Assembly (NCBI GenBank): GCA_947561715.1
Contig: OX387200.1
Location: 18,292,501-18,356,500 of the forward strand
From: Ascidia mentula
Taxonomy: Eukaryota > Chordata > Ascidiacea > Phlebobranchia > Ascidiidae
Length of the DNA: 64,000 nt
Direction: 5' to 3'
Numbering within the stretch: position 1 is the stretch's first letter; every line of letters begins with the position of its first letter. Shown here piece by piece: positions 1-64,000 of the stretch. The notes under the pieces were generated by a model. It saw only the letters and a list, made by a program, of their open reading frames with translations. It made no database searches and was not told the DNA's origin. Made by a program: the position numbers and the translations under genes.

Positions 1-542
1 GCATCACATGTGCTTCTGCCTTCGAGCAGTTCGCCGTAGAAAGTTTGGGCAACCAGTTTCCATGCTGTCTCCGGGACGGGCCACATTGAGAAGAGAAGGC
101 TCCGAACCCCGGAGGCGAAAAAAGCCGCGGCGAGGATGGTGGCAGAGGATGCTAGAGCGTTATTATGATCCACTGTCCCGTGGGCCTTACAGAGATATGA
201 AGAACCCAATATGACAAGCTTGGCTTTATTCAGATCTAACGCGAGCACGTCAACGTCCCCGATCACGTGATCCGCCAAGTCGACGATCGTTGCGGGGGAC
301 GCCACTTCCACAGTGGGGGTTGCGAGCGAAAATTCGTCGATTTCGCTACGAGGCATTTCGTCGCTTTGTCCGTCGCTACACAGAACCACACCCACTGGAG
401 GGCTCCAGGATGTGTGGCAGGCAAAGTGGAGAACCTCGGCGTTTTCAAGTTCGGCTAGGATTTGGCCCTTGATTGCTGCGCGGCCTGTGATTGGTTCGAC
501 GCGCAGAAGTCCACCAATCAGATTCGCTTCTTCATCGGCGGC
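1..542 (-). CDS. TTC28: TTC28 exon 13 (CHAT domain), runs off the window
   Basis: Residues 1416-1595 and beyond. It holds the CHAT histidine motif HFACHTSW (His1458), KLVILGSS where the nucleophile would sit, and FFASGVRSLLFSMWPVPETA, the usual end of the domain. Acceptor TTTACTTACAG|GCC at 546-543. The reading frame is open at base 1, so the true exon end is outside. Confidence 0.94.
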
Positions 543-3500
543 CTGTAAGTAAACATGTCATGGGTTGGTGGAATTACGATGCCACATTTTTATCATAACT
601 GTTGCTTTGTTACGGTTCTACGTTACGAAATTATAATTGATGATTAAGTTATATATATAAGGGTTTGGGTTATCACCTATCTATCACAAACTATAATTTT
701 CAAACGCAAAATTGTACGAAAGTTTTTATTTTCGTATTTAAACAGACTCCACATATTACGGCCAAAACAAGAAATTACCAATATATCAGTTCAATAAGAA
801 ATGATACAGAACAAAATCATCGTACCTGGGATCCATTGTAACCCCGATCTTGAAGCGAGACGGGCAAGAGCGGGTTTCCAACCACCAACCCTCGGCGGAA
901 GCTCATCGGGTGTTCGTGCGACTCAGAAGAGTTTGTAAGTGCGTCGAATGAGTTCACGGTAGTTAGGACAAAGTTCTCAGAGAGGAACCGGTCGCTGGGC
1001 CGCTTTTTCAGTATGCAGAAGGGGACTAGAGCAAGAACACCGTCGACAACCAAGCGTAGTTTGGTTTGTGCCAACTGGGCGTTACCAAATTTACGCATAT
1101 TTGAGTCGAACGGCCCAAAGAGAAGTTCGTTGAGCGAATACAAGGGGGATTTGCTGCTAAAATCATTGACCACGTCGCTTGACAGAAGCGGACCATTGTC
1201 AGTGGCAATATGCTCGTAATGCGAGTGATATTTGGAATGGATATTGAGCAGACGTGAGAGTATTGACGATACACAGTTTTCTGACTTATCAGAGAGCGGG
1301 GAAAAACCTTCGCTTTCGCCGTCAGTGTTTTCCACCCCCAAGCTTTGACGCAACGCAAGTATGAGCGAACTCAACGTGTCGCCGCCTGATTGGTCAATCA
1401 CTCGCTTGCATTCGGAATGCAGCACGTCCCCATCCGGAGTGACGAGCCATCGATAGAGATGGCCTGACGATAGACAGGAATAAAACAAAACCGATTTCAT
1501 CTCTTTGCAGTATTCTTTCATTTCCTTAAGACTGGTGCTGGATGAACGTTCAACTCCTCGACACAATCTCGCTGGAAATGACTTTAGCTTCTCGGCAACC
1601 TCAAGCGCTTCGCCGTGACGTCCCGTCTTGGCCAGTACGTGTAACAGGGTGGCCATGCACATGCACATGGTGTCGTAAATTCCCAACCCGGCTTCGCACG
1701 TCCTTAAATTCGTGTCACCCGGATTAAACTCAGCGAACAATTGTCGGCAGGTGTCCTCAGCGAGCACAGCGGCCTTTCGCATATGCTCCGTCGCCGAGAT
1801 TTCGTTGCCGCAAGCCAGCATCGCCACGCCGAGGTAGTGGCGAGTTTTGGCGACAAGCTCCGCGCTGGTTGAGTCGTTGTGAAGAAGCATAGCTTGTTGG
1901 AGGAGCAACGCCGCACGGGAGTAGTCGCCACCAGGAAGGAGGAGCGTATTCCTGTGCGGAAAACTGGTATTAGGGTTACAGTTGCACAACAAAGGTTAAT
2001 TCAGGGCTTGTGTCGTGTAAACGAAACAATCATTAAATGTGTCGAAAAAATTCTAACATAACATTACCATTGAAGTTGATGTAATAACTACCCGACTGTT
2101 TAAAGTTTAAGCATGTCGCTTGTATTTCAAAAGTTTTGGCTTACAATACAATCTAAAACTAAAAAAAACTAATATCACACTATTAGTTCAGACAGAAAAT
2201 CACAAAATGGGATGATTTTTTTAATCGCAACAGTGATACACACGAGCATCGAATGTTATTTTACATTACGCCATTCCAAACGTAGAATATATAGTGTTAC
2301 ACCTTACACGCTATGTATTTCCGGCTCAAGATGGTGAAGGCTATACGGCGTATAATTGACCACCATCGGAGGATCGGTCACGCCTTGCAGGCCCAGGTTC
2401 TACTTACACAGCGCAAAGACCTATCAATTTACATGTTTGCCATTCTCGCCACCGCCGTAAAACAACTCCAATTCCTATTACATAATTCAGTACGATTAAC
2501 TTCAGACATACCTGCCGATTCCATACAGAGCAATCTGCTTCGCCACTTCATCGTTCTGCTCGTTGGCGATAAATAAATGCTGCTCCTGGTGAGCTATCGC
2601 ACCTTCCCGATTGCCCATCTCCTCGTACACAGCAGCTAAGTTGCCGTGCGCTCGACCCTGGCAAGGCTGGTTGTCTCCCTTCTGCGATATCTCCAAGTCG
2701 AGCTTGTGGAAATTTAGCGCGTTCTCCCAGTCCTCCATGGCTTGGTATACGCTCCCTATGCCACATGCGGCGTCCGCGGTCACAGTTTGGTCGCCGGAGT
2801 CGACGCCAATCTTCATTTGCCGCTTCAGATACTCGATCGCTTGTTCGTGTTTCCCGCAAGCCGAAAGCGCAAGCGCCAGATCCCCTAAAGCTGATGCGGT
2901 GAGATCGGCGTCTCCAAATTGCTCGCACACGATCAAGCGTTGCTGGTAGAACTGCGCGCCCTGCTCTACTTTGTGTAGCTGCATATGAGCGCCAGCCAAG
3001 CCCTTGAGGGACTTCTCCATGAGCGGGAGATTACGCAGTTCTGTGGACACGTCAAGTGCGATCTGGTGATTCGCCACAGCCTCTTCGTGCTGCTCCAACG
3101 CTTCACAACACTTGCCGATGTTGCAAAAAGCTTTGCACTTTTCAATGCGCGATGACTTGCCTTTGGCGGTCAACAGACCATCGGTTTGCTTCTCAAAATG
3201 CTCTCGAGCGTTTTCAAAATCGCACATGTTTGTGAAAGTAATGGCCAAGTTGCAGTGAGCCTGCGCGACGGTGGCAATATCATTTGAGGCGATAGCAAGT
3301 TCGAGTTGGCGCTCATAGCACACTAGTGCACTGCCAAAGCGTTCTAGAGCGGTAAGGGTGGCACCAAGACGACCCTGGGCTTTATATTCGACCTTCGAGT
3401 CTTTCACGCTACTGCGGTAAATGTCCACTTCACGTGTGTGTAGTTCAATTGCTTGGTCCAGGTGACCAAGTCCACGTAGAGTGGTACCTAGAGACGCACA

Positions 3501-6500
3501 CGCCTGAGCTGTCAACACAGAGTCGTTGCTTTGCTCAGCAAGAGAAAGTTGCTGTTGGTAAAAACCGGCCGCTTGACTAAGCTCCTGTTTGACTGCAAAT
3601 ATATCGCCCAAGTTCCCGAGCGCCTTAAACTTACCCCTCGTACTTTTCAGTTCAGTCGAAAGCTTGAGAAACGTGTTCTGGCAGTCGAATGCAAGATCGA
3701 ATTGCCCCAACTCCTTCCTTGCTAGGCCAAGATTGCAATACGCCCTGGCCATGGCCAACTTGTCTTGACACTGCTCTGCGACCACGACGCTTTGTTCGTA
3801 GCTGTCTGCCGCTTCTTGGTAGCGCTTAATCGAGAAATTGGCGAAGCCTAGGTTGTAAAGGGCGCGACATTGGCCGGATTTGTCCGGTTCGCGGCTTACT
3901 AGTTGGAGATATTCGTGGTACAATTCCATCGCCTCGGAGTAGCGACCCAAGGTGTTGTGAAAGTTTCCGAGATTCATAAGTGCTCGGGCTTGGTTTGAAA
4001 CGTTGCCGATTTGCTTGGCTAGGTCGTATTGGCATCTGTCGACGAAAATTACAAGGGTCAGTCCTGTTTCAAAGATCTGTAATGTTGATTAATTTCAAGA
4101 TTAAAGTCCCGCGTCATAACAAAAAACATTGCTAACAACAAGCGGCATGGGATATATGGCAAAGGCTGGGGAGTATCCAACAATCTTCAAAAGTGCTAAA
4201 GTTTTTATAGTATTAAAATGTCTCGTCGGCCGATTGGCAAACCTTACTTAAACAAAAAATACGCCTTTAATCCAATTTCAATCGACCACTCAAGTAGTCG
4301 AATTAACTCGATTCCGCGAATCGATATCGAAGTTCGTGTAGAAACCTTTTACACTCACGTCTTTGATACACCAATAAACAAGTTTAAATATATGGTTTAA
4401 ATCGACTCAAGTTGCACGCTGACCAAGACACTGTTAACGTGTTGTATATTACACACATACATAGGCGTATCCAGGATTTTTTAAAAGGGGGTCCAAATTT
4501 TTTTGAAAATTCCCCGATTATCAGGCGTAAACTAAGGTTTGGTCGAGAATCGCAAAATTGTGGTCGAGAATCGCAAAATTGTGGTCGAGAATCGCAAAAT
4601 ACGAACGCCCGTGTTCGCGCGAATCGTCACATAAACGGTGGCTTCTTGGCTTGCGCAATTGTGTAACGCTATATGGAACACTCAATGCGAGTTTTTTCGG
4701 TAGTGCTTGTGCCGTAGTTTTATTACTACTACTTTCAAAGAAATGCTTGAATAGATTTGTAACCAAAAGGGATCAAACGTGGGCTTACGTTATCAAGAAA
4801 ACAAACAAATAAAAACTATTTTTCAAGCAGTAGCCTTATATTCCTCTTTGCAACTATATAAAGCGAGCGCTAAACAACAACAATGCAGCGGTATACAACA
4901 GCCATTTTGTATCGCAGTAGCGTTAATATAGCTTGCCTGTTTTTATTAATTAGAAAAGGCTAAAAGTCAACGGCCACAACCCTCAAGGGATCGCTACAGC
5001 AGATAATTTATGACTGGCTGGGCAATTAAGCAATCAATATAAACCGCCATAGCATAATCAACGCAGGCCCCTTACGTGGTGCTGTGGCATATGAGATAAT
5101 CAAACAGTAAAAAACGGCCAAACGGGATTTGAAACAACATTATTTTATACCTGTAATGGTGCAGCGCCCTGTCTTGAACTCTCAGCGCCTGATATGCGAC
5201 AGCAAGATTTCCATGGGTGCTGCATTCGGATTCTTTGTCGTTAATTTCGGTTGAAATTTCCAATTCTCGCAAGTGATAGTTGACAGCCTGGCACACGAAA
5301 GTCATTGCTATTAAATATCTCGAAGCATTATTGGCTGAGAGCCTGATACATTAAGGTATATGGACCACTCAGTTGTGTTATAGTTTGGTCTAAAAACACC
5401 TGTGTACAAACCTGTTCGTAGAGACCCATGGCGCTGTAGGCGTTTCCCATATTTCCGTATGCCCTTCCTTGACTTGCAACATCGCCGGTATTTTTAGCGA
5501 TGGTCAGGCACCTCGCTTGTAACTTCAACGCCAGCTCGAAGTCGCTCATCTAAAGCGAAGCAAAGGGATTTAAAATCCAAAATGTAGCCATTTGTGTGAT
5601 TATATTCGACGAAATAAGCAGTTTAACTTTTGAATTAAATGGAAGCAAGATTCTATTACAGTGGGACAGCAGTGTGGTTATCCCATAACTAGCAACAACA
5701 AAACCTTTCATGCCATGACAACGCCAGTGATTCTCCTTTGTATATTTTAATAAAATGGTAAATAGAGGACCTCGGCCATGGTTAAAGAGGTTTCATAAAT
5801 GCAACAAATCCCAATCACCTGGTGGTGCACAATGCCCAAGTTGGCACAAGCTCGTGCTTCAAGCGACTTATCGTTCGTCTCAAGCGCAATTTCAAGTAGT
5901 CGCTCATAGGTGGTTTTGGCAACATTCACGTCACCTGCAAGATCAGATATTGCTGTGTTAATACCAAAATGTTACGCATAAAGGATAATTGTGTTTGCCC
6001 AAGCTATTTTTACTTCATGTTCAATGCTATAAGGGATAGGTGGGCTCGTCAATGATCAAAAAACTGACCATTAGCAAAAGGTACGACACATGCGCTATAC
6101 GGTACTTAGACACTTTGGCGGCCTTCTTTGGTTCTACTAATTCTGTCCACCAATGTGTGTGGCTCTTTACATAGTTTCCATAACCAAAAATCATCCAGGA
6201 CAATACAAAAAGGGCAATGTATATCAGAAAATGAAAAAAAAATAATTTTTCCCACCCTTTTGCCTTGCTGCGTAACCAAGAGATACCAACGTCTTCGATT
6301 CGCTTGAAGTGTCACGTACTCGCTTGGCGAGCTCGGCAGCCTTCTGTAAACAGGATGTCTCTTCCAGGGGCCTGTATTCAATTAAAAGTCCCAGTTAAAA
6401 AACCTGGAATTTAGTTTGTGGACACAACACACGTGATCACTAACTTGCTGGTAGTGAAATATTCATGAGTCCTGTGTCGATAGGCTAAATTTAGACCAGC

Positions 6501-9062
6501 AATTGCACATACAACTACATCTAACAGGACAATTACGTAGCTTAATCGACTTACTACAGAACAAGCATACTTGTTAAGCTGTTTGTAAACGGCGGCGACA
6601 TCAAAATAAGCTTGCATCTCCTCTTTTCCGTCGTCTTTAAGATGATCAGACGCCAATCTCAATCTTTCTTTCTGGTGCTTTAGTGCAGCTTGCGGGTCAC
6701 CCAGTAACAAATGACACTGAGCCACTTTGTTTAACTCCTTGCATCTTAGTGAATAGTCCTTAGTCTGGGATGCGATTTCCACAGCCATGGAATGATGGTG
6801 TAGTGCATCTGCATTGTCACCCAGGGCAGAACACACAAGGCCTAAACCTCCGTAAGCAGATGCAGTCAATCGCTTGTGCTGAAAAGTAAGTCTGGGTTTA
6901 ACGCTGTGTTCAAAGGTAAATAACTGCATTTAAAGACAGACAAAAATGTTTAACTGTGTCATTTCGCTATATATACTGAATTACAAAACATAAAACTATG
7001 GGAAACAACCTATATTGGATGGACAATGTGCAGATGCTTAAACAGCAGTTGCCACAGTCAGGTTAAAATTTCATACTTTGATGTTTTGAGCAACTATGAG
7101 CTGTGATTTATATGATGCTGCTGCTTCTTCCAGTCTCCCCTGGAATAAGTGGGCTGCTGCTAGGTTGCTGTGAGCCCTGCATTCGCCAGGAGGGTCAGCA
7201 AGCTGTTGTGAAACCACAAGGTCGTCTTTCATGTAGGCAATAGCTCTGTACAAATAACAAGTGTATAACTTAAATTTTTTGATGTGGTTGTAACTAAGTC
7301 AACAAGTTAGGTCAGGGCATAGGAATGCACCATGGGATTGTGGGAATACTTGGAATGCCAACACAATGAAAACATGGAAGAAATAGTAATGTTACAGCTG
7401 ACAGTTTTTACTTTTTCACTTGATGGAATATTTTCTAGGCTTTATGTGTTTGGTTAGAAGAAAAAAAATTTGCCACATAAGTTCTTTGCAAAAAGGTCCA
7501 CAATTACTAAAATAGTAAATGAACTAAGTTTGGGAATATTTCACAAAGAAATTCTATGTTAGTTATGTGGTGAAGTGCAGTGCACGCGAACAGTGCACTC
7601 AAGCATTCACAAATCCCTACTTAGAGACTCAGAAGCCTGTCATGCACAAAAATAAACATAATCAATCCAAATACTTAAAATCGACAAACACCTCTCATAT
7701 TGGTCCAATGACCACAGAGCGCTGCTGAGAGCCGAAAAGACCGAGCCTTTCAGTTTGAGACTAGAAGTGCCAATTGAAATGGCACATTCCAGAACCTTCA
7801 ACAACAAAAGATGGACAACTGGTTGAAAGTGGAAGTGAAAACAAACACAGACATTGTGATAGCATCAGGAGGACGGAGGGCTGGAATTGTCATGTAAAGT
7901 ATGTTGTGATTACCCTTCATTGAATAGCATTCTACCAATCAATGTAATTAATGATTCAGCTTTGCAAATATTACAAGTCTCTTGATAAAACTAATCCAAA
8001 AACATGTGTTAAGTTGTTTATTTTCAGCCCGAAGGCAATCAAATTTATATGGAGAGCAGTTAGGGTTAAGGATTTGTCATTCCACTACAAATAAAATCAA
8101 TAAATAAACAAAAAAATTATCATACAATCCATTAAACAAACGTCCAACAAACTCACCTCAACAGCTTCACTGGTGGCATTGTGAGCAAGCAAATCTTGTC
8201 CAATTACTGATGTAATGACAAACGGATTGCTATCCAGACCCATTTCTTTTAGTTGTTTTAACACAGGTTGCAGAGACACTACATTCATAGAAAAAAATAG
8301 TATAAATTGATTTTATTCTGAATTGAGAGCAAAACAAATCATTTCTACTAAAACTCTTTCAATACGACTTGGGCTCACAGTATCCTCAAAATTTTTAGCA
8401 TAGCTTTCGTGTAACTAAAAAACTAGTGTTACAATTACCCTTCAGTTTAGTATTCAAGGCAGCTTCAGTAAGTACATTCAGATAAACTGGGTTTTTAGTG
8501 TCCAATGCCATGGCCTTGGAAAAAGATACAAGAGCTTGAAATGGCTTCCCAATATGCTGAAGAGCCACTCCCAATCTGAAGTAACCCTGCAAACATGTTT
8601 GAATAAAAATAACTAAGTGTTGTAAACGAAAAACAAAAAGGTTTTAAAGAATTGTGAATCATAAAAAAAATATTAAATTAGTGACCTAAATGGTGGCACA
8701 TAACAAAACTTTTAACACAATAAAACAACGTGATGATAAATAAGTATTGCAACTTTATTCAACCCTTTACACAGTAGTGCAGCCATTTTTGCTGAAAAGA
8801 TTACAAAATAGGAACTACTTTATACCACTGAATAGGTCTGGTCAAGCTTGGTGGAGTACTCAGCATCTTGTAGTGCTTCCCTGTATTTTTTCAGCTGGAC
8901 TCTGGCAGCAGATCTGCTTCCATACACAGCACAATTGTGTGGTTCGACCTGGATCGCTGCAGTATAGAGACCCTCTGCCTGCCCGTACTTGCCATTGTTG
9001 CAAGCGATATCGGCTTCATTGACAATGGTCGTAAATGAGACTTTGCCTCTGTTCAATGGCAT
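1..9062 (-). CDS. TTC28: TTC28-like TPR/CHAT scaffold protein, partial (3' end beyond window)
   Basis: Seen: 13 coding exons on the minus strand, 5' to 3': 9062-8826, 8586-8439, 8278-8157, 7795-7692, 7245-7077, 6878-6571, 6371-6256, 5934-5819, 5549-5412, 5287-5151, 4035-2512, 1951-826, 542-1. All junctions are GT-AG and phase-compatible, giving 1,595 residues that stay open to base 1. An in-frame TGA lies 27 nt before the ATG. Residues 1-150 hold TPR motifs and a conserved SPFV-like block; about 170-1150 are tandem TPR units with the GRAYGNMGNAY type of signature; about 1200 onward is a CHAT domain. Known: vertebrate TTC28 has this order and about 2,480 residues, and is linked to midzone and midbody organisation in cytokinesis. 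The alignment with TTC28 is continuous from residue 1, so orthology is confident. Odd: exon 11 is 1,524 nt, far longer than the other TPR exons, and the CHAT cysteine position is not cysteine. Introns longer than 300 bp (1952-2511, 4036-5150, 5935-6255, 7246-7691, 7796-8156) show no further exon. Confidence 0.95.
826..1951 (-). CDS. TTC28: TTC28 exon 12 (last TPRs, start of CHAT domain)
   Basis: Residues 1040-1415. It begins NTLLLPGGDYSRAALLLQQA, ends the TPR array, then enters the CHAT domain (FYSCLSSGHLYRWLVTPDG; LVVDGVLALVPFCILKK; RRGLVVGNPLLP). Acceptor CGCACAG|G, donor TCCCAG|GTACGA. Confidence 0.95.
2512..4035 (-). CDS. TTC28: TTC28 exon 11 (large TPR exon)
   Basis: Residues 532-1039 in one 1,524 nt exon: roughly twelve tandem TPR units with recurring A.AYCNLG / KALGNLGDI / GRAHGNLAAVYEEMG signatures. 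It is uninterrupted, while the repeats before it are split every 100-300 nt, as if introns had been lost here. Acceptor GTCGACAG|A, donor GGCAG|GTATGT. Confidence 0.96.
4036..5150. other. TTC28 intron 10, with short tandem repeat
   Basis: A 1.1 kb AT-rich intron with no further TPR-coding segment on either strand that I can find. It carries a 21-bp tandem repeat (separate entry) and a run resembling DNA-transposon sequence near 4461-4520 that I could not resolve into an element. Confidence 0.6.
4541..4600 (+). repeat. 21-bp tandem repeat, nearly three copies
   Basis: Unit GGTCGAGAATCGCAAAATTGT occurs at 4541-4561, 4562-4582 and, incomplete, 4583-4600, with no mismatch in the shared bases. 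It lies inside TTC28 intron 10 and is probably a recent minisatellite. Confidence 0.92.
5151..5287 (-). CDS. TTC28: TTC28 exon 10 (TPR)
   Basis: Residues 487-531, AVNYHLRELEISTEINDKES then THGNLAVAYQAL. Acceptor GTGCCAG|GCT, donor TTACAG|GTATAA. The split Arg codon joins to CQYDLAKQIGNVSNQARAL of exon 11. Confidence 0.93.
5412..5549 (-). CDS. TTC28: TTC28 exon 9 (TPR)
   Basis: Residues 441-486, MSDFELALKLQARCLTIAKN then GRAYGNMGNAYSAMGLYEQ. Acceptor GCTTTAG|ATG, donor GAACAG|GTTTGT; phase 0 on both sides, so the exon equals one TPR unit. The first ATG here is internal, not a start. Confidence 0.93.
5819..5934 (-). CDS. TTC28: TTC28 exon 8 (TPR)
   Basis: Residues 402-440, DVNVAKTTYERLLEIALETN then EARACANLGIVHHQ. 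Acceptor CTTGCAG|GT, donor CACCAG|GTGATT. Confidence 0.92.
6256..6371 (-). CDS. TTC28: TTC28 exon 7 (TPR)
   Basis: Residues 363-401, PLEETSCLQKAAELAKRVRD then SKTLVSLGYAARQ. Acceptor AATACAG|G, donor AAAGG|GTGGGA; the split Gly codon is completed by exon 8. Confidence 0.9.
6571..6878 (-). CDS. TTC28: TTC28 exon 6 (TPRs)
   Basis: Residues 261-362, about two and a half TPR units (ASAYGGLGLVCSALGDNADA and onward). Acceptor TTTTCAG|CAC, donor AACAA|GTATGC, with the last codon split. Confidence 0.92.
7077..7245 (-). CDS. TTC28: TTC28 exon 5 (TPR)
   Basis: Residues 204-260, starting AIAYMKDDLVVSQQLADPPG, with ECRAHSNLAAAHLFQGRLEEA as the classic TPR consensus. Acceptor TTGTACAG|A, donor ATCAAA|GTATGA. 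Confidence 0.93.
7692..7795 (-). CDS. TTC28: TTC28 exon 4 (short)
   Basis: Residues 170-203, including SLKLKGSVFSALSSALWSL, one of the most conserved TTC28 stretches. The open stretch is too short for a long-ORF scan. I found it because exons 3 and 5 do not join in phase. Acceptor TTGAAG|GTT and donor GAGAG|GTGTTT restore the frame. Confidence 0.92.
8157..8278 (-). CDS. TTC28: TTC28 exon 3
   Basis: Residues 129-169, containing SLQPVLKQLKEMGLDSNPFV, the family block just after the N-terminal TPRs. Acceptor AATGTAG|TG, donor GAG|GTGAGT. Confidence 0.9.
8439..8586 (-). CDS. TTC28: TTC28 exon 2 (TPR)
   Basis: Residues 80-128, starting GYFRLGVALQHIGK, a canonical TPR helix. Acceptor is TTTGCAG|GGT and donor AAGG|GTAATT; it ends one base into a codon. 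Confidence 0.92.
8826..9062 (-). CDS. TTC28: TTC28 exon 1 (start codon, first TPRs)
   Basis: Encodes residues 1-79, beginning MPLNRGKVSF. A TPR helix pair is visible (ACNNGKYGQAEGLYTAAIQ, then a SRSAARVQLKKYREAL helix). The donor is read as GTG|GTATAA. This keeps the TPR spacing up to GYFRLGVALQ in the next exon; a donor one codon earlier would shorten the repeat. Confidence 0.9.
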
Positions 9063-9698
9063 TTCAAGACATATTTCTTGCTTTCAAAGTCTATTCTGAA
9101 CATAGTAACAGCACAATGGTTGTCTTAACTTGCTTATGTTCATTACACAGTTTAACCATAGACACCGCAATACTTCCACAATGTAAATAAAATCAGTCTA
9201 TTGATACATTATTCATACATTAAACAGAACAAATTTATTGTCATTGAAAAGCTTTTAAAAACTTTTAACTGTAAGCATTTGTTATTTACAATATGGCAGG
9301 TTTACCCAACCAGCAGCTACATTTATTGACAAACAAGGATCAGGAAAATTTGACAAAAAATAGTCTCTTTCAAGCTGATAATTACAACTCAACCCTTGAA
9401 TGGAAAACGATAATACAATGACCTTGTCCTTACAATAACCTAGCAAAAAATTACAGACAAATTTCCCACTTTTACAACCGAACTGTTCACCATTTAGCTT
9501 CAGTCAGAAGCTTCGTTCGTTGCCGATGGCGAAGGATTTTAAACGTAGGCTCAAGCACCCCACCAAGCGAATAATAAATTATATTCTTTTTTGCGCTAGA
9601 TGAAAATAACTATGTTCAATGGCCAGGATGTCCTGGGTTAAAATCCCGCTGCGGTCAAAAAAACATTACTTGAAGCAGTCGAACTTGTTCAGAGTTGT

Positions 9699-9728
9699 CC
9701 AAAAAAAATTCTTCCAAAAAAAATTCTT
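9699..9728 (+). repeat. 15-bp direct repeat, two copies
   Basis: Two perfect adjacent copies of a C2-A8-TTCTT unit (9699-9713 and 9714-9728) between TTC28 and ANKUB1. Probably replication slippage. Confidence 0.8.
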
Positions 9729-9950
9729 CAAATATTTTCCATTAGTTTATCCATTAGACTTCCTTTTCAAAAAATTTCGCACTAAAAGGAATTTTTATGA
9801 TGTCAAATGCTTATATTGGCCTGACTAAAAATCTAATTTTCTCTATGTCTGTCCTGTACATTTTAGTGGAGATGGGAACCACTGAAGTAGGAGGTAGTAA
9901 GACCTGGCCAGAAATCATACGAAAGATTCCTTACTTCATCAGGCATTCCT

Positions 9951-9956
9951 TTTATT
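9951..9956 (-). terminator. Likely ANKUB1 polyadenylation signal
   Basis: AATAAA on the minus strand, 113 nt downstream of the ANKUB1 stop codon. Position and strand fit, but transcript ends are not visible from sequence. Confidence 0.6.
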
Positions 9957-10068
9957 GTTTTTATTACGAATGAAAAACGCTAGACAAAAATATATTTCTA
10001 TATGTACTGGCTACATTAAGTGCATTTCAATGGCCATCACATTGAAAATGTCTTCGGGTAAAATTTTA

Positions 10069-11274
10069 TCAATGAGTATCTATGGCAGGCAGGGAGGAAG
10101 CACCTGGGCCGTGCCTCTTTTTTACCCCTCGCTTGGAAAGACTCACCGCAAGCTGCAATTGTTGTAACCAGCGCTTTTCGGTAAACTCGCTTGTCACCGC
10201 AAGGCATTGAACTGCGTGTTGGCGGGCTTGGGCGCCACGGTAGGTCTCAAAACGCCGCAAAGTGGCGTCGACCGGGTTTTCTAGGTTTTCGAATGGCGAC
10301 CAATAAAAGAAAGGCTTTAACTGACATTCCATGCTTTTAGGAGGCAGTGGTATTCCGCTATCCGCCACTTTCGGTTTGATAACTGGCGGTGGCTTTTTGC
10401 GTTTCACAGCAGGCTGCAAAGATCGAACCGAACTGTACGGTGTGTAAGTGAAAGGTGTTTGCTGACCGTCGTTCGATGTCAGGCTTTTGGAGTTTACGAA
10501 GCTGTCTGGCTTGAATGAAATACGCGAGTCCTTTCTTTTGATGCCATCTAACGGGGCCTTGGAAATTCCGCGCAGCTCCGCAACAACGGAATCATTGTCT
10601 CCTGCGTTTGCGGCGATACGCTTTGCTGTCGCTTGTCCATTGATTGCTGGTGGCAGTATACTTTCATTAGACGAAGTATTGTGGCCGCTACTTGAGTTCC
10701 CATTTTGTTGCTTTTTACGTCGTTGGTTACCGCTGCGCAGCATTTCGCGCTCATGCGAGAATCCTGTCTGCAGTGGAACAAGTCCCGATACGACGCTGTT
10801 GGATCTTGACACCGAAGAGCGAACGGAGGCGGCTGTGCGTGCTGAATTAAGACGGTTCCTGCTGCTCGTGGCAGACGATGTGGAAACCCTTCGGGCAGCG
10901 GAAGCGACGGAGGGCCGACGGCGACGAAACGACCTTAATTTCCTCTTTGCCATCGCGATAGCGGGCAAAACACGATCCGGCGATATCGCGGGTCTTGGAA
11001 CTTCGTCAAAAGCGAGCGAGTTGGCCGGCACTTTCGAAAATCCATCGATCAAAACCCCGGCGCCAACTAGGGCGCCTGCTTTTGGCGGCTTTCCTCTGTA
11101 CGTCGATTTGTCGGTGCCGTACTTTAACAGGGCCCTCGCTTTTGCCCTTTCGCTCCATTGCAGGATGCGGCAATACACTATTATTGAAACGGAAAAGTCC
11201 TTTGCCATCTTTCTGCCCCACTGTCGGACGATCAGGTACTCAAAGCAGTCGCGGTGTCGATATCGAAGCGTAAT
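10069..11274 (-). CDS. ANKUB1: ANKUB1 exon 6 (C-terminal)
   Basis: Residues 296-696. ITLRYRHRDCFEYLIVRQWG closes the ankyrin region; a Ser/Arg/Pro-rich linker follows. PFFYWSPFENLENPVDATLR and CLAVTSEFTEKRWLQQLQLA match the conserved tail. Stop TGA at 10071-10069. Confidence 0.95.
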   Translation of the reverse strand: MTLRYRHRDCFEYLIVRQWGRKMAKDFSVSIIVYCRILQWSERAKARALLKYGTDKSTYRGKPPKAGALVGAGVLIDGFSKVPANSLAFDEVPRPAISPDRVLPAIAMAKRKLRSFRRRRPSVASAARRVSTSSATSSRNRLNSARTAASVRSSVSRSNSVVSGLVPLQTGFSHEREMLRSGNQRRKKQQNGNSSSGHNTSSNESILPPAINGQATAKRIAANAGDNDSVVAELRGISKAPLDGIKRKDSRISFKPDSFVNSKSLTSNDGQQTPFTYTPYSSVRSLQPAVKRKKPPPVIKPKVADSGIPLPPKSMECQLKPFFYWSPFENLENPVDATLRRFETYRGAQARQHAVQCLAVTSEFTEKRWLQQLQLAVSLSKRGVKKRHGPGASSLPAIDTH

Positions 11275-13218
11275 CTGAAGTTATAATGATGAGATAATAT
11301 TTATCCCACTAAAACATATTTGTTTCAAAAACAAAATTTTGTGTTAAAAGTTTTCTGTTTCAAACAATTTTTTGGGGGTTGGTATAAACCAGTATATTAT
11401 ATTTAACCTCAGGATAAGACCTATACCTGAATTGGCGTACGTCCCTGTTCGTCCAGTGCCACAAAACACAAAGGACTGCTGCGTATGAAGAGGCGCAGGA
11501 TCGGCAAATGGCCACGAACACACACAACATGTACTGGGCATTTCATGGTTTCCTTGTGTTCACTTTCCATGCACCACTTTCGAGCCGGATAAGTCCCCAC
11601 TGGCTCGTGCGCCTTGGCTCCGTGCTGCATGAAATAAAGTGATTACTGGGGTAAAAAAATTAGCAAAAATCATGCACGTCTGAAGTACCGAAATACGAAA
11701 AAGAGGACCAATTTTATGTGTATAAGTTTATTTTCCAAGATACGTAATGATATTCCATTTTAAATTAGAAATAAACTGTACAGATGTATAACATTATCTA
11801 TGTTACTATCGTCGCAATAAGTGTCCGCAATAAGAGTCAAATCCTACAGAACCACAGCAGAACCATTTATAACGTAATATGCGCTTAAATCGCACCTTGA
11901 GCATGTTAGTGGAGAGGCCCATGTGTCCGTAGTGTGCGGCGATGTAAAGGAGAACGCGGTACTGGAAAGTTCGAACATCCCGATCCCATGACAGATATCT
12001 GGGGATAGAGTCTTCGTGTCCTGTAAAGGGTAAAATATATGCACTGATTAACTACACGGCATCTGGTATAGAATCCATTAAACAAGCCTGACCTGCGATG
12101 GCAGAAGTTATAATCTCCCTCCAACCGTCCCACACGTCCAATCGCAAGGTTGCGCCGATTTCAACGCCGTAATAATCCAACGTATTGCTGTCGTACATTT
12201 GCGTCGCCTTTTGTGTATCTTTTTTCTCTGGCGGTGGCGTTTTCGGACCAGAGTTATCGATGCGGGATAGACGAAACACCGACACAGGAATTCCGAGCCT
12301 TTGAGAAAGGATCGACCTCAGATCACCTATTTTCATCTGTCACAAAACATTATTGATATGTATATGTTCAAAATGCTGCAAAAATAACAAAAATAACTGT
12401 GCTACAACGTCTGAATTTACCATTTTTGTATACGAACTTACCGTTAATGGGTCAATATCCTCTGTGAGAGATAAGGTTTCTCCGCTGTAATTGAGATAAA
12501 CTTGCAGTTTGGGTTTCTGCACTGTTTTTAACGCACACTTGATGACTGAACCCGACATGACTGCAAGATCCTGTAGCACCCAATTGTCTTGCAGCGCAGC
12601 ACCTGCAAAACGAAAGTAATTACCCGTTTTCAAACAAACCAATACATGCCTTCCTTTAACATACATCATTTTACACAGAAATATATACTGTTTCGACCTG
12701 TCTGCTCTCATCAGTGCAGCTGCTGTTTACTGACGATGACGGTCACATTAACTTTATTACATATATAGTCACGTCAGGAAGATCACATATCGACAATATT
12801 AATCAATTTAGTTGAAATGACATACTAAGACAAAATAATTGTGAAACGCTGAATAAGGAAAAATGTAATACGGTGTAATATGCACTACAGGAGCTGTTAG
12901 CGACGTTTTTATACGCTGTTGAGGTTGCAAAATATGATAAATAGTCCTAAGTCGTCTGTCTGTCGTCTGAAGTTTCTACGACACATATATTTCGCCTGTA
13001 TGTACAGGCATCATTGGTATCGCTTATTCAAATAGAATTGTTGAAGTTGCTACGAAATTACCTGCAAACCTCAGTTCAAGATACTTTCCCACTTTTCTGT
13101 CATCCATAGTGTCAACAAGCAACTTTCTGTTGACCGCATTCTTAATAGTCCGAACCTTGTCATCTGGTTTCACGTCGAGTGCCAGACGAGAGTCTTCGAA
13201 TACCACTGTAATTCTCAT
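10069..13218 (-). CDS. ANKUB1: ANKUB1: ankyrin repeat and ubiquitin domain protein
   Basis: Seen: six exons on the minus strand, 13218-13062, 12602-12442, 12336-12093, 12020-11896, 11624-11427, 11274-10069. Together they make 2,091 nt, 696 residues plus TGA, all GT-AG and in phase. Residues 1-75 form a ubiquitin-like fold (MRITVVFEDSRLALDV, then KYLELRFAGAALQD). About 85-180 is a second ubiquitin-like block ending ATLRLDVWDGWREI. About 190-320 holds ankyrin-type repeats (LLYIAAHYGH; KCPVHVVCVRGHLPIL; TPIQITLRYRHRDCFEYL). The rest is Ser/Arg/Pro-rich and disordered apart from a short conserved tail, SEFTEKRWLQQLQLA. Known: vertebrate ANKUB1 has the same order and ending; its function is poorly studied. 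The start is chosen because the family begins directly with MRI at this point. A CAG lies 13 nt before the ATG and may be a 5'-leader acceptor. Intron 12603-13061 (459 bp) holds nothing recognisable. Confidence 0.95.
11427..11624 (-). CDS. ANKUB1: ANKUB1 exon 5 (ankyrin)
   Basis: Residues 230-295: HGAKAHEPVG, KCPVHVVCVRGHLPILRLFI and EQGRTPIQ, ankyrin repeat hallmarks. Acceptor TCATGCAG|CAC, donor ATTCAG|GTATAG. Confidence 0.94.
11896..12020 (-). CDS. ANKUB1: ANKUB1 exon 4
   Basis: Residues 188-229, ending VLLYIAAHYGHMGLSTNMLK, the first ankyrin repeat. It is read in a different frame from the longer antisense-looking open frames over it; phase with exons 3 and 5 fixes the choice. Confidence 0.93.
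12093..12336 (-). CDS. ANKUB1: ANKUB1 exon 3
   Basis: Residues 107-187: MKIGDLRSILSQRLGIPVSV and GVEIGATLRLDVWDGWREI, the family signature. The leading ATG is internal. Acceptor TGTGACAG|ATG, donor ATCGCAG|GTCAGG. Confidence 0.95.
12442..12602 (-). CDS. ANKUB1: ANKUB1 exon 2
   Basis: Residues 53-106: AALQDNWVLQDLAVMSGSVI finishes the first ubiquitin-like fold, then KPKLQVYLNYSGETLSL opens the second. Acceptor TTTTGCAG|GT, donor TTAACG|GTAAGT. Confidence 0.93.
13062..13218 (-). CDS. ANKUB1: ANKUB1 exon 1 (ubiquitin-like, start)
   Basis: Residues 1-52, MRITVVFEDSRLALDVKPDD onward to KYLELRFAG. Donor TTTGCAG|GTAATT, ending one base into the Gly codon. Confidence 0.94.
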
Positions 13219-16127
13219 ATCAAACGCCTGTATTTTCAGTAAAGACCGATGTTGCTGCTGGTAAAAAAACGAAGCACAAGGTCTGGTGAATCTTTAATCA
13301 AGGAACAACACGTTTAACACAGCCGAGCACTTCAACTCGCGCGCTGTTGAATGTGCAAATAAAAACGACCAAACAGACTACTTCCATTAAAAGCAGCATT
13401 TTCGCAACCTCGTCGGCCTGTGGACAATTTTTGTACTTTCCTGAAGAATGATTTAGTTTATTTTTCTGTAAATCTGCGTCCCCACGGCAGGGTGCCAATT
13501 ATCTTGGACGAAAATCTCAGTGCCCGCGCCCAAACAAAAAGCGTATCTCCATTTTTGTTATTACGGTACATTGAAAATCGATCTTTCTCCATCGAAACGA
13601 CCCACAAACACCGGGTTGCGACTGAAATTTAAGTTGGTTGATAACCATGGCGCCTTTGTGCGTATGTCGCACCGCTGTATCGCCATCAAATCGCAGCACG
13701 CGAGCAATAGAAACTGCGGTTTTGCCACAAACCAAGCCTATTTGGTAGATGAAGTTGTCGACAGAGATTGGCGACGGTAATAAAATTTTGACAGATTGCA
13801 TTTCTGACAGCTCTCCTGGCGCTTTATTTACAAATCTTGCATTAAATTTATTTAATTTACAAAGTTCTCTGCTGGGTGAAACCAAAGTTTTAATCAAAAA
13901 CAGTTAGCTTGTCAAAAGAACAGTAACATGAATAATGAAACGCACCTTTCAATTAAATTATGGTTACTTATCCTACTACAGAACTGCCCTTTAAATTCTT
14001 CATAAAGATAACTACCACTCATTGTATAGCCTTTTTATTACAGGTAGCGTGGCTTGTTCCCATAGATACGAAGAAGCCGATCCTTACAAGCCGCGAACAA
14101 CTTTTTGATGGAAATTTAATGATTAACTGAAGCGGGCGGAGATGCGTCAACAAGACACGACGGGCGACAACTTTGTGTACACAACCGTGAAAAGAAATGT
14201 GCGCCACAGATAGCGAGAGAAGTGTACTGTACGTGACAACCAACCTGTATGAAGGTACCTTTTTAGATTGCACACCGAAACTTGTCGTCCGAAACTGTAG
14301 TGTGGTGCTGTGTAGCTGATGTTTCTTTAAATATTCTCACAACAAAAATCAATTCGGTAATAGTATAAAAACAAAACCATCAATTAAAACAATGCATTAA
14401 TCGACACCAGGAGGAAAATTAGGCTATCCTGCCTTTCCTTTTAATGCGGGAGTAATTTCTGAAAAGTGTTTTAACGCTATATGTTTGCCCTTCTCCTAAC
14501 ATGCCTCGCATCTTGTCTAAACTCCTACCGCGAATTCTGCACTTTATGTGGCGTAAACTTCCTTCGCCATGAATGTCAGTGTTGTGTTAGAAGTCCATCA
14601 GTCCAGTCCCGGGGAACCCAAAAACAACAAGCTTTCAGGCGATGGGTTTCTATTGTATGCAATGTATAAACCCTGAAACAGATTCCGATATTTGTCCAAG
14701 AACGTGGTCGTAAGACAAATAGCATACATATAATGTTGTTGTTGTAAATAAACCCTTGTTTTCGTCGTTACATTATGACCATTGAAGTCCGTAGGTATGG
14801 ACTAAATTATGGCTGTAAATGCTAATTTAAAATAAGCAACAAAATACCTCCCAACTGCATAGTACGATGGCATAAAGAGAAATAAGGGGTTGTTTCATTT
14901 ATCCAAGTCATGAACTAATTAATTGGTTATTATTTTTAGTGAAGACGAAAAAGCAACATTTGCTAATTTTAGTCACTTCACAACCGTGTGGGGCACCCGG
15001 CTAGTAAAGGTTTTATATTTCGGGACCGTTTGAACTACCTCAAACATATAATTTTACACCTCATGCGAAAATAATCATATTGGCGCAGTGTAAAATTGCA
15101 ATAAATACTATTGTGTCGTGTATATAAAATGGCAATCGTCGTAGTTTTAACGTTGGTGGAATGGGATGAAGATCCGACGACGAAAAACATTTTGTCTTCC
15201 TGTTGTCCTGTCTTGTGGGTTGCGGTTGGAGTTGGTTGAATAGTTGTGATTGTGAAGTTGTCTTTCGAGGCAGCTTGTGATTTAATACTTGGAAAAAGTC
15301 GACCTGTTAAAGTAGTTTACTTTAGACTGTTCTTGTTAGCAGGCATCAAATTGGTTAACTAGCTGTTGAGTTTAAGTGTGTGACATGTTCATGTCAATGA
15401 CTCAATGTGTTTGATAAAATAAGCTTTTTATGCGAAAATGCGTGTTTGTGTTAACTATCATATTGAGCGTAGCTTATAATTAGAATTTTTGGAAGAACGT
15501 TTAATAACTTCATTTCATAAAACTTAACATTTACAAAAAAGACAATTTTTATTTGTTAACAAATATATCATGAATTTTCTACTGAAGCCAGTAAATTTAC
15601 AAATTGTGAAAAGAACTTTTCAATGCAAATGGTTCACTCAGTTTGCTCATACATATTATGTTTTGAGAAATTATGTACTTTGCACAAGTTTAGATAGTTT
15701 TATGGTTTAAAAGTTACCACTAAAAATGAACTGAATATTTTTTAGTTGTGTCATTATTGTGTTGGCTACTCTGAAGTTGTAAACAACCATGAAGTTTAAG
15801 GAAAGATATGTTTATCTATTGGTTTTCTGAAATTGTGAACTATTATAAGAAATAAATAAATATTTGATCAATAATTTACAAGTTCTTATTTTACAGGGGC
15901 ACTTTTGAACAATTTTATGTAACTACTCCCATTAAAATGTAAATATGTCAGAAAATTCAGTGTAAAAATCTGTGAATATTAACAAACATGACTGGGGAGT
16001 TGGCTGAAAAAAACAAACTCCCATTGAATACTAAGTTCCTACACAACTGAGCGAGGTTTGTAACTGGTAGCATATGCTGCTACCTACTTTACCAATTCAA
16101 TTGAACATTAGTTGGATGCTTACCAGG
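13219..16127. other. Divergent intergenic region, ANKUB1 / ANKS1
   Basis: 2.9 kb between two head-to-head genes, so it must contain both promoters and 5' leaders. It is AT-rich, especially 15400-16100. I see no recognisable coding exon. An antisense open frame at 13517-13897 (126 codons) has no family resemblance and no splice support. A TACCAG lies directly before the ANKS1 start codon and could be the acceptor of a 5' leader exon or of spliced-leader trans-splicing, which tunicates use. Confidence 0.6.
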
Positions 16128-16243
16128 ATGGGAAAGGACCAAGAATTTTTGGAAGCTTCACGGACTGGCAATCTCCAAGTAGTTGAACGTTTGTTGTCAC
16201 CCAAAGCAAAGTCAACAACTCGAAGCCTTGTGGCAAGCTTTGG
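16128..16243 (+). CDS. ANKS1: ANKS1 exon 1 (start codon)
   Basis: Residues 1-38 and two bases of the next codon: [20 protein letters not shown]. Donor TTTGG|GTAAGC. Confidence 0.95.
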
Positions 16244-19200
16244 GTAAGCGACATGGTTTGGACCTACAAGGACTTGCTACTAAATTGTCTTTTCTTTGCT
16301 GTTAGTAATATACTAGTTAAGCCATGTATTCATGCATGTGCAAATCCTGTAAGCAACAACCACAGGGGACTTGGGCCAAGAGGTGTTTGCACAAAGACCA
16401 CAAATCAATACTGTGTTTGCCGAGAGAATTTACGGCTTACTTTGTTCAGGATAAAAGTGGGCCCTAATGTCAACTGCCAGGACCAATCCGGTTACACCCC
16501 TCTGCACCATTCTGCACTTAATGGCCATGAGTAAGAAATCTTTATGTTTATGCTATTTTTAAGATTGTCTAACTCAATAAAACTGTGCGTCAAAACTATG
16601 CATTTAGGCCAATATAACTGACATGAGACTTTGTCTTCAAGGCCAGTGGTTCGATACCTGTTGCAAAATTCTGCTTCGGCAAATGTGAATGACTTAAAGG
16701 GCAATTTTCCTTTACATCTGGCTGCTTGGAGTGGAAATGCAGACATTGTGAAATGTTTACTGACACATGGACCAAGTGTTGCTCGTGTCAATGAGCAGGT
16801 ATGTGCTGTGTCTTATTGAATATCCAATTATAACTAACTGCTGGATTACCAACAGACATTAATGTTTTTGGGAGGCCTTGAACACCATGAATAATTTAAA
16901 CTGTCTCCAAACAAGATGCATTGACACTTTTATGTATAAAATTTACAGTTTATTTATCCTATCACTAATGTTGTTTACTGATAAGATCTTAATCCTTTCA
17001 TTTTTTTTTCAAATGTATATATACATTTTAAAATGATTTGCTGGTAAGTGCATAAATTGTTTTACAGAACGGAGACAAAGAAACATCTCTACATTGTGCA
17101 GCCCAACATGGGCATACTGAGACAGTAAAAGTACTACTACAAAATGCTGCTGATCCTCTGGTATGTCAATTGGAACCAAATTGCGAATGTGTTTCCTCAT
17201 TTTCCAAGCAAATGTGTGTGGCTGTAGGTTCGTAACATACGCGATGAATCACCTTTGGATTTGGCATCGCAATATGGAAGAATGGATGTAGTGCGATTGC
17301 TTTTGCAATTCCAACCATCTCTGCTTTCACAATCTCCTGAATGCTTCACCCCTCTTCACTTGGCATCACGAAATGGCCACAAAGAAGTTGTTGAGATGTT
17401 GCTTGCCCATGGTGCTGATATAAATAGAACTGTGAGAACATTGTTTATCATTTTATACCATTAGAAAGTCGGTATAACCAAGTAACAATAAGCAAATTTA
17501 TTTAAATTGTTTAAATTTATTTGTTTTTTATTTTCATAAATCATTGTGATCACAATTTAAGTGTTTCATTGCAGCTAAACTATAAAACCCAAGTTTAAAA
17601 ATTGTTTTTAAGTGTTATTTCTGTGTAGTTCTGTGCTGTAAAAAATATTTTGGGACATTTATCAGTGAATGTGGTTCTTACCAGTATCAACCGTTCCTAT
17701 CAGGGTGAAAATGGTTCTGCCCTGCATGAAGCTGCTCTGTTTGGAAAACCCGATGTTGTTCGACTCCTGTTAAGCAGGGGTGCTAATCCACATACACTGG
17801 ATCCAAAGAATAGAACCCCAATGGAGTTGGTGAGGCAACTTAACACCCAAACCTCGCGTGAAATCTCCCAACTTATTCTATGTAAGTAGAAATTCAGTAT
17901 TGTTGAGTTTGCACAATCTTTTACAAGTGTATTTTTTTACAATTTGTACCAGCTGAATGCTAAAGTACTATTACACATAAATTTGTAGAAAAAGGGTACT
18001 TACTTTTGTTACTATATATATCAGGCGTTTGCCTTTTGGTCATGCACATAGACCCAAGTAAACCATTCGTGTCCAATACCACAATTGATTATTGTTCTCA
18101 CCAATCACAGTGTACATTGTTTTAATTGATTTCATCATCAAATTCAAATGATTTTTGTGCACCAATCATGTATTAATTTGCACGCACCCCGCACAGCGCG
18201 CCTTCAGGACGGCGAAGATTATGAACCCCTCAGTCCAGAACCAAACGACACCACGCACATACCTGCCTCTCTGATGCATACCTTTATGCAGGCCCCTGCC
18301 ACCCCCGAGTCCCCACACACCTATATCGACATGCACAAAGGTGAATGCATGCACGTGGCTTCGGGCCTCGGCGTAATAATGCTTGAATGTGAACTAACAC
18401 TGTAGAAATGGTTGGAAAGGTTTTAACGAGTGGATCGTCAGGATTGTTTTGTCGTCATTTGGTTATACTTTCCGTAGTTTGGTTTTGGAGATTGGGATTC
18501 GTATTACCCCTTGATTTTTATACCTAATTTGGCTCGTAAATCGCCCGCACAACAAACAACACGTAGTTTTATAGGAAGTAGTAACTGCGCCGATAACTTC
18601 CTCTATGGCTTCCGACCAGCATCCGATATCGCCTTACCAAAAGTTGTCAAATCCAAAGAAAATCATGTGTGTAATTACGCTTACTTACTGTACGCGATTG
18701 GAAGAACTCTCGCACTGGCACCCATCCAAAGACCCCTTAAGCCTCGCTGGCTTAACGACTTTTTGGATGGCGGACACCGCCTTTTAATAAGGAACAGCAG
18801 ATGGCTGGAGTCCTGAGCTTACAATCGCACCGCCACCCGGTACAAATATGCGTGGAATGTGGCTTGCTATCACCCGTCTAGATGTAGTGTCAACATTGTT
18901 AAGACGCCACAATATAACAAACCCAATATATACCATTCGATTTTGCGGTCGATTTTTTAAGTATGGCCTCGGGGTCGTACAGGGCTTTCACACAGATGTG
19001 GTGACTGAATTTTCCTTGGCCGTTTAGGCTTCGTTTGCGGATTCGTGAGTCATTGTCGTTGATAAATGTGCGGATTATGACCCTTTAAAATAAAAGCTAC
19101 TGCCGATAATTAGAGTAACGTGAAAATAGTTAAATTTGCTGCCCAATATCATGATTTGCTTGATTGTACAATTTATTATAAATACGCCCTAGTGCGAAGA

Positions 19201-22200
19201 AATGGCTCAAAAGGCGGTGTGGTATAGATCCATTAATCCCATAGTCTGGAACTCATTGCGCGAAGCTTTTCCAAGGCCGTTGATCAGGCGGTAAAACTCA
19301 CAAGGTCTATACGCGTTGCCATCCATAAATTATTAATGGACCTTACGAGCTGTGTTGATTGGCTGGCGAAACGATGATTTAGGGACTGGCGGCGTGAAGC
19401 GACGACGCCTCATCGCGCATTCGAGTACCCTAGAAAGTTCAAGCCCGGCTTAACAGCTGCTTCCTGTGGTCCAGCAAAGGCTTGAACGCTCGATATCTGT
19501 CTCATGGTGCCAATCTCCATTTCTCATTCTCACGTAGTTGTTTTGGGCCGTGCGATCAGCGCCAAGCTTGTTGTCCAATCATACAGTTATGAATCACCAG
19601 TAGCTGTAGTAGTTTTTTCATACTTTTGTCCTGGTGATAATCCTGAGTCGTCTGCTTAACGTTTTTCTGCGATAAATATATCGCTAAAAACACACAAACA
19701 ATGCAGTTTAAACCAACAACCCAGGATTATTTCTAGTATTTTCTTCTAAATCTGTTAATGAGTCCCCGTTCGCCATAGAGACAACAGGCGATGCGAAAAA
19801 GACAAACTTTCATTTGGTCCTCGTGATATTCCTTTAACGTGCCCGTTAATTATTAGTTGGTTGTGGCTGAAGTCGTTGCAATATTCCAGTAGAAATATTT
19901 CTCCTAATCATGTTTGACCGTCGCTGGCCGAGGTGTGTTGACACCTTCTAACATGGGAGTAGTTATGACTCGGTGGAGTCGTCTTGTATCACAACATTGG
20001 CAGACATACCCGTATTGTAGCACGGGGCAACGATGTAACTGAGTTGACAAAGCAAATAACGTCAGGGGTAATCCTATCTATGCCTTCAGATAGTGGAGAT
20101 AAGGTTGGGAGCAATGCTGACAGAACCTTTCCCAACCACCAATGCCAATTATTGTACAAAAAAGTATACGTTATTGCATTTACATTACTGTAGAAACAGT
20201 TAAATCGACTTTATTTAGATTCTCGTATAGTTCGTCATATTGACACCTATCAAAGGTGCATGTTTGTTTTATGATAAGGGTTAACTCTTATCGGTATATT
20301 GTCCATTCAAATAACCGCCACAGGAGAGCCTGTACCTGTTTTATCGCTGTTTGGTATATGCAGTTCTTCGGCTGTGGCCTAAACTTCCAGGAATCCCGTC
20401 TTGTAGCTCAAGCTTACGTCACAATGGGTAGATAGTTACACCTGACATCACATCGCTGTGTGTTCGGTTTGGAGAAGCTCATTTATGTGACGTTTAGTTG
20501 CCGCGCGTTTGTGACGTAAACAAAGGTGGTCGCGCGGCGTAACGCAAACATACGATTGACCTGCGCGGTAACAAAGTCGCTTGTTTTTACCTCAAGGCAT
20601 CGCATTCCTGAACACAGTCCTCAGGCCCACTGTGAAATAAATATTTTCCATTGAACGACTCAGTTATTTCAATGGCAATGCAACTTATAAGACCAGGACA
20701 AGGAGAGTTGGTGCTTTGCATCTTGCCACAAACTGTATTTGTTACATCAACTCCATCATCTTGCTTTGAAAGCTGTGTACATTATGTGTATCTGCTATGT
20801 AATTTAGCTGTGTGGTTTAGAAAAGCAAGAATGTGAAACCTAATTTACCGTAAACCCCACGCACTGTTGAGGGAGATTACGTTTGAAATGCATGAAACCT
20901 TTTACACGAGGAAAACAAATGGGTTTAAAACGAGTGGAAAAAGGGCTGAAGTTTGCATGGAGATTTAATTCAACGTCTTAAAATTGCATTAACAGCACGC
21001 GGACCATGTCAAGCCCCTTGATCGATTGCCGTGGCTGGCATTTTCAATCAACACTTCAGTTGATTGCCGCCCTATGTCAATCAATCAATCGATAGATACA
21101 CGGACATTTTGTTGTTCATCCCAACCTTAAAGGCGCTGGAGTCGATAAATTTTACTTACTTAATCCAATTCCGTCGGCTTGGGCGATCAATTATCGCAAA
21201 ATCTGCGTTAAATCGTCCACACAGTGTATCCGCTACAGGCACAAATTGTGTTCTTCATCGGTTTAAGTGTCAATTACACGCCTTGGAAGGAAGCAAAACT
21301 GGCCAAACCGCGACACTGCGGGGATTTCTTGAAAGCGTAAAGCGTGGCGGTGAAAAGTTGGATTGAGCTAGTGAGAAGTACAAGGTGTTCTTAAAAGTTG
21401 GCACAGTCTAACTGCTTTAATGTGCTATGTTGCTGTGCTGTAAAAACCAATGAAGCTTATTTGCTTGGATTGTGACTCGACTGAACAACGTCATGTGTTT
21501 ACAATCGGTGGAAAAACGCTCAACGCACAATTCCAACAATAGCCATCAAGAATATTGGCCCGATTCATATTCCTTTGTGTAATATATAAAACACAAACAT
21601 AATTTATCTGTAAATTTTTCATTGGATTCCGTCATGTCAGCAGGTCAAGCATTCGTCCACGATTTCACAGATCTTATGAATGCTTTCCTAATATTGTGCA
21701 TGTCATTTTGCATCCGCTTTGCTTGCATGTGTTATTCACCACGTCCTAATTGCACACGTGTACGTTGTTTACGTTATCTCGCCACACAAGTCATACTAAC
21801 CTCAAACTACTTTTACCTTATTCAGCATTCCTGGAAAGGAACCACAGCCAGACCAATGTTTTCGGTGAGTGCGCGGTTCCGCCTTTACCTCGTATACACC
21901 ACGCGGGCGAAAGTAATTAACCTTGTTCGTTTTATCGATCTGCAGAATCGTCGACGCATTCCATCGCTTCCATCCCACGTGTGACAGTAGAGGAACATTA
22001 TATCGCACCCGGCGCCCAGAACCCTCCCGAAATCGCCCCGCCATCTTTGGGAAACGAAAGTCTGACACCTAAAGGTATCGTTTTATTTTCGATAATTAGT
22101 TATACTGCGTACATAATTGGGGCAGCAATGTACCAATGCTACCCTTAATCACACAGTTACGGAGATATGTAAATTTGTAAAGTTTGTACTTTGCTCTTCT

Positions 22201-25200
22201 ACTTTTACAGAGCTTGATCATCCTGGTCACTAAGTGGAGGTTTCATACTCACAAAGCTAAACAAATTTCCCTCAGTTGGTGGTTGTAAAGTATAGAGTAA
22301 TGAGTTTAAACTCAACTTTCTGTTTGCAGGTTTTGGAAGCTGGGGACGCAGCAGCATCGGCAAGGGCATCATGCTGAGGAGGAGCGCGTCCGCAAGAAGC
22401 TCCAAATCCCTTCCTCGTCTTCCCTCCTCCAGATCTCGATCCCCATCCGGTTCCTTTCTGGTGGCGGACGCCAATGTGTCCCATTTACGACAACATCATC
22501 CCTCCTCCAACATGTTTCCAGTTTCCCCGACTCAACACAAACAACTGCAACAAAAATGGGATCGGATAAAGAGAAGCTCTTCCTCCCTTCCCTCGTCACC
22601 GCATCTCTCCCTCTCGCTCCCAACATCCCCCTCGAGACTCAAAGAGCCAAAAGAGCAAACAGCGGACGAGAAAACCGTCGCTCAGCCGAGGAAAAACTTC
22701 ACCAGAGAGCGTTTAAAAACAGAAGATGACAGCGTTTTTCTTCCGGCGCACGCGCGCGGCTTATCCAGTTTTGCGCGGACTCGCCGCATTAACAGTTTCG
22801 ACCACCACGTGGCGCAACCGAGCAAAAGTGTTTCAGATATAGGGAAAATCGCTGAACCGAAGCTGGCTTACCAGTCCACACACGCTCAGAGCACAACTGC
22901 GCTCATGCAACGCCAGTCTGTTGATTCTGAGTTTGGGACTCCCAACAAGTCTCCACCGGGAAGCAGGCCGAAAAAGCCGGTGCGAACTTCCAAGTTGTCG
23001 TCGATCATGACGCCTCCACCTATTCCACCAAAGCCCATGAGCATGATACGGAGTCCCAAGGTTAGGAGTTGAAAGCGTAACCACGAAAATTTTAGAGGCA
23101 TAGTACATTGTACGCCACACTGTACGTTAAAGGGTAAAAAATATGAGGCAAAGGAGTAGAGCAAATCGTGCCCATAAGACTTCGTCATGTGTAACAACAT
23201 CATCCAATTTTGTGAGATTATTTACGCATACTCCCAGCGTTGGCACCAACCTAAAAGCATATTACAGCGTCTGTAGACTGACTTAACTAGTTTTTTTCTG
23301 ATGTAAGTTTCAGGATAAAACATAGTTTGGAAGCTTTTACAGTCAAGACGACCGCCAAGAGGGTAAATTACATTTTTCGATCGTATATAACCCCTTATGT
23401 TATTAGGTTCGTCCACCGTCCCCTAAAAACCCACCACCAAACGAGGGGGAGGAAGAAGACGAAGAACAAAAGGTCGACGATGGTAAAGCTCTCGGATCCT
23501 CGGTGGTCGAAAACCTCATCACCGAAAATCGTGTCTCAGTGAGTCTCGATACTGTGGCCGTGGTGGGCAATTTATGCGCCTGATCATATTTTAAAGCCAT
23601 ATTTTAACGGTTAACCTCTGGCCGTCGCTGTTGTTTCCTGGCGAAACGCTTGTAGCTGAACCGCTTTTACTCGTAACGCTGCAGTTGCTCGCGCTGACCC
23701 CGGTTGTGAGGCATTTTTTTGCGTTTTTATGTAACCCTCATTGTGGTTAAATCGTGTTTTGTGATTCTTTTTGTTTTGTCCAATGTCGTCTTCCCGCTTT
23801 TACTAAAGGTTGATTTTTTATACACGTCTTAATAGCGATTTCTACACATTTTTTGTCTTTGTAACACTCGCCAATCGCTCGTTAATTAACAAAAATTCGC
23901 CGCTTTTTTTCTACAAAACCGAAGGTCAGTGAAGCTAAACCACCGTGTGCTATGCCCAGCTCTGCGCTTTGCAACTATTTCTTGATAAAACCTTATCTCC
24001 ATACCTCACAAACCGTGTTTTAAGAACAAACCCCAAAGTCGGATTCGTTAATCATGTCAAATAAACCGATCTTCCCACCTACTTTCTGTTTCTTGTGTTT
24101 TATTCAGATCTTACACAAAAACGGTTGCCCACCACAAGCCCACAGTTTACCTGGTTATTTTTCGCATTTGATTTGTTTACAATTAACTCGTATCACCTAT
24201 TCATATTAAGTGTCACTATTTAGTTAAATAATTGTCATCTTCAGCAAGAAGCGAGGTTTATGTTGTGGTGGTGCAATAGGTAAGAACAGAGCAGACAGAG
24301 GTTGACCAAGTTGCTTGTTTGTAGGGTGGAGTCAACGGTACTGCGGATGAACCGACCTACGACAACATTCGCATGGGTAAGTCATGCCATTAATATCAGA
24401 ACCCTGTACTTCTGTTGGCCTATTACTTGAAAATTGCGCAGTCTTAGTTGTTCACCGAAATAGTTGGATTTGATTTTATGCTCAATAATATGTACGGTTT
24501 GGGATACGTAATGCAAATTTTCCCAACCCACTGTATACAATAATGTTTCCTTACAAGTACAACATTAATCATGTCCATATACTTTCGCACATAAAAGCAA
24601 TTTGAGCAACGTGGAATCAATTGAGATTCGGAAAGACGCACGGACATTTCTTACCTACATGCGTTTTTTTGATTTGTTGCACCATGGTACAAATATTATG
24701 ATTATTGATCAATTTATGCCTGCGGTTCTTATCTTGGTATAACTTCGACATAAAAAAGACACTCACCAACAGTATTTCGAGCCTGTATACATTGTGCAGA
24801 TTTTACCAACTTCTTAGCGCCATCAACTGGCCAAGGACCTCAAAATCGTTTTACCACTGGAGAGCAGCACGTAGCCAGCGGTAGTACAACACCCGCATTT
24901 TCCCCACCATCCCCGCACACTGCAATGATCGAAGTGTCCGAAACACTACGAAAGGTGGGGACTTTTTTACTGCGCACTGCATAAATCGACATTTTTTTAC
25001 ACATTTACTGTAAACCTGATGATATTGATACGATAGCTGTGATCGCCAAGTAAGGACCTGCGCGGTGGGGCGATCCTTCCAATCACACCACTGCGTTTAC
25101 TGAAGTTTGATAGATTTATGCAATATTTTTTTAAGTATTTAAGTAACTTTTAAGTATTTAACGTTAAGATCCAAAGGCATGCTTAACTTCATATAGGTAC

Positions 25201-28200
25201 ATGTTTGGGATGTTTGTCAAGGCAATGTTGTTGATTCGAAGCCGACGATACCAACTATTTACCTTTTGGCTGCGTGCATTTGCACAGCGCGGTCGTACAA
25301 AACAACAAAACTAAACATGAATATATTTATCCAGGCGATATCACATGAGAGCTTACTGGAGCGATTAACCAATCAAGTGGAAAGCTCGCGAACGGAGTGG
25401 CCGGAGATGTCTTACGTGGACGAATCCTCCCATTCCGTGTCATCTTATCACTCATCTTCCGATGAAGAGAAGGAGGATAGGAAGAAACCCAAAGAAGATC
25501 GAAATCATCACCCATCCACGGACCAACCTCTCGCTATGCAACCGAGACCCGACCAAATCAAGGCACTTTCCAAACCCAGCGACGAAAACAACGACCACCA
25601 ACCTATGCAGTCTAATCACTCCAAACCAAACTCTGTGTCTCCCTTTTCTGAAATAACAACAGTCCAAAATGCAGTTACCGCAGTCTGTTCGAGCCCACCG
25701 AAGCCTGCGAAACGCTCCAAGCCACCGGTGGCCAACAAACCGCAGTATAAATCACCCAAACCGGATATACCCCCACGCCGAACACCAGTGGTAACACCTC
25801 CCACCATCACTCCTCGCAAAACTGTTCGAGAGCGATCTAAAGGGGCCGAAACAGATGATAATGAAACCGTCCAAGATTCCAAGTCTTACTTCATTACGGG
25901 TAGCGCTCAGGTGAAACAGGCGAGGATCCGCAGCACCCGGAGTTCCGAATCCCACCCGACATCGCCTTCTTCAACCCCTGGGAAGGAGAACCCGGTTCAC
26001 TTTGGGGGATTCGATTCCCCTGGTTCGGGTACCCGGTTCTCAGGCGAAGCACGGAATGTTACGGCCGCGCAGCAGGTATAAGTCGGGTGCAGAAATTTCG
26101 GTCAAAACTTGAAGGTTTGCAGCGTTGCGAACTTTCTTCTAAAAAGCATTCTTCTAAAGAGAGCTTTCTGAAAAAATTATTCGTGTGATATGTCGAAAGC
26201 ATATCCAAAAATATGTTTCTTCAATGTTTAAGTTGGTTAATTTTAGTAACCCAATATTGCGATAGTATTACTCCATATGTGACTCACTTCAACGTAAACT
26301 ATATTAAACCTAAAACGCGACTACCGCAAGCTATTCAGTTCCAAGCCCCTAGCTCAGTGATTACTGTTCAAAAACCACCTTCCACACTCTATTCAGTCTG
26401 ACTCAGCCATGGAGGTCGACGCAGGAACCCAGCCGTCCGCTCCTATCACATTGTGTTCAGCCCTATCTGCCCTCACCACACCCCAGTGTTGGCCGCTTGC
26501 CAAGGACGTTGACGACCCCCCGGACAATCACGTGACTGACCCCGAGATCGGTCAGACCCAGCCTGAGGCGTCGAGACCCCCTGGATTTGTTGGATTAAGG
26601 CGGTTGTCACGCAACGAGCACGGTATAAGTTGTGCAGAATTTGATTTAATACGTAACGCTGTGTGGTGGATTTTTACACATCTGGTTTAAGTATTTGATC
26701 CATGCAGGAGATTTGAATTTATCTGGGTTTGAATCAGTCATAGCACGCAAATGCAGTAATAGATGCGCCAATTGTACAATCCTGTATATATATTGCAAAT
26801 ATTGTTCGTAAACTGAGTATACGTATGTGGACTGTGGTAAAATAGCTAATGCTACTGGTTGGAAGCGGCCTGTTGCTTGGGAGCGCCTTTGAGTTCGTCG
26901 TCGCTAAAGAAAAAAAATTAAATCTGCTTCCAGATTCGATGGAAAGCCTTGCGACGGATGAGACGAGGAGTACGGCGGACGAGTGGGACGACGCGGTGTC
27001 GGTTCGAACCGAAGACTTTGAAATGCCCAAGGAAGTGCGAAAGTTCAGAGGTACTTTAAGCAACAAAATACGTTTAAACCACATGCAAGCCCTTACAAAG
27101 GGTGTTTTGTGCTGCAATTTGCAGCAATCTGCTTTCCAGCGAAATTAAACACCCCGACACTCTGTTGCTCTTCAACAAACATTGTTTTCTTCTCAGTCCA
27201 TTAAATACTTCAAACTAAACAAGCTTTCAATATTAACTCCCCACTAACTGCGTCAGGCCGACCCCGAAACACAGTCCTGACGTCATCGCCCAGTCATAGA
27301 GTGCGTATAACGCATAGACCGCGACCTTTTCCCCAACATTCGCCATCGGCCGCATAATGGCGGATTATATCTGGCTCTGCTCGAGTTGGCACAGAGATTA
27401 GTGTTGAAATCGGCGTCGCGCGCGCTGAGACAACTCGGCGCGTCTTTGTTGAATCTGTCCCTTGCTTCCTGATGGATGTTGCGGATGTGTTTTCTCTTCG
27501 TCGCCCGCCGTTTCGACCGATCGGTCAACATGGGGTTGGCGCGTGTTCCTTCTATAGCTCCGTCCCTTTTATTTTGTGGTGTTTTATCTCCATGTGCACA
27601 CCACGCTTTGATGTGTATATTTGGTTCGGCTTATCTTGTAAGTAAACGATAGCTTAGATCGTGTGTTGGAGTGTGTGGTGACGACGGTCGCAACATTGTT
27701 GATGAGGGAAGTACAGAGTTGTCGTGTTTCCGTTGAACCAAAAGCTGGCAAAAACTTGCAAAATTCGTCACTACTTTTACTGTAAAAACTGGCTTTCTGG
27801 GGCATTTGTGTTTATAAACGAGCATGTACTTTATACACTTCGTCGTCGGTCGTGGCTACAGCTATATACATATGTATAAGAGCTGCTGTCGCAATCCACG
27901 TTACAATACAACAAGCCAACAATCATAAACGGACCGGTCAGGTTCATTTATGCTTTTCCCCAATTACCGCCGTCGCTGTTATAACGTTCTGTTGTGGAAT
28001 ATCGTAAAAACATTGCCGTCCTGGCAAAATTGCTTCATTACATTCACCAGTGTGCAAATCAACGCACTGAACTACCGCTCCGTCCCGGGCAACGACGTAT
28101 AATTGGTCTCGCAGTGCGTTCTATTAGGTTGCTGTTCTCCTTAACCTCGTTGCAAGCGTTCGAAAAGCCTGTTATTATGCATCGCGAATCCGAAGATCGA

Positions 28201-31200
28201 TGGACCGTCTTTGAATCCGGCGGGCACGTTGAGTGGATTTGCTGCTGCCTACGGTCGGTTGCCCAAGTTCACCGGTCGAACCTTGTTTGGCCTCAAGCCT
28301 CGTAGAGTTGTTGTTATGAGGCGATTAGCTCATAGTGGGCTTGTTGTTAGCGCAATGCCTGGTAAACACGTTATAAATCATGATCTATGTAAGGTGTTCC
28401 GCGTCAGAGGCCGTTTGCTGCGTTGAGGATAGTTAACCGCATTCTCTTGTTTTGGAATATTTTCACTTCAACGAAAGTTATACGACTAGATTTCAATGGC
28501 GTTTTCTGATAATAGGACTCTGCTGGATGTGCCGCAATATATCTGTGTCCTAATAATTTTTAAAATATTTCAAGACAAAAACGAAAGTGTTTGTTTTTCG
28601 ATTTGCTCAAAAAATAACTTTCAATTTTCTTGTATGGAATTTTTTTTTTTCTTAACACGAAAACGCATTTGGCTTAAATTGATTAAATGAAATCTCCATG
28701 TGTTTTTCCCTAAAACGGACTTCTATGAAAAACCAAACCCTCGCATTCAGCGACGATTCCAGTAAACCGCATGCTTTCCGTTGTAATGTTGCAACTTAAA
28801 TCGCCATTTAACCGAAATGCGACCGAGCCTTGGATTTACATCGTGGTACATACAAGCAGGAGAAAGTGAAGCCATCAAAACACACGCGTGTCATATGCTC
28901 ACCACCAAACCACGGGCTCTCTGCGCCAGATATAGAAGTCTAAACAACTGTCAAACAAGCCCACAAAACTTGGCCCGCCCACTAGAGAGGAGAAATGCAC
29001 AGTGTCACCCCGTCAGCACCACAACGGCCGCGTAAATGCGTGAAAAACCCTGCTTGATGCCCGGAGATTCCTACGAACCGCTTGGGAAATCCGTGCAGCC
29101 ACAAAAATGCGCCCCACTTATCTGAAAAGATCTATCAGCGAGAGTCCGCCATTCTTCGAGGCTCGGCTCTCTGCGACCGCAATATGCAAGAGTTAGCGAA
29201 AGCGGTTTTCAGAGACCGGGCCGACTTCAAAGGGCTCAAGCATTTTGTGTATCAACTTACTGCGGCTTCTGGGTGCGAGGTGTGAACTGCCCTCCCTGTG
29301 ATGTCACCGACTTTATTGGCGCGACTGGGGAAACTTTTTGAAGAATTGAAATTTTAGTGTAATACATATCGTGTGAAATACCGGCAATCTCCAACCACAG
29401 CACTGCCTTGTTTACGCTATGAGGAAAGATCTTGCCTTTAGTAGCAACGACACTAACAATGAGACGCCTACCTTTTGGACCTGCTTGTAGAAAACACTCA
29501 CTATCTCGTTGATTCTGTTACGTCACAAGAGTTATTCCCAAAATATATTTCTATTATCATCCAGGCGTTGCCTTGTTAATGCGCAACGTTTGCTTTCACC
29601 CAGTTTAAAATACTTTCACGCCAACTCAATCGTGTCGCGCCATGTCTTGTGACGTAAAACGCATGAAGGCGTAACCGTGACGTCACCTTCAAGTCTAACT
29701 AACAATATTTCAGGTTGTTAAAGGCAAGTCATTGCACGACGATTCGCAATGGACGTGTTTTTCTGCTTCATTGTTCCATGACGGTTTGTTGTTAGTTGTC
29801 CCAATTCTTTACAGAGCGAAAGGCGTTGGCATATTTTGAGTCGTATTATGGCTGTGTGTTGTCAGTGGTCGAACCTAACTGATGAGAAATTGGTTTGGAA
29901 TAATATGTTTTTGTCATGGTTGTGTATTGTGAGGTTAGGGCCAGTGTTTTGTTAACTTCAGCAAAGCATGATCATGTCACTGTCACCTTGTGATATGATA
30001 GCTAAGAGGAGTCCAAATTCGAAGTGGGGCAGTTCTGCGTTTCCTAGTCTGCGAAAAGAGATATTAGATCAGGGGTTCTTAACCTGGGGTCCATGAACCC
30101 CCAAGGGGTCCGAGAAGATGCATTAAGGGGTCCATGAAACGAAATACAATTATTCCGAAAATCCACGTATTTTCTTCTGTCCATAAGGTTTCACTGTCCA
30201 CGAATTTTAATTTTTCGACATTTGCAATGTGTTTCTTGCAAAGGGGTCCATGGCTTTTCAAAGAATGCTTTAGGGGTTCGTGATCCAAAAAAGGTTAAGA
30301 AACAGTGTATTAGATAAAGCATATAGATCTCTCACTAACAACTTCGTTTGTCTTAGGGATCGTGACACTAAAAGTCTTACAAAAAGTGAAATGGAACTGG
30401 CCTTGGTTATTGCACAATCTTGTAAGAAATTATACATTTTGCCCTTAGGGCATCATCAGTATTCTAAAAACAACAAACTTAAAACAAGTGAAAACAATAA
30501 AAACAAAAACCAAACACGCACATCAAGAGATGTCTACAGAAAGCTCTAGTCTGCGAAAAGTATGCTTGGTTCCTCTTTTGTCTGTGTTCAGTGATAACAG
30601 CCTGCGTGTTTTGAAGGCCGCATAGCCAAAACCAAAGGTCTTTTGTGAAAAATGCTTATTTTTTGCATGTAATCACAATTGCAGACTTTAACTTAAATGC
30701 GTCGTTTCGCACCATTTGTAACCATTCCTCGCTGGATTGCTTCATGGCCCGTGAAAATCCGGTTTCATGTAACTGCTATGCACCGCAGCAAAGGTGCCGA
30801 ACTATGCCACTGCAAACAATTGCACATGCCGCATTCAGCAATATCGACGCACTTTTATAAGCCCTAGTAGTTCGTTGTATGGATCAAGTGGAGCAGCGCC
30901 TTGCAACTTCTCGGAAAATCGTCTGCTTCGACATTGAGTTGGCAATCGACCCGGTCAAAAACGCTTTCCGCGAAAAGTCCCCGCCAAATTATGCGCGAAA
31001 TCCGATTTTTTCCGAGCCACTGTGACGTCACAATGCTGTGGGAGCCACGGAATAATTGGACGCTGAAGTCAACTTCGCTCTGTGGGAGACGGCGCGACTG
31101 GAAACATCCAATACGCGAAAGATTTATGACTGCTTGAGATTCGTCAATTGTCTGTTAATCGGTCTCGTCCAGCGGAGGGAATCTTGCCTCGTCGACCCTT

Positions 31201-34200
31201 GTTAGTTGGTCACACGACCTCGTTTGACCTCTTCATCTCTGACGGCCCGTTAAGATCGCCGCAAGATATTTTGAACCGACAACACGATATGCAAATCGCG
31301 AAATATTTTGCTTCCATCTTGAAAGGAAATCGTTTGCATTTTTTTTTCTATTGAGTTTGTTGTTGATTGAAAAAACTACCTACAGGCGTACGTGATATTT
31401 TCAATTGATATTTACTTTGTGAAAAGGTAACGGCAAAGATGAAGGCAATGCGATCCACGGTTTGATAGGATTTCTACTTTGGGTCGTGCGCCTTGCTCTA
31501 CGCGTGAGCATAACGCTGATTTTAGATGCAAGATGCCCCGTCTCCTTCGCAACCAGGCAAAAACGGGCAGCTTCCAAAACCGCAATCCGATTTCAAAATG
31601 CCCATAAGCCCTACCTATTCACCCAAAAAAATCCGATCCTGCCCTTTAAAGACAATCTTGTACAGTCCAATCCTCGGCCGCGTCAAGTCCACCCGCACTC
31701 CTACCCTTAAGCCGTAAACACAGGTCGTATTTAGACGTTCGGTCTTGTAGGTAGAGTTGTTTTGTTTGAGTATAAGTAGCCCGCTTACCGCTATTGTATT
31801 TTGGTTTTGAGCTCCGACTTAATTGTCGCCTCCCGTTCCGTTTTACGACACTCGGTACCTCGATATGTTACTCTCCACTACTTTGCGAGGGAGACGGGCC
31901 GTGAAAACCCGTCGCTTCCGCTCCAAAACGCTTTAGCGCCCCTGCAGTTATTTGTATATCACAAAGACTGCCGCTTTATCTTGTGGTTGATGGTTTGTAG
32001 CGGGTAAACCGGCTTGTTTATTGGAACACTATCCACTAAATCACAAGCAGCCAAATGTCATGTTTTCAACACTTATCGTAATACTTTTTGGCAAGACCCA
32101 AGATCATATTTTTGCAAGACCGTCGGCAGAAACATGTTGCTCTGAATTGGCAGCTTTAAGTGACATACTTATACCCAATACATGACATGCGTTGTTATGA
32201 CAATCAAAACCACTGGTTTCCCAACATATTCTTTAATTATTCCAATCCATATAGATTCATATGCAATGCATATATCAGAGGAAAAACCTCATTTTTCCGC
32301 GGTTACAATTTGCTTTTTTTCCCTCCGTGATGAACACTTTCGACCGGCTTTCCCACAGCAGTAATAACAGTTTTCAACCGCTAACTCGAATCCCGCCGCC
32401 TGCAATCAACATTCCAGCATACCCGGTGGCATTCTGCTATTTCGTAGACGCGTTGTTTCGGCCGAACGCTTGGGAAAACGCTGACGGGGGCGGGAGAGTC
32501 CATTCAAATAACAGGTTGACAACAAACTATCGCCGATACCACGGTGTATCGAGTTGAAGAATTTGACCTGTTCACTGCGGATAATGGCGACGCACGACGT
32601 AAGGGTCGCTTTGTTTTGTCTTGGGTCGCCGGACCCTCGCAAAAAGATGTTTATTGTGTTAAAAAGCGGCGCATCCTTGCTTGACTTGCTGGTCATAGTA
32701 GATAGAAACTATAGGAAAGACTATAGCTACACAGGAAAGGTGTGTGACAAATGAAGGCAGCATCAGTCACGTTAACAGGTTTTAGACAAGTCGCTCGTGT
32801 TGTGTGAGTATCTGTCGAAGAGTGATGTTTTTTTTAAATGCAAGACTGCGTTGATATGTTTGCACAAGGGATCCTTTTAGCTCCCTGTGGCTGCGGTTGT
32901 CAACTTTCGCCGCCCAAAAGCTTTCTCGCAAACAGAAACTAAGTGTTATCCGTTAATCAACGGTCGAAGGCAAGGTCATTATACAACGCCGAGAAGCACA
33001 ATTCAAACCCCTTGCATCGTGCCAGTGAGTCAAAAATGTAAATAGGCGCGATTTTCAACGTGTCGTTGACTTTGGCCATTGAGGCCTGACCGGTTTGTAC
33101 AGTTGAGTTAAAGGTGACTCACACGACAGAGCATGGCGCGAACTGCTCGACTCGTGCGTGTTTGGACAGGCCGCAGATGATCAACGAAAGTCCCACCACA
33201 TTCGACGGCGCGATCGAGTGGGAAACTAACAGTAGATTTGCTTGCTCGGCAAACTAATAACATTCCACCGTTGATTGCCGGGTGACGATATGGTGAAAGG
33301 GCACTTGGTATCGCGAATTGTATTTGTGTGGCGACAATGTGTATCGGGTTTAATACTTGCAGTTATAGTCTTGAATTAAGGCTATTCAGATGTTAGCTCT
33401 TCATGTGCTTAGCCAATTAAAAACTCAAGGTCATTGGTTGATAATCACCTGATCCTTGCCACTAACGTGTTGTCGCAACTCAAGTGTTTATGAAACTATA
33501 CGCTATGTCGACATTTTTCTGTTTTAATGTGTACAAAGCAATTAAGTCCTTATTTGGTCATGCAGCAGTTGTTTAAACGTGAACATCACGTCAATAATCA
33601 ACCTTACCTGTTTTGAACGTTGTCGCATTGTAAACGTTTTCTGCCAAACTACTGTCAGCATACTGTCATAATCTTTTTCGGCTCAGTGAAATCGTCACGT
33701 TTTTCACATCTCGCGTCTTGGTATTGCGCGCCAAAGCCGTTACACGGGCACCACCTCGATGATTGACCTTCAAAAACATTCCTCAATGGCACAGTTCCGC
33801 TTCTCCATACTACTGCAATATTCCAAAGGCCGTATTTATTCATAGGTGAAATATTCACGCCTCGGTCGGGTAATCGTTTGGCTCCAACTTTATACGCCGC
33901 AATCGTGGCGTAACGGCTCTAATAATGTCTTGGGTGCGGCGATGTAACGCAGCAATTCCTGTTTATGAAACCATTGAATATTTTGAGAGGCTGGAAATAC
34001 AAAACGGTATATACATGGCAGTGTTGTGCGCAAGTGGAACAGTATTCCGTTTCAGAGATAAAATCAAGTTTTCGCAAAGGCGTGGTGTTTGTGAAAGAAA
34101 AAGCCCAAAGCCCATAGCCTGTCGTGCCGTTGTTGCGCAACCTGCAAGGCCTGTTTGATTTGTGCAAGCCGTCAGTTTACGAGCGGAAGGTATGACGTCA

Positions 34201-37200
34201 TAACGATGTGACACAAAGTCTGCACAGGTTATTTTTAAACATTACTATGCCACTACCTGCTGAAAAATTAGTAACTTAATGTTGTTTGAGTAATGCTGAA
34301 CATTGTTTAAAGGCTTGTTTTTTTGCGAAGGTTTGAAAAAATACGTAAACAACCAATTTCTTTAGCAGTTTTTACTCGATCTTGTTCTTCCCCTCGTTCA
34401 TTGTGGTTTTGCAAACCCGTATCACGGGGTAAAATGCTTAAAATATCAGTTTTAAATTGATTGTATCCTGGCATTGCCGCATTACCTCAACTGAAATTTG
34501 TGGGGTGTGACCGCTAACGAAACTTGCAAGGTGATTGGTTCTCCTTCCATCTTACGTAAGTTATTCCCGGCCCTGTCACGTATTTCCAACGGTTCAATGC
34601 ACAATCGATGAAAGCCATTATTCCTGTTCTTTTTTACAATGTCACGTGACGCGATCACGTGGGGTTCGCCCACTGCGCTTCGTACTTGCGTGCGACGACG
34701 TGCTTCTGTTTGCGTTGCGCGGTTGTGCGCCGTTATCCCTCCGCAATTAACGTTCGCAGTGAACTCGCACAGTCGACTTATTGAAGGCAAGTAGGTCTTT
34801 CTGCAGTCAGAGCTGTGGGATTGGCGAGTTTGGACAGTTCACAGTACTCATATGTACTTAGTTTCCCTAGGGTTGTAGCATGTACCCCTGTTTTTAAATA
34901 TTGTTGCAATGCAATAGTCTGTTTGTGGAAATATAGTTACTTGTGTGTGCAAAAAACACAGGGAGCGTGTAATGTTTTTAAATGTAATGAAGTTGTAAGC
35001 ATACTGATTTGTTGCAGTGTTAATTAGGAAAGCTTCTTGTAATTCGTTGATCGCAAAGGAATGTTTACAAGCTCAGAGCGTACCTAAAAGCGATTTACTC
35101 GTGCAGGAGGACGAATAAAAATGTACCGACCAAACAAATAATGAGTGACAGGCACTTATTACTTGTAAGTCAGAAATTTGCTGAAGTAGGGAACCTACAG
35201 TTACAGATATACGCCAACCGACCCCAAGGGAATTTGAAATTGCTTTTCCGTTCCGCCTGTGCCCGACTTAATGCCGCTACACATTCACCACAGAACTATG
35301 GCAGGCATTAAGACCTATAAAAATCTCATAATACCAAGCTACAGGCGAAAGGCAACGGCGAGGCAGAAACCGCCAAGGTAGCTCTCAGAGTCACAATGTG
35401 TGAACGCGGTCCGCGTTTTGACGTCAGCGACACGGGCGCGTCGTGTTTGCGCAAAATGACAGTTTCGAGAATTCCCAAAAGTCGCAATAACCGACTTGCC
35501 GCCTTTTTAGGGCGCTCCCAGTTGGAATGTGCCGCAATTCTTCTGAGAGCGCGTCCTTTGGACCCTTTTGTAAAGCAAGAGCAGTAACGACCACTTTTGC
35601 CTCCCTCCATTATTCTCGCGTCGCCTGTAAGGCCATGGCAGCTCGTCTCCGTGTCCCTACATAATGAGGTACAAGTGCAAGTTCGTATATTCGAGTGCCC
35701 GGCGTACGCCATGCCACTTACGAAAGGCCGCAGCATCGCCTAATAATCGGATTTGGATTGTAAGGTCGCCGTTGCACACTTGCGCGTGTCGACCTCTCAG
35801 AAACCAAAGAGCAACTTGCTGCTGCGCTTTTAATCGCCTGTTTGAAGTAAGAGCGTTGGTGTATTAAGCCTCCCAGGCTTGCAAATTGAGAACTTAAGTC
35901 CAGAACTGGCATTTTCACATCTTGTAGGCCCGTTTCGCGAGAGATATGGAAAGGGAAATGCGCGCTGTGCCGCTTCGTCGCGTTTATCCAGAAAGCATTT
36001 CCGCAGTAGCGATGTCAGAGCTTGTGTCTTGGCTGTTCTACACGAGTGTTAAGATAGGGCGGTATAACGTTTCATCCGTGACCTACACATTAAACGGCAG
36101 AAACCGACAGGTAGCGTTTTTACTTGACATATGTTTGCGTGTGAAAGGGCTGGCAGGTTGCAAAGAGCGTGGCCGCAGTGAGTAGGATAAGTGTGTTTGC
36201 AGTGAATGGAAGTAGGTTTGGAAAACGAAGAGATTTTTCTACACTTTGTTATTATTTAAATGCGGATCATAGCCTTTAATGCTAGCAAATGTTTGTCGTA
36301 AAAATTGAGGTATTTCTTTCCATTTGGATTTCAGTAAATTACAGAACGACAGACAGTAGATAAATTGAAACATTTGGATAATATGTTTTGATGACATTCT
36401 GGTAGTAAAAGACATGTAATGTAAACATGTTTCATTGTAAATACATCGGATGAAACGATTTCTCATCGCAACCCTATATAGACCTAAAAAATGGTTCTTT
36501 TCGACCATATGTCAAGCAGTTAAATAAGGAAAACGAAAACATGACATTGCTGGAATTCGGGCTACGATTTATTTGCTCGTGGCTGACGATAAAGGGTTAC
36601 AAGGTCGTTGCTCTTGACGCTTAAGAACGTTACGATCACAAGTCTAACAGCTTAACGCGCTATGTTCAAATTCGAGCCACGCTTAATGGTAGCAATTAAA
36701 CTTTGAACGGTATGCCACGTAAGGACTTGAAACTACGCTTGTGCAAACGCCCTGCGAACGTGTTCTCCCATGCTTTTAAAAGGTCTTTGTACTGAACAGT
36801 TAGTAGCGGTGAACAACACCGAAGCTTCATTCCTTTCTTTATTCAGGGCCTCGTGATTTTTTTTCTAAGCGAGTTCTTTATGTCGAGCAGTTCGCTGTGG
36901 TACTTAATTCGACCGCTGGTTTATTCAGTTCTGGGCAACAGTGCAACGTAAGACTGTAGTTTAGGTGAGAGTATAAACGCAACCTCGGCCGTGTGAAAGC
37001 CAACCTTAGTTTTACCCGGACCAACTGTGGGATGGACCGGTTTCATGTTCTGGATATTAAATGCTTGTGGTTCGGCGCAATTTGTCCAGTGAAAAATAAC
37101 GCTGCTTTTTTAGATTCAAAGTTTAGTTTCTCTGCATTGTAGCTGGGCTTCAAGCCAGCAAGGCCGTAGCGCATACGCTTTGCTTAGATGAACTGGAGTA

Positions 37201-40200
37201 TAAGAAATACAGGTGTTTTGCCAGTTAGAGTTCACCGAAAAATGTATTTGCTACAATTACATATAAGCGTATAGCTCTGAGTGGAACATAGACCAGACGT
37301 ATTATTGTAACCGCTCGGGCCTTTAAAAGCCCATTGCTGCCAACAATAGAACGATAACTACTGCTGACATGAACCGTGATAGTCACAATTAATCGTTCAA
37401 GTTAATTTAGACGCGAGCCCAGCTGACCGCCGATGTCAAGTCGACCCGGAGCTTTTCATCTCCCAGCCTGTATGTAACGGACCTTTTATCTCGTTTTGTA
37501 AGTGGGTCATTACCCGTCCATTATATACTGCCATCCTTCCCTTTATTGCTTACGCAGTTCATCTGCAGAACTCATGCATTAACGTTCACAGTAACGACCA
37601 TCACAGTGAGTAAGAGCTGAATTGATATCGAGTTGGTTGCGGCAGTTAAATGTGAGTTTAGCGTGATGAGACCAGGTAGCCGTGATGGCTTTGTTGCCTT
37701 GTTACAGTTTAAGGCCCTGTTACAATTTAAGGCTACCAAGCGTTTGGGGATCTGTGTTGTTATTTGCAATTTCGTTGCTCTGACTCCAATATTGACATGT
37801 GGTTCTTAAAATTCTACAGACAACTGAGAGTTTCATTATATGCAAATCAGGCAGGAAACAGAAGAGTAAAGTGGTCCTTACGAGCCTCTTGATCCCTTTG
37901 TGACAGCATTGACATATTGACGCCGAATGTCTCAGGGGCTCTAAAACGCTAAAAGTGTGTTTCGCATTTTAAATACTTTTTTAAATCATTTTTTGACCGT
38001 TGTGCTCCGACGAAAGTTTAAGAATACTCCTGGGCCGGACATTTGGTAACTGCTCACCTTGACCATATAGCCTAATGCCCAGCGTATCACACCTGTTTAC
38101 GCAAATCGCGAGCGTTTGGGTGCCATCGTTCACAATTAAAACGCATGCGATTGCACCAAGGTGACGAGCGAGTGGCAACAATGCCTTATCACGCGTGTGG
38201 CGTAATTAATTAAACCGCTGTTTACGGCTGATCCGATTGGTTAGAAGCAGCTTTTACTGCGAAACCAGTTTGTCTTCCCGCTAGCAGTACCCACCATGCT
38301 GTTATGTATATAGTAGCAGAAGCGAGGTGGTGCAGTGTTCATACCTGTGCATGTGTTTCTACAGCTAGCCATAGTTTGGTATTGTGTAAGCGGATTTAGG
38401 GTGTGTCACGTCGTGGTATTTTGGGAAATACAGTTTTGCTGCGTCTCCCCCGACGACGGGATACTGGAAAAATAGAAATATACGAAGCGGGACGTTGGCG
38501 ACGAAGCGGATTTCACGCGCGGTAAGTGACTTTGTCGTGTTTGAACTCGGGGCTTTGTGTTTGGTTTAATACCCACGAGGCTTAGACAGTGTGGTTAATG
38601 GACAAAGTGCCCCTTCGCGAGACTACCTTCAGTTATGCCGCCGGCATGCTGGTGTAACATGAAGGAAGTAGGTTTTTTTAATAGTATTTTTTCAAAGCGA
38701 AGTTTCTGCTGATTATTATCATTGATTTAAAATGTGCCTTGGTGTTTTAAAATATCCTTGCTGGGTTTCCAGGTGGACAGATTACAAAAAGCCCTTTACA
38801 ATCTGGTGGCAAAATGCTTACCGTAATTCGACCAAATTAAATTATCACAATCGTATTTGTTTTCTCAACCCGAAAAATGTGTTCAGTGAAATTTCCTAGA
38901 AAAGCTTTTCCTTTAGTCTTGGAACTCTTTTATTTTCTTAGTTTATGTTCGTAGACAAAACTGGTATTTCATGATTTGGTTGAAAATATTCCGATTAGAA
39001 TAGATCGAACAAAAACAACGTTCCAGCGGTAAACAGCAAATCTAGTCGTGTTTGTAAAATTTTCCGTTGCAAACACTGTAAAGCATACAAACAAGGCTCT
39101 CGAATCACGGACTTTTGTCCTCGGTAACGTCAAACTGCTCAAGTGTCGCGTGAATCACATCACATTCGCGCGTCAATCGACCCCAATCCAACCCGTTGCA
39201 TGAAGTGTTGCTCGGCTTGCCAACTTTGCTGGACGATAGATGGGTTGTTGAAACTGGAGGACCCTATAACTGGTCATGACGTAACCGCGATAACGGCCAG
39301 TTTCTCCCATCAAGAGAAGAGTGTCCTTGTTGGCAGGACATCCACTTGAAGCCACTTGAAGCTTCACAATCTTCTCTGGACGCGGAAGGATACTAAGGTC
39401 CGACCTCTAGCATCCTTGGCTTTGTTGCCAGACTTATTGGTATTACGATATCGGTCACTATTATTGTGCAAAAGGGCTTAAGATAAGGTCTAGTATTGCT
39501 ATAGTGCTGACACATCAGCATTTTTAATAGCAAACGCATTTGGTAATTTTTACGGCGTTTATTAAATGTGACAGAATGAAGAGCAGGCATTTGATCAACA
39601 TTTTCTTATTCACCCAACATGCGCCCGGTGGTGATGCTTGGAACTAAGCTCAACAACTTTTTTCAATCACAGTTTCAATGTAAATAGACAGTTTCAATGT
39701 AAAGGTTTACAAAGGTTCATTCTTTGGTAACTCCCTGTAGCAGTGGAAGTTGAGCCGTAAGAGCTTACCGAAACTCGAATGAATGGATCGTTAACAGACC
39801 AATGCAATGTACAGACTGTTGTAGTCACAGTTTAATTACCCGTAAACGCATTCCATTGTTAATGTTCCCGAATCGTAAAAAGACGCCGTAAACTCTCATC
39901 CGACACAAAAGAAAATTCGACTTCCCGGCCCTTTCCATAAAAAGCGGTTTGCGTTGTGAAACGAATCACATGCAAACCTCGGGTGGGAGACGGGGCTACG
40001 GACAATGGGAGAAAGGCTCTTCCCCATTCATTCGAAGGCATTCCAATCTATTGTGTGCCTACGACGGCTTGTCAACATGCATGAGTTGTCACCTTCATCT
40101 TATACTTGCCTCCAGGTAAAATGCCCCGCAACGTGTAGCGATTTTAAAAGCGTATACTAGGGTGGAGAGAATGGAGGATACGTTTTTGAAGCTAATCAAA

Positions 40201-43200
40201 TGTAGCTAGTGACTGTAATTGTTAAGGTATAACCACCTATGTGCACGGTAGTATTAAATTCATGTACCTAGAACAATCTGTGTGAAGTTACTGTACTCAA
40301 TTTTCACAGCTATAACAGTTGGAATACGGCGGGTAATAAGGAAAGACATTTTCAAGCGGAAAAGTGATGGTTAGGTTAACATTTAAATTGTCTATTTGTA
40401 AAGGATTTACACCCTGTTTGTAAAGGACATTGTACACACTCTGTAAAAAAGGAGGAGGTGCTAGTTAAACTTACATTCAGCGCCAATATGTTTTTTAGTG
40501 TTTACGATTTTTTTTAAAACCTATAAAAATGCCCGTTTTGGAAGCCGTGTGCCAATTGCGTCACACGCCGACATTAGAAACCGTAGTGAGTCATAAAGCG
40601 TGCTGGTAGGTGTAAAATTTCGACTGGGTTTACATTAAAAACGACAGGACGTGGGATATTGCCCAGTGTCACCCAACACGTCTCGACACGTGCCATAGTT
40701 GTTACCCCCAACGTAAACCACTATTCGCAAACAATAGAACACCGATGACGCATTGGTTTGGTTCAGGAATAGCTCGATTTTTGTCCAACGGACCCTCTCG
40801 ATTTTCATGGGGCTCAAATTTTGTTTGTATTGGAAGCTTTTACGAGCTTCTGAATCACTTCTACGATCACAAATCGAACCTACTCGATGGTCATCCACGG
40901 TTGTCCACAAGTGGTCACCTTCAAAGGATCGTTCCTTTGTGGTTTAACTTATAGCGTGAAGCGTTGGTAGAACGATTCTTCCCCCTTTAAACTGATATCT
41001 TCTTGTGTAAACTTACGTCTGTTTTACTGCTTGTATGCGTTTGATAAGTTGTTGAGGGGTTTATTAGAATCGTGGGTTTTTCACGAGCCTGTGTGAGAGA
41101 ACTTTCCCACGACTAATACAATATCACGTGTTGACTTTGCCTTGTTTGTTCCGATGATTCTGCGTTAATCGGTGTGTTTAGGTTTGTGGTGACACTTGAC
41201 TCTGTGGAAGTGATACAGGTGTCCCTTGTTTCCAATTTTCGCTGCCAGACTTTCGCAATTTCAGCAAGTCAGCCAATAAGGGCTAGATATAATTTCAAAT
41301 GGAAAACTTTTCGCAGCAACAGCAGCAGTGTAATGTGTTGTGCCACAATTGAGAGTTCGTCAGGGCCACAGGAGACTATAATGTAACCAAGCGAAAGGTT
41401 CCTCGTTGTTGTGTATTTATAACTACAGTCATTTTCGAAAGCCTTTGTGTGCATTTATATGTACAGGCGTCGCTACCTGTTGAAGTGGAGTGTTGACTGC
41501 TTTTCCCTAATAGACCCAACGAACCACGACCGATTCCAAGTAGAAAGAATATCTCGTGTCACTTTCGCTTCGCGGGCCAGTGCGCGCGGCTGCCGTCCCA
41601 AATAACCTGCTATAAACGACAATCTTCGTCGCTTTAATCGCGTGCCACTGTTGTAACATAACCCAACAACAGTGCGACCGTGCACTGGTTCGTTGCCTCC
41701 AAAACGCCGCTAAACGGTCTTTGATGGCGCAAATTCGCGTGTACCATCTGCACAGGTCCTGGGGTGGGGCACGGACGGTGCAGGGAGGGTCGTTTACAGC
41801 CGATGGGTGTTTTTGCGCGTCGGCGCACGCGTAGTTGCAAGCCTGACGCATGGACCGCACGTGACGCACTCCGCAAACTCGCCTCCTTTCTCCTGCATGG
41901 CCCGGTTTTACCTGTTTGCGTGCGAAGAAAGGTTGCACACCGTGGTGAACTTGGGCAACCGCGAAAACAACAACAAACCCCGCGGTAATGATCCGTTCTC
42001 ATTTCTTTTTGGAGCTTTTGCAGTGAATTTGTGAACGGCTTTGGTGTTCTTCCGCGCAATAAAACGCGTCCACGGTCGTAAGTTTGAGGCTAAAAAATAG
42101 CAGCGTTTTCCAGGCTTGTTGAAAAGCTGCTGTATGCGTGGATCGCACAGCACCCATTCGTCAAGACCTCGGATAAATACAAACACAAGTTGCGGAAACA
42201 TAAACCGTTGCCTTTACTACTACTTGTCACACCACGAAATGTAGCAGCTGTGTGCAGACTCGACCAAACTGCACGGTTTTACCGAATCGCTTCACCTGTT
42301 TTCGCCGCGCAAGACCTGACGCACTTGACCCGAGCCGAACCCTTGCTCTGTCAATCAAACTTTTCCAACCAGGGGCAATCTTACTACGCTCTGCAAGGTT
42401 TTTCGTTGTCCTGTACGCCTTTAATTGGCGTTTCGAGCCACTGAATAGTGCGTGTTTCGTTGAGACGTAATCTACACCGACGTGGAAGTGCACGGCCGAG
42501 TTTCTGGTCACGGCAATTCTAATTTACTGCTTTATTGGCTGGGGTTAAACGTTGGGGAGTTCTCAGGGCCATATTTGGCTTGCTTTGGGATGTTTTTCGG
42601 GGTGAAGTATAAAAACTGGAACCCGCGCTTGTTTGAGTTGGCCGTGCGTATAGACCCGGACCCCTAATTAGTAGAGGGTTAATTGTTTACTTTGGAGAGT
42701 CGACGGCATATGTAGGAAGCTTGTGTTATAACAATATACGTCGATTGTGCGCCACGTCGGCATGCGGAAGCCGAACTAAAGTTTGTTTTTGTGTTGATTG
42801 TAATCGCTCGGCAACTAACCTCCCCGCCAGTCTGTTGGCCGATTCGTTTGTTATTATTTTCTTTGTCCCCCAAATACTATGTATTTGCCTCCAGTTCAGG
42901 GCACTTTTCGGTAAAATCTGCAGATAAACCTAGGTTTTCTGATGATGTGAAACGTTATTAATGGGCTTTACTCTGCTTAATCACAACATCATCTTAACGG
43001 CAACCCCCTGGATCTGTCAAGGACCCGCCCTCGACCACTGTCGCCACTGACTCATCAGCATTCTTTGTGAGCAAACAATAGACAGTGACGTAGGCGTGTG
43101 CCCTTGTCGGTAGCCGAGCACAAACTCATGTTTGATCGCATGAGTCGTCATCTCACTTGCCATAATGCGGCCGGAATCTGTACATATAGAGAATCCGGTA

Positions 43201-46200
43201 TGATCTGAAGAGAAAGTCACAGCTTCGGTGTCTCGAACCTATGCTTTTGTTGCGAGAATTCGTTGCAAAAAAATTCTTAAAAACGTCGAATTCCTTCCAA
43301 TTTCAGCTTGACTCGATGTATTTCGGTGTCAGTGTCGCAATTTTGCTTTCGTAACAATTTTTTAATCGATATCAAATATTTCCGGACGATTTGCGACAGT
43401 TTCGGGATTTTTCGCCTGTCTGTGGCGTCAATCAGCATTCCTCTGCACTCCGGTTAACAGCATCAGCGACAGTAATTTGACGGAATTTGCGACAAGCCGA
43501 ACCGAGTTCACGCAGTTATTGCCCGTCTGACTGACGAGGGGTCGCCCGCCTTGAAACAACAAACAGAATTATCGTCGACTGATCGATGGCAAGGAAACCA
43601 TGGGACCGACTGTCCTACACCGTTTGCCGCACATCGAATCCGTCTTTTTGCACGCACTGACGAATAATTCCCCCGACTTGGACACCAAACTTGGTGCTCC
43701 GCAAGCCCTTAAGCGAGAGACTATCTTGGATAGAGTTACGGCGGCTTGGACCTAGGAAACCGACGTATAGTGGAAGGCTTGAGGTTGTGCAGTTGCTCGC
43801 ATGGAAGACTGGGGAAGGAAGGTGATCCAGTCGTGAGAACCAGGGCGGGGGCTGTTGTATCCCCACTGTGGTTATTGGTGTGTAGATGTAACGTGAGCTA
43901 GGTTAGAGACGTGTTGCAAGTGCCCTGTGGTGATGACATGGTGGGCGGGTGTAGTTCATGCGTATGGTTAACAGTGAGTCGGCTGCATCGGGAGGTGAGG
44001 TGTTCCACCCATGGGTGTCAAAACCAAGTAAACTGGATAGGTCTGTACTTCACGGTTATTGTTAATTTTTACAACGCCACCTCTCTGAAAGTGAGTTTCG
44101 CCTCTTGTTTTACAAATCGCATTGAACCTGTAGAAACCTTAACCTTAATTGTTCAGGTTCTAACATGCCGATACTCATGCAATTATATGGCTTAGGTAAA
44201 ATATGCTGTACAAAATATCACCCCCGCTACCTTTGTTCGCATTACCAATTTGGTGAATGAAACCCTCGGACGTCTAATCATTAATATTAACTGTTCTATT
44301 AGAATATAAATCGCCCCCGGTAATAGCAGTCTTCGCGAGGTAATTGGGTCGCATTCGCCGATCGGAGCCAAGTTAACTTCCTCATTCCGCTCTTCAACGA
44401 AATCGCTTACTTCGACCTTCTGTTGAAAGACATCAAACTGGAGTTGTCTCGCAGTTGGCAAAATCTCACACTTCTTCAACATCGGTCGCTTTGAAACAGA
44501 AGGCGGGGCGTCACCGACCCAATAACATAAGGTGTCACGTGCTGACAGCGACGTCACGTGCCTGTCGATCCGTGTCGGGTCGGCGCAGTTGGAGTCGCAA
44601 GTCGTTTGCGCGGGACTGCAGTCGGCGGAACACTCGTTGGCGATTAGAAGTCCGACTCGCGCGTGCAGCATGTTTACGAAGCGCGCGGAGGCTTTAACAG
44701 CTCGGTGGGCGTCCTTGTTAGCAAATAGTGTGGAGATAAGAGGAGTGTATATGAACAGGAGTGAAGAGCGTTGTGTTTCATTTTTGCAGTCTGAGGTAGC
44801 GTTGGAACTCAGAAAAGGAGTCCACTATATGGTATTAGTGGACCTGTAGTTTTTAGCGATTACGTCAACTACAGTTTTGTGAAACGGGTCGCGCCCGATC
44901 GTCAGGTGAGATAACGGTTCTTTAGTTTCGAACATCTCATCAATAATTCGTGACCGACCTAGGTGTCCTTCGCAGCCCAATCCGTAATAATTGATCACCG
45001 CGCGTCCATTTAAACGGTGCGCGACTCGTAATGGCACTGCAATTTATCTGTCCATCGCTTAATCGGATAACGCTAGCCAAAAAGCACCGCCCGCAAATTT
45101 CGATAGTCTTTCGTATTCTTCCTTGTACGAGCGGCTATTTCGAGGCGCGAGCACTTTCGCCGCGGGCGCAGATCAACTTAAAGTCGGCGAAAGTTTGAGT
45201 TTCGCCGTTCGCGGTTTGAGAGCGTGAAAATGAGAGCGGCCGCCTTGCTTACTTGTCCAGCGTGGCAACAAACAGATTATAGTGGTGGGTCAAGTGGATA
45301 ACCGTGAACAAAGCCTCGATATGTGAAAATGCTTAAGCGCTCGATTACAAGCGAGAACGTGGCTTTGTGTCCTTAGCTATCGCACAGGAATGTGGTGTTA
45401 TGACCTGTTATTCCTGTTGCATGCAAAAAGCTACTTATGTAAGCCCACTAATGAACCTTTGGCCTGAGCCCGAAGGAGGCGCCCCTAATATGTGCAGTGC
45501 AAACAGTTGCGCTAAGTAGCAACAGCAGTAAGTAGCGTTGACGCCCCTTTGGCATGTGAACCTTAACGCGTCGTCGCCATAGTTACCCCTTCGCATAAAA
45601 GTCACGCCTGGACGGGCACGGTTAAACGACGCGCCCGACCCATTACAGTGTTGACTTGAAAAAGGCACTTACAGAGGCGCGATCAACACTCGAAATTTAA
45701 AAAGCGCGATCTCTCCGTGGCCTCGCGGCATCAGCGAGAGAAAGGATTGCGCCACAGTAGACGTTGTCTAAACGCAGAGGTCAGCATATCACTGTAACAG
45801 GTGGAGCCAGCCGCAGAAGGAGCTGTCATAGTGGTTTATTCCGGCTGCTGTGCATTTGTTCCACAGAGATGGCTGCCAGTCTTAGTTTTGTATTGGGTGA
45901 AGGTTTATCGTTTTATCGTCACATCGGAACAGAGTGTCAAACAAGAGCGCCTAATTTGAGGAGCAAATAGAATTGGCGAGCGCTTGGCTATACGGGTGGA
46001 GTTCGACGCCCGCACGTTTAAATAAACAACCACCAGAGAAGGTTTTTGTCTGCTGCTTTAAAACTTGTTTGGCGTGGCAGGACGTTTACATTAGGTCGAG
46101 ACGTTTTTGGGGCGCACTCCCCATTCAGCGTCTGCTTGATTTAAGATAATCGACTCCCAAAAGCCTACAGGTAGGGCACAGCCATGAACAGTGACGCACG

Positions 46201-49200
46201 CACCTGCTTTAACAAGCTTTAATTGTGGATTCGCTTTAATATCGATGCCTGTCAAGTGGGTATGAGAGCTCAAAGCCGGTTTTGAGCGCAAAGGATGTGT
46301 TTAGAGTTGACGAGCGAGTGCTTTATGTGGCCTGTCAGATCGGTAGGTGGTATTTGCGCAGTTTTTGAGCTTGACAAAAGGTTAGTTATTAGTAAGGAAG
46401 TAACAAAGGTGAATTCCATGCCCGTCAATTGAATGATATTGTGTACTGTTCCCACGAATGCAAGCTACGAACAGTACGCAAATGTTGGAATGTTTGTTTA
46501 AAGTACACCTTTAAGAGACCCATGCAGTGTCGGGTATGGCCCGTGGCGAACCGTAATACTATTTTAAAAATTAATGTCAGGGCCTTTGGGCCGCGGGTGC
46601 ATTTGGTGTGAAACCTTTTCGTGTGACGTAAGACCGTCATTCATTATTGACACGCCGTGTGTTTTGTCTTCCCATTTGCAGTGTGAAAATCGCTATACTG
46701 CTATTGTGTTAAACTGCTGAGAATAACTGTTGATGCCCATCTACTCCCGAAAGAAGCGTTGTTTTTGTTGTTGGCCTTCGTTTGTGGGAAAGCGTGATGA
46801 CATTGCGTCATTGAATGACACAAGACACCACCAAGCCGTACAAAACCGCACCCGAAGCTCGCGCAGTGGCGAAAAGCCGAAAGTTCGCCGACAACAAGCA
46901 GCAAAAAGCAGCCGCGGCTCACCCGTTCCGTGGCGGATTAGCAAAGACATGGAGGTTACAAGTTGTTTACCCGACTTTCCACTTTGCTTCGTCTTCAAGA
47001 TGTCATCGCGCCCGCGCGGTAAGACTTCAGGAATTTTGCCAGTCGAATCTGCCTGCTCGCGTCGCCCGTCATCAAAGGGAGACTTAAATTTTTTAATTGC
47101 ACGTTAATCGCGGGCGAAGCGCTGTTTGTTGCGCTTGCATAACTATCTTAGCATTCTGTACACATGCGGGTTTGGCCGCCTTGGCACTACTCAGGCGCCG
47201 CGCCATACACAAACACAGGCCATTACTGCGACCACCTGACAGCACTTCAATTCGCGCGATCAACAACTTCTAAAGTTACAACTTACGTGTGATTTACCAA
47301 TCACGTCCATCTCGTTTAATCGTTGTTTACTGTGCGATTGCGCTGGCTTAAACATTTACCTGTCTTAGAATATTTTGTAATCCCTCGCGTAATCGCGGTT
47401 ATATCGGGAATTCCTATATCGGGCTGGGTCGATGAATCAGTACCGACCTAGTAATGGATGTTTCGTATTACTGATCGGTCTAAAACCGTCGGGATCTGAT
47501 ATGAGTCCGCAATGCTTATGCGAGGGATTTTCTGCCGGATCCTTAAAAAGCTCCCCCTTTAGCCCAATATGGCACCAAGTAATCCACAGTGAGCTGTTTA
47601 TATCGCGGCTACTCGGAAAAAAAGTTAAACGAAATCCCCTAATTTACCGAAGTTCTCGCTACTGTCCCGCGCTTTCGGTAAATTAGGGAAAACTACATTC
47701 ACGTGACTTCGTTTACGCGATCTTGCCTTCAGCATTTTTGTAAGTCTAAACCCGCGCGCGGAGGCCATTGCACCGAAGTTCGCGGTCGATGAGTGTTCGG
47801 CTTTGGGGCTCTCTGCGTGCCACGCAAGGCCGTGTTATTAGGCTCCTCTGTGTTTAGTGTTGCAACAAATAAACTCGATCGTGGCAATTCTGCCTCCCGC
47901 GATGATATAACCCTTCGCATTGTTTTTATCCCTCAGGGCAACGCTTTTTACGCCCTCTATACGCGGTTAAATGTGCGTTACCCATGCATGAACAACGCAA
48001 GAGCCTTATTAACGTACCGCGTGACGTCACTGCGCGCTGATTGGCTTAGCGGTAGCTGTGCGGACGTCACGTGGCCCGCAGAAAGTTGCGGTTTTGTATA
48101 ATACTCGCGCACACGCTACTACCGTCATCACATTTCATGCCCCGCAGTGAAATTCGCTACTAATCTTCTTGAGTCTGCTCGTATTTGCGATTGTTTGTCA
48201 TTTGGCTGCTCAAGAGCTAGGCGCAGACTTCGGCTCTTAGGAAAGGTTTTCTGTTGGATACAAAATGAAGAACATGTCCTGGAAATTAAAAGGCAAGTGT
48301 TCAAGGGAGTTTGTCTTAACAACGTAGGGTCGGATCAACTAAAGCAAGGGTTGTTTTTGACGAGTAAAGGTGGTGGTAAATTGTGCCAGGCAGCGCTGGA
48401 GTTTGTACCTGCATGGCGTTGTTGATTCAGTCGTAAGCGTCCCAAGTTCGCAATCCATCACGTACCGAAACCCGTGCACTCTGTACGCAGTATATATTTA
48501 GTTCGGTTTTACTGTTGTTTGTCGTCGCCCGGCGTTGAAACGACAGCGCGAAAATTCCAAGTCGGTAAGATGGATTGCGCAAGGCCGCGGCCGTTGAACT
48601 TCGCTTTATGAGCCCTCGTTAGCAATTGCGGCCCGCAAACGGTGTTATTTTGTCACGAGCACGCGCGATCGCTGCTTAGCGGAGACTCCCGCTAACGTGT
48701 TATTACCGTACGCTGTCCACTTGACGGCGTGACAGCGAATGTGGGACTTGTTTTTGTGGTGGTCGGGAGGTGTTTTGATGAAGCGCAACCACACTCAAGG
48801 TTTTTCTCCGGTCTTTGACATAACCGCGTGCGTGGAGGGCAGGGTAAGCTAAAATGAATATTTCATAGTCCCATACGTCGTGTAGCTTTCAATGCAGCCC
48901 AAGGATCGAGATTAGATCGGCCAATGTCGCGACAATCGGGGTTTCGTTCTCTTGCAAGCCTCCACGCTCAGAGACGGGCATGAATTATTAACAATGCCGT
49001 TGGATGCTGTGCGATGCCGTATACGAACCATGTTTATGCACTTTCTCCGCATTACCATCCATCCTTGTGGTTTGTGTTGAAGTATTAATGAGCCAATTTA
49101 ATATCGCCAACCGGGAGTAATGTTTGCCAAGCGCGGAAGCCAGGATGATGGGAGAAACGACACTTCTTGACGTCAGCCACAACCCGCCACTGCTACAACA

Positions 49201-52200
49201 CATGCGGGCGCTTTCTTCGACGCCTCATTTTTCGCAAACGCTTTTCCGTGGCTTCGACTCGCACCTAACCTTGTGTATTCTCGCCACAAGGGAATCGAAC
49301 GAAAAGGCTGCTTTTTGTTGAGTGCGACCGCACCGAGACATTATTGCATCGGAATTCGGATCGATTTTCTTCCCCCCAACGCGCGCCCATCAATATTTAA
49401 TAATGCTTTGAGTGGGGAGCGTTGGCGTTCTGTCGCCGCTGTGAGCACATACTGTGACAGGAAGGGTCGAGGGTCCTTGCATCTTATATGCGAGCTGCTC
49501 GGAAGATCTGCTTTGCGCACAAAGCGGATTATGTCGTAACAATAGACAGGCCCATTGCATTGGTGATCATTCGTCCCCAGAGTGCGAATTGCTTGTTGAG
49601 GACAACGTGTTAGGGTTGTAGTTTTAAGCGTTTTGTGTTCTTGAGCGAGGCAAAGGTGTGTCAACGTTGCTGATTAGTTTAAAGGGCTTTTCTGTGCGTT
49701 AATTATACGAGGCCTAGCTTTTTGTCCTAAAACTACAGCTTACTTGGCTGTCGAATTTAAGCAATTCAGTAGCACAACTCAGGAAGTTTCGATCGGTATT
49801 GTAGCGTCCAAGCGACGTCGCATTTCCTCCACAATGCATTCGATGCCTTATAAGCCGTTACATTTAATCTTAAACGTGTTTTTTATTTGCCTTAGTTAGG
49901 TGTTTTTTTCTGCACTCATTCCCGTCAAAAAATATTGCGTAACATAGTTTTAATTCAGCTTTTTATGCTTTTCCATAAATATGAAACATTGTGTGTGTCT
50001 TTTAGGTCTGATACGAGGTGCTAGCTACAAGTCCAGATCGAAGCACTGTTACGGTACCACGACTGCATCGCACCACAAGTCGGCCAGCGACAGTGACGGC
50101 TACGGCGCCGAGTTCGACGACGACATATCAGAAGGCTCAGCCTCACGCGTTACCCCAGCCATCGTAAGGGATCACGTTCCGACATCCCGAGGCGGTCCAA
50201 TGACTCTCGACGGACTTTCCAAACGCCAAAACCCGGGAAATTTAGATTTGGCGCTCGATCCTCCACACTACAGTACACCTGGAAGACGGGAGATGAGAAG
50301 AAAGTATACGCCCGGACGCAGCGACGGAGACGATTCGCCCCTCTCATCCTCTCCATCTTCGCTGGATGAGTTTGATGGTCGCTTGATGAAGGAAACGTCT
50401 ACCCCGCGGGTTTCCAAACCCCGAGCTTCTGTCAATGGTCAGTTGTAGCTGATTTATTCGAAGGAATGAAAATTTTAGCATCATGTTATTACTCATTTAT
50501 CTACACCAGATTCCACGGTAGCTTATGCGGATCACAAGAGAAGCAACTCCTTCTACGACAACAATAACAACAGCTCGAACTCATCCAAGTCAAAAGGATC
50601 TCCTGTGAAAGTGGAATCGCCGGGAGACCGACTTCCAGACTTGGCTACCATCGTGGACACTGTCACGGCGGTCAGGAGCCGATCTTCCCAAGGTTGGTCT
50701 ATTATCTGCATTATAGTAAGCATGCGTTGACTTACGGACTTGATGCTGTTCCAGCTATAGCAGTTTTAAGGTGTATACGTCAAAGCAAATTGCGCCATTG
50801 TTGTATTGATTTTGGGGTAGTGAATCACCATGTAAATATAGGAATTTAACAGGTTAACGCCCCCTTACATAATGTGTCCATTGTTGCATCCACCAGGAAG
50901 TAGCAGCGATCCAGCATCGGGATCATCCGCATCATCAACACTCGCAAAATCCGTACCCATGGTTCAGGCTGATGTTAAAGAGGAAGGCGAACCCGGCAGC
51001 GAGAACGACGAATGGGCGCAGGTTTGAATTTTATTTTGTGAAACACTGCCGAATGTATTATCTCTGATGGATTAATATGCCCCCAAGCTAATAAATTATA
51101 ATCCACTTTGTTGACACGGAATGCGGAATCCCGACCAGCGTGTTTAGTCTGTGGAGTTAATCACTGTGTACTGCTGTTACCAGATTGCCAGTATAATGTC
51201 GTCTATCGGTGGCGGTCTCAACAAAGGCCCAGTCTACGCGAAGGAGTTTGAAGAAACCTTTTGGAAAATCATGACAGGTAATTTGCTTTCAACTTAAAGT
51301 GTCTTTTCCCGCAGGCAATCTGCGCCAATTCCTAATTGCGAAACTTATTTATTGCTTTTCGTCATGGCGTGGGGGCGAATCAATGGACCCAGGCAGCGAC
51401 GTTTCAGCTGGATCGATGCGATGCAATAAATTTCCTCGAGAAATCGAAATGCATTGTCCCTGTAGGTGCCGTAAAAGTGCGAGGTCTGAATCAGGATGCG
51501 CAATTGATTCGCTCCTTAATCTGTACAAGATTTCTTCCATGAAATGTGGCAAACGTTTTTCGTAAGATTTTCGATAAAGGGCCATTTCAATCCGCACAAT
51601 AAAGGTTGCAGTTTCAAACTCTGCGACTTATAGACCGCAGCGCCTGTTTTAAGTGACCTACCCTTATAACGCCTTTGCAGCTACATCTAATAACAATTGT
51701 CGCACCTTCGGGAATCCACCTAATCCATTAAGCCGCCTTGCCCAAAATAACACCGGTCGATGCAGTCCAGCGGCACCTCTTCCAGCAAAGCGGTATAATC
51801 CTGCTCTTTGCGCAACACACAACAGGTCTCATACTTGCCCGTAAATTAAGCGGCATCTGTCCCTGTCTTATTGGTTCGTGCTCGAGTTCTCGTTAAATCC
51901 CTGCGCAGCGAGTGCCTTGCGGTGTGCGGAACAGGTGCTAGCCTTATTAAAAGGCTCCGCGCGACCCAATTCCCCGCTTTGTGATGTAGATTTACCGCGG
52001 CAGGTGCGGATGGTGCGAACCTGTGCAACTGTTGTGCAAACTCATCGTTTTTATCCCAAATTTCAACATGTGGCTTTGTGTCGGTGACTTACCAGGACAA
52101 TGCAACCACTGCATAACATTTTCTCAGGTTGAAAACTGCCGTCTGTAAAAATTGTATCAAATTTCACCAATCTGTCGCCCTAAAGAAACATTGAATAAAA

Positions 52201-55200
52201 CCACTCCCGTCCTTTTATGTGAAAAACAAACAATTCTCCGTTTCGTCGTCATCATATTGCCCATAGCGGGTGTCTATAAAAGCGCGCGCCCTATTTTTAC
52301 CGTCCATTGGTTGTTGATCAACCCAATCTCACGCCTCGCTGATTCATTTTGGGAGTTCGCAGCCGCTTGCTCAACCCTCTGTTTATATCATCCACAACCC
52401 GCTGTCAGTCCTAAGCCTCTGTGTCGTGTTCCGGATCGCGCCAACTGTGCGCCGACCCGGTTAACCTGGATATGATTTTTGCAGCTAAACTTGCGTGCAG
52501 ACGCAGTCGGTGTTGTGTTGTTGTCGGTCTGGGGTTCGCTTAGCAGCTTATGGCGCGCGGGGAAGGTCGTAACACGTTCCCACGGGCTTAAGCCTAAACT
52601 TTCCCACATTCGTCTTCACCGCCAAGTTCGCTGGTCGCTCTTGAATGCTTTTGACACAAATGTAGTCACGTCCACTTGAAAGCCACTGTTGTGCTTGACT
52701 GGGTTTTGTTTAATGTTGAGACAATCTCAATGCAAGCCAAAGAGCCAAGCTCAATATTAACAATAGTTTTTAAATTTACCCGAAATTTGCACTTCCTTCG
52801 TAATGCCAACATGTAATCATGTCAAGGCAAATAAATACACTAAAATAATATAACTTTATTACACAAAATTTCCCCTAAATTTTGAAGTTTAAATAAATGT
52901 TGTTTCGTTTCGCTTTAGGATCTGAGCTTCCGAGACAGGTGAGCACTTGGTTGCAAGAACTTGGACTCCCGCAATACGAAACCGTGCTGAGTGGAAACGG
53001 ATTCGATGACGTCGATTTTCTTGTGAGTGGATTTTGCTTAATTGGCTTCTGCGTGTTGATCAAAATTTTGATTTTGAAAAGGATATACTATTTTTTTTTT
53101 AAACCAATAAAAGCATCATCTTTTATGTAGGATTTGTAAATTAAAGTGTTCCGTTTGTTGAGGCTTGATATTTTGCGATAACTTGCCAGAGTTGCTACAA
53201 ATCCAACCGCACGGCACTGGACATTTAAGTTATAAATTTAACCACATTGCAGGCGGGCGACATCCTTGAAGAGCGTGACCTCACTGATATGGACATTCGA
53301 GATTCATCGCACCGCCGTCGGCTTCTCGAGTCTGCCAAGAACCTTCCACGTCTCCACCCTCTCGCTCCACCTGACAACCCTTCGGCGCCATCTAGCGTTG
53401 GCGAATGGCTGGCATCCATCCACTTGCAGCAATACGAAGCAGCTTTTGTGAGCAAGGGCTTTGGTTCGATGAAGTCGGTGCGCTCGATGACGGAGGCTGA
53501 TATTAAACCGGTGGGTGGTGGTTTTAACTCGATCGGCATTCATGTTATATAAAGGGGAATGTTTTGGGTTTTAATCAGGATTTTGAACTGTGGATAAAGT
53601 AAAAGTAATTTGGAATTTGACTACTTTACAAACAACCTTTGTTGCGAAAAAAGTTTGTTAATTTGTTTTTTCCGTTGGCATTTGGTGGAAAAAAATACTT
53701 CAATCGACTTAAAATCTCCGCAAATGCCAAATCTATTAACAACTACACGAAAATTCTCTTAATTCCGTATCTTCATTAATTATTTCATTGTTATATTTTC
53801 ACCATACCTTTGTATTGAAAATCCTGATTTTTCACATTTTGTTTACAGCTCGTTTCCAAGCGCGGTCACTTCAAGAGAGTCAGGTCCTCTCTCTTCGGTC
53901 GACTGAAGGATGACAAGAAACCCGCGTCAAATCAATCCACCCGAAGCCGTTCTAACAGCCAGGTAATAATAAGATGCACGTGAATGCTCGCTTTCCACAA
54001 AATACATCGTATGTGCGAGTTTGGAGTTAATTGCGTACTGTCCGTATATTCAAGGCTTGATGAGGAAGTTGGTATAAGTTTCATAATGTCAACTGATGAA
54101 TGATATCATGGGGTCCACTATTTGTTTTCAACATATTAGATTAATCTTTCATGGTCAGTTTTGTGTTTTAAGCAACAATCGGCTTGGTTGATTTTATAAA
54201 AATGTATTTAAGGAAAAATGACGTTTATAATTCAACCTATTTAATTAGACGCTTGGTTAGTTGCATTTGTTTCGAAAACAAAGCAATAATATATAATACC
54301 ATTAATTTAATAGGATTTAAAATCAATGCAGCTGAATTTAACGCAACCAAAATACGTGCATCGCATTCAAACGAAACAGGGCAACAGGCAATTGCGCTGA
54401 ACCACGCCCTTCGATAGCGAGCGTTTCCGCAATACAGCAGCGACTTTTTAGGGCCCCGCTGTTTTCGTGCAACCGGTCTGTGAGCAATAACTTTCTGTCC
54501 CCGATCACCGATTTTGCATCGTTGCGTCCCCGCTAACGCACTCACGTCTATGCGACCCGTTTTCTATCCCGGATGTGACGCATGGTAGTGTTTCCTACCA
54601 GCAGGCTGCCATTGGCACGGCATCAGGCACTAGCGTCAGGTACAGAACACACATCGCGACGTGCAGTGAGCCGGGTATTGCGCTCCATTCACTAAGTGTA
54701 ATACTTCAGCTTGGATATGAACGGTCGCTCTTTTAGGCCGCGATTCAGCAGCATTGTGTATTTGCATGAAAGCAGGGTAGAACAGTTTAACGAAGCCTTA
54801 TTAGGACAAACAGGCGTTTATAATCAAGCTGGGTTGCTGCGTGATTTATAGAAACGGAGGCGTCACTGGTTGCTTATCGCTTGTAGTGCATGTACGTGCC
54901 ATCAATTAGTTGGAGGCTGCTATGTTTACGTCATAGTCTGGGTGCAGCACAGTGTGTTTAGACTTGACACGATATTGTAACTGTGCTGTTGCATGTAAAA
55001 GACCTGGGATTTGAAGCAATGATGGCATTGAAAGTAAAAAATGTGCGCTTCAAAAGCAAACTCCAGAGAAATATCGTTTGCGTGGTGGAGTTGAGCGAAA
55101 ACATTGCAGTAATGTGTAGGCCATCCGACACAGCAAAGCACTACAGTAACAAGCGCAGGCGTTGCAGTAAACGCGACATACCTCCAGTGACGTCATGATG

Positions 55201-57530
55201 TAGCTAACCGTCAGTATTTACATTGTGTTTCAGGTCAAAGCAAGTCCGCCCCTCTCACGCAGTCCGCTGTTGGACTCCGCCAACTTCTTCAAGGATTACA
55301 CCAACATAGTTAAATCTCGTGGTACAACATTGTCGAGCACACGTAGCAACGACAACGCGTCGCCTGTCTTCCCCTCTGGAACAGTGAGCAGCACCAGCAG
55401 CGCAGGCAGCGGGAAGCCATCGGGTTTGCCAACAGAAAGGGTTCCCACGCAAGGAGATCCTTCCGCTACCGAAACGCCAGCCAGAGGTCGTAAGTCGAGC
55501 AAAACCGCCACTGCGCCGGCAGACAACGACGAACAAGCCCAGCGGTCCCGCCATCGTCATAGGAAATCATCACGTGACAGTGGACGATCCAAGCCTCGTT
55601 CGCGGTCTGGTTCGCATTCGTCGAAGACCAGGCGTACAGAGTTGTCTGTATTTGTGGATAAGAGCGCTAAGGGCCAGCACGCGAGGCAGAATTCAAGCAG
55701 CGGGACTCGTTCGTCGCACCACCGTCAACGTTCCCACCACAAATCTTCTTCGTCGCTGAAGAGCGTTAACAGTGAACAGAAGGAAAACCTTAGAATGGTG
55801 AGTTTAGTGTTAGTGTGCGTACTTTAAAAATGATGGTGTCTGCAACACGAGATATATGTACATAATTTCATTACTTGACCCTTTCGGTGGATAAAAAATG
55901 GTTTTGTTTGATCCAACCGCTTAAAACGAATGAACGTTAGATCAATCTTGTTGTGGTTTTTGTTCAAAAAAGCGATTGTGTGTTACTAAAAAGCTGAACT
56001 TTGGTTGAATATCTTGCTGAATATAAACAGTCGAGCAGTAAACACAAGTCGAGTACAGAATTTCAGCCTGTGTCCTCATGCGGTTTGGTGCTGGCCATGA
56101 AAAAATCTATATTCGAGATGCAGCATTTAAAACCTATTTTGTGTTGACTTTACAGAGCAAACCGGGCAACTCCACCGACATTCCCGATGTTGAACGCGCG
56201 ATTTTTCTCGCCTCGGAGTCGAGTTCTGGGGAGGCGCTCAACCTTCGACCCCCGAACGAAACAACGCGAGAAGTATCTGTACACGCATGGCGCCACCAAG
56301 CGGACACCCTTATCACCGGTTGCTGCAACTACCAAGCTTATGTGAGTAGACTTTGGCTGTTTTTGTTTGTTTAGTTTGTATATAGAATTTGTATGTATAG
56401 GTAAAAACTAAAATTGCCAAAAATCCTGCTTGACGTAAAATAAAGTTAAAGCAGCAAAACTGTTCACAAAATTTGCAAAACGTTTTAACAGTTATATAGC
56501 TGCGTAGAATCTTTACCATAGCAGCTGCGTCAAATATACACGGAAGAAGATGGCCACTGTCTTACTACATAACGTATTTGGAAAAAAATAACCAATTTGT
56601 TTTTGTTTCCAGTACCTCGGTTCGATGCTGATACACGAGCTAAAAGGAGTTGAATCGACAGTGGAAGCTTGCGCTAAGATGCGAAAATCCACAGATTCCA
56701 TGAAGAAAATTCCAACCATCGTCCTGGCGATCAACTACACCGGAGTCAAATTTATTGATTCCAAATCCCAGGTTGGTTCAGAGTTTTAAAAGTGCTGAAA
56801 TAAGTTCAGATCAGACATAGAGCTTGGCGTGTTCGTTTGGTCCGTATACGTGATTTAAAAAAATTGATGTAGCCTATAGTGCAACAGCATACGCCAATCA
56901 CCAATCACACAAGTGAAATTCAACAAAATCTTTAACAGCAGCGACCACAACATAAAGATCGTATATGTATCTCTGTTACAGCACGAAATCGCAGAACACG
57001 AGATCTGCAACATTTCGTTCGCCTCCCAGGATTCAGAGGATCTAGCCACGTTCGCTTACATCACGCACGACGTGCGCACCGGCCACCACTATTGCCACGT
57101 ATTCCGAGTCACAACAATGGTGAGTTAAATTAGAAATTTCCCGCGTGCCTTTTGCATCCGGGATACCGAGTACTGTTTTTACTCCGTTTGTTTTGCGAAA
57201 GCTCGCTTGACTTTGTGTCCTTGAATGGTGAATATTACTCACAAAAGGTTCACAGCCACATGTATGGGTCAAAAATTAACGCCTGTTCTGTAATGAAATT
57301 CAAATAAAAAAAGGTAATTTTTGCTTCTTATTAAAATCTTGTTTGTTGGTGCGAATGTCAAACTGTGTTTCGACTTCCTATTTTTGCTAGGAAACGGCAT
57401 ACCTAAAACCGACCGTCTTATTTTCCAGGACATGGCTTACGAAATTATCCTCACCCTCGGCCAGGCGTTCGAAGTCGCCTACCAGCTGATCCTCAAAGAC
57501 AAAGCGATTAAAGAGCGCGAAGTGAGATGA
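16128..57530 (+). CDS. ANKS1: ANKS1: ankyrin-SAM-PTB adaptor (Odin/AIDA-1 family)
   Basis: Seen: 28 exons, 5,736 nt, 1,911 residues plus TGA, all GT-AG with every phase matching. [15 protein letters not shown] equals the family N-terminus. Six ankyrin repeats span about 40-275, then a long Pro/Ser-rich disordered region (277-1370), SAM1 (about 1377-1437), SAM2 (about 1452-1515), an Arg/Ser-rich linker and a PTB domain (about 1763-1905). Known: vertebrate ANKS1A (Odin) and ANKS1B (AIDA-1) are cytoplasmic and synaptic adaptors binding Eph/EGF receptor complexes (ANKS1A) or PSD-95 and APP (ANKS1B). They have about 1,130-1,250 residues; the extra length here is nearly all disordered linker (exons 7-19 and 24). 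An upstream in-frame ATG at 16116 would add four residues; 16128 matches the family. The protein ends right after the PTB fold, lacking the vertebrate tail. A single pre-duplication gene is inferred, so A versus B cannot be assigned. Introns of 300-800 bp not listed separately hold no recognised exon. Confidence 0.96.
16450..16530 (+). CDS. ANKS1: ANKS1 exon 2 (ankyrin 1)
   Basis: Residues 39-65: [20 protein letters not shown], the PNVNC..GYT.LHH signature of the family. Acceptor GTTCAG|G, donor CATGA|GTAAGA. Confidence 0.95.
16642..16798 (+). CDS. ANKS1: ANKS1 exon 3 (ankyrin 2-3)
   Basis: Residues 66-118: [46 protein letters not shown]. Acceptor CTTCAAG|G, donor GAGCAG|GTATGT. Confidence 0.96.
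17068..17160 (+). CDS. ANKS1: ANKS1 exon 4 (ankyrin)
   Basis: Residues 119-149: [20 protein letters not shown]. Acceptor TTTTACAG|AAC, donor CCTCTG|GTATGT. Confidence 0.96.
17228..17431 (+). CDS. ANKS1: ANKS1 exon 5 (ankyrin 4-5)
   Basis: Residues 150-217: [20 protein letters not shown] and [20 protein letters not shown]. Acceptor GCTGTAG|GTT, donor AGAACT|GTGAGA. Confidence 0.96.
17704..17881 (+). CDS. ANKS1: ANKS1 exon 6 (last ankyrin)
   Basis: Residues 218-276: [20 protein letters not shown], almost identical to vertebrate ANKS1. Acceptor CCTATCAG|GGT, donor TTCTAT|GTAAGT. Confidence 0.96.
18197..18340 (+). CDS. ANKS1: ANKS1 exon 7 (linker, YIDM motif)
   Basis: Residues 277-324. An acidic/Pro-rich linker ([17 protein letters not shown]) ending [15 protein letters not shown]. 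Tyr319 in YIDM fits the YxxM type of SH2 ligand. Acceptor CGCACAG|CG, donor CACAAAG|GTGAAT. Confidence 0.88.
18341..21825. other. ANKS1 intron 7, 3.5 kb
   Basis: No exon that fits the phase-1 junction was recognised, and the open frames present have no family resemblance. It contains scattered half CRE sites around 20410-20520 and an inverted pair of GATA motifs at about 20273-20292. Confidence 0.55.
21826..21864 (+). CDS. ANKS1: ANKS1 micro-exon 8 (39 nt)
   Basis: Residues 325-337, [13 protein letters not shown]. Thirteen codons, phase 1 on both sides, so skipping would keep the frame; it may be alternatively spliced. Acceptor TTATTCAG|CA, donor TTTTCG|GTGAGT. Confidence 0.8.
21946..22074 (+). 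CDS. ANKS1: ANKS1 exon 9 (linker)
   Basis: Residues 338-380: [20 protein letters not shown] onward. 129 nt, phase 1 on both sides, so also skippable in frame. Acceptor ATCTGCAG|AA, donor CTAAAG|GTATCG. Confidence 0.88.
22330..23060 (+). CDS. ANKS1: ANKS1 exon 10 (large disordered exon)
   Basis: Residues 381-624. Opens [20 protein letters not shown]; rich in Ser/Arg/Pro and closes [18 protein letters not shown], a proline-rich SH3-type ligand. Not alignable to vertebrate ANKS1 by eye. Acceptor TTTGCAG|GT, donor CCCAAG|GTTAGG. Confidence 0.92.
23407..23538 (+). CDS. ANKS1: ANKS1 exon 11 (linker)
   Basis: Residues 625-668: [20 protein letters not shown], a proline-rich then acidic stretch, ending [11 protein letters not shown]. 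Acceptor GTTATTAG|GTT, donor GTCTCA|GTGAGT. Confidence 0.87.
24325..24376 (+). CDS. ANKS1: ANKS1 exon 12 (52 nt, YDNI motif)
   Basis: Residues 669-685, [17 protein letters not shown]. Tyr680 in the acidic context DEPTYDNI is a plausible SH2/PTB docking tyrosine. Acceptor TTTGTAG|GGT, donor CATGG|GTAAGT. Confidence 0.85.
24818..24954 (+). CDS. ANKS1: ANKS1 exon 13 (linker)
   Basis: Residues 686-731: [17 protein letters not shown], ending [10 protein letters not shown]. Acceptor CTTCTTAG|CG, donor CGAAAG|GTGGGG. Confidence 0.87.
25335..26075 (+). CDS. ANKS1: ANKS1 exon 14 (large disordered exon)
   Basis: Residues 732-978. [20 protein letters not shown] opens a short predicted helix at the place of the vertebrate conserved block after the ankyrins. 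The rest is disordered, with [18 protein letters not shown] and [16 protein letters not shown] fits the PxxxPR motif bound by CIN85/CD2AP SH3 domains. Acceptor TATCCAG|GCG, donor CAGCAG|GTATAA. Confidence 0.93.
26397..26622 (+). CDS. ANKS1: ANKS1 exon 15 (linker)
   Basis: Residues 979-1053: [16 protein letters not shown] to [12 protein letters not shown]. The ATG inside is not a start. Acceptor CTATTCAG|TCT, donor GAGCACG|GTATAA. Confidence 0.87.
26934..27050 (+). CDS. ANKS1: ANKS1 exon 16 (acidic linker)
   Basis: Residues 1054-1092: [20 protein letters not shown], ending [11 protein letters not shown]. Acceptor TGCTTCCAG|AT chosen because it alone gives the needed phase. Donor TTCAGAG|GTACTT opens the 23 kb intron. 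Confidence 0.87.
30070..30307. mobile_element. hAT-type MITE, 238 bp, in ANKS1 intron 16
   Basis: An 8-bp target-site duplication TATTAGAT flanks it perfectly (30062-30069 and 30308-30315). The ends are inverted: CAGGGGTTCTTAACC at the left, CACTGTTTCTTAACC read inward from the right. The 8-bp duplication and CA..TG ends are typical of hAT elements. It has no transposase, so it is non-autonomous. Its interior repeats a GGGGTCCATG motif. Confidence 0.9.
31021..31032 (+). promoter_or_regulatory. Perfect 12-bp CRE palindrome
   Basis: TGTGACGTCACA, an extended palindrome around the 8-bp CRE, typical of high-affinity CREB/ATF sites. In ANKS1 intron 16. Confidence 0.5.
34641..34661 (+). promoter_or_regulatory. 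GTCACGTGAC palindrome plus second E-box
   Basis: GTCACGTGAC (34641-34650), the CLEAR-type bHLH-ZIP site, is followed by CACGTG at 34656-34661. It lies in the 23 kb ANKS1 intron. Confidence 0.45.
44534..44560 (+). promoter_or_regulatory. Paired GTCACGTG E-boxes
   Basis: Two copies of GTCACGTG, 44534-44541 and 44553-44560, starting 19 bp apart. The second is fused to a CRE-like GACGTCA. These are sites of the bHLH-ZIP (USF/TFE/MITF) type. Confidence 0.5.
47637..47688. repeat. Perfect 15-bp inverted repeat (hairpin), 22-nt loop
   Basis: Left arm CCCTAATTTACCGAA (47637-47651) pairs perfectly with the right arm (47674-47688). No flanking duplication was seen. It may be a tiny MITE remnant or a transcribed hairpin. 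Confidence 0.85.
48022..48103 (+). promoter_or_regulatory. Candidate internal promoter of ANKS1
   Basis: In 82 bp: a perfect CRE TGACGTCA (48022-48029), a reverse CCAAT box GATTGG (48039-48044), a composite CRE/E-box GACGTCACGTGG (48063-48074) and TATAATA (48097-48103). Order and spacing are those of a CREB/NF-Y driven TATA promoter on the plus strand. A second TATA-like run lies near 48490, followed by a donor-like TCG|GTAAGA at 48565. Function is inferred. Confidence 0.5.
50006..50437 (+). CDS. ANKS1: ANKS1 exon 17 (first exon after the 23 kb intron)
   Basis: Residues 1093-1236: [37 protein letters not shown], then Ser/Pro-rich sequence. Acceptor TCTTTTAG|GT, donor GTCAATG|GTCAGT. The frame stays open upstream through the acceptor to an ATG at 49981 (see findings). 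Confidence 0.92.
50510..50692 (+). CDS. ANKS1: ANKS1 exon 18 (linker)
   Basis: Residues 1237-1297: [20 protein letters not shown], ending [11 protein letters not shown]. Acceptor TACACCAG|AT, donor CCCAAG|GTTGGT. Confidence 0.9.
50897..51021 (+). CDS. ANKS1: ANKS1 exon 19 (linker)
   Basis: Residues 1298-1339: [20 protein letters not shown], ending ENDEWAQ, which lines up with the vertebrate SEWEEI block before SAM1. Acceptor CCACCAG|GA, donor GCGCAG|GTTTGA. Confidence 0.9.
51184..51277 (+). CDS. ANKS1: ANKS1 exon 20 (IMSSI motif)
   Basis: Residues 1340-1370: [20 protein letters not shown] then [11 protein letters not shown]. The DKIMSSI-like motif is also found just before SAM1 in vertebrate ANKS1. 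Acceptor TTACCAG|ATT, donor ATGACAG|GTAATT. Confidence 0.92.
51278..52918. other. ANKS1 intron 20, 1.6 kb
   Basis: Between the IMSSI exon and SAM1. No exon or repeat was recognised; composition is mixed. Confidence 0.5.
52919..53022 (+). CDS. ANKS1: ANKS1 exon 21 (SAM1, first half)
   Basis: Residues 1371-1405: [19 protein letters not shown] then NGFDDVDFL, the N-terminal half of a SAM domain (W.LGL.QY pattern). Acceptor GCTTTAG|GA, donor TTTCTT|GTGAGT. Confidence 0.95.
53253..53510 (+). CDS. ANKS1: ANKS1 exon 22 (SAM1 end, SAM2 start)
   Basis: Residues 1406-1491: [20 protein letters not shown] completes SAM1, and [20 protein letters not shown] opens SAM2. Acceptor CATTGCAG|GCG, donor AAACCG|GTGGGT. 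Confidence 0.95.
53849..53962 (+). CDS. ANKS1: ANKS1 exon 23 (SAM2 end)
   Basis: Residues 1492-1529: [20 protein letters not shown], the last SAM2 helix, corresponding to the vertebrate GHRKRIL segment. Acceptor TTTACAG|CTC, donor AGCCAG|GTAATA. Confidence 0.94.
53963..55233. other. ANKS1 intron 23, 1.3 kb
   Basis: Between SAM2 and the Arg/Ser-rich exon. No exon recognised. A perfect CRE TGACGTCA at 55188-55195 sits about 40 bp before the next exon. Confidence 0.5.
55234..55797 (+). CDS. ANKS1: ANKS1 exon 24 (Arg/Ser-rich linker)
   Basis: Residues 1530-1717. Ser/Thr-rich, then strongly basic [20 protein letters not shown], a candidate nuclear localisation signal; AIDA-1 isoforms are known to reach the nucleus. 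564 nt, phase 0 both ends, so skippable in frame. Acceptor GTTTCAG|GTC, donor AGAATG|GTGAGT. Confidence 0.93.
56156..56341 (+). CDS. ANKS1: ANKS1 exon 25 (LRPPNE block, PTB start)
   Basis: Residues 1718-1779: [20 protein letters not shown] matches the vertebrate ITLRPPNEAT block. [12 protein letters not shown] begins the PTB fold. Acceptor TTTACAG|AGC, donor CTTAT|GTGAGT. Confidence 0.95.
56613..56771 (+). CDS. ANKS1: ANKS1 exon 26 (PTB)
   Basis: Residues 1780-1832: [46 protein letters not shown] strands and first helix. Acceptor TTTCCAG|TAC, donor TCCCAG|GTTGGT. Confidence 0.96.
56982..57119 (+). CDS. ANKS1: ANKS1 exon 27 (PTB)
   Basis: Residues 1833-1878: [34 protein letters not shown]; core PTB strands. 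Acceptor GTTACAG|CAC, donor ACAATG|GTGAGT. Confidence 0.96.
57429..57530 (+). CDS. ANKS1: ANKS1 exon 28 (PTB C-terminal helix, stop)
   Basis: Residues 1879-1911: [20 protein letters not shown], the PTB C-terminal helix, then 12 residues and TGA. A TGACGTCA palindrome begins at the stop codon. Acceptor TTTTCCAG|GAC. Confidence 0.96.
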   Translation, partial: DMAYEIILTLGQAFEVAYQLILKDKAIKEREVR

Positions 57531-58020
57531 CGTCATCGCTCCTAGTCGGACTCAAATAATTGAACTGTGAGAATGAAGATGCGCACCCGGCACGTGTTAC
57601 CATGGGCGATGCAGCAAGACAGTCGGTTCCCATTGCCGGTTTCGCTTCGTTCCTGCCCGTGACCTGTTCTAGTATTTATTAACGGTATTCCTGTTTAACT
57701 GAAAATTACCAATGTTTGGAAGCTAAAGCTCCGCTTTGCGTAGCCACCTTTGATAGAAATATTTCGGAAAGCATTAAAAAAGGATTTTCCAAATTTGTGC
57801 TATTTTGGTGCATAAGATTTGACTTTATTTAACGTGGTTCTCAAATTAGCATGATGACGTGAATCGAGTCGCTTATTTCTGTTTTTACTCTTTTCTCGTT
57901 CGTTCGTTTTCCACTTCCTTAATCAGATGGAGAATTCCATTTTATTTTCTTCATCCTATTGTTTTAAAGCACGTTTTGTTGTTTTTTCTTTCTTCGTGAA
58001 ATAATCGTGTTATCCAGCCA

Positions 58021-58026
58021 AATAAA
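58021..58026 (+). terminator. Likely ANKS1 polyadenylation signal
   Basis: AATAAA, about 490 nt after the ANKS1 stop codon; a TGTGAGGTTG stretch follows within 30 nt as a possible GU-rich element. Confidence 0.6.
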
Positions 58027-58330
58027 AGTACTGGCGATTAACATGGAGTGTGAGGTTGATAGTCGAGACTCGGCGTGTTCAAAAAAGTTTTCATGAAGAC
58101 GTTATTAGTCGGCCAGTCAACTGTTGATGGGTCTTTGAAACTTATGTCACAAAAACAAGAAAATTTTTAGAATTATTTTGCAAAGAAGTAAGTCACAAAA
58201 TAACCTCTTATGATTCTGGTCAAATCTAGTTGCGGATAATAGGGAATTATTTTCCTGGCAGGATATTATGTCCGTTATAAAACCAGGTTTTGCATTCATA
58301 AAAATTAGTTGCTTGATTATTACATTAACA

Positions 58331-58553
58331 CAAGTGATTCCCAACCTTTTTGTGGTTGCGTACCACTTGGAGGTAAAACAATTTCAACGCGCACCACCTG
58401 GCTGAGTGTTACAAAGTAACGTAGGGGATGAAGTAACGAAAATTTTGAGATCACTTACGATTTTTTAAATTCGAACTATATCCGCAAATAACGGAAAGGT
58501 GCTCGCGTACCACCTGGAATGCCATCGCGTATACCACTGGCTGGGAAACACTG
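58331..58553. mobile_element. hAT-type MITE, 223 bp, between ANKS1 and BCL7
   Basis: Ends are CAAGTGATTCCCAACC and, read inward from the right, CAGTGTTTCCCAGCC. The flanking 8-bp duplication CATTAACA / CGTTAACA (58323-58330, 58554-58561) matches at 7 of 8 positions. Non-autonomous, with no open reading frame. GCGTACCAC repeats inside near both ends. Confidence 0.82.
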
Positions 58554-59055
58554 CGTTAACAGCTCAATGCATGCTTTTTGATGGATTCCTAATCCTAGGT
58601 TTAGAACGGGAACAAGTATATAAAATGTGAGCAATTTTGCACTGTAAAATTTCTTTTTTTTATTATTTTGCACAAGATTCATGAAGAGGAAATGATATTA
58701 TTTATTTGTAACAACCCTCTGTATCTAGTTTTCGGCGTTACAGAACACTTTTAAGCGCTCATAACAAAGAGTTGCAAATTTGCAATACAATATCACGGTG
58801 TGTCAAGTGATCGGGGGTAAAGATACGAAAAGAGACTTGCAGGTCTCAATGCATTTTCATAGAATCTCTAACCGTCCCGTGCTTACCCCACGACACCACT
58901 TTTTGCGTTATGAAGTTCCTTTTCCGAAGAGCAAACTAAACATGAATGCAATCGCCCGACGTTAAATTACTGCTTCTCAAATTGTAATGGAACGCATGAT
59001 AGAGCATCATAAAGGTTTGTTTCCCACCGAACAGTCGTGATTAGGAGAACTGCAT

Positions 59056-59061
59056 TTTATT
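59056..59061 (-). terminator. Likely BCL7 polyadenylation signal
   Basis: AATAAA on the minus strand, about 137 nt downstream of the BCL7 stop codon. Confidence 0.6.
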
Positions 59062-59197
59062 GTGAGGCAACAGCGACTCCTCGAAGTTATGGCGCTGCCA
59101 AACACAACCAGCGGTCATTCACTGAAATGCGCATTTCATAGCAAGAACCAAGAAATATTGAAAGAAACAAGTGTTCTAATAATTGCCAAGGGGAATA

Positions 59198-59271
59198 TCA
59201 TTCTGTCCGCAGTCGCTTGATTGCTGGATCTGTTGGGGTTGCTGCTCTCTTGTTGGAATATTCGTCCAACC
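59198..59271 (-). CDS. BCL7: BCL7 exon 5 (C-terminus)
   Basis: [20 protein letters not shown] then RTE and TGA. The basic end resembles the PPSKKMKLE-type tail of vertebrate BCL7. Acceptor CGTTTTAG|GG. Confidence 0.9.
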
Positions 59272-61196
59272 CTAAAACGAAAAAGGTATCTTTCATGACG
59301 AAATCATAACCGGCCAATAACCACAAATGATAAAATAACAACCTGTGTTACACACTGGATAAGAGATAAAATAAACGGTAGTAACTGTCGCGTCACTAAG
59401 TAGTAAAATAGCAACGTTTTGACCAGGGATACAGGTCCCATGAAGTGCATGTTTTGTTGAAATTTACTGCATTTAAAGAGTTACCAAAACTAATATCAAT
59501 AAAATGAATAACGAAAAAATGCTGTTAGAATGCATTATATGTTTTGACACCAATTAGCAGAAACAAAGCTCATATCCATGACGATTGCGCCAGAGCTTGT
59601 TATTGAGGCAGTTTGACACAAATTGACAGGAATTTTTTCGTTACGTATCTTTACACGAGCCAAACATATTTCGAGATAAACTTACTTTACGGTACAGAAA
59701 ACACTTGAACGGATATGACCCGGTGGTGGGAACACGAATAGCAAATTGTCACTCAACGTCAATTGCTTTGAACAATTTTATTTTCGACTTACTCTCTGCG
59801 GTGTTGAGGAAATCGGAGCTGTTGCTGTTCTGATTAAAAATGGAATCTCGAGACTTTTCGTCTTGCCAAGTTAACGCTGAGTCCATGGAACTCTCGTCCA
59901 GGTCAGCGGGACTGGGTGCAGAAGAAGGGGTGGATGCATTCGTTCGGTCTGCAATAGATACCATAATAAGTGGAGAATTAAAAACACTTGAAAATGGCTG
60001 AAGCTTAGACAAGGAAATCGAGACATTTAACTCACCGTGAAATATTTTATTAGGCAGATTTATTTTACTCAACAATCCCATAATAGATAATATTTTTTTG
60101 TATTCTCAACCCCACATTAAACCAGCTTTGGTGGGTGATGGTTAACAGTTTCTAATACTAGAATAATCATTAGCGGGAATTACTTTAAAATTAAAAATAC
60201 TTCAGTATACTTTATTTCACAGTTAATGGTGTAATGCACCAGGTTTACAAGGTAAACTGTCATGATTACATGCAAATACTAGATATTTGTGTGTTTTGTG
60301 TGTATATATCAATTTTCGCAGGTATTAGCAAAAACTAACTAACTAATTAGAAAACAGAAAGAAATTTACTTGAAGGGTCTGATGAGTTCTCATTGGATCC
60401 ATTACTGGGTGTTGGTTTCTCACTAACTTCAGTTTGCGGTTTGTCACCTTCAGTTGCGGTTTTCAACCAACCATTGGCTGAAAAATAAATGATTGTTTTA
60501 ATGGATTATAAAAATAAATGAAAGTATGTTTGAATCGCCTGTTGTCTCTATGGCTTAGTAACAGTAAATGAAGACTCACTAACAGTAAAAATAAATGGAT
60601 TGATTTTCAGATATTAAGTTAACCTAAAACATTTGTGTTGCACAAAAAAAGGTATATTTGTATTAATACAATATACGTATATGAAATGAGCACTCCCGAA
60701 TACTAGTATCAATATGAAATTCTAACAAACTGCAAAAAAAAAACATATTCAGTTATACTAGAATGCCTATGTTTAATTTTGGTGTATTTGCTCCATATAT
60801 CCTTATTTGCACTATGAAAACCTTTGTAAATCCAATAACATATTTTTACAAAGTTGCAAGAGCACATTATTACAGTAATTGCACATTATACTATGTACCT
60901 GATGTGGAATCCTTTATAGTGGATTCCTTTGTTTCCAAAACAGGAACCCATTTAAAAATACGAAGGGAAGAGTCTGCCAAAGGAACCCATTTCTTTTCCC
61001 TAAACAAACAAGAAGTTTGTAAAATAAAAAACCTAAACTTACATTACATGTAGCATTTTTAAGTGAGTTTGAAAAACAAATAGAAGCTAAAAATAACATA
61101 CCATTTTCTAACTTTTTCCAAAACAGTCATAGCACGCTTGATATCATCTTTTGCGCGGCTACGTGTTTCAGCTCGTGAAGACCGGCTAGACGACAT
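59198..61196 (-). CDS. BCL7: BCL7 family protein (SWI/SNF subunit)
   Basis: Seen: five minus-strand exons, 61196-61102, 60999-60899, 60477-60370, 59948-59793, 59271-59198; 534 nt, 177 residues plus TGA, all GT-AG and in phase. The N-terminal 52 residues are the BCL7 domain: [30 protein letters not shown] and LRIFKWVPV. The rest is acidic, Ser/Asn-rich and disordered, ending in a short basic tail AIKRLRTE. Known: BCL7A/B/C are about 200-230-residue accessory subunits of mammalian BAF chromatin-remodelling complexes that contact the nucleosome acidic patch. This is a single invertebrate gene, so paralogue letters do not apply. The start is fixed by the family N-terminus (MSGRSVRAETRS type). Introns 59272-59792, 59949-60369 and 60478-60898 hold no further exon that I see. 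Confidence 0.96.
59793..59948 (-). CDS. BCL7: BCL7 exon 4
   Basis: [20 protein letters not shown] to SSDFLNTAE, acidic/Ser-rich. Acceptor ATTGCAG|AC, donor CAGAGA|GTAAGT. Confidence 0.92.
60370..60477 (-). CDS. BCL7: BCL7 exon 3
   Basis: [20 protein letters not shown] to SNENSSDPS, disordered. Acceptor TTTTTCAG|CC, donor CTTCAA|GTAAAT. Confidence 0.9.
60899..60999 (-). CDS. BCL7: BCL7 exon 2
   Basis: Completes the BCL7 domain: [20 protein letters not shown]. Acceptor TTGTTTAG|G, donor ACATCAG|GTACAT. An antisense open frame over it is a shadow. Confidence 0.96.
61102..61196 (-). CDS. BCL7: BCL7 exon 1
   Basis: [19 protein letters not shown] to KVRK and a split Trp codon. Donor AAATG|GTATGT. 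Confidence 0.96.
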
Positions 61197-61534
61197 TATT
61201 TTGTTATAAATTTTTGTGCAACAAAACAAAGACCACAATCTCCCTTTCTGAAAATTTCAACCCAGCTCAGCTGCTTCGATATGTCGCTTGTCGCGTAGTT
61301 TGTGCTTTGTGTCGCTTTGGGCGTGGCATTTGATAAACCGTTCGTACGACCATTGTAATGGCACGACTATATATTAAAAGTCTTGCATGCAATGTCAATA
61401 ATTCTATTTCGCTGCAACTATTCTGTCAGTATATTTGTTGAACAATGAGTACAATTGCCAGAACAATGATGAGTTTTTTGATACAAGATAAACATTTAAC
61501 ACAACACCAATCAAATACATCTTACGTGACAGAT
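61197..61534. other. BCL7 upstream region
   Basis: About 340 bp between the BCL7 start codon and the 3' end of the sulfotransferase relic; it must contain the BCL7 promoter. No distinct promoter element was recognised. Confidence 0.5.
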
Positions 61535-62772
61535 TCATTCATAAATGAACTGAATATTAGTGTTGCCCAGAATTTCGTTGATTTTTCTGTACATCAGCTC
61601 CTACTGTGACCCTGTCAAATGACTTTTCCACCCTCCCATTTGACCTGGCAAAATTAATGGAATTGTAGAATTTAGAAGACGGACTTCATGAGTGTACCAA
61701 ACCATACAAGGTTCTAGATAGCGAAAAACCTTTACTACACTTCCTTCTCCTACAACCTTCTCCTGCATTGCACTGAAAGAAGTTTTTTTCGACAACAGCA
61801 TTGATTGATTGATAAAGTTAGCTATCTTTTTTATTTCGTTGGGTGGATCCTTGGCAGCAAAAAAGAAAGATTTACCAAAAAATATTGCATGTTTCATGGG
61901 AATAATGACCTTTTTCATTTCCTCATGAACCATAAGTAGGACGTTTTCGTCATGTTTGTATTGGTACCATTTCTTTTACATGTTCCACATAGCCCTCGTC
62001 TTTCTTGGCAAATAGTGGCGGCTTTCCTGGTCAAAGTTACATGCGTTTTGAACCTGAATAACTCTACGATGAAATCTTACTTTTGAGTCATAAAACTCAT
62101 TTTCGCTTTCTGGCACCAGATGCTTTCCAGGAGTTAATGTTGGACAACAGAAAAGTGGAAATTTCTTATCACGTAGATTACCTGGAATGAAAGGATAATA
62201 ATACTTTCTAAATATCTAGTATTATTCGGGAAAATTATTCTTACTTTGACACCATTTGCGAGGTATTTCTTCATATTAATCAGAGGTGCTGGAAGATGAG
62301 TTGCAAAAACTTGGCGCAAAAACGAAAATTTTTTCTATAGTTGGTATTTAAAGACTGAAACAATAAAGTCACAATCGAATAAAGGTGAGCTGTTATACAA
62401 TATTCTGTCCCGAGACGTTTAAAAGCACAGTTAGCCTATTTACCTGGTCCTTGATGTTTCCAATTAACTGACGGAGAACCACATGTTTTTCCAGCTCCTG
62501 AGGATCTTTGTCGTGCAGAATATATTGAACGATAGAACCCATCCAAGTCGTTCCTTCAATTAAAAATAACAAGAAACCAAGCAATCTATAGGTTTGTTAT
62601 TATAATTTTACCTGTTTGGGGGTAGTTTGAAATGTAAATGTCGCCCTTCTTTAACTCCAGATTGTGGTAGGCATATTTCGCTGTTTCGGATTTGAAGAAA
62701 AAGGGTATTCGGTAACCCTTCCATTCTGACGGCAGGTCAACCAATGTTTCCTGGGAGTATTTTGTAATAGAA
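61535..62772 (-). pseudogene. Cytosolic sulfotransferase (SULT) pseudogene, 5' end not found
   Basis: Seen on the minus strand: segments 62772-62612 (ETLVDLPSEWKGYRIPFFFK, then ISNYPQ), 62553-62444 (GTTWMGSIVQYILHDKD), 62334-62245 (FLRQVFATHLPAPLINMKKY) and 62181 onward (VIYVIRN). All are bounded by good GT-AG sites. After VIYVIRN the frame is lost and recovered in pieces (KKDEGYVEHVKE in one frame; WYQYKHDENVLLMVHEEMKK in another). A TAG at 61603-61601 then interrupts the tail before ELMYRKINEILGNTNIQF, and the ancestral stop is at 61537-61535. Known: SULTs bind PAPS through YPKSGTTW, R-N-P-K-D and GxxGxxK motifs; here the first reads YPQTGTTW, with the catalytic lysine as Gln, and the second is broken. 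The retained introns show it is a decayed gene copy, not a processed one. Sequencing error alone would need several independent events. Confidence 0.85.
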
Positions 62773-63879
62773 CTGAATGTACAGGTGATATGTTATAATA
62801 CAGTGTATAAATTGCAAAAGAAACATGTAAGCTATATATACCAACATTAATATTTCTAGCTATAACATATATACATGAAATGGCAACTGTCTTTGACCTT
62901 CATAATTTGTAGCTTACCTTCATTTACTGGTTAACTACAAGAAATATTTAAACGCTGTTACTTCGCGCCGACACAGTTATAGGTGGAAAAGGAGGCTTGA
63001 TTTCACATTTTGCCGTGATATATGACCGTTGATCACATCAAAACATTAAAATTAGAAAGTCTGTTATCACCCCTACTTCGTGTATCATTTGCTATTACCA
63101 TATTTTGAGTACACATACAGTTTAATGTCATCTCGCAGAGTTTTTTTTTGTTTTAGAATCAGTCACCGGATTAAAGGTCTGAACTCAAAGTGCTCCTTGT
63201 AACTAAGCTTAGATGTAGAAGGCGCAATAAGAAATAGTTCGTTTCGGGCAGCGGAGCAGAAATATTTTGGGCACATAGAGACATGATGTCACATTACCAA
63301 ACGAGATTCAAATCACAAAATGCGCTGCAACACTCTCTACTTGGCACCTATGTTGTGTTGCACATGGTATTATTTTAAAGATGGGAAATAGTGTAGCAGA
63401 AATATTCCTTTTATTTGAAAGCTCTTTGGCAAATTTTTGAAACACAGCTTTTGTAATCACTTTTTTAATAATACACAATGCGGAGATCGGGTCAGGGTAT
63501 TTTCGTGATGAAATAAACCAGAGGAAGATAGATTTTTGAGGTTGCCGAACAAATGAACTTTTTTGAATTATACATATTGCATGACACTAAGTTATATGGA
63601 ATTAAGAATGCGGTGCTACAGTGCATGGACGTACTACAAATCAAACGACTGCAATGTTTTGTGTCAGCAGTAAGTGCTTCTCAAAATGGCAACATTTTGT
63701 CACAATAAACACAATCGCAATTCTTTCAATATTTACGCAACTTCCCGCAGTGATAAATGATACAAAATAAGTCCCTATTGCATATGGATGAACATGAATT
63801 CATGTGACATAAATGCATTGGCAGGAATGAGATTTTTCAGCCTGGATACATAAAATTGCAATTAAATGTGGGGCTCATT
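62773..63879. other. Intergenic region right of the SULT relic
   Basis: AT-rich. A minus-strand ATGAAG|GTAAGC at about 62919-62930 could have been the first SULT exon, but its phase does not fit the next segment. Nothing else recognised. Confidence 0.45.
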
Positions 63880-63971
63880 TCACCATCTTCTCTCCTGAAG
63901 CTGAATCTTAATAGTTTTCCCACTCGTGTGGGCAGTATCCCGGATGTAGTGGTTCAGCCGGGATTCCCCTC
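63880..63971 (-). CDS. Possible last exon of an unidentified minus-strand gene
   Basis: A strong acceptor (CTGTTTTTTGCACGCAG) at the right edge opens 92 nt. One frame reads ESRLNHYIRDTAHTSGKTIK and stops at 63880-63882; another reads RGIPAEPLHPGYCPHEWENY and also stops. I do not recognise the protein, and the upstream exons lie outside the window. Confidence 0.3.
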
Positions 63972-64000
63972 CTGCGTGCAAAAAACAGGTGTTAGATTCT

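What the first reader, a model, noticed from the sequence alone, without database searches (positions are those of the whole stretch)
48022..48570. Candidate internal promoter inside the 23 kb ANKS1 intron
CRE, CCAAT box, CRE/E-box and TATA fall in order within 82 bp, with a second TATA-like run near 48490 and a donor-like GTAAGA at 48565. They lie 1.4-2 kb before the exon that begins the SAM-PTB half. In mammals ANKS1B produces many AIDA-1 isoforms without ankyrin repeats from internal promoters. If real, this organisation predates the vertebrate ANKS1A/B duplication.
Basis: partly seen in the sequence, partly recalled or inferred. Interest (0 to 1): 0.75.

Follow-up and report, generated by a model that had tools for sequence, protein, structure and literature searches.

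The report
Possible internal promoter in ascidian ANKS1
A sea-squirt gene with a 23-kb intron carries, 2 kb before its second half, a tidy single-copy cluster of promoter-type DNA motifs that may start a shorter form of the protein, but nothing in the sequence proves it and the claimed ancestry shared with the mammalian short forms is not supported.

Summary
The intron is 27051-50005, 22,955 bp. The gene is a full-length ANKS1 whose best match is the ascidian Phallusia mammillata (74% over the 738 residues searched). The cluster scored highest in 264 kb of this genome (32.1; next 23.7) and its 801-bp surroundings match only themselves. But TGACGTCA is about nine-fold over-represented here. CRE-CCAAT-CRE occurs 23 times in 196 Mb, 7 of them one repeat family, against 44 for the backwards control. 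So the cluster is unusual locally but is not a demonstrated promoter class. The proposed first exon has a weak donor and four upstream ATGs. No ANK-less tunicate ANKS1 is among the rows listed (120 of 1,915; 120 of 211). The splice junction lies in a linker that barely aligns with the two vertebrate proteins compared, so descent from before the ANKS1A/B duplication is unsupported. Verdict: plausible intragenic promoter, about 35%; chance assembly and enhancer remain live.

The parts
16128..57521 (+). ANKS1 coding span: ATG 16128 (MGKDQEFLEASRTGNL), ANK exons to 17.9 kb, linkers, SAM1 piece 52924-53025, SAM2 from about 53388, PTB pieces 56613-57521
   Evidence: Phallusia P0002, 74% identical over the residues searched, carries ANK, SAM and PTB Pfam domains; ANKS1B and ANKS1A SAM chains are the best PDB hits
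27051..50005 (+). 22,955-bp intron; flanking residues contiguous in P0002 (KFRGLIRG) and P0003 (RFRGLIRG)
48022..48029 (.). CRE, perfect TGACGTCA
48037..48046 (-). NF-Y/CCAAT box, CTGATTGGCT on the + strand
48063..48073 (.). GACGTCACGTG: 7/8 CRE overlapping E-box CACGTG
48097..48103 (+). TATA-like TATAATA, starting 28 bp after the second CRE
48127..48130 (+). predicted start: CA at 48127 (-30 from TATA) or initiator-like YYANWYY with A at 48130
   Evidence: inference
48491..48496 (+). second TATA-like run TATATA
48565..48570 (+). donor-like GTAAGA (TCG|GTAAGA); the same six bases stand at the ANK-exon donor 16531
50006..50437 (+). first exon of the SAM-PTB half; in-frame ATGs at 50200, 50293, 50386 (the first conserved in P0002 as HPMTLDGLSKR)

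Best explanation
The cluster is a CREB/ATF - NF-Y - E-box regulatory element that works as an intragenic promoter for an ankyrin-less ANKS1 transcript. Steps: (1) bZIP factors, NF-Y and a bHLH factor bind 48022-48073 (inferred from motifs); (2) TBP at 48097 sets initiation near 48127-48130 (inferred from spacing); (3) the RNA runs through 48.1-50.0 kb and joins the acceptor at 50005, either by the weak donor 48565 or, more in keeping with ascidians, by spliced-leader trans-splicing that discards the 1.9-kb leader and with it the upstream ATGs (inferred); (4) translation starts at Met 50200 and gives a protein with SAM and PTB domains but no ankyrin repeats (inferred). Shown here: the motifs, their order and spacing, no second copy found, the full-length gene around them, and in-frame ATGs in the downstream exon.
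For: Motifs and geometry; TATA 28-31 bp upstream is also the preferred place in the tunicate Oikopleura (PMC6389100, passages). Top motif score of 264 kb. The 801-bp segment matched only itself in the genome. TGATTGGCTN{10,28}GACGTCACGTG: 1 match in 196 Mb, 0 in the backwards control (pattern fitted to this site). Of 16 non-repeat CRE-CCAAT-CRE matches it is the only one with TATAW 20-60 bp downstream. Local GC 0.49 and CpG ratio 1.38, like the high CpG score of Ciona promoters, whose commonest start dinucleotide is CA; 8,753 trans-spliced transcripts are reported there (PMC3333190, passages). Predicted ANK-less ANKS1A and ANKS1B isoforms exist in vertebrates.
Against: No transcript, chromatin or conservation data. 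No ANK-less tunicate protein among the rows listed (120 of 211, lengths about 387-1232; 120 of 1,915); the two tunicate hits seen are full length. CRE-CCAAT-CRE is not enriched genome-wide over its control (23 vs 44); 2 of the 23 overlap coding-scored segments (L031, L034); repeat members L039 and L040 have TATAW at the same spacing. Loose CRE+CCAAT+TATA groupings are common. Four upstream ATGs, weak donor, no in-frame ATG in the proposed exon. High CpG ratio covers 18-57.6 kb, so it does not mark this spot. The cluster is near-symmetric and its listed top score was for the minus-strand reading, so direction is not settled.
Confidence: 0.35

Rival explanations
1. Chance assembly: in a genome where TGACGTCA is very common, a CRE pair with a CCAAT box and an AT-rich TATA arises now and then in CpG-rich intron sequence and does nothing.
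For: CRE 8-mer over-represented about 9-fold and first of 96 like palindromes; 23 CRE-CCAAT-CRE places in 196 Mb, backwards control 44, about 10 expected by independent scatter (and arithmetic); two overlap coding-scored segments; loose groupings at 7 places in 264 kb.
Against: Highest score in 264 kb by a wide margin; extended NF-Y word, CRE/E-box and TATA spacing all fit together; 0 of 300 shuffles with all four.
Confidence: 0.3
2. Intronic enhancer (CREB/NF-Y bound) that acts on the distal ANKS1 promoter or a neighbour and makes no stable transcript of its own.
For: The intron holds 7 of the window's 9 TGACGTCA sites (27278, 29678, 31023, 34193, 35419, 48022, 49168), 3.0 per 10 kb against 1.27 in the 150-kb control. 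Near-symmetric cluster without settled direction.
Against: TATA at a promoter-like distance; the CRE/NF-Y/TATA order is promoter-like (general knowledge).
Confidence: 0.22
3. Promoter of another transcript: a non-coding RNA or a gene nested in the intron, on either strand.
For: Near-symmetric cluster; long minus-strand ORFs beyond it on that strand (44192-44824, 210 aa, coding score 25).
Against: No Pfam match at gathering score for the 10 intron ORFs that I picked (best E 0.12); no homolog at E<=1 for a 425-aa join of three minus-strand ORFs; no Rfam gathering-score or tRNA hit in the window.
Confidence: 0.1

Closest known systems
Mammalian ANKS1B / AIDA-1 short isoforms (AIDA-1C, AIDA-1D), PMC6684583 (passages), PMC1097723 (passages)
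   Same: One gene with ANK, two SAM and a PTB domain; shorter products without ankyrin repeats
   Different: Those isoforms are seen as proteins or cDNAs; here there is only DNA. The splice junction next to this cluster lies in a linker that barely aligns with the vertebrate proteins.
Predicted vertebrate ANKS1A isoforms beginning MMWQCHLSS (P0180, Sorex; the same exon inside P0198)
   Same: ANK-less SAM-PTB protein from an internal start
   Different: The start exon abuts SAM1; no counterpart found in this window
CRE/CCAAT/TATA promoters driven by CREB/ATF and NF-Y (general knowledge, recalled)
   Same: Motif types, order and spacing
   Different: Only inferred here; no binding or activity evidence

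Membership tests
Pol II TATA promoter | TATA 28-31 bp before a YR start | tested here: met
   TATAATA 48097, CA at 48127; presence only, no start mapped
Pol II TATA promoter | Capped 5' ends at the site | not testable with these tools
   no RNA data
Intragenic alternative promoter of ANKS1 | First exon spliced in frame, or a usable downstream start codon | tested here: inconclusive
   donor-like GTAAGA with no in-frame ATG in the exon; ATG 50200 in frame downstream
Intragenic alternative promoter of ANKS1 | ANK-less product known in the species or kin | tested here: not met
   no tunicate among the 120 rows listed of 211 hits; capped list, and absence from a database is not absence from the animal
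AIDA-1-type internal start (vertebrate) | Homologous position in the protein | tested here: inconclusive
   junction meets only seven dissimilar vertebrate residues between gaps; no MMWQC-like exon in the SAM1-adjacent intron
Recurrent promoter syntax of this genome | CRE-CCAAT-CRE more frequent than control | tested here: not met
   23 vs 44 in the backwards control, which has the same base counts but no CpGs
Transposon-borne promoter | Multiple genomic copies | tested here: not met
   1 match, itself, to the 801-bp query (the tool warns that very common words are skipped); no similarity to the other 22 matches

The most novel reading that the evidence does not exclude
An ascidian, in the sister group of vertebrates, makes an ankyrin-less ANKS1 from a cAMP-responsive (CRE/NF-Y) internal promoter inside a 23-kb intron, its transcripts trans-spliced straight onto the SAM-PTB half: an AIDA-1-like short form present before, or arisen independently of, the ANKS1A/B duplication.
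Probability: 0.22. Interest if true: 0.5.

Novelty: new member of a known kind. Interest (0 to 1): 0.3.

Why it matters
If real, the short postsynaptic form of ANKS1 would have a counterpart outside vertebrates, under CREB-type control, and its regulation could be tested by reporter electroporation in a simple chordate embryo. As it stands it is a well-placed candidate; the test is cheap wherever RNA-seq or CAGE exists for an ascidiid.

Tried and rejected
Transposon-borne promoter: rejected (no second copy found). The CRE-CCAAT-CRE matches elsewhere include a diverged dispersed repeat of 7 members (L023, L028, L035, L039, L040, L042, L043); the site here is not in it. Nested protein gene: Pfam on ten intron ORFs that I picked and a database search of three joined minus-strand ORFs found nothing above threshold. 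Non-coding RNA gene: no Rfam gathering-score or tRNA hit. CpG island as a marker: rejected, since 18-57.6 kb is all CpG-rich. Vertebrate-type SAM1-adjacent start exon in 51.28-52.92 kb: none seen; a start peptide of P0170 aligned across the SAM1 acceptor at E 0.001, mostly through SAM residues. Papers with both 'anks1' and 'ciona': 0 in the held library. Conservation with sister species could not be tested. A coding-score look at seven other motif clusters gave a signal near one only and was uninformative. A search for TGACGTCAN{20,110}TATAAAAG did not complete and was dropped.

Full report
What the locus is. The window is G000:C67:18292501-18356500 of a 195.8-Mb assembly in 79 contigs. The + strand gene from ATG 16128 to 57.5 kb is ANKS1: the N-terminus MGKDQEFLEASRTGNL, ankyrin exons to 17.9 kb, SAM domains at 52.9-53.5 kb (ANKS1B and ANKS1A SAM chains are the best PDB hits) and PTB exons at 56.6-57.5 kb (recognised by their match to P0002, which carries the PTB Pfam domain). 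Its best database match is a Phallusia mammillata protein of 1,824 aa (P0002, 74% identity over the 738 searched residues); a Styela protein is next. So the organism is an ascidian close to Phallusia (inference).

The observation. Every motif is at the stated place. The second CRE has 7 of 8 bases. CA at 48127 lies 30 bp after the first T of the TATA element, and an initiator-like YYANWYY has its A at 48130 (CA position corrected from the printed sequence).

Is it more than chance? First-order Markov shuffles of the window gave a CRE pair within 60 bp plus CCAAT in 2 of 300, and with TATA in 0 of 300; a CRE plus one extended NF-Y word came up in 82 of 300. In 264 kb of real sequence it was the only CRE pair with CCAAT and had the best combined motif score by far (32.1, next 23.7; 12 shuffles reached at most 24.6; consensus weights recalled). 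Looser groupings of one CRE, CCAAT and TATA within 100 bp are common: 1 in the window, 2 in 50 kb nearby, 4 in 150 kb elsewhere. TGACGTCA itself is over-represented: 19 against 2.1 expected in 150 kb away from the locus, and first of 96 palindromes of the same G+C count in 264 kb (32; second TCACGTGA 12; median 3). Whole-genome search for TGACGTCA-ATTGG-GACGTCA in that order gave 23 matches, and 44 for the backwards control; the control has no CpGs, so it is not a perfect yardstick. Seven of the 23 are one diverged repeat family and two are a duplicated pair; L031 and L034 overlap coding-scored segments. About 10 would come from independent scatter (arithmetic). So the syntax is not a promoter class that this genome visibly re-uses, and a 64-kb window holds one at a rate near 0.75%. 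Of the 16 non-repeat matches, three have TATAW within 80 bp downstream (L029 at 10, L033 at 28, L041 at 66); only this one, L033, is in the 20-60 range, though repeat members L039 (28) and L040 (31) are too. A pattern fitted to this site, TGATTGGCTN{10,28}GACGTCACGTG, is found once, here.

Context. The 801 bp around the cluster matched nothing else in the genome. CpG o/e is 0.34 over the ankyrin exons (15.5-18 kb) and 1.05-1.22 from 18 to 57.6 kb. If low CpG marks past germ-line methylation, as suggested for Ciona (PMC3333190, passages), the cluster lies in unmethylated territory, but so does most of the gene. The intron's last 9 kb are slightly richer in G+C (0.479) than its first 14 kb (0.437).

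How a transcript would work. With the GTAAGA donor the proposed first exon carries ATGs at 48137, 48265, 48274 and 48413 and no in-frame start. The first in-frame ATG downstream is 50200, conserved in P. mammillata. In Ciona a large share of transcripts have their 5' part replaced by a spliced leader (8,753 trans-spliced against 6,312 not, PMC3333190, passages). If that holds here, no donor is needed: the acceptor at 50005 could receive the leader directly. This is inference.

The comparison with AIDA-1. PMC6684583 (passages) states that full-length ANKS1B has ankyrin repeats and that AIDA-1D and AIDA-1C lack them, with 'putative' start sites. In one search, a search with the hypothetical short protein (704 aa), the 120 rows listed of 211 hits held no tunicate; vertebrate ANKS1A entries without ankyrin domains did appear (P0162, P0165, P0170, P0180, P0198). 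P0180 begins with MMWQCHLSS directly before SAM1 and P0198 contains the same exon; I recall a similar start in ANKS1B AIDA-1a/c, which no call here shows. In the alignment of two tunicate and two vertebrate proteins the junction falls opposite LGRIRSL (ANKS1B) or AGRAHPG (ANKS1A), short and dissimilar stretches between long gaps, so positional homology is neither shown nor excluded. The place matching the SAM1-adjacent start, 51280-52923, has two CRE half-sites but no full CRE, and no MMWQC-like exon. So an internal start before SAM1 may be older than the split of the vertebrate paralogues, but the cluster at 48 kb cannot be called its homologue on this evidence.

Verdict. A real, well-formed motif cluster, seen once, in a good place. 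I put about 35% on promoter for an ankyrin-less ANKS1, 30% on chance, 22% on enhancer and 10% on the promoter of another transcript. Nothing here is categorically new.

Noticed in passing
whole genome; 264 kb sampled: TGACGTCA is by far the commonest of 96 palindromic 8-mers of its G+C count (32 against a median of 3), TCACGTGA second (12); the sampled contexts look mostly unlike each other. Why this ascidian genome is so rich in CREs is unexplained.
   Followed up: partly
L023, L028, L035, L039, L040, L042, L043 around base 1500: A diverged dispersed repeat with a 60-75 bp stretch between two CRE words (70-75% identity to L040 where aligned), which adds to the CRE count.
   Followed up: partly
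window 15501-18000 against 18001-57600: Sharp CpG boundary: o/e 0.34 over the ankyrin exons, 1.05-1.22 over the rest of ANKS1, as if only the 5' part had been methylated in the germ line.
   Followed up: no
window 47637-47688: 15-bp perfect inverted repeat (CCCTAATTTACCGAA / TTCGGTAAATTAGGG) with a 22-nt loop, about 330 bp upstream of the cluster.
   Followed up: no
window 44192-44824, minus strand: 210-aa open frame with a coding-like score of 25 and no homolog or Pfam match.
   Followed up: partly
window 16119-16128: A splice-acceptor-like ttaccag|g ends one base before the ANKS1 start codon, as expected of spliced-leader trans-splicing or a 5' UTR intron.
   Followed up: no
P0180, P0198 (vertebrate ANKS1A): ANKS1A has a predicted MMWQCHLSS start exon directly before SAM1, like the one I recall for ANKS1B AIDA-1a/c: a possible internal start shared by both paralogues.
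   Followed up: partly
window 12-9083, minus strand: A TPR/CHAT-domain gene, probably TTC28-like (name recalled), on the opposite strand.
   Followed up: no
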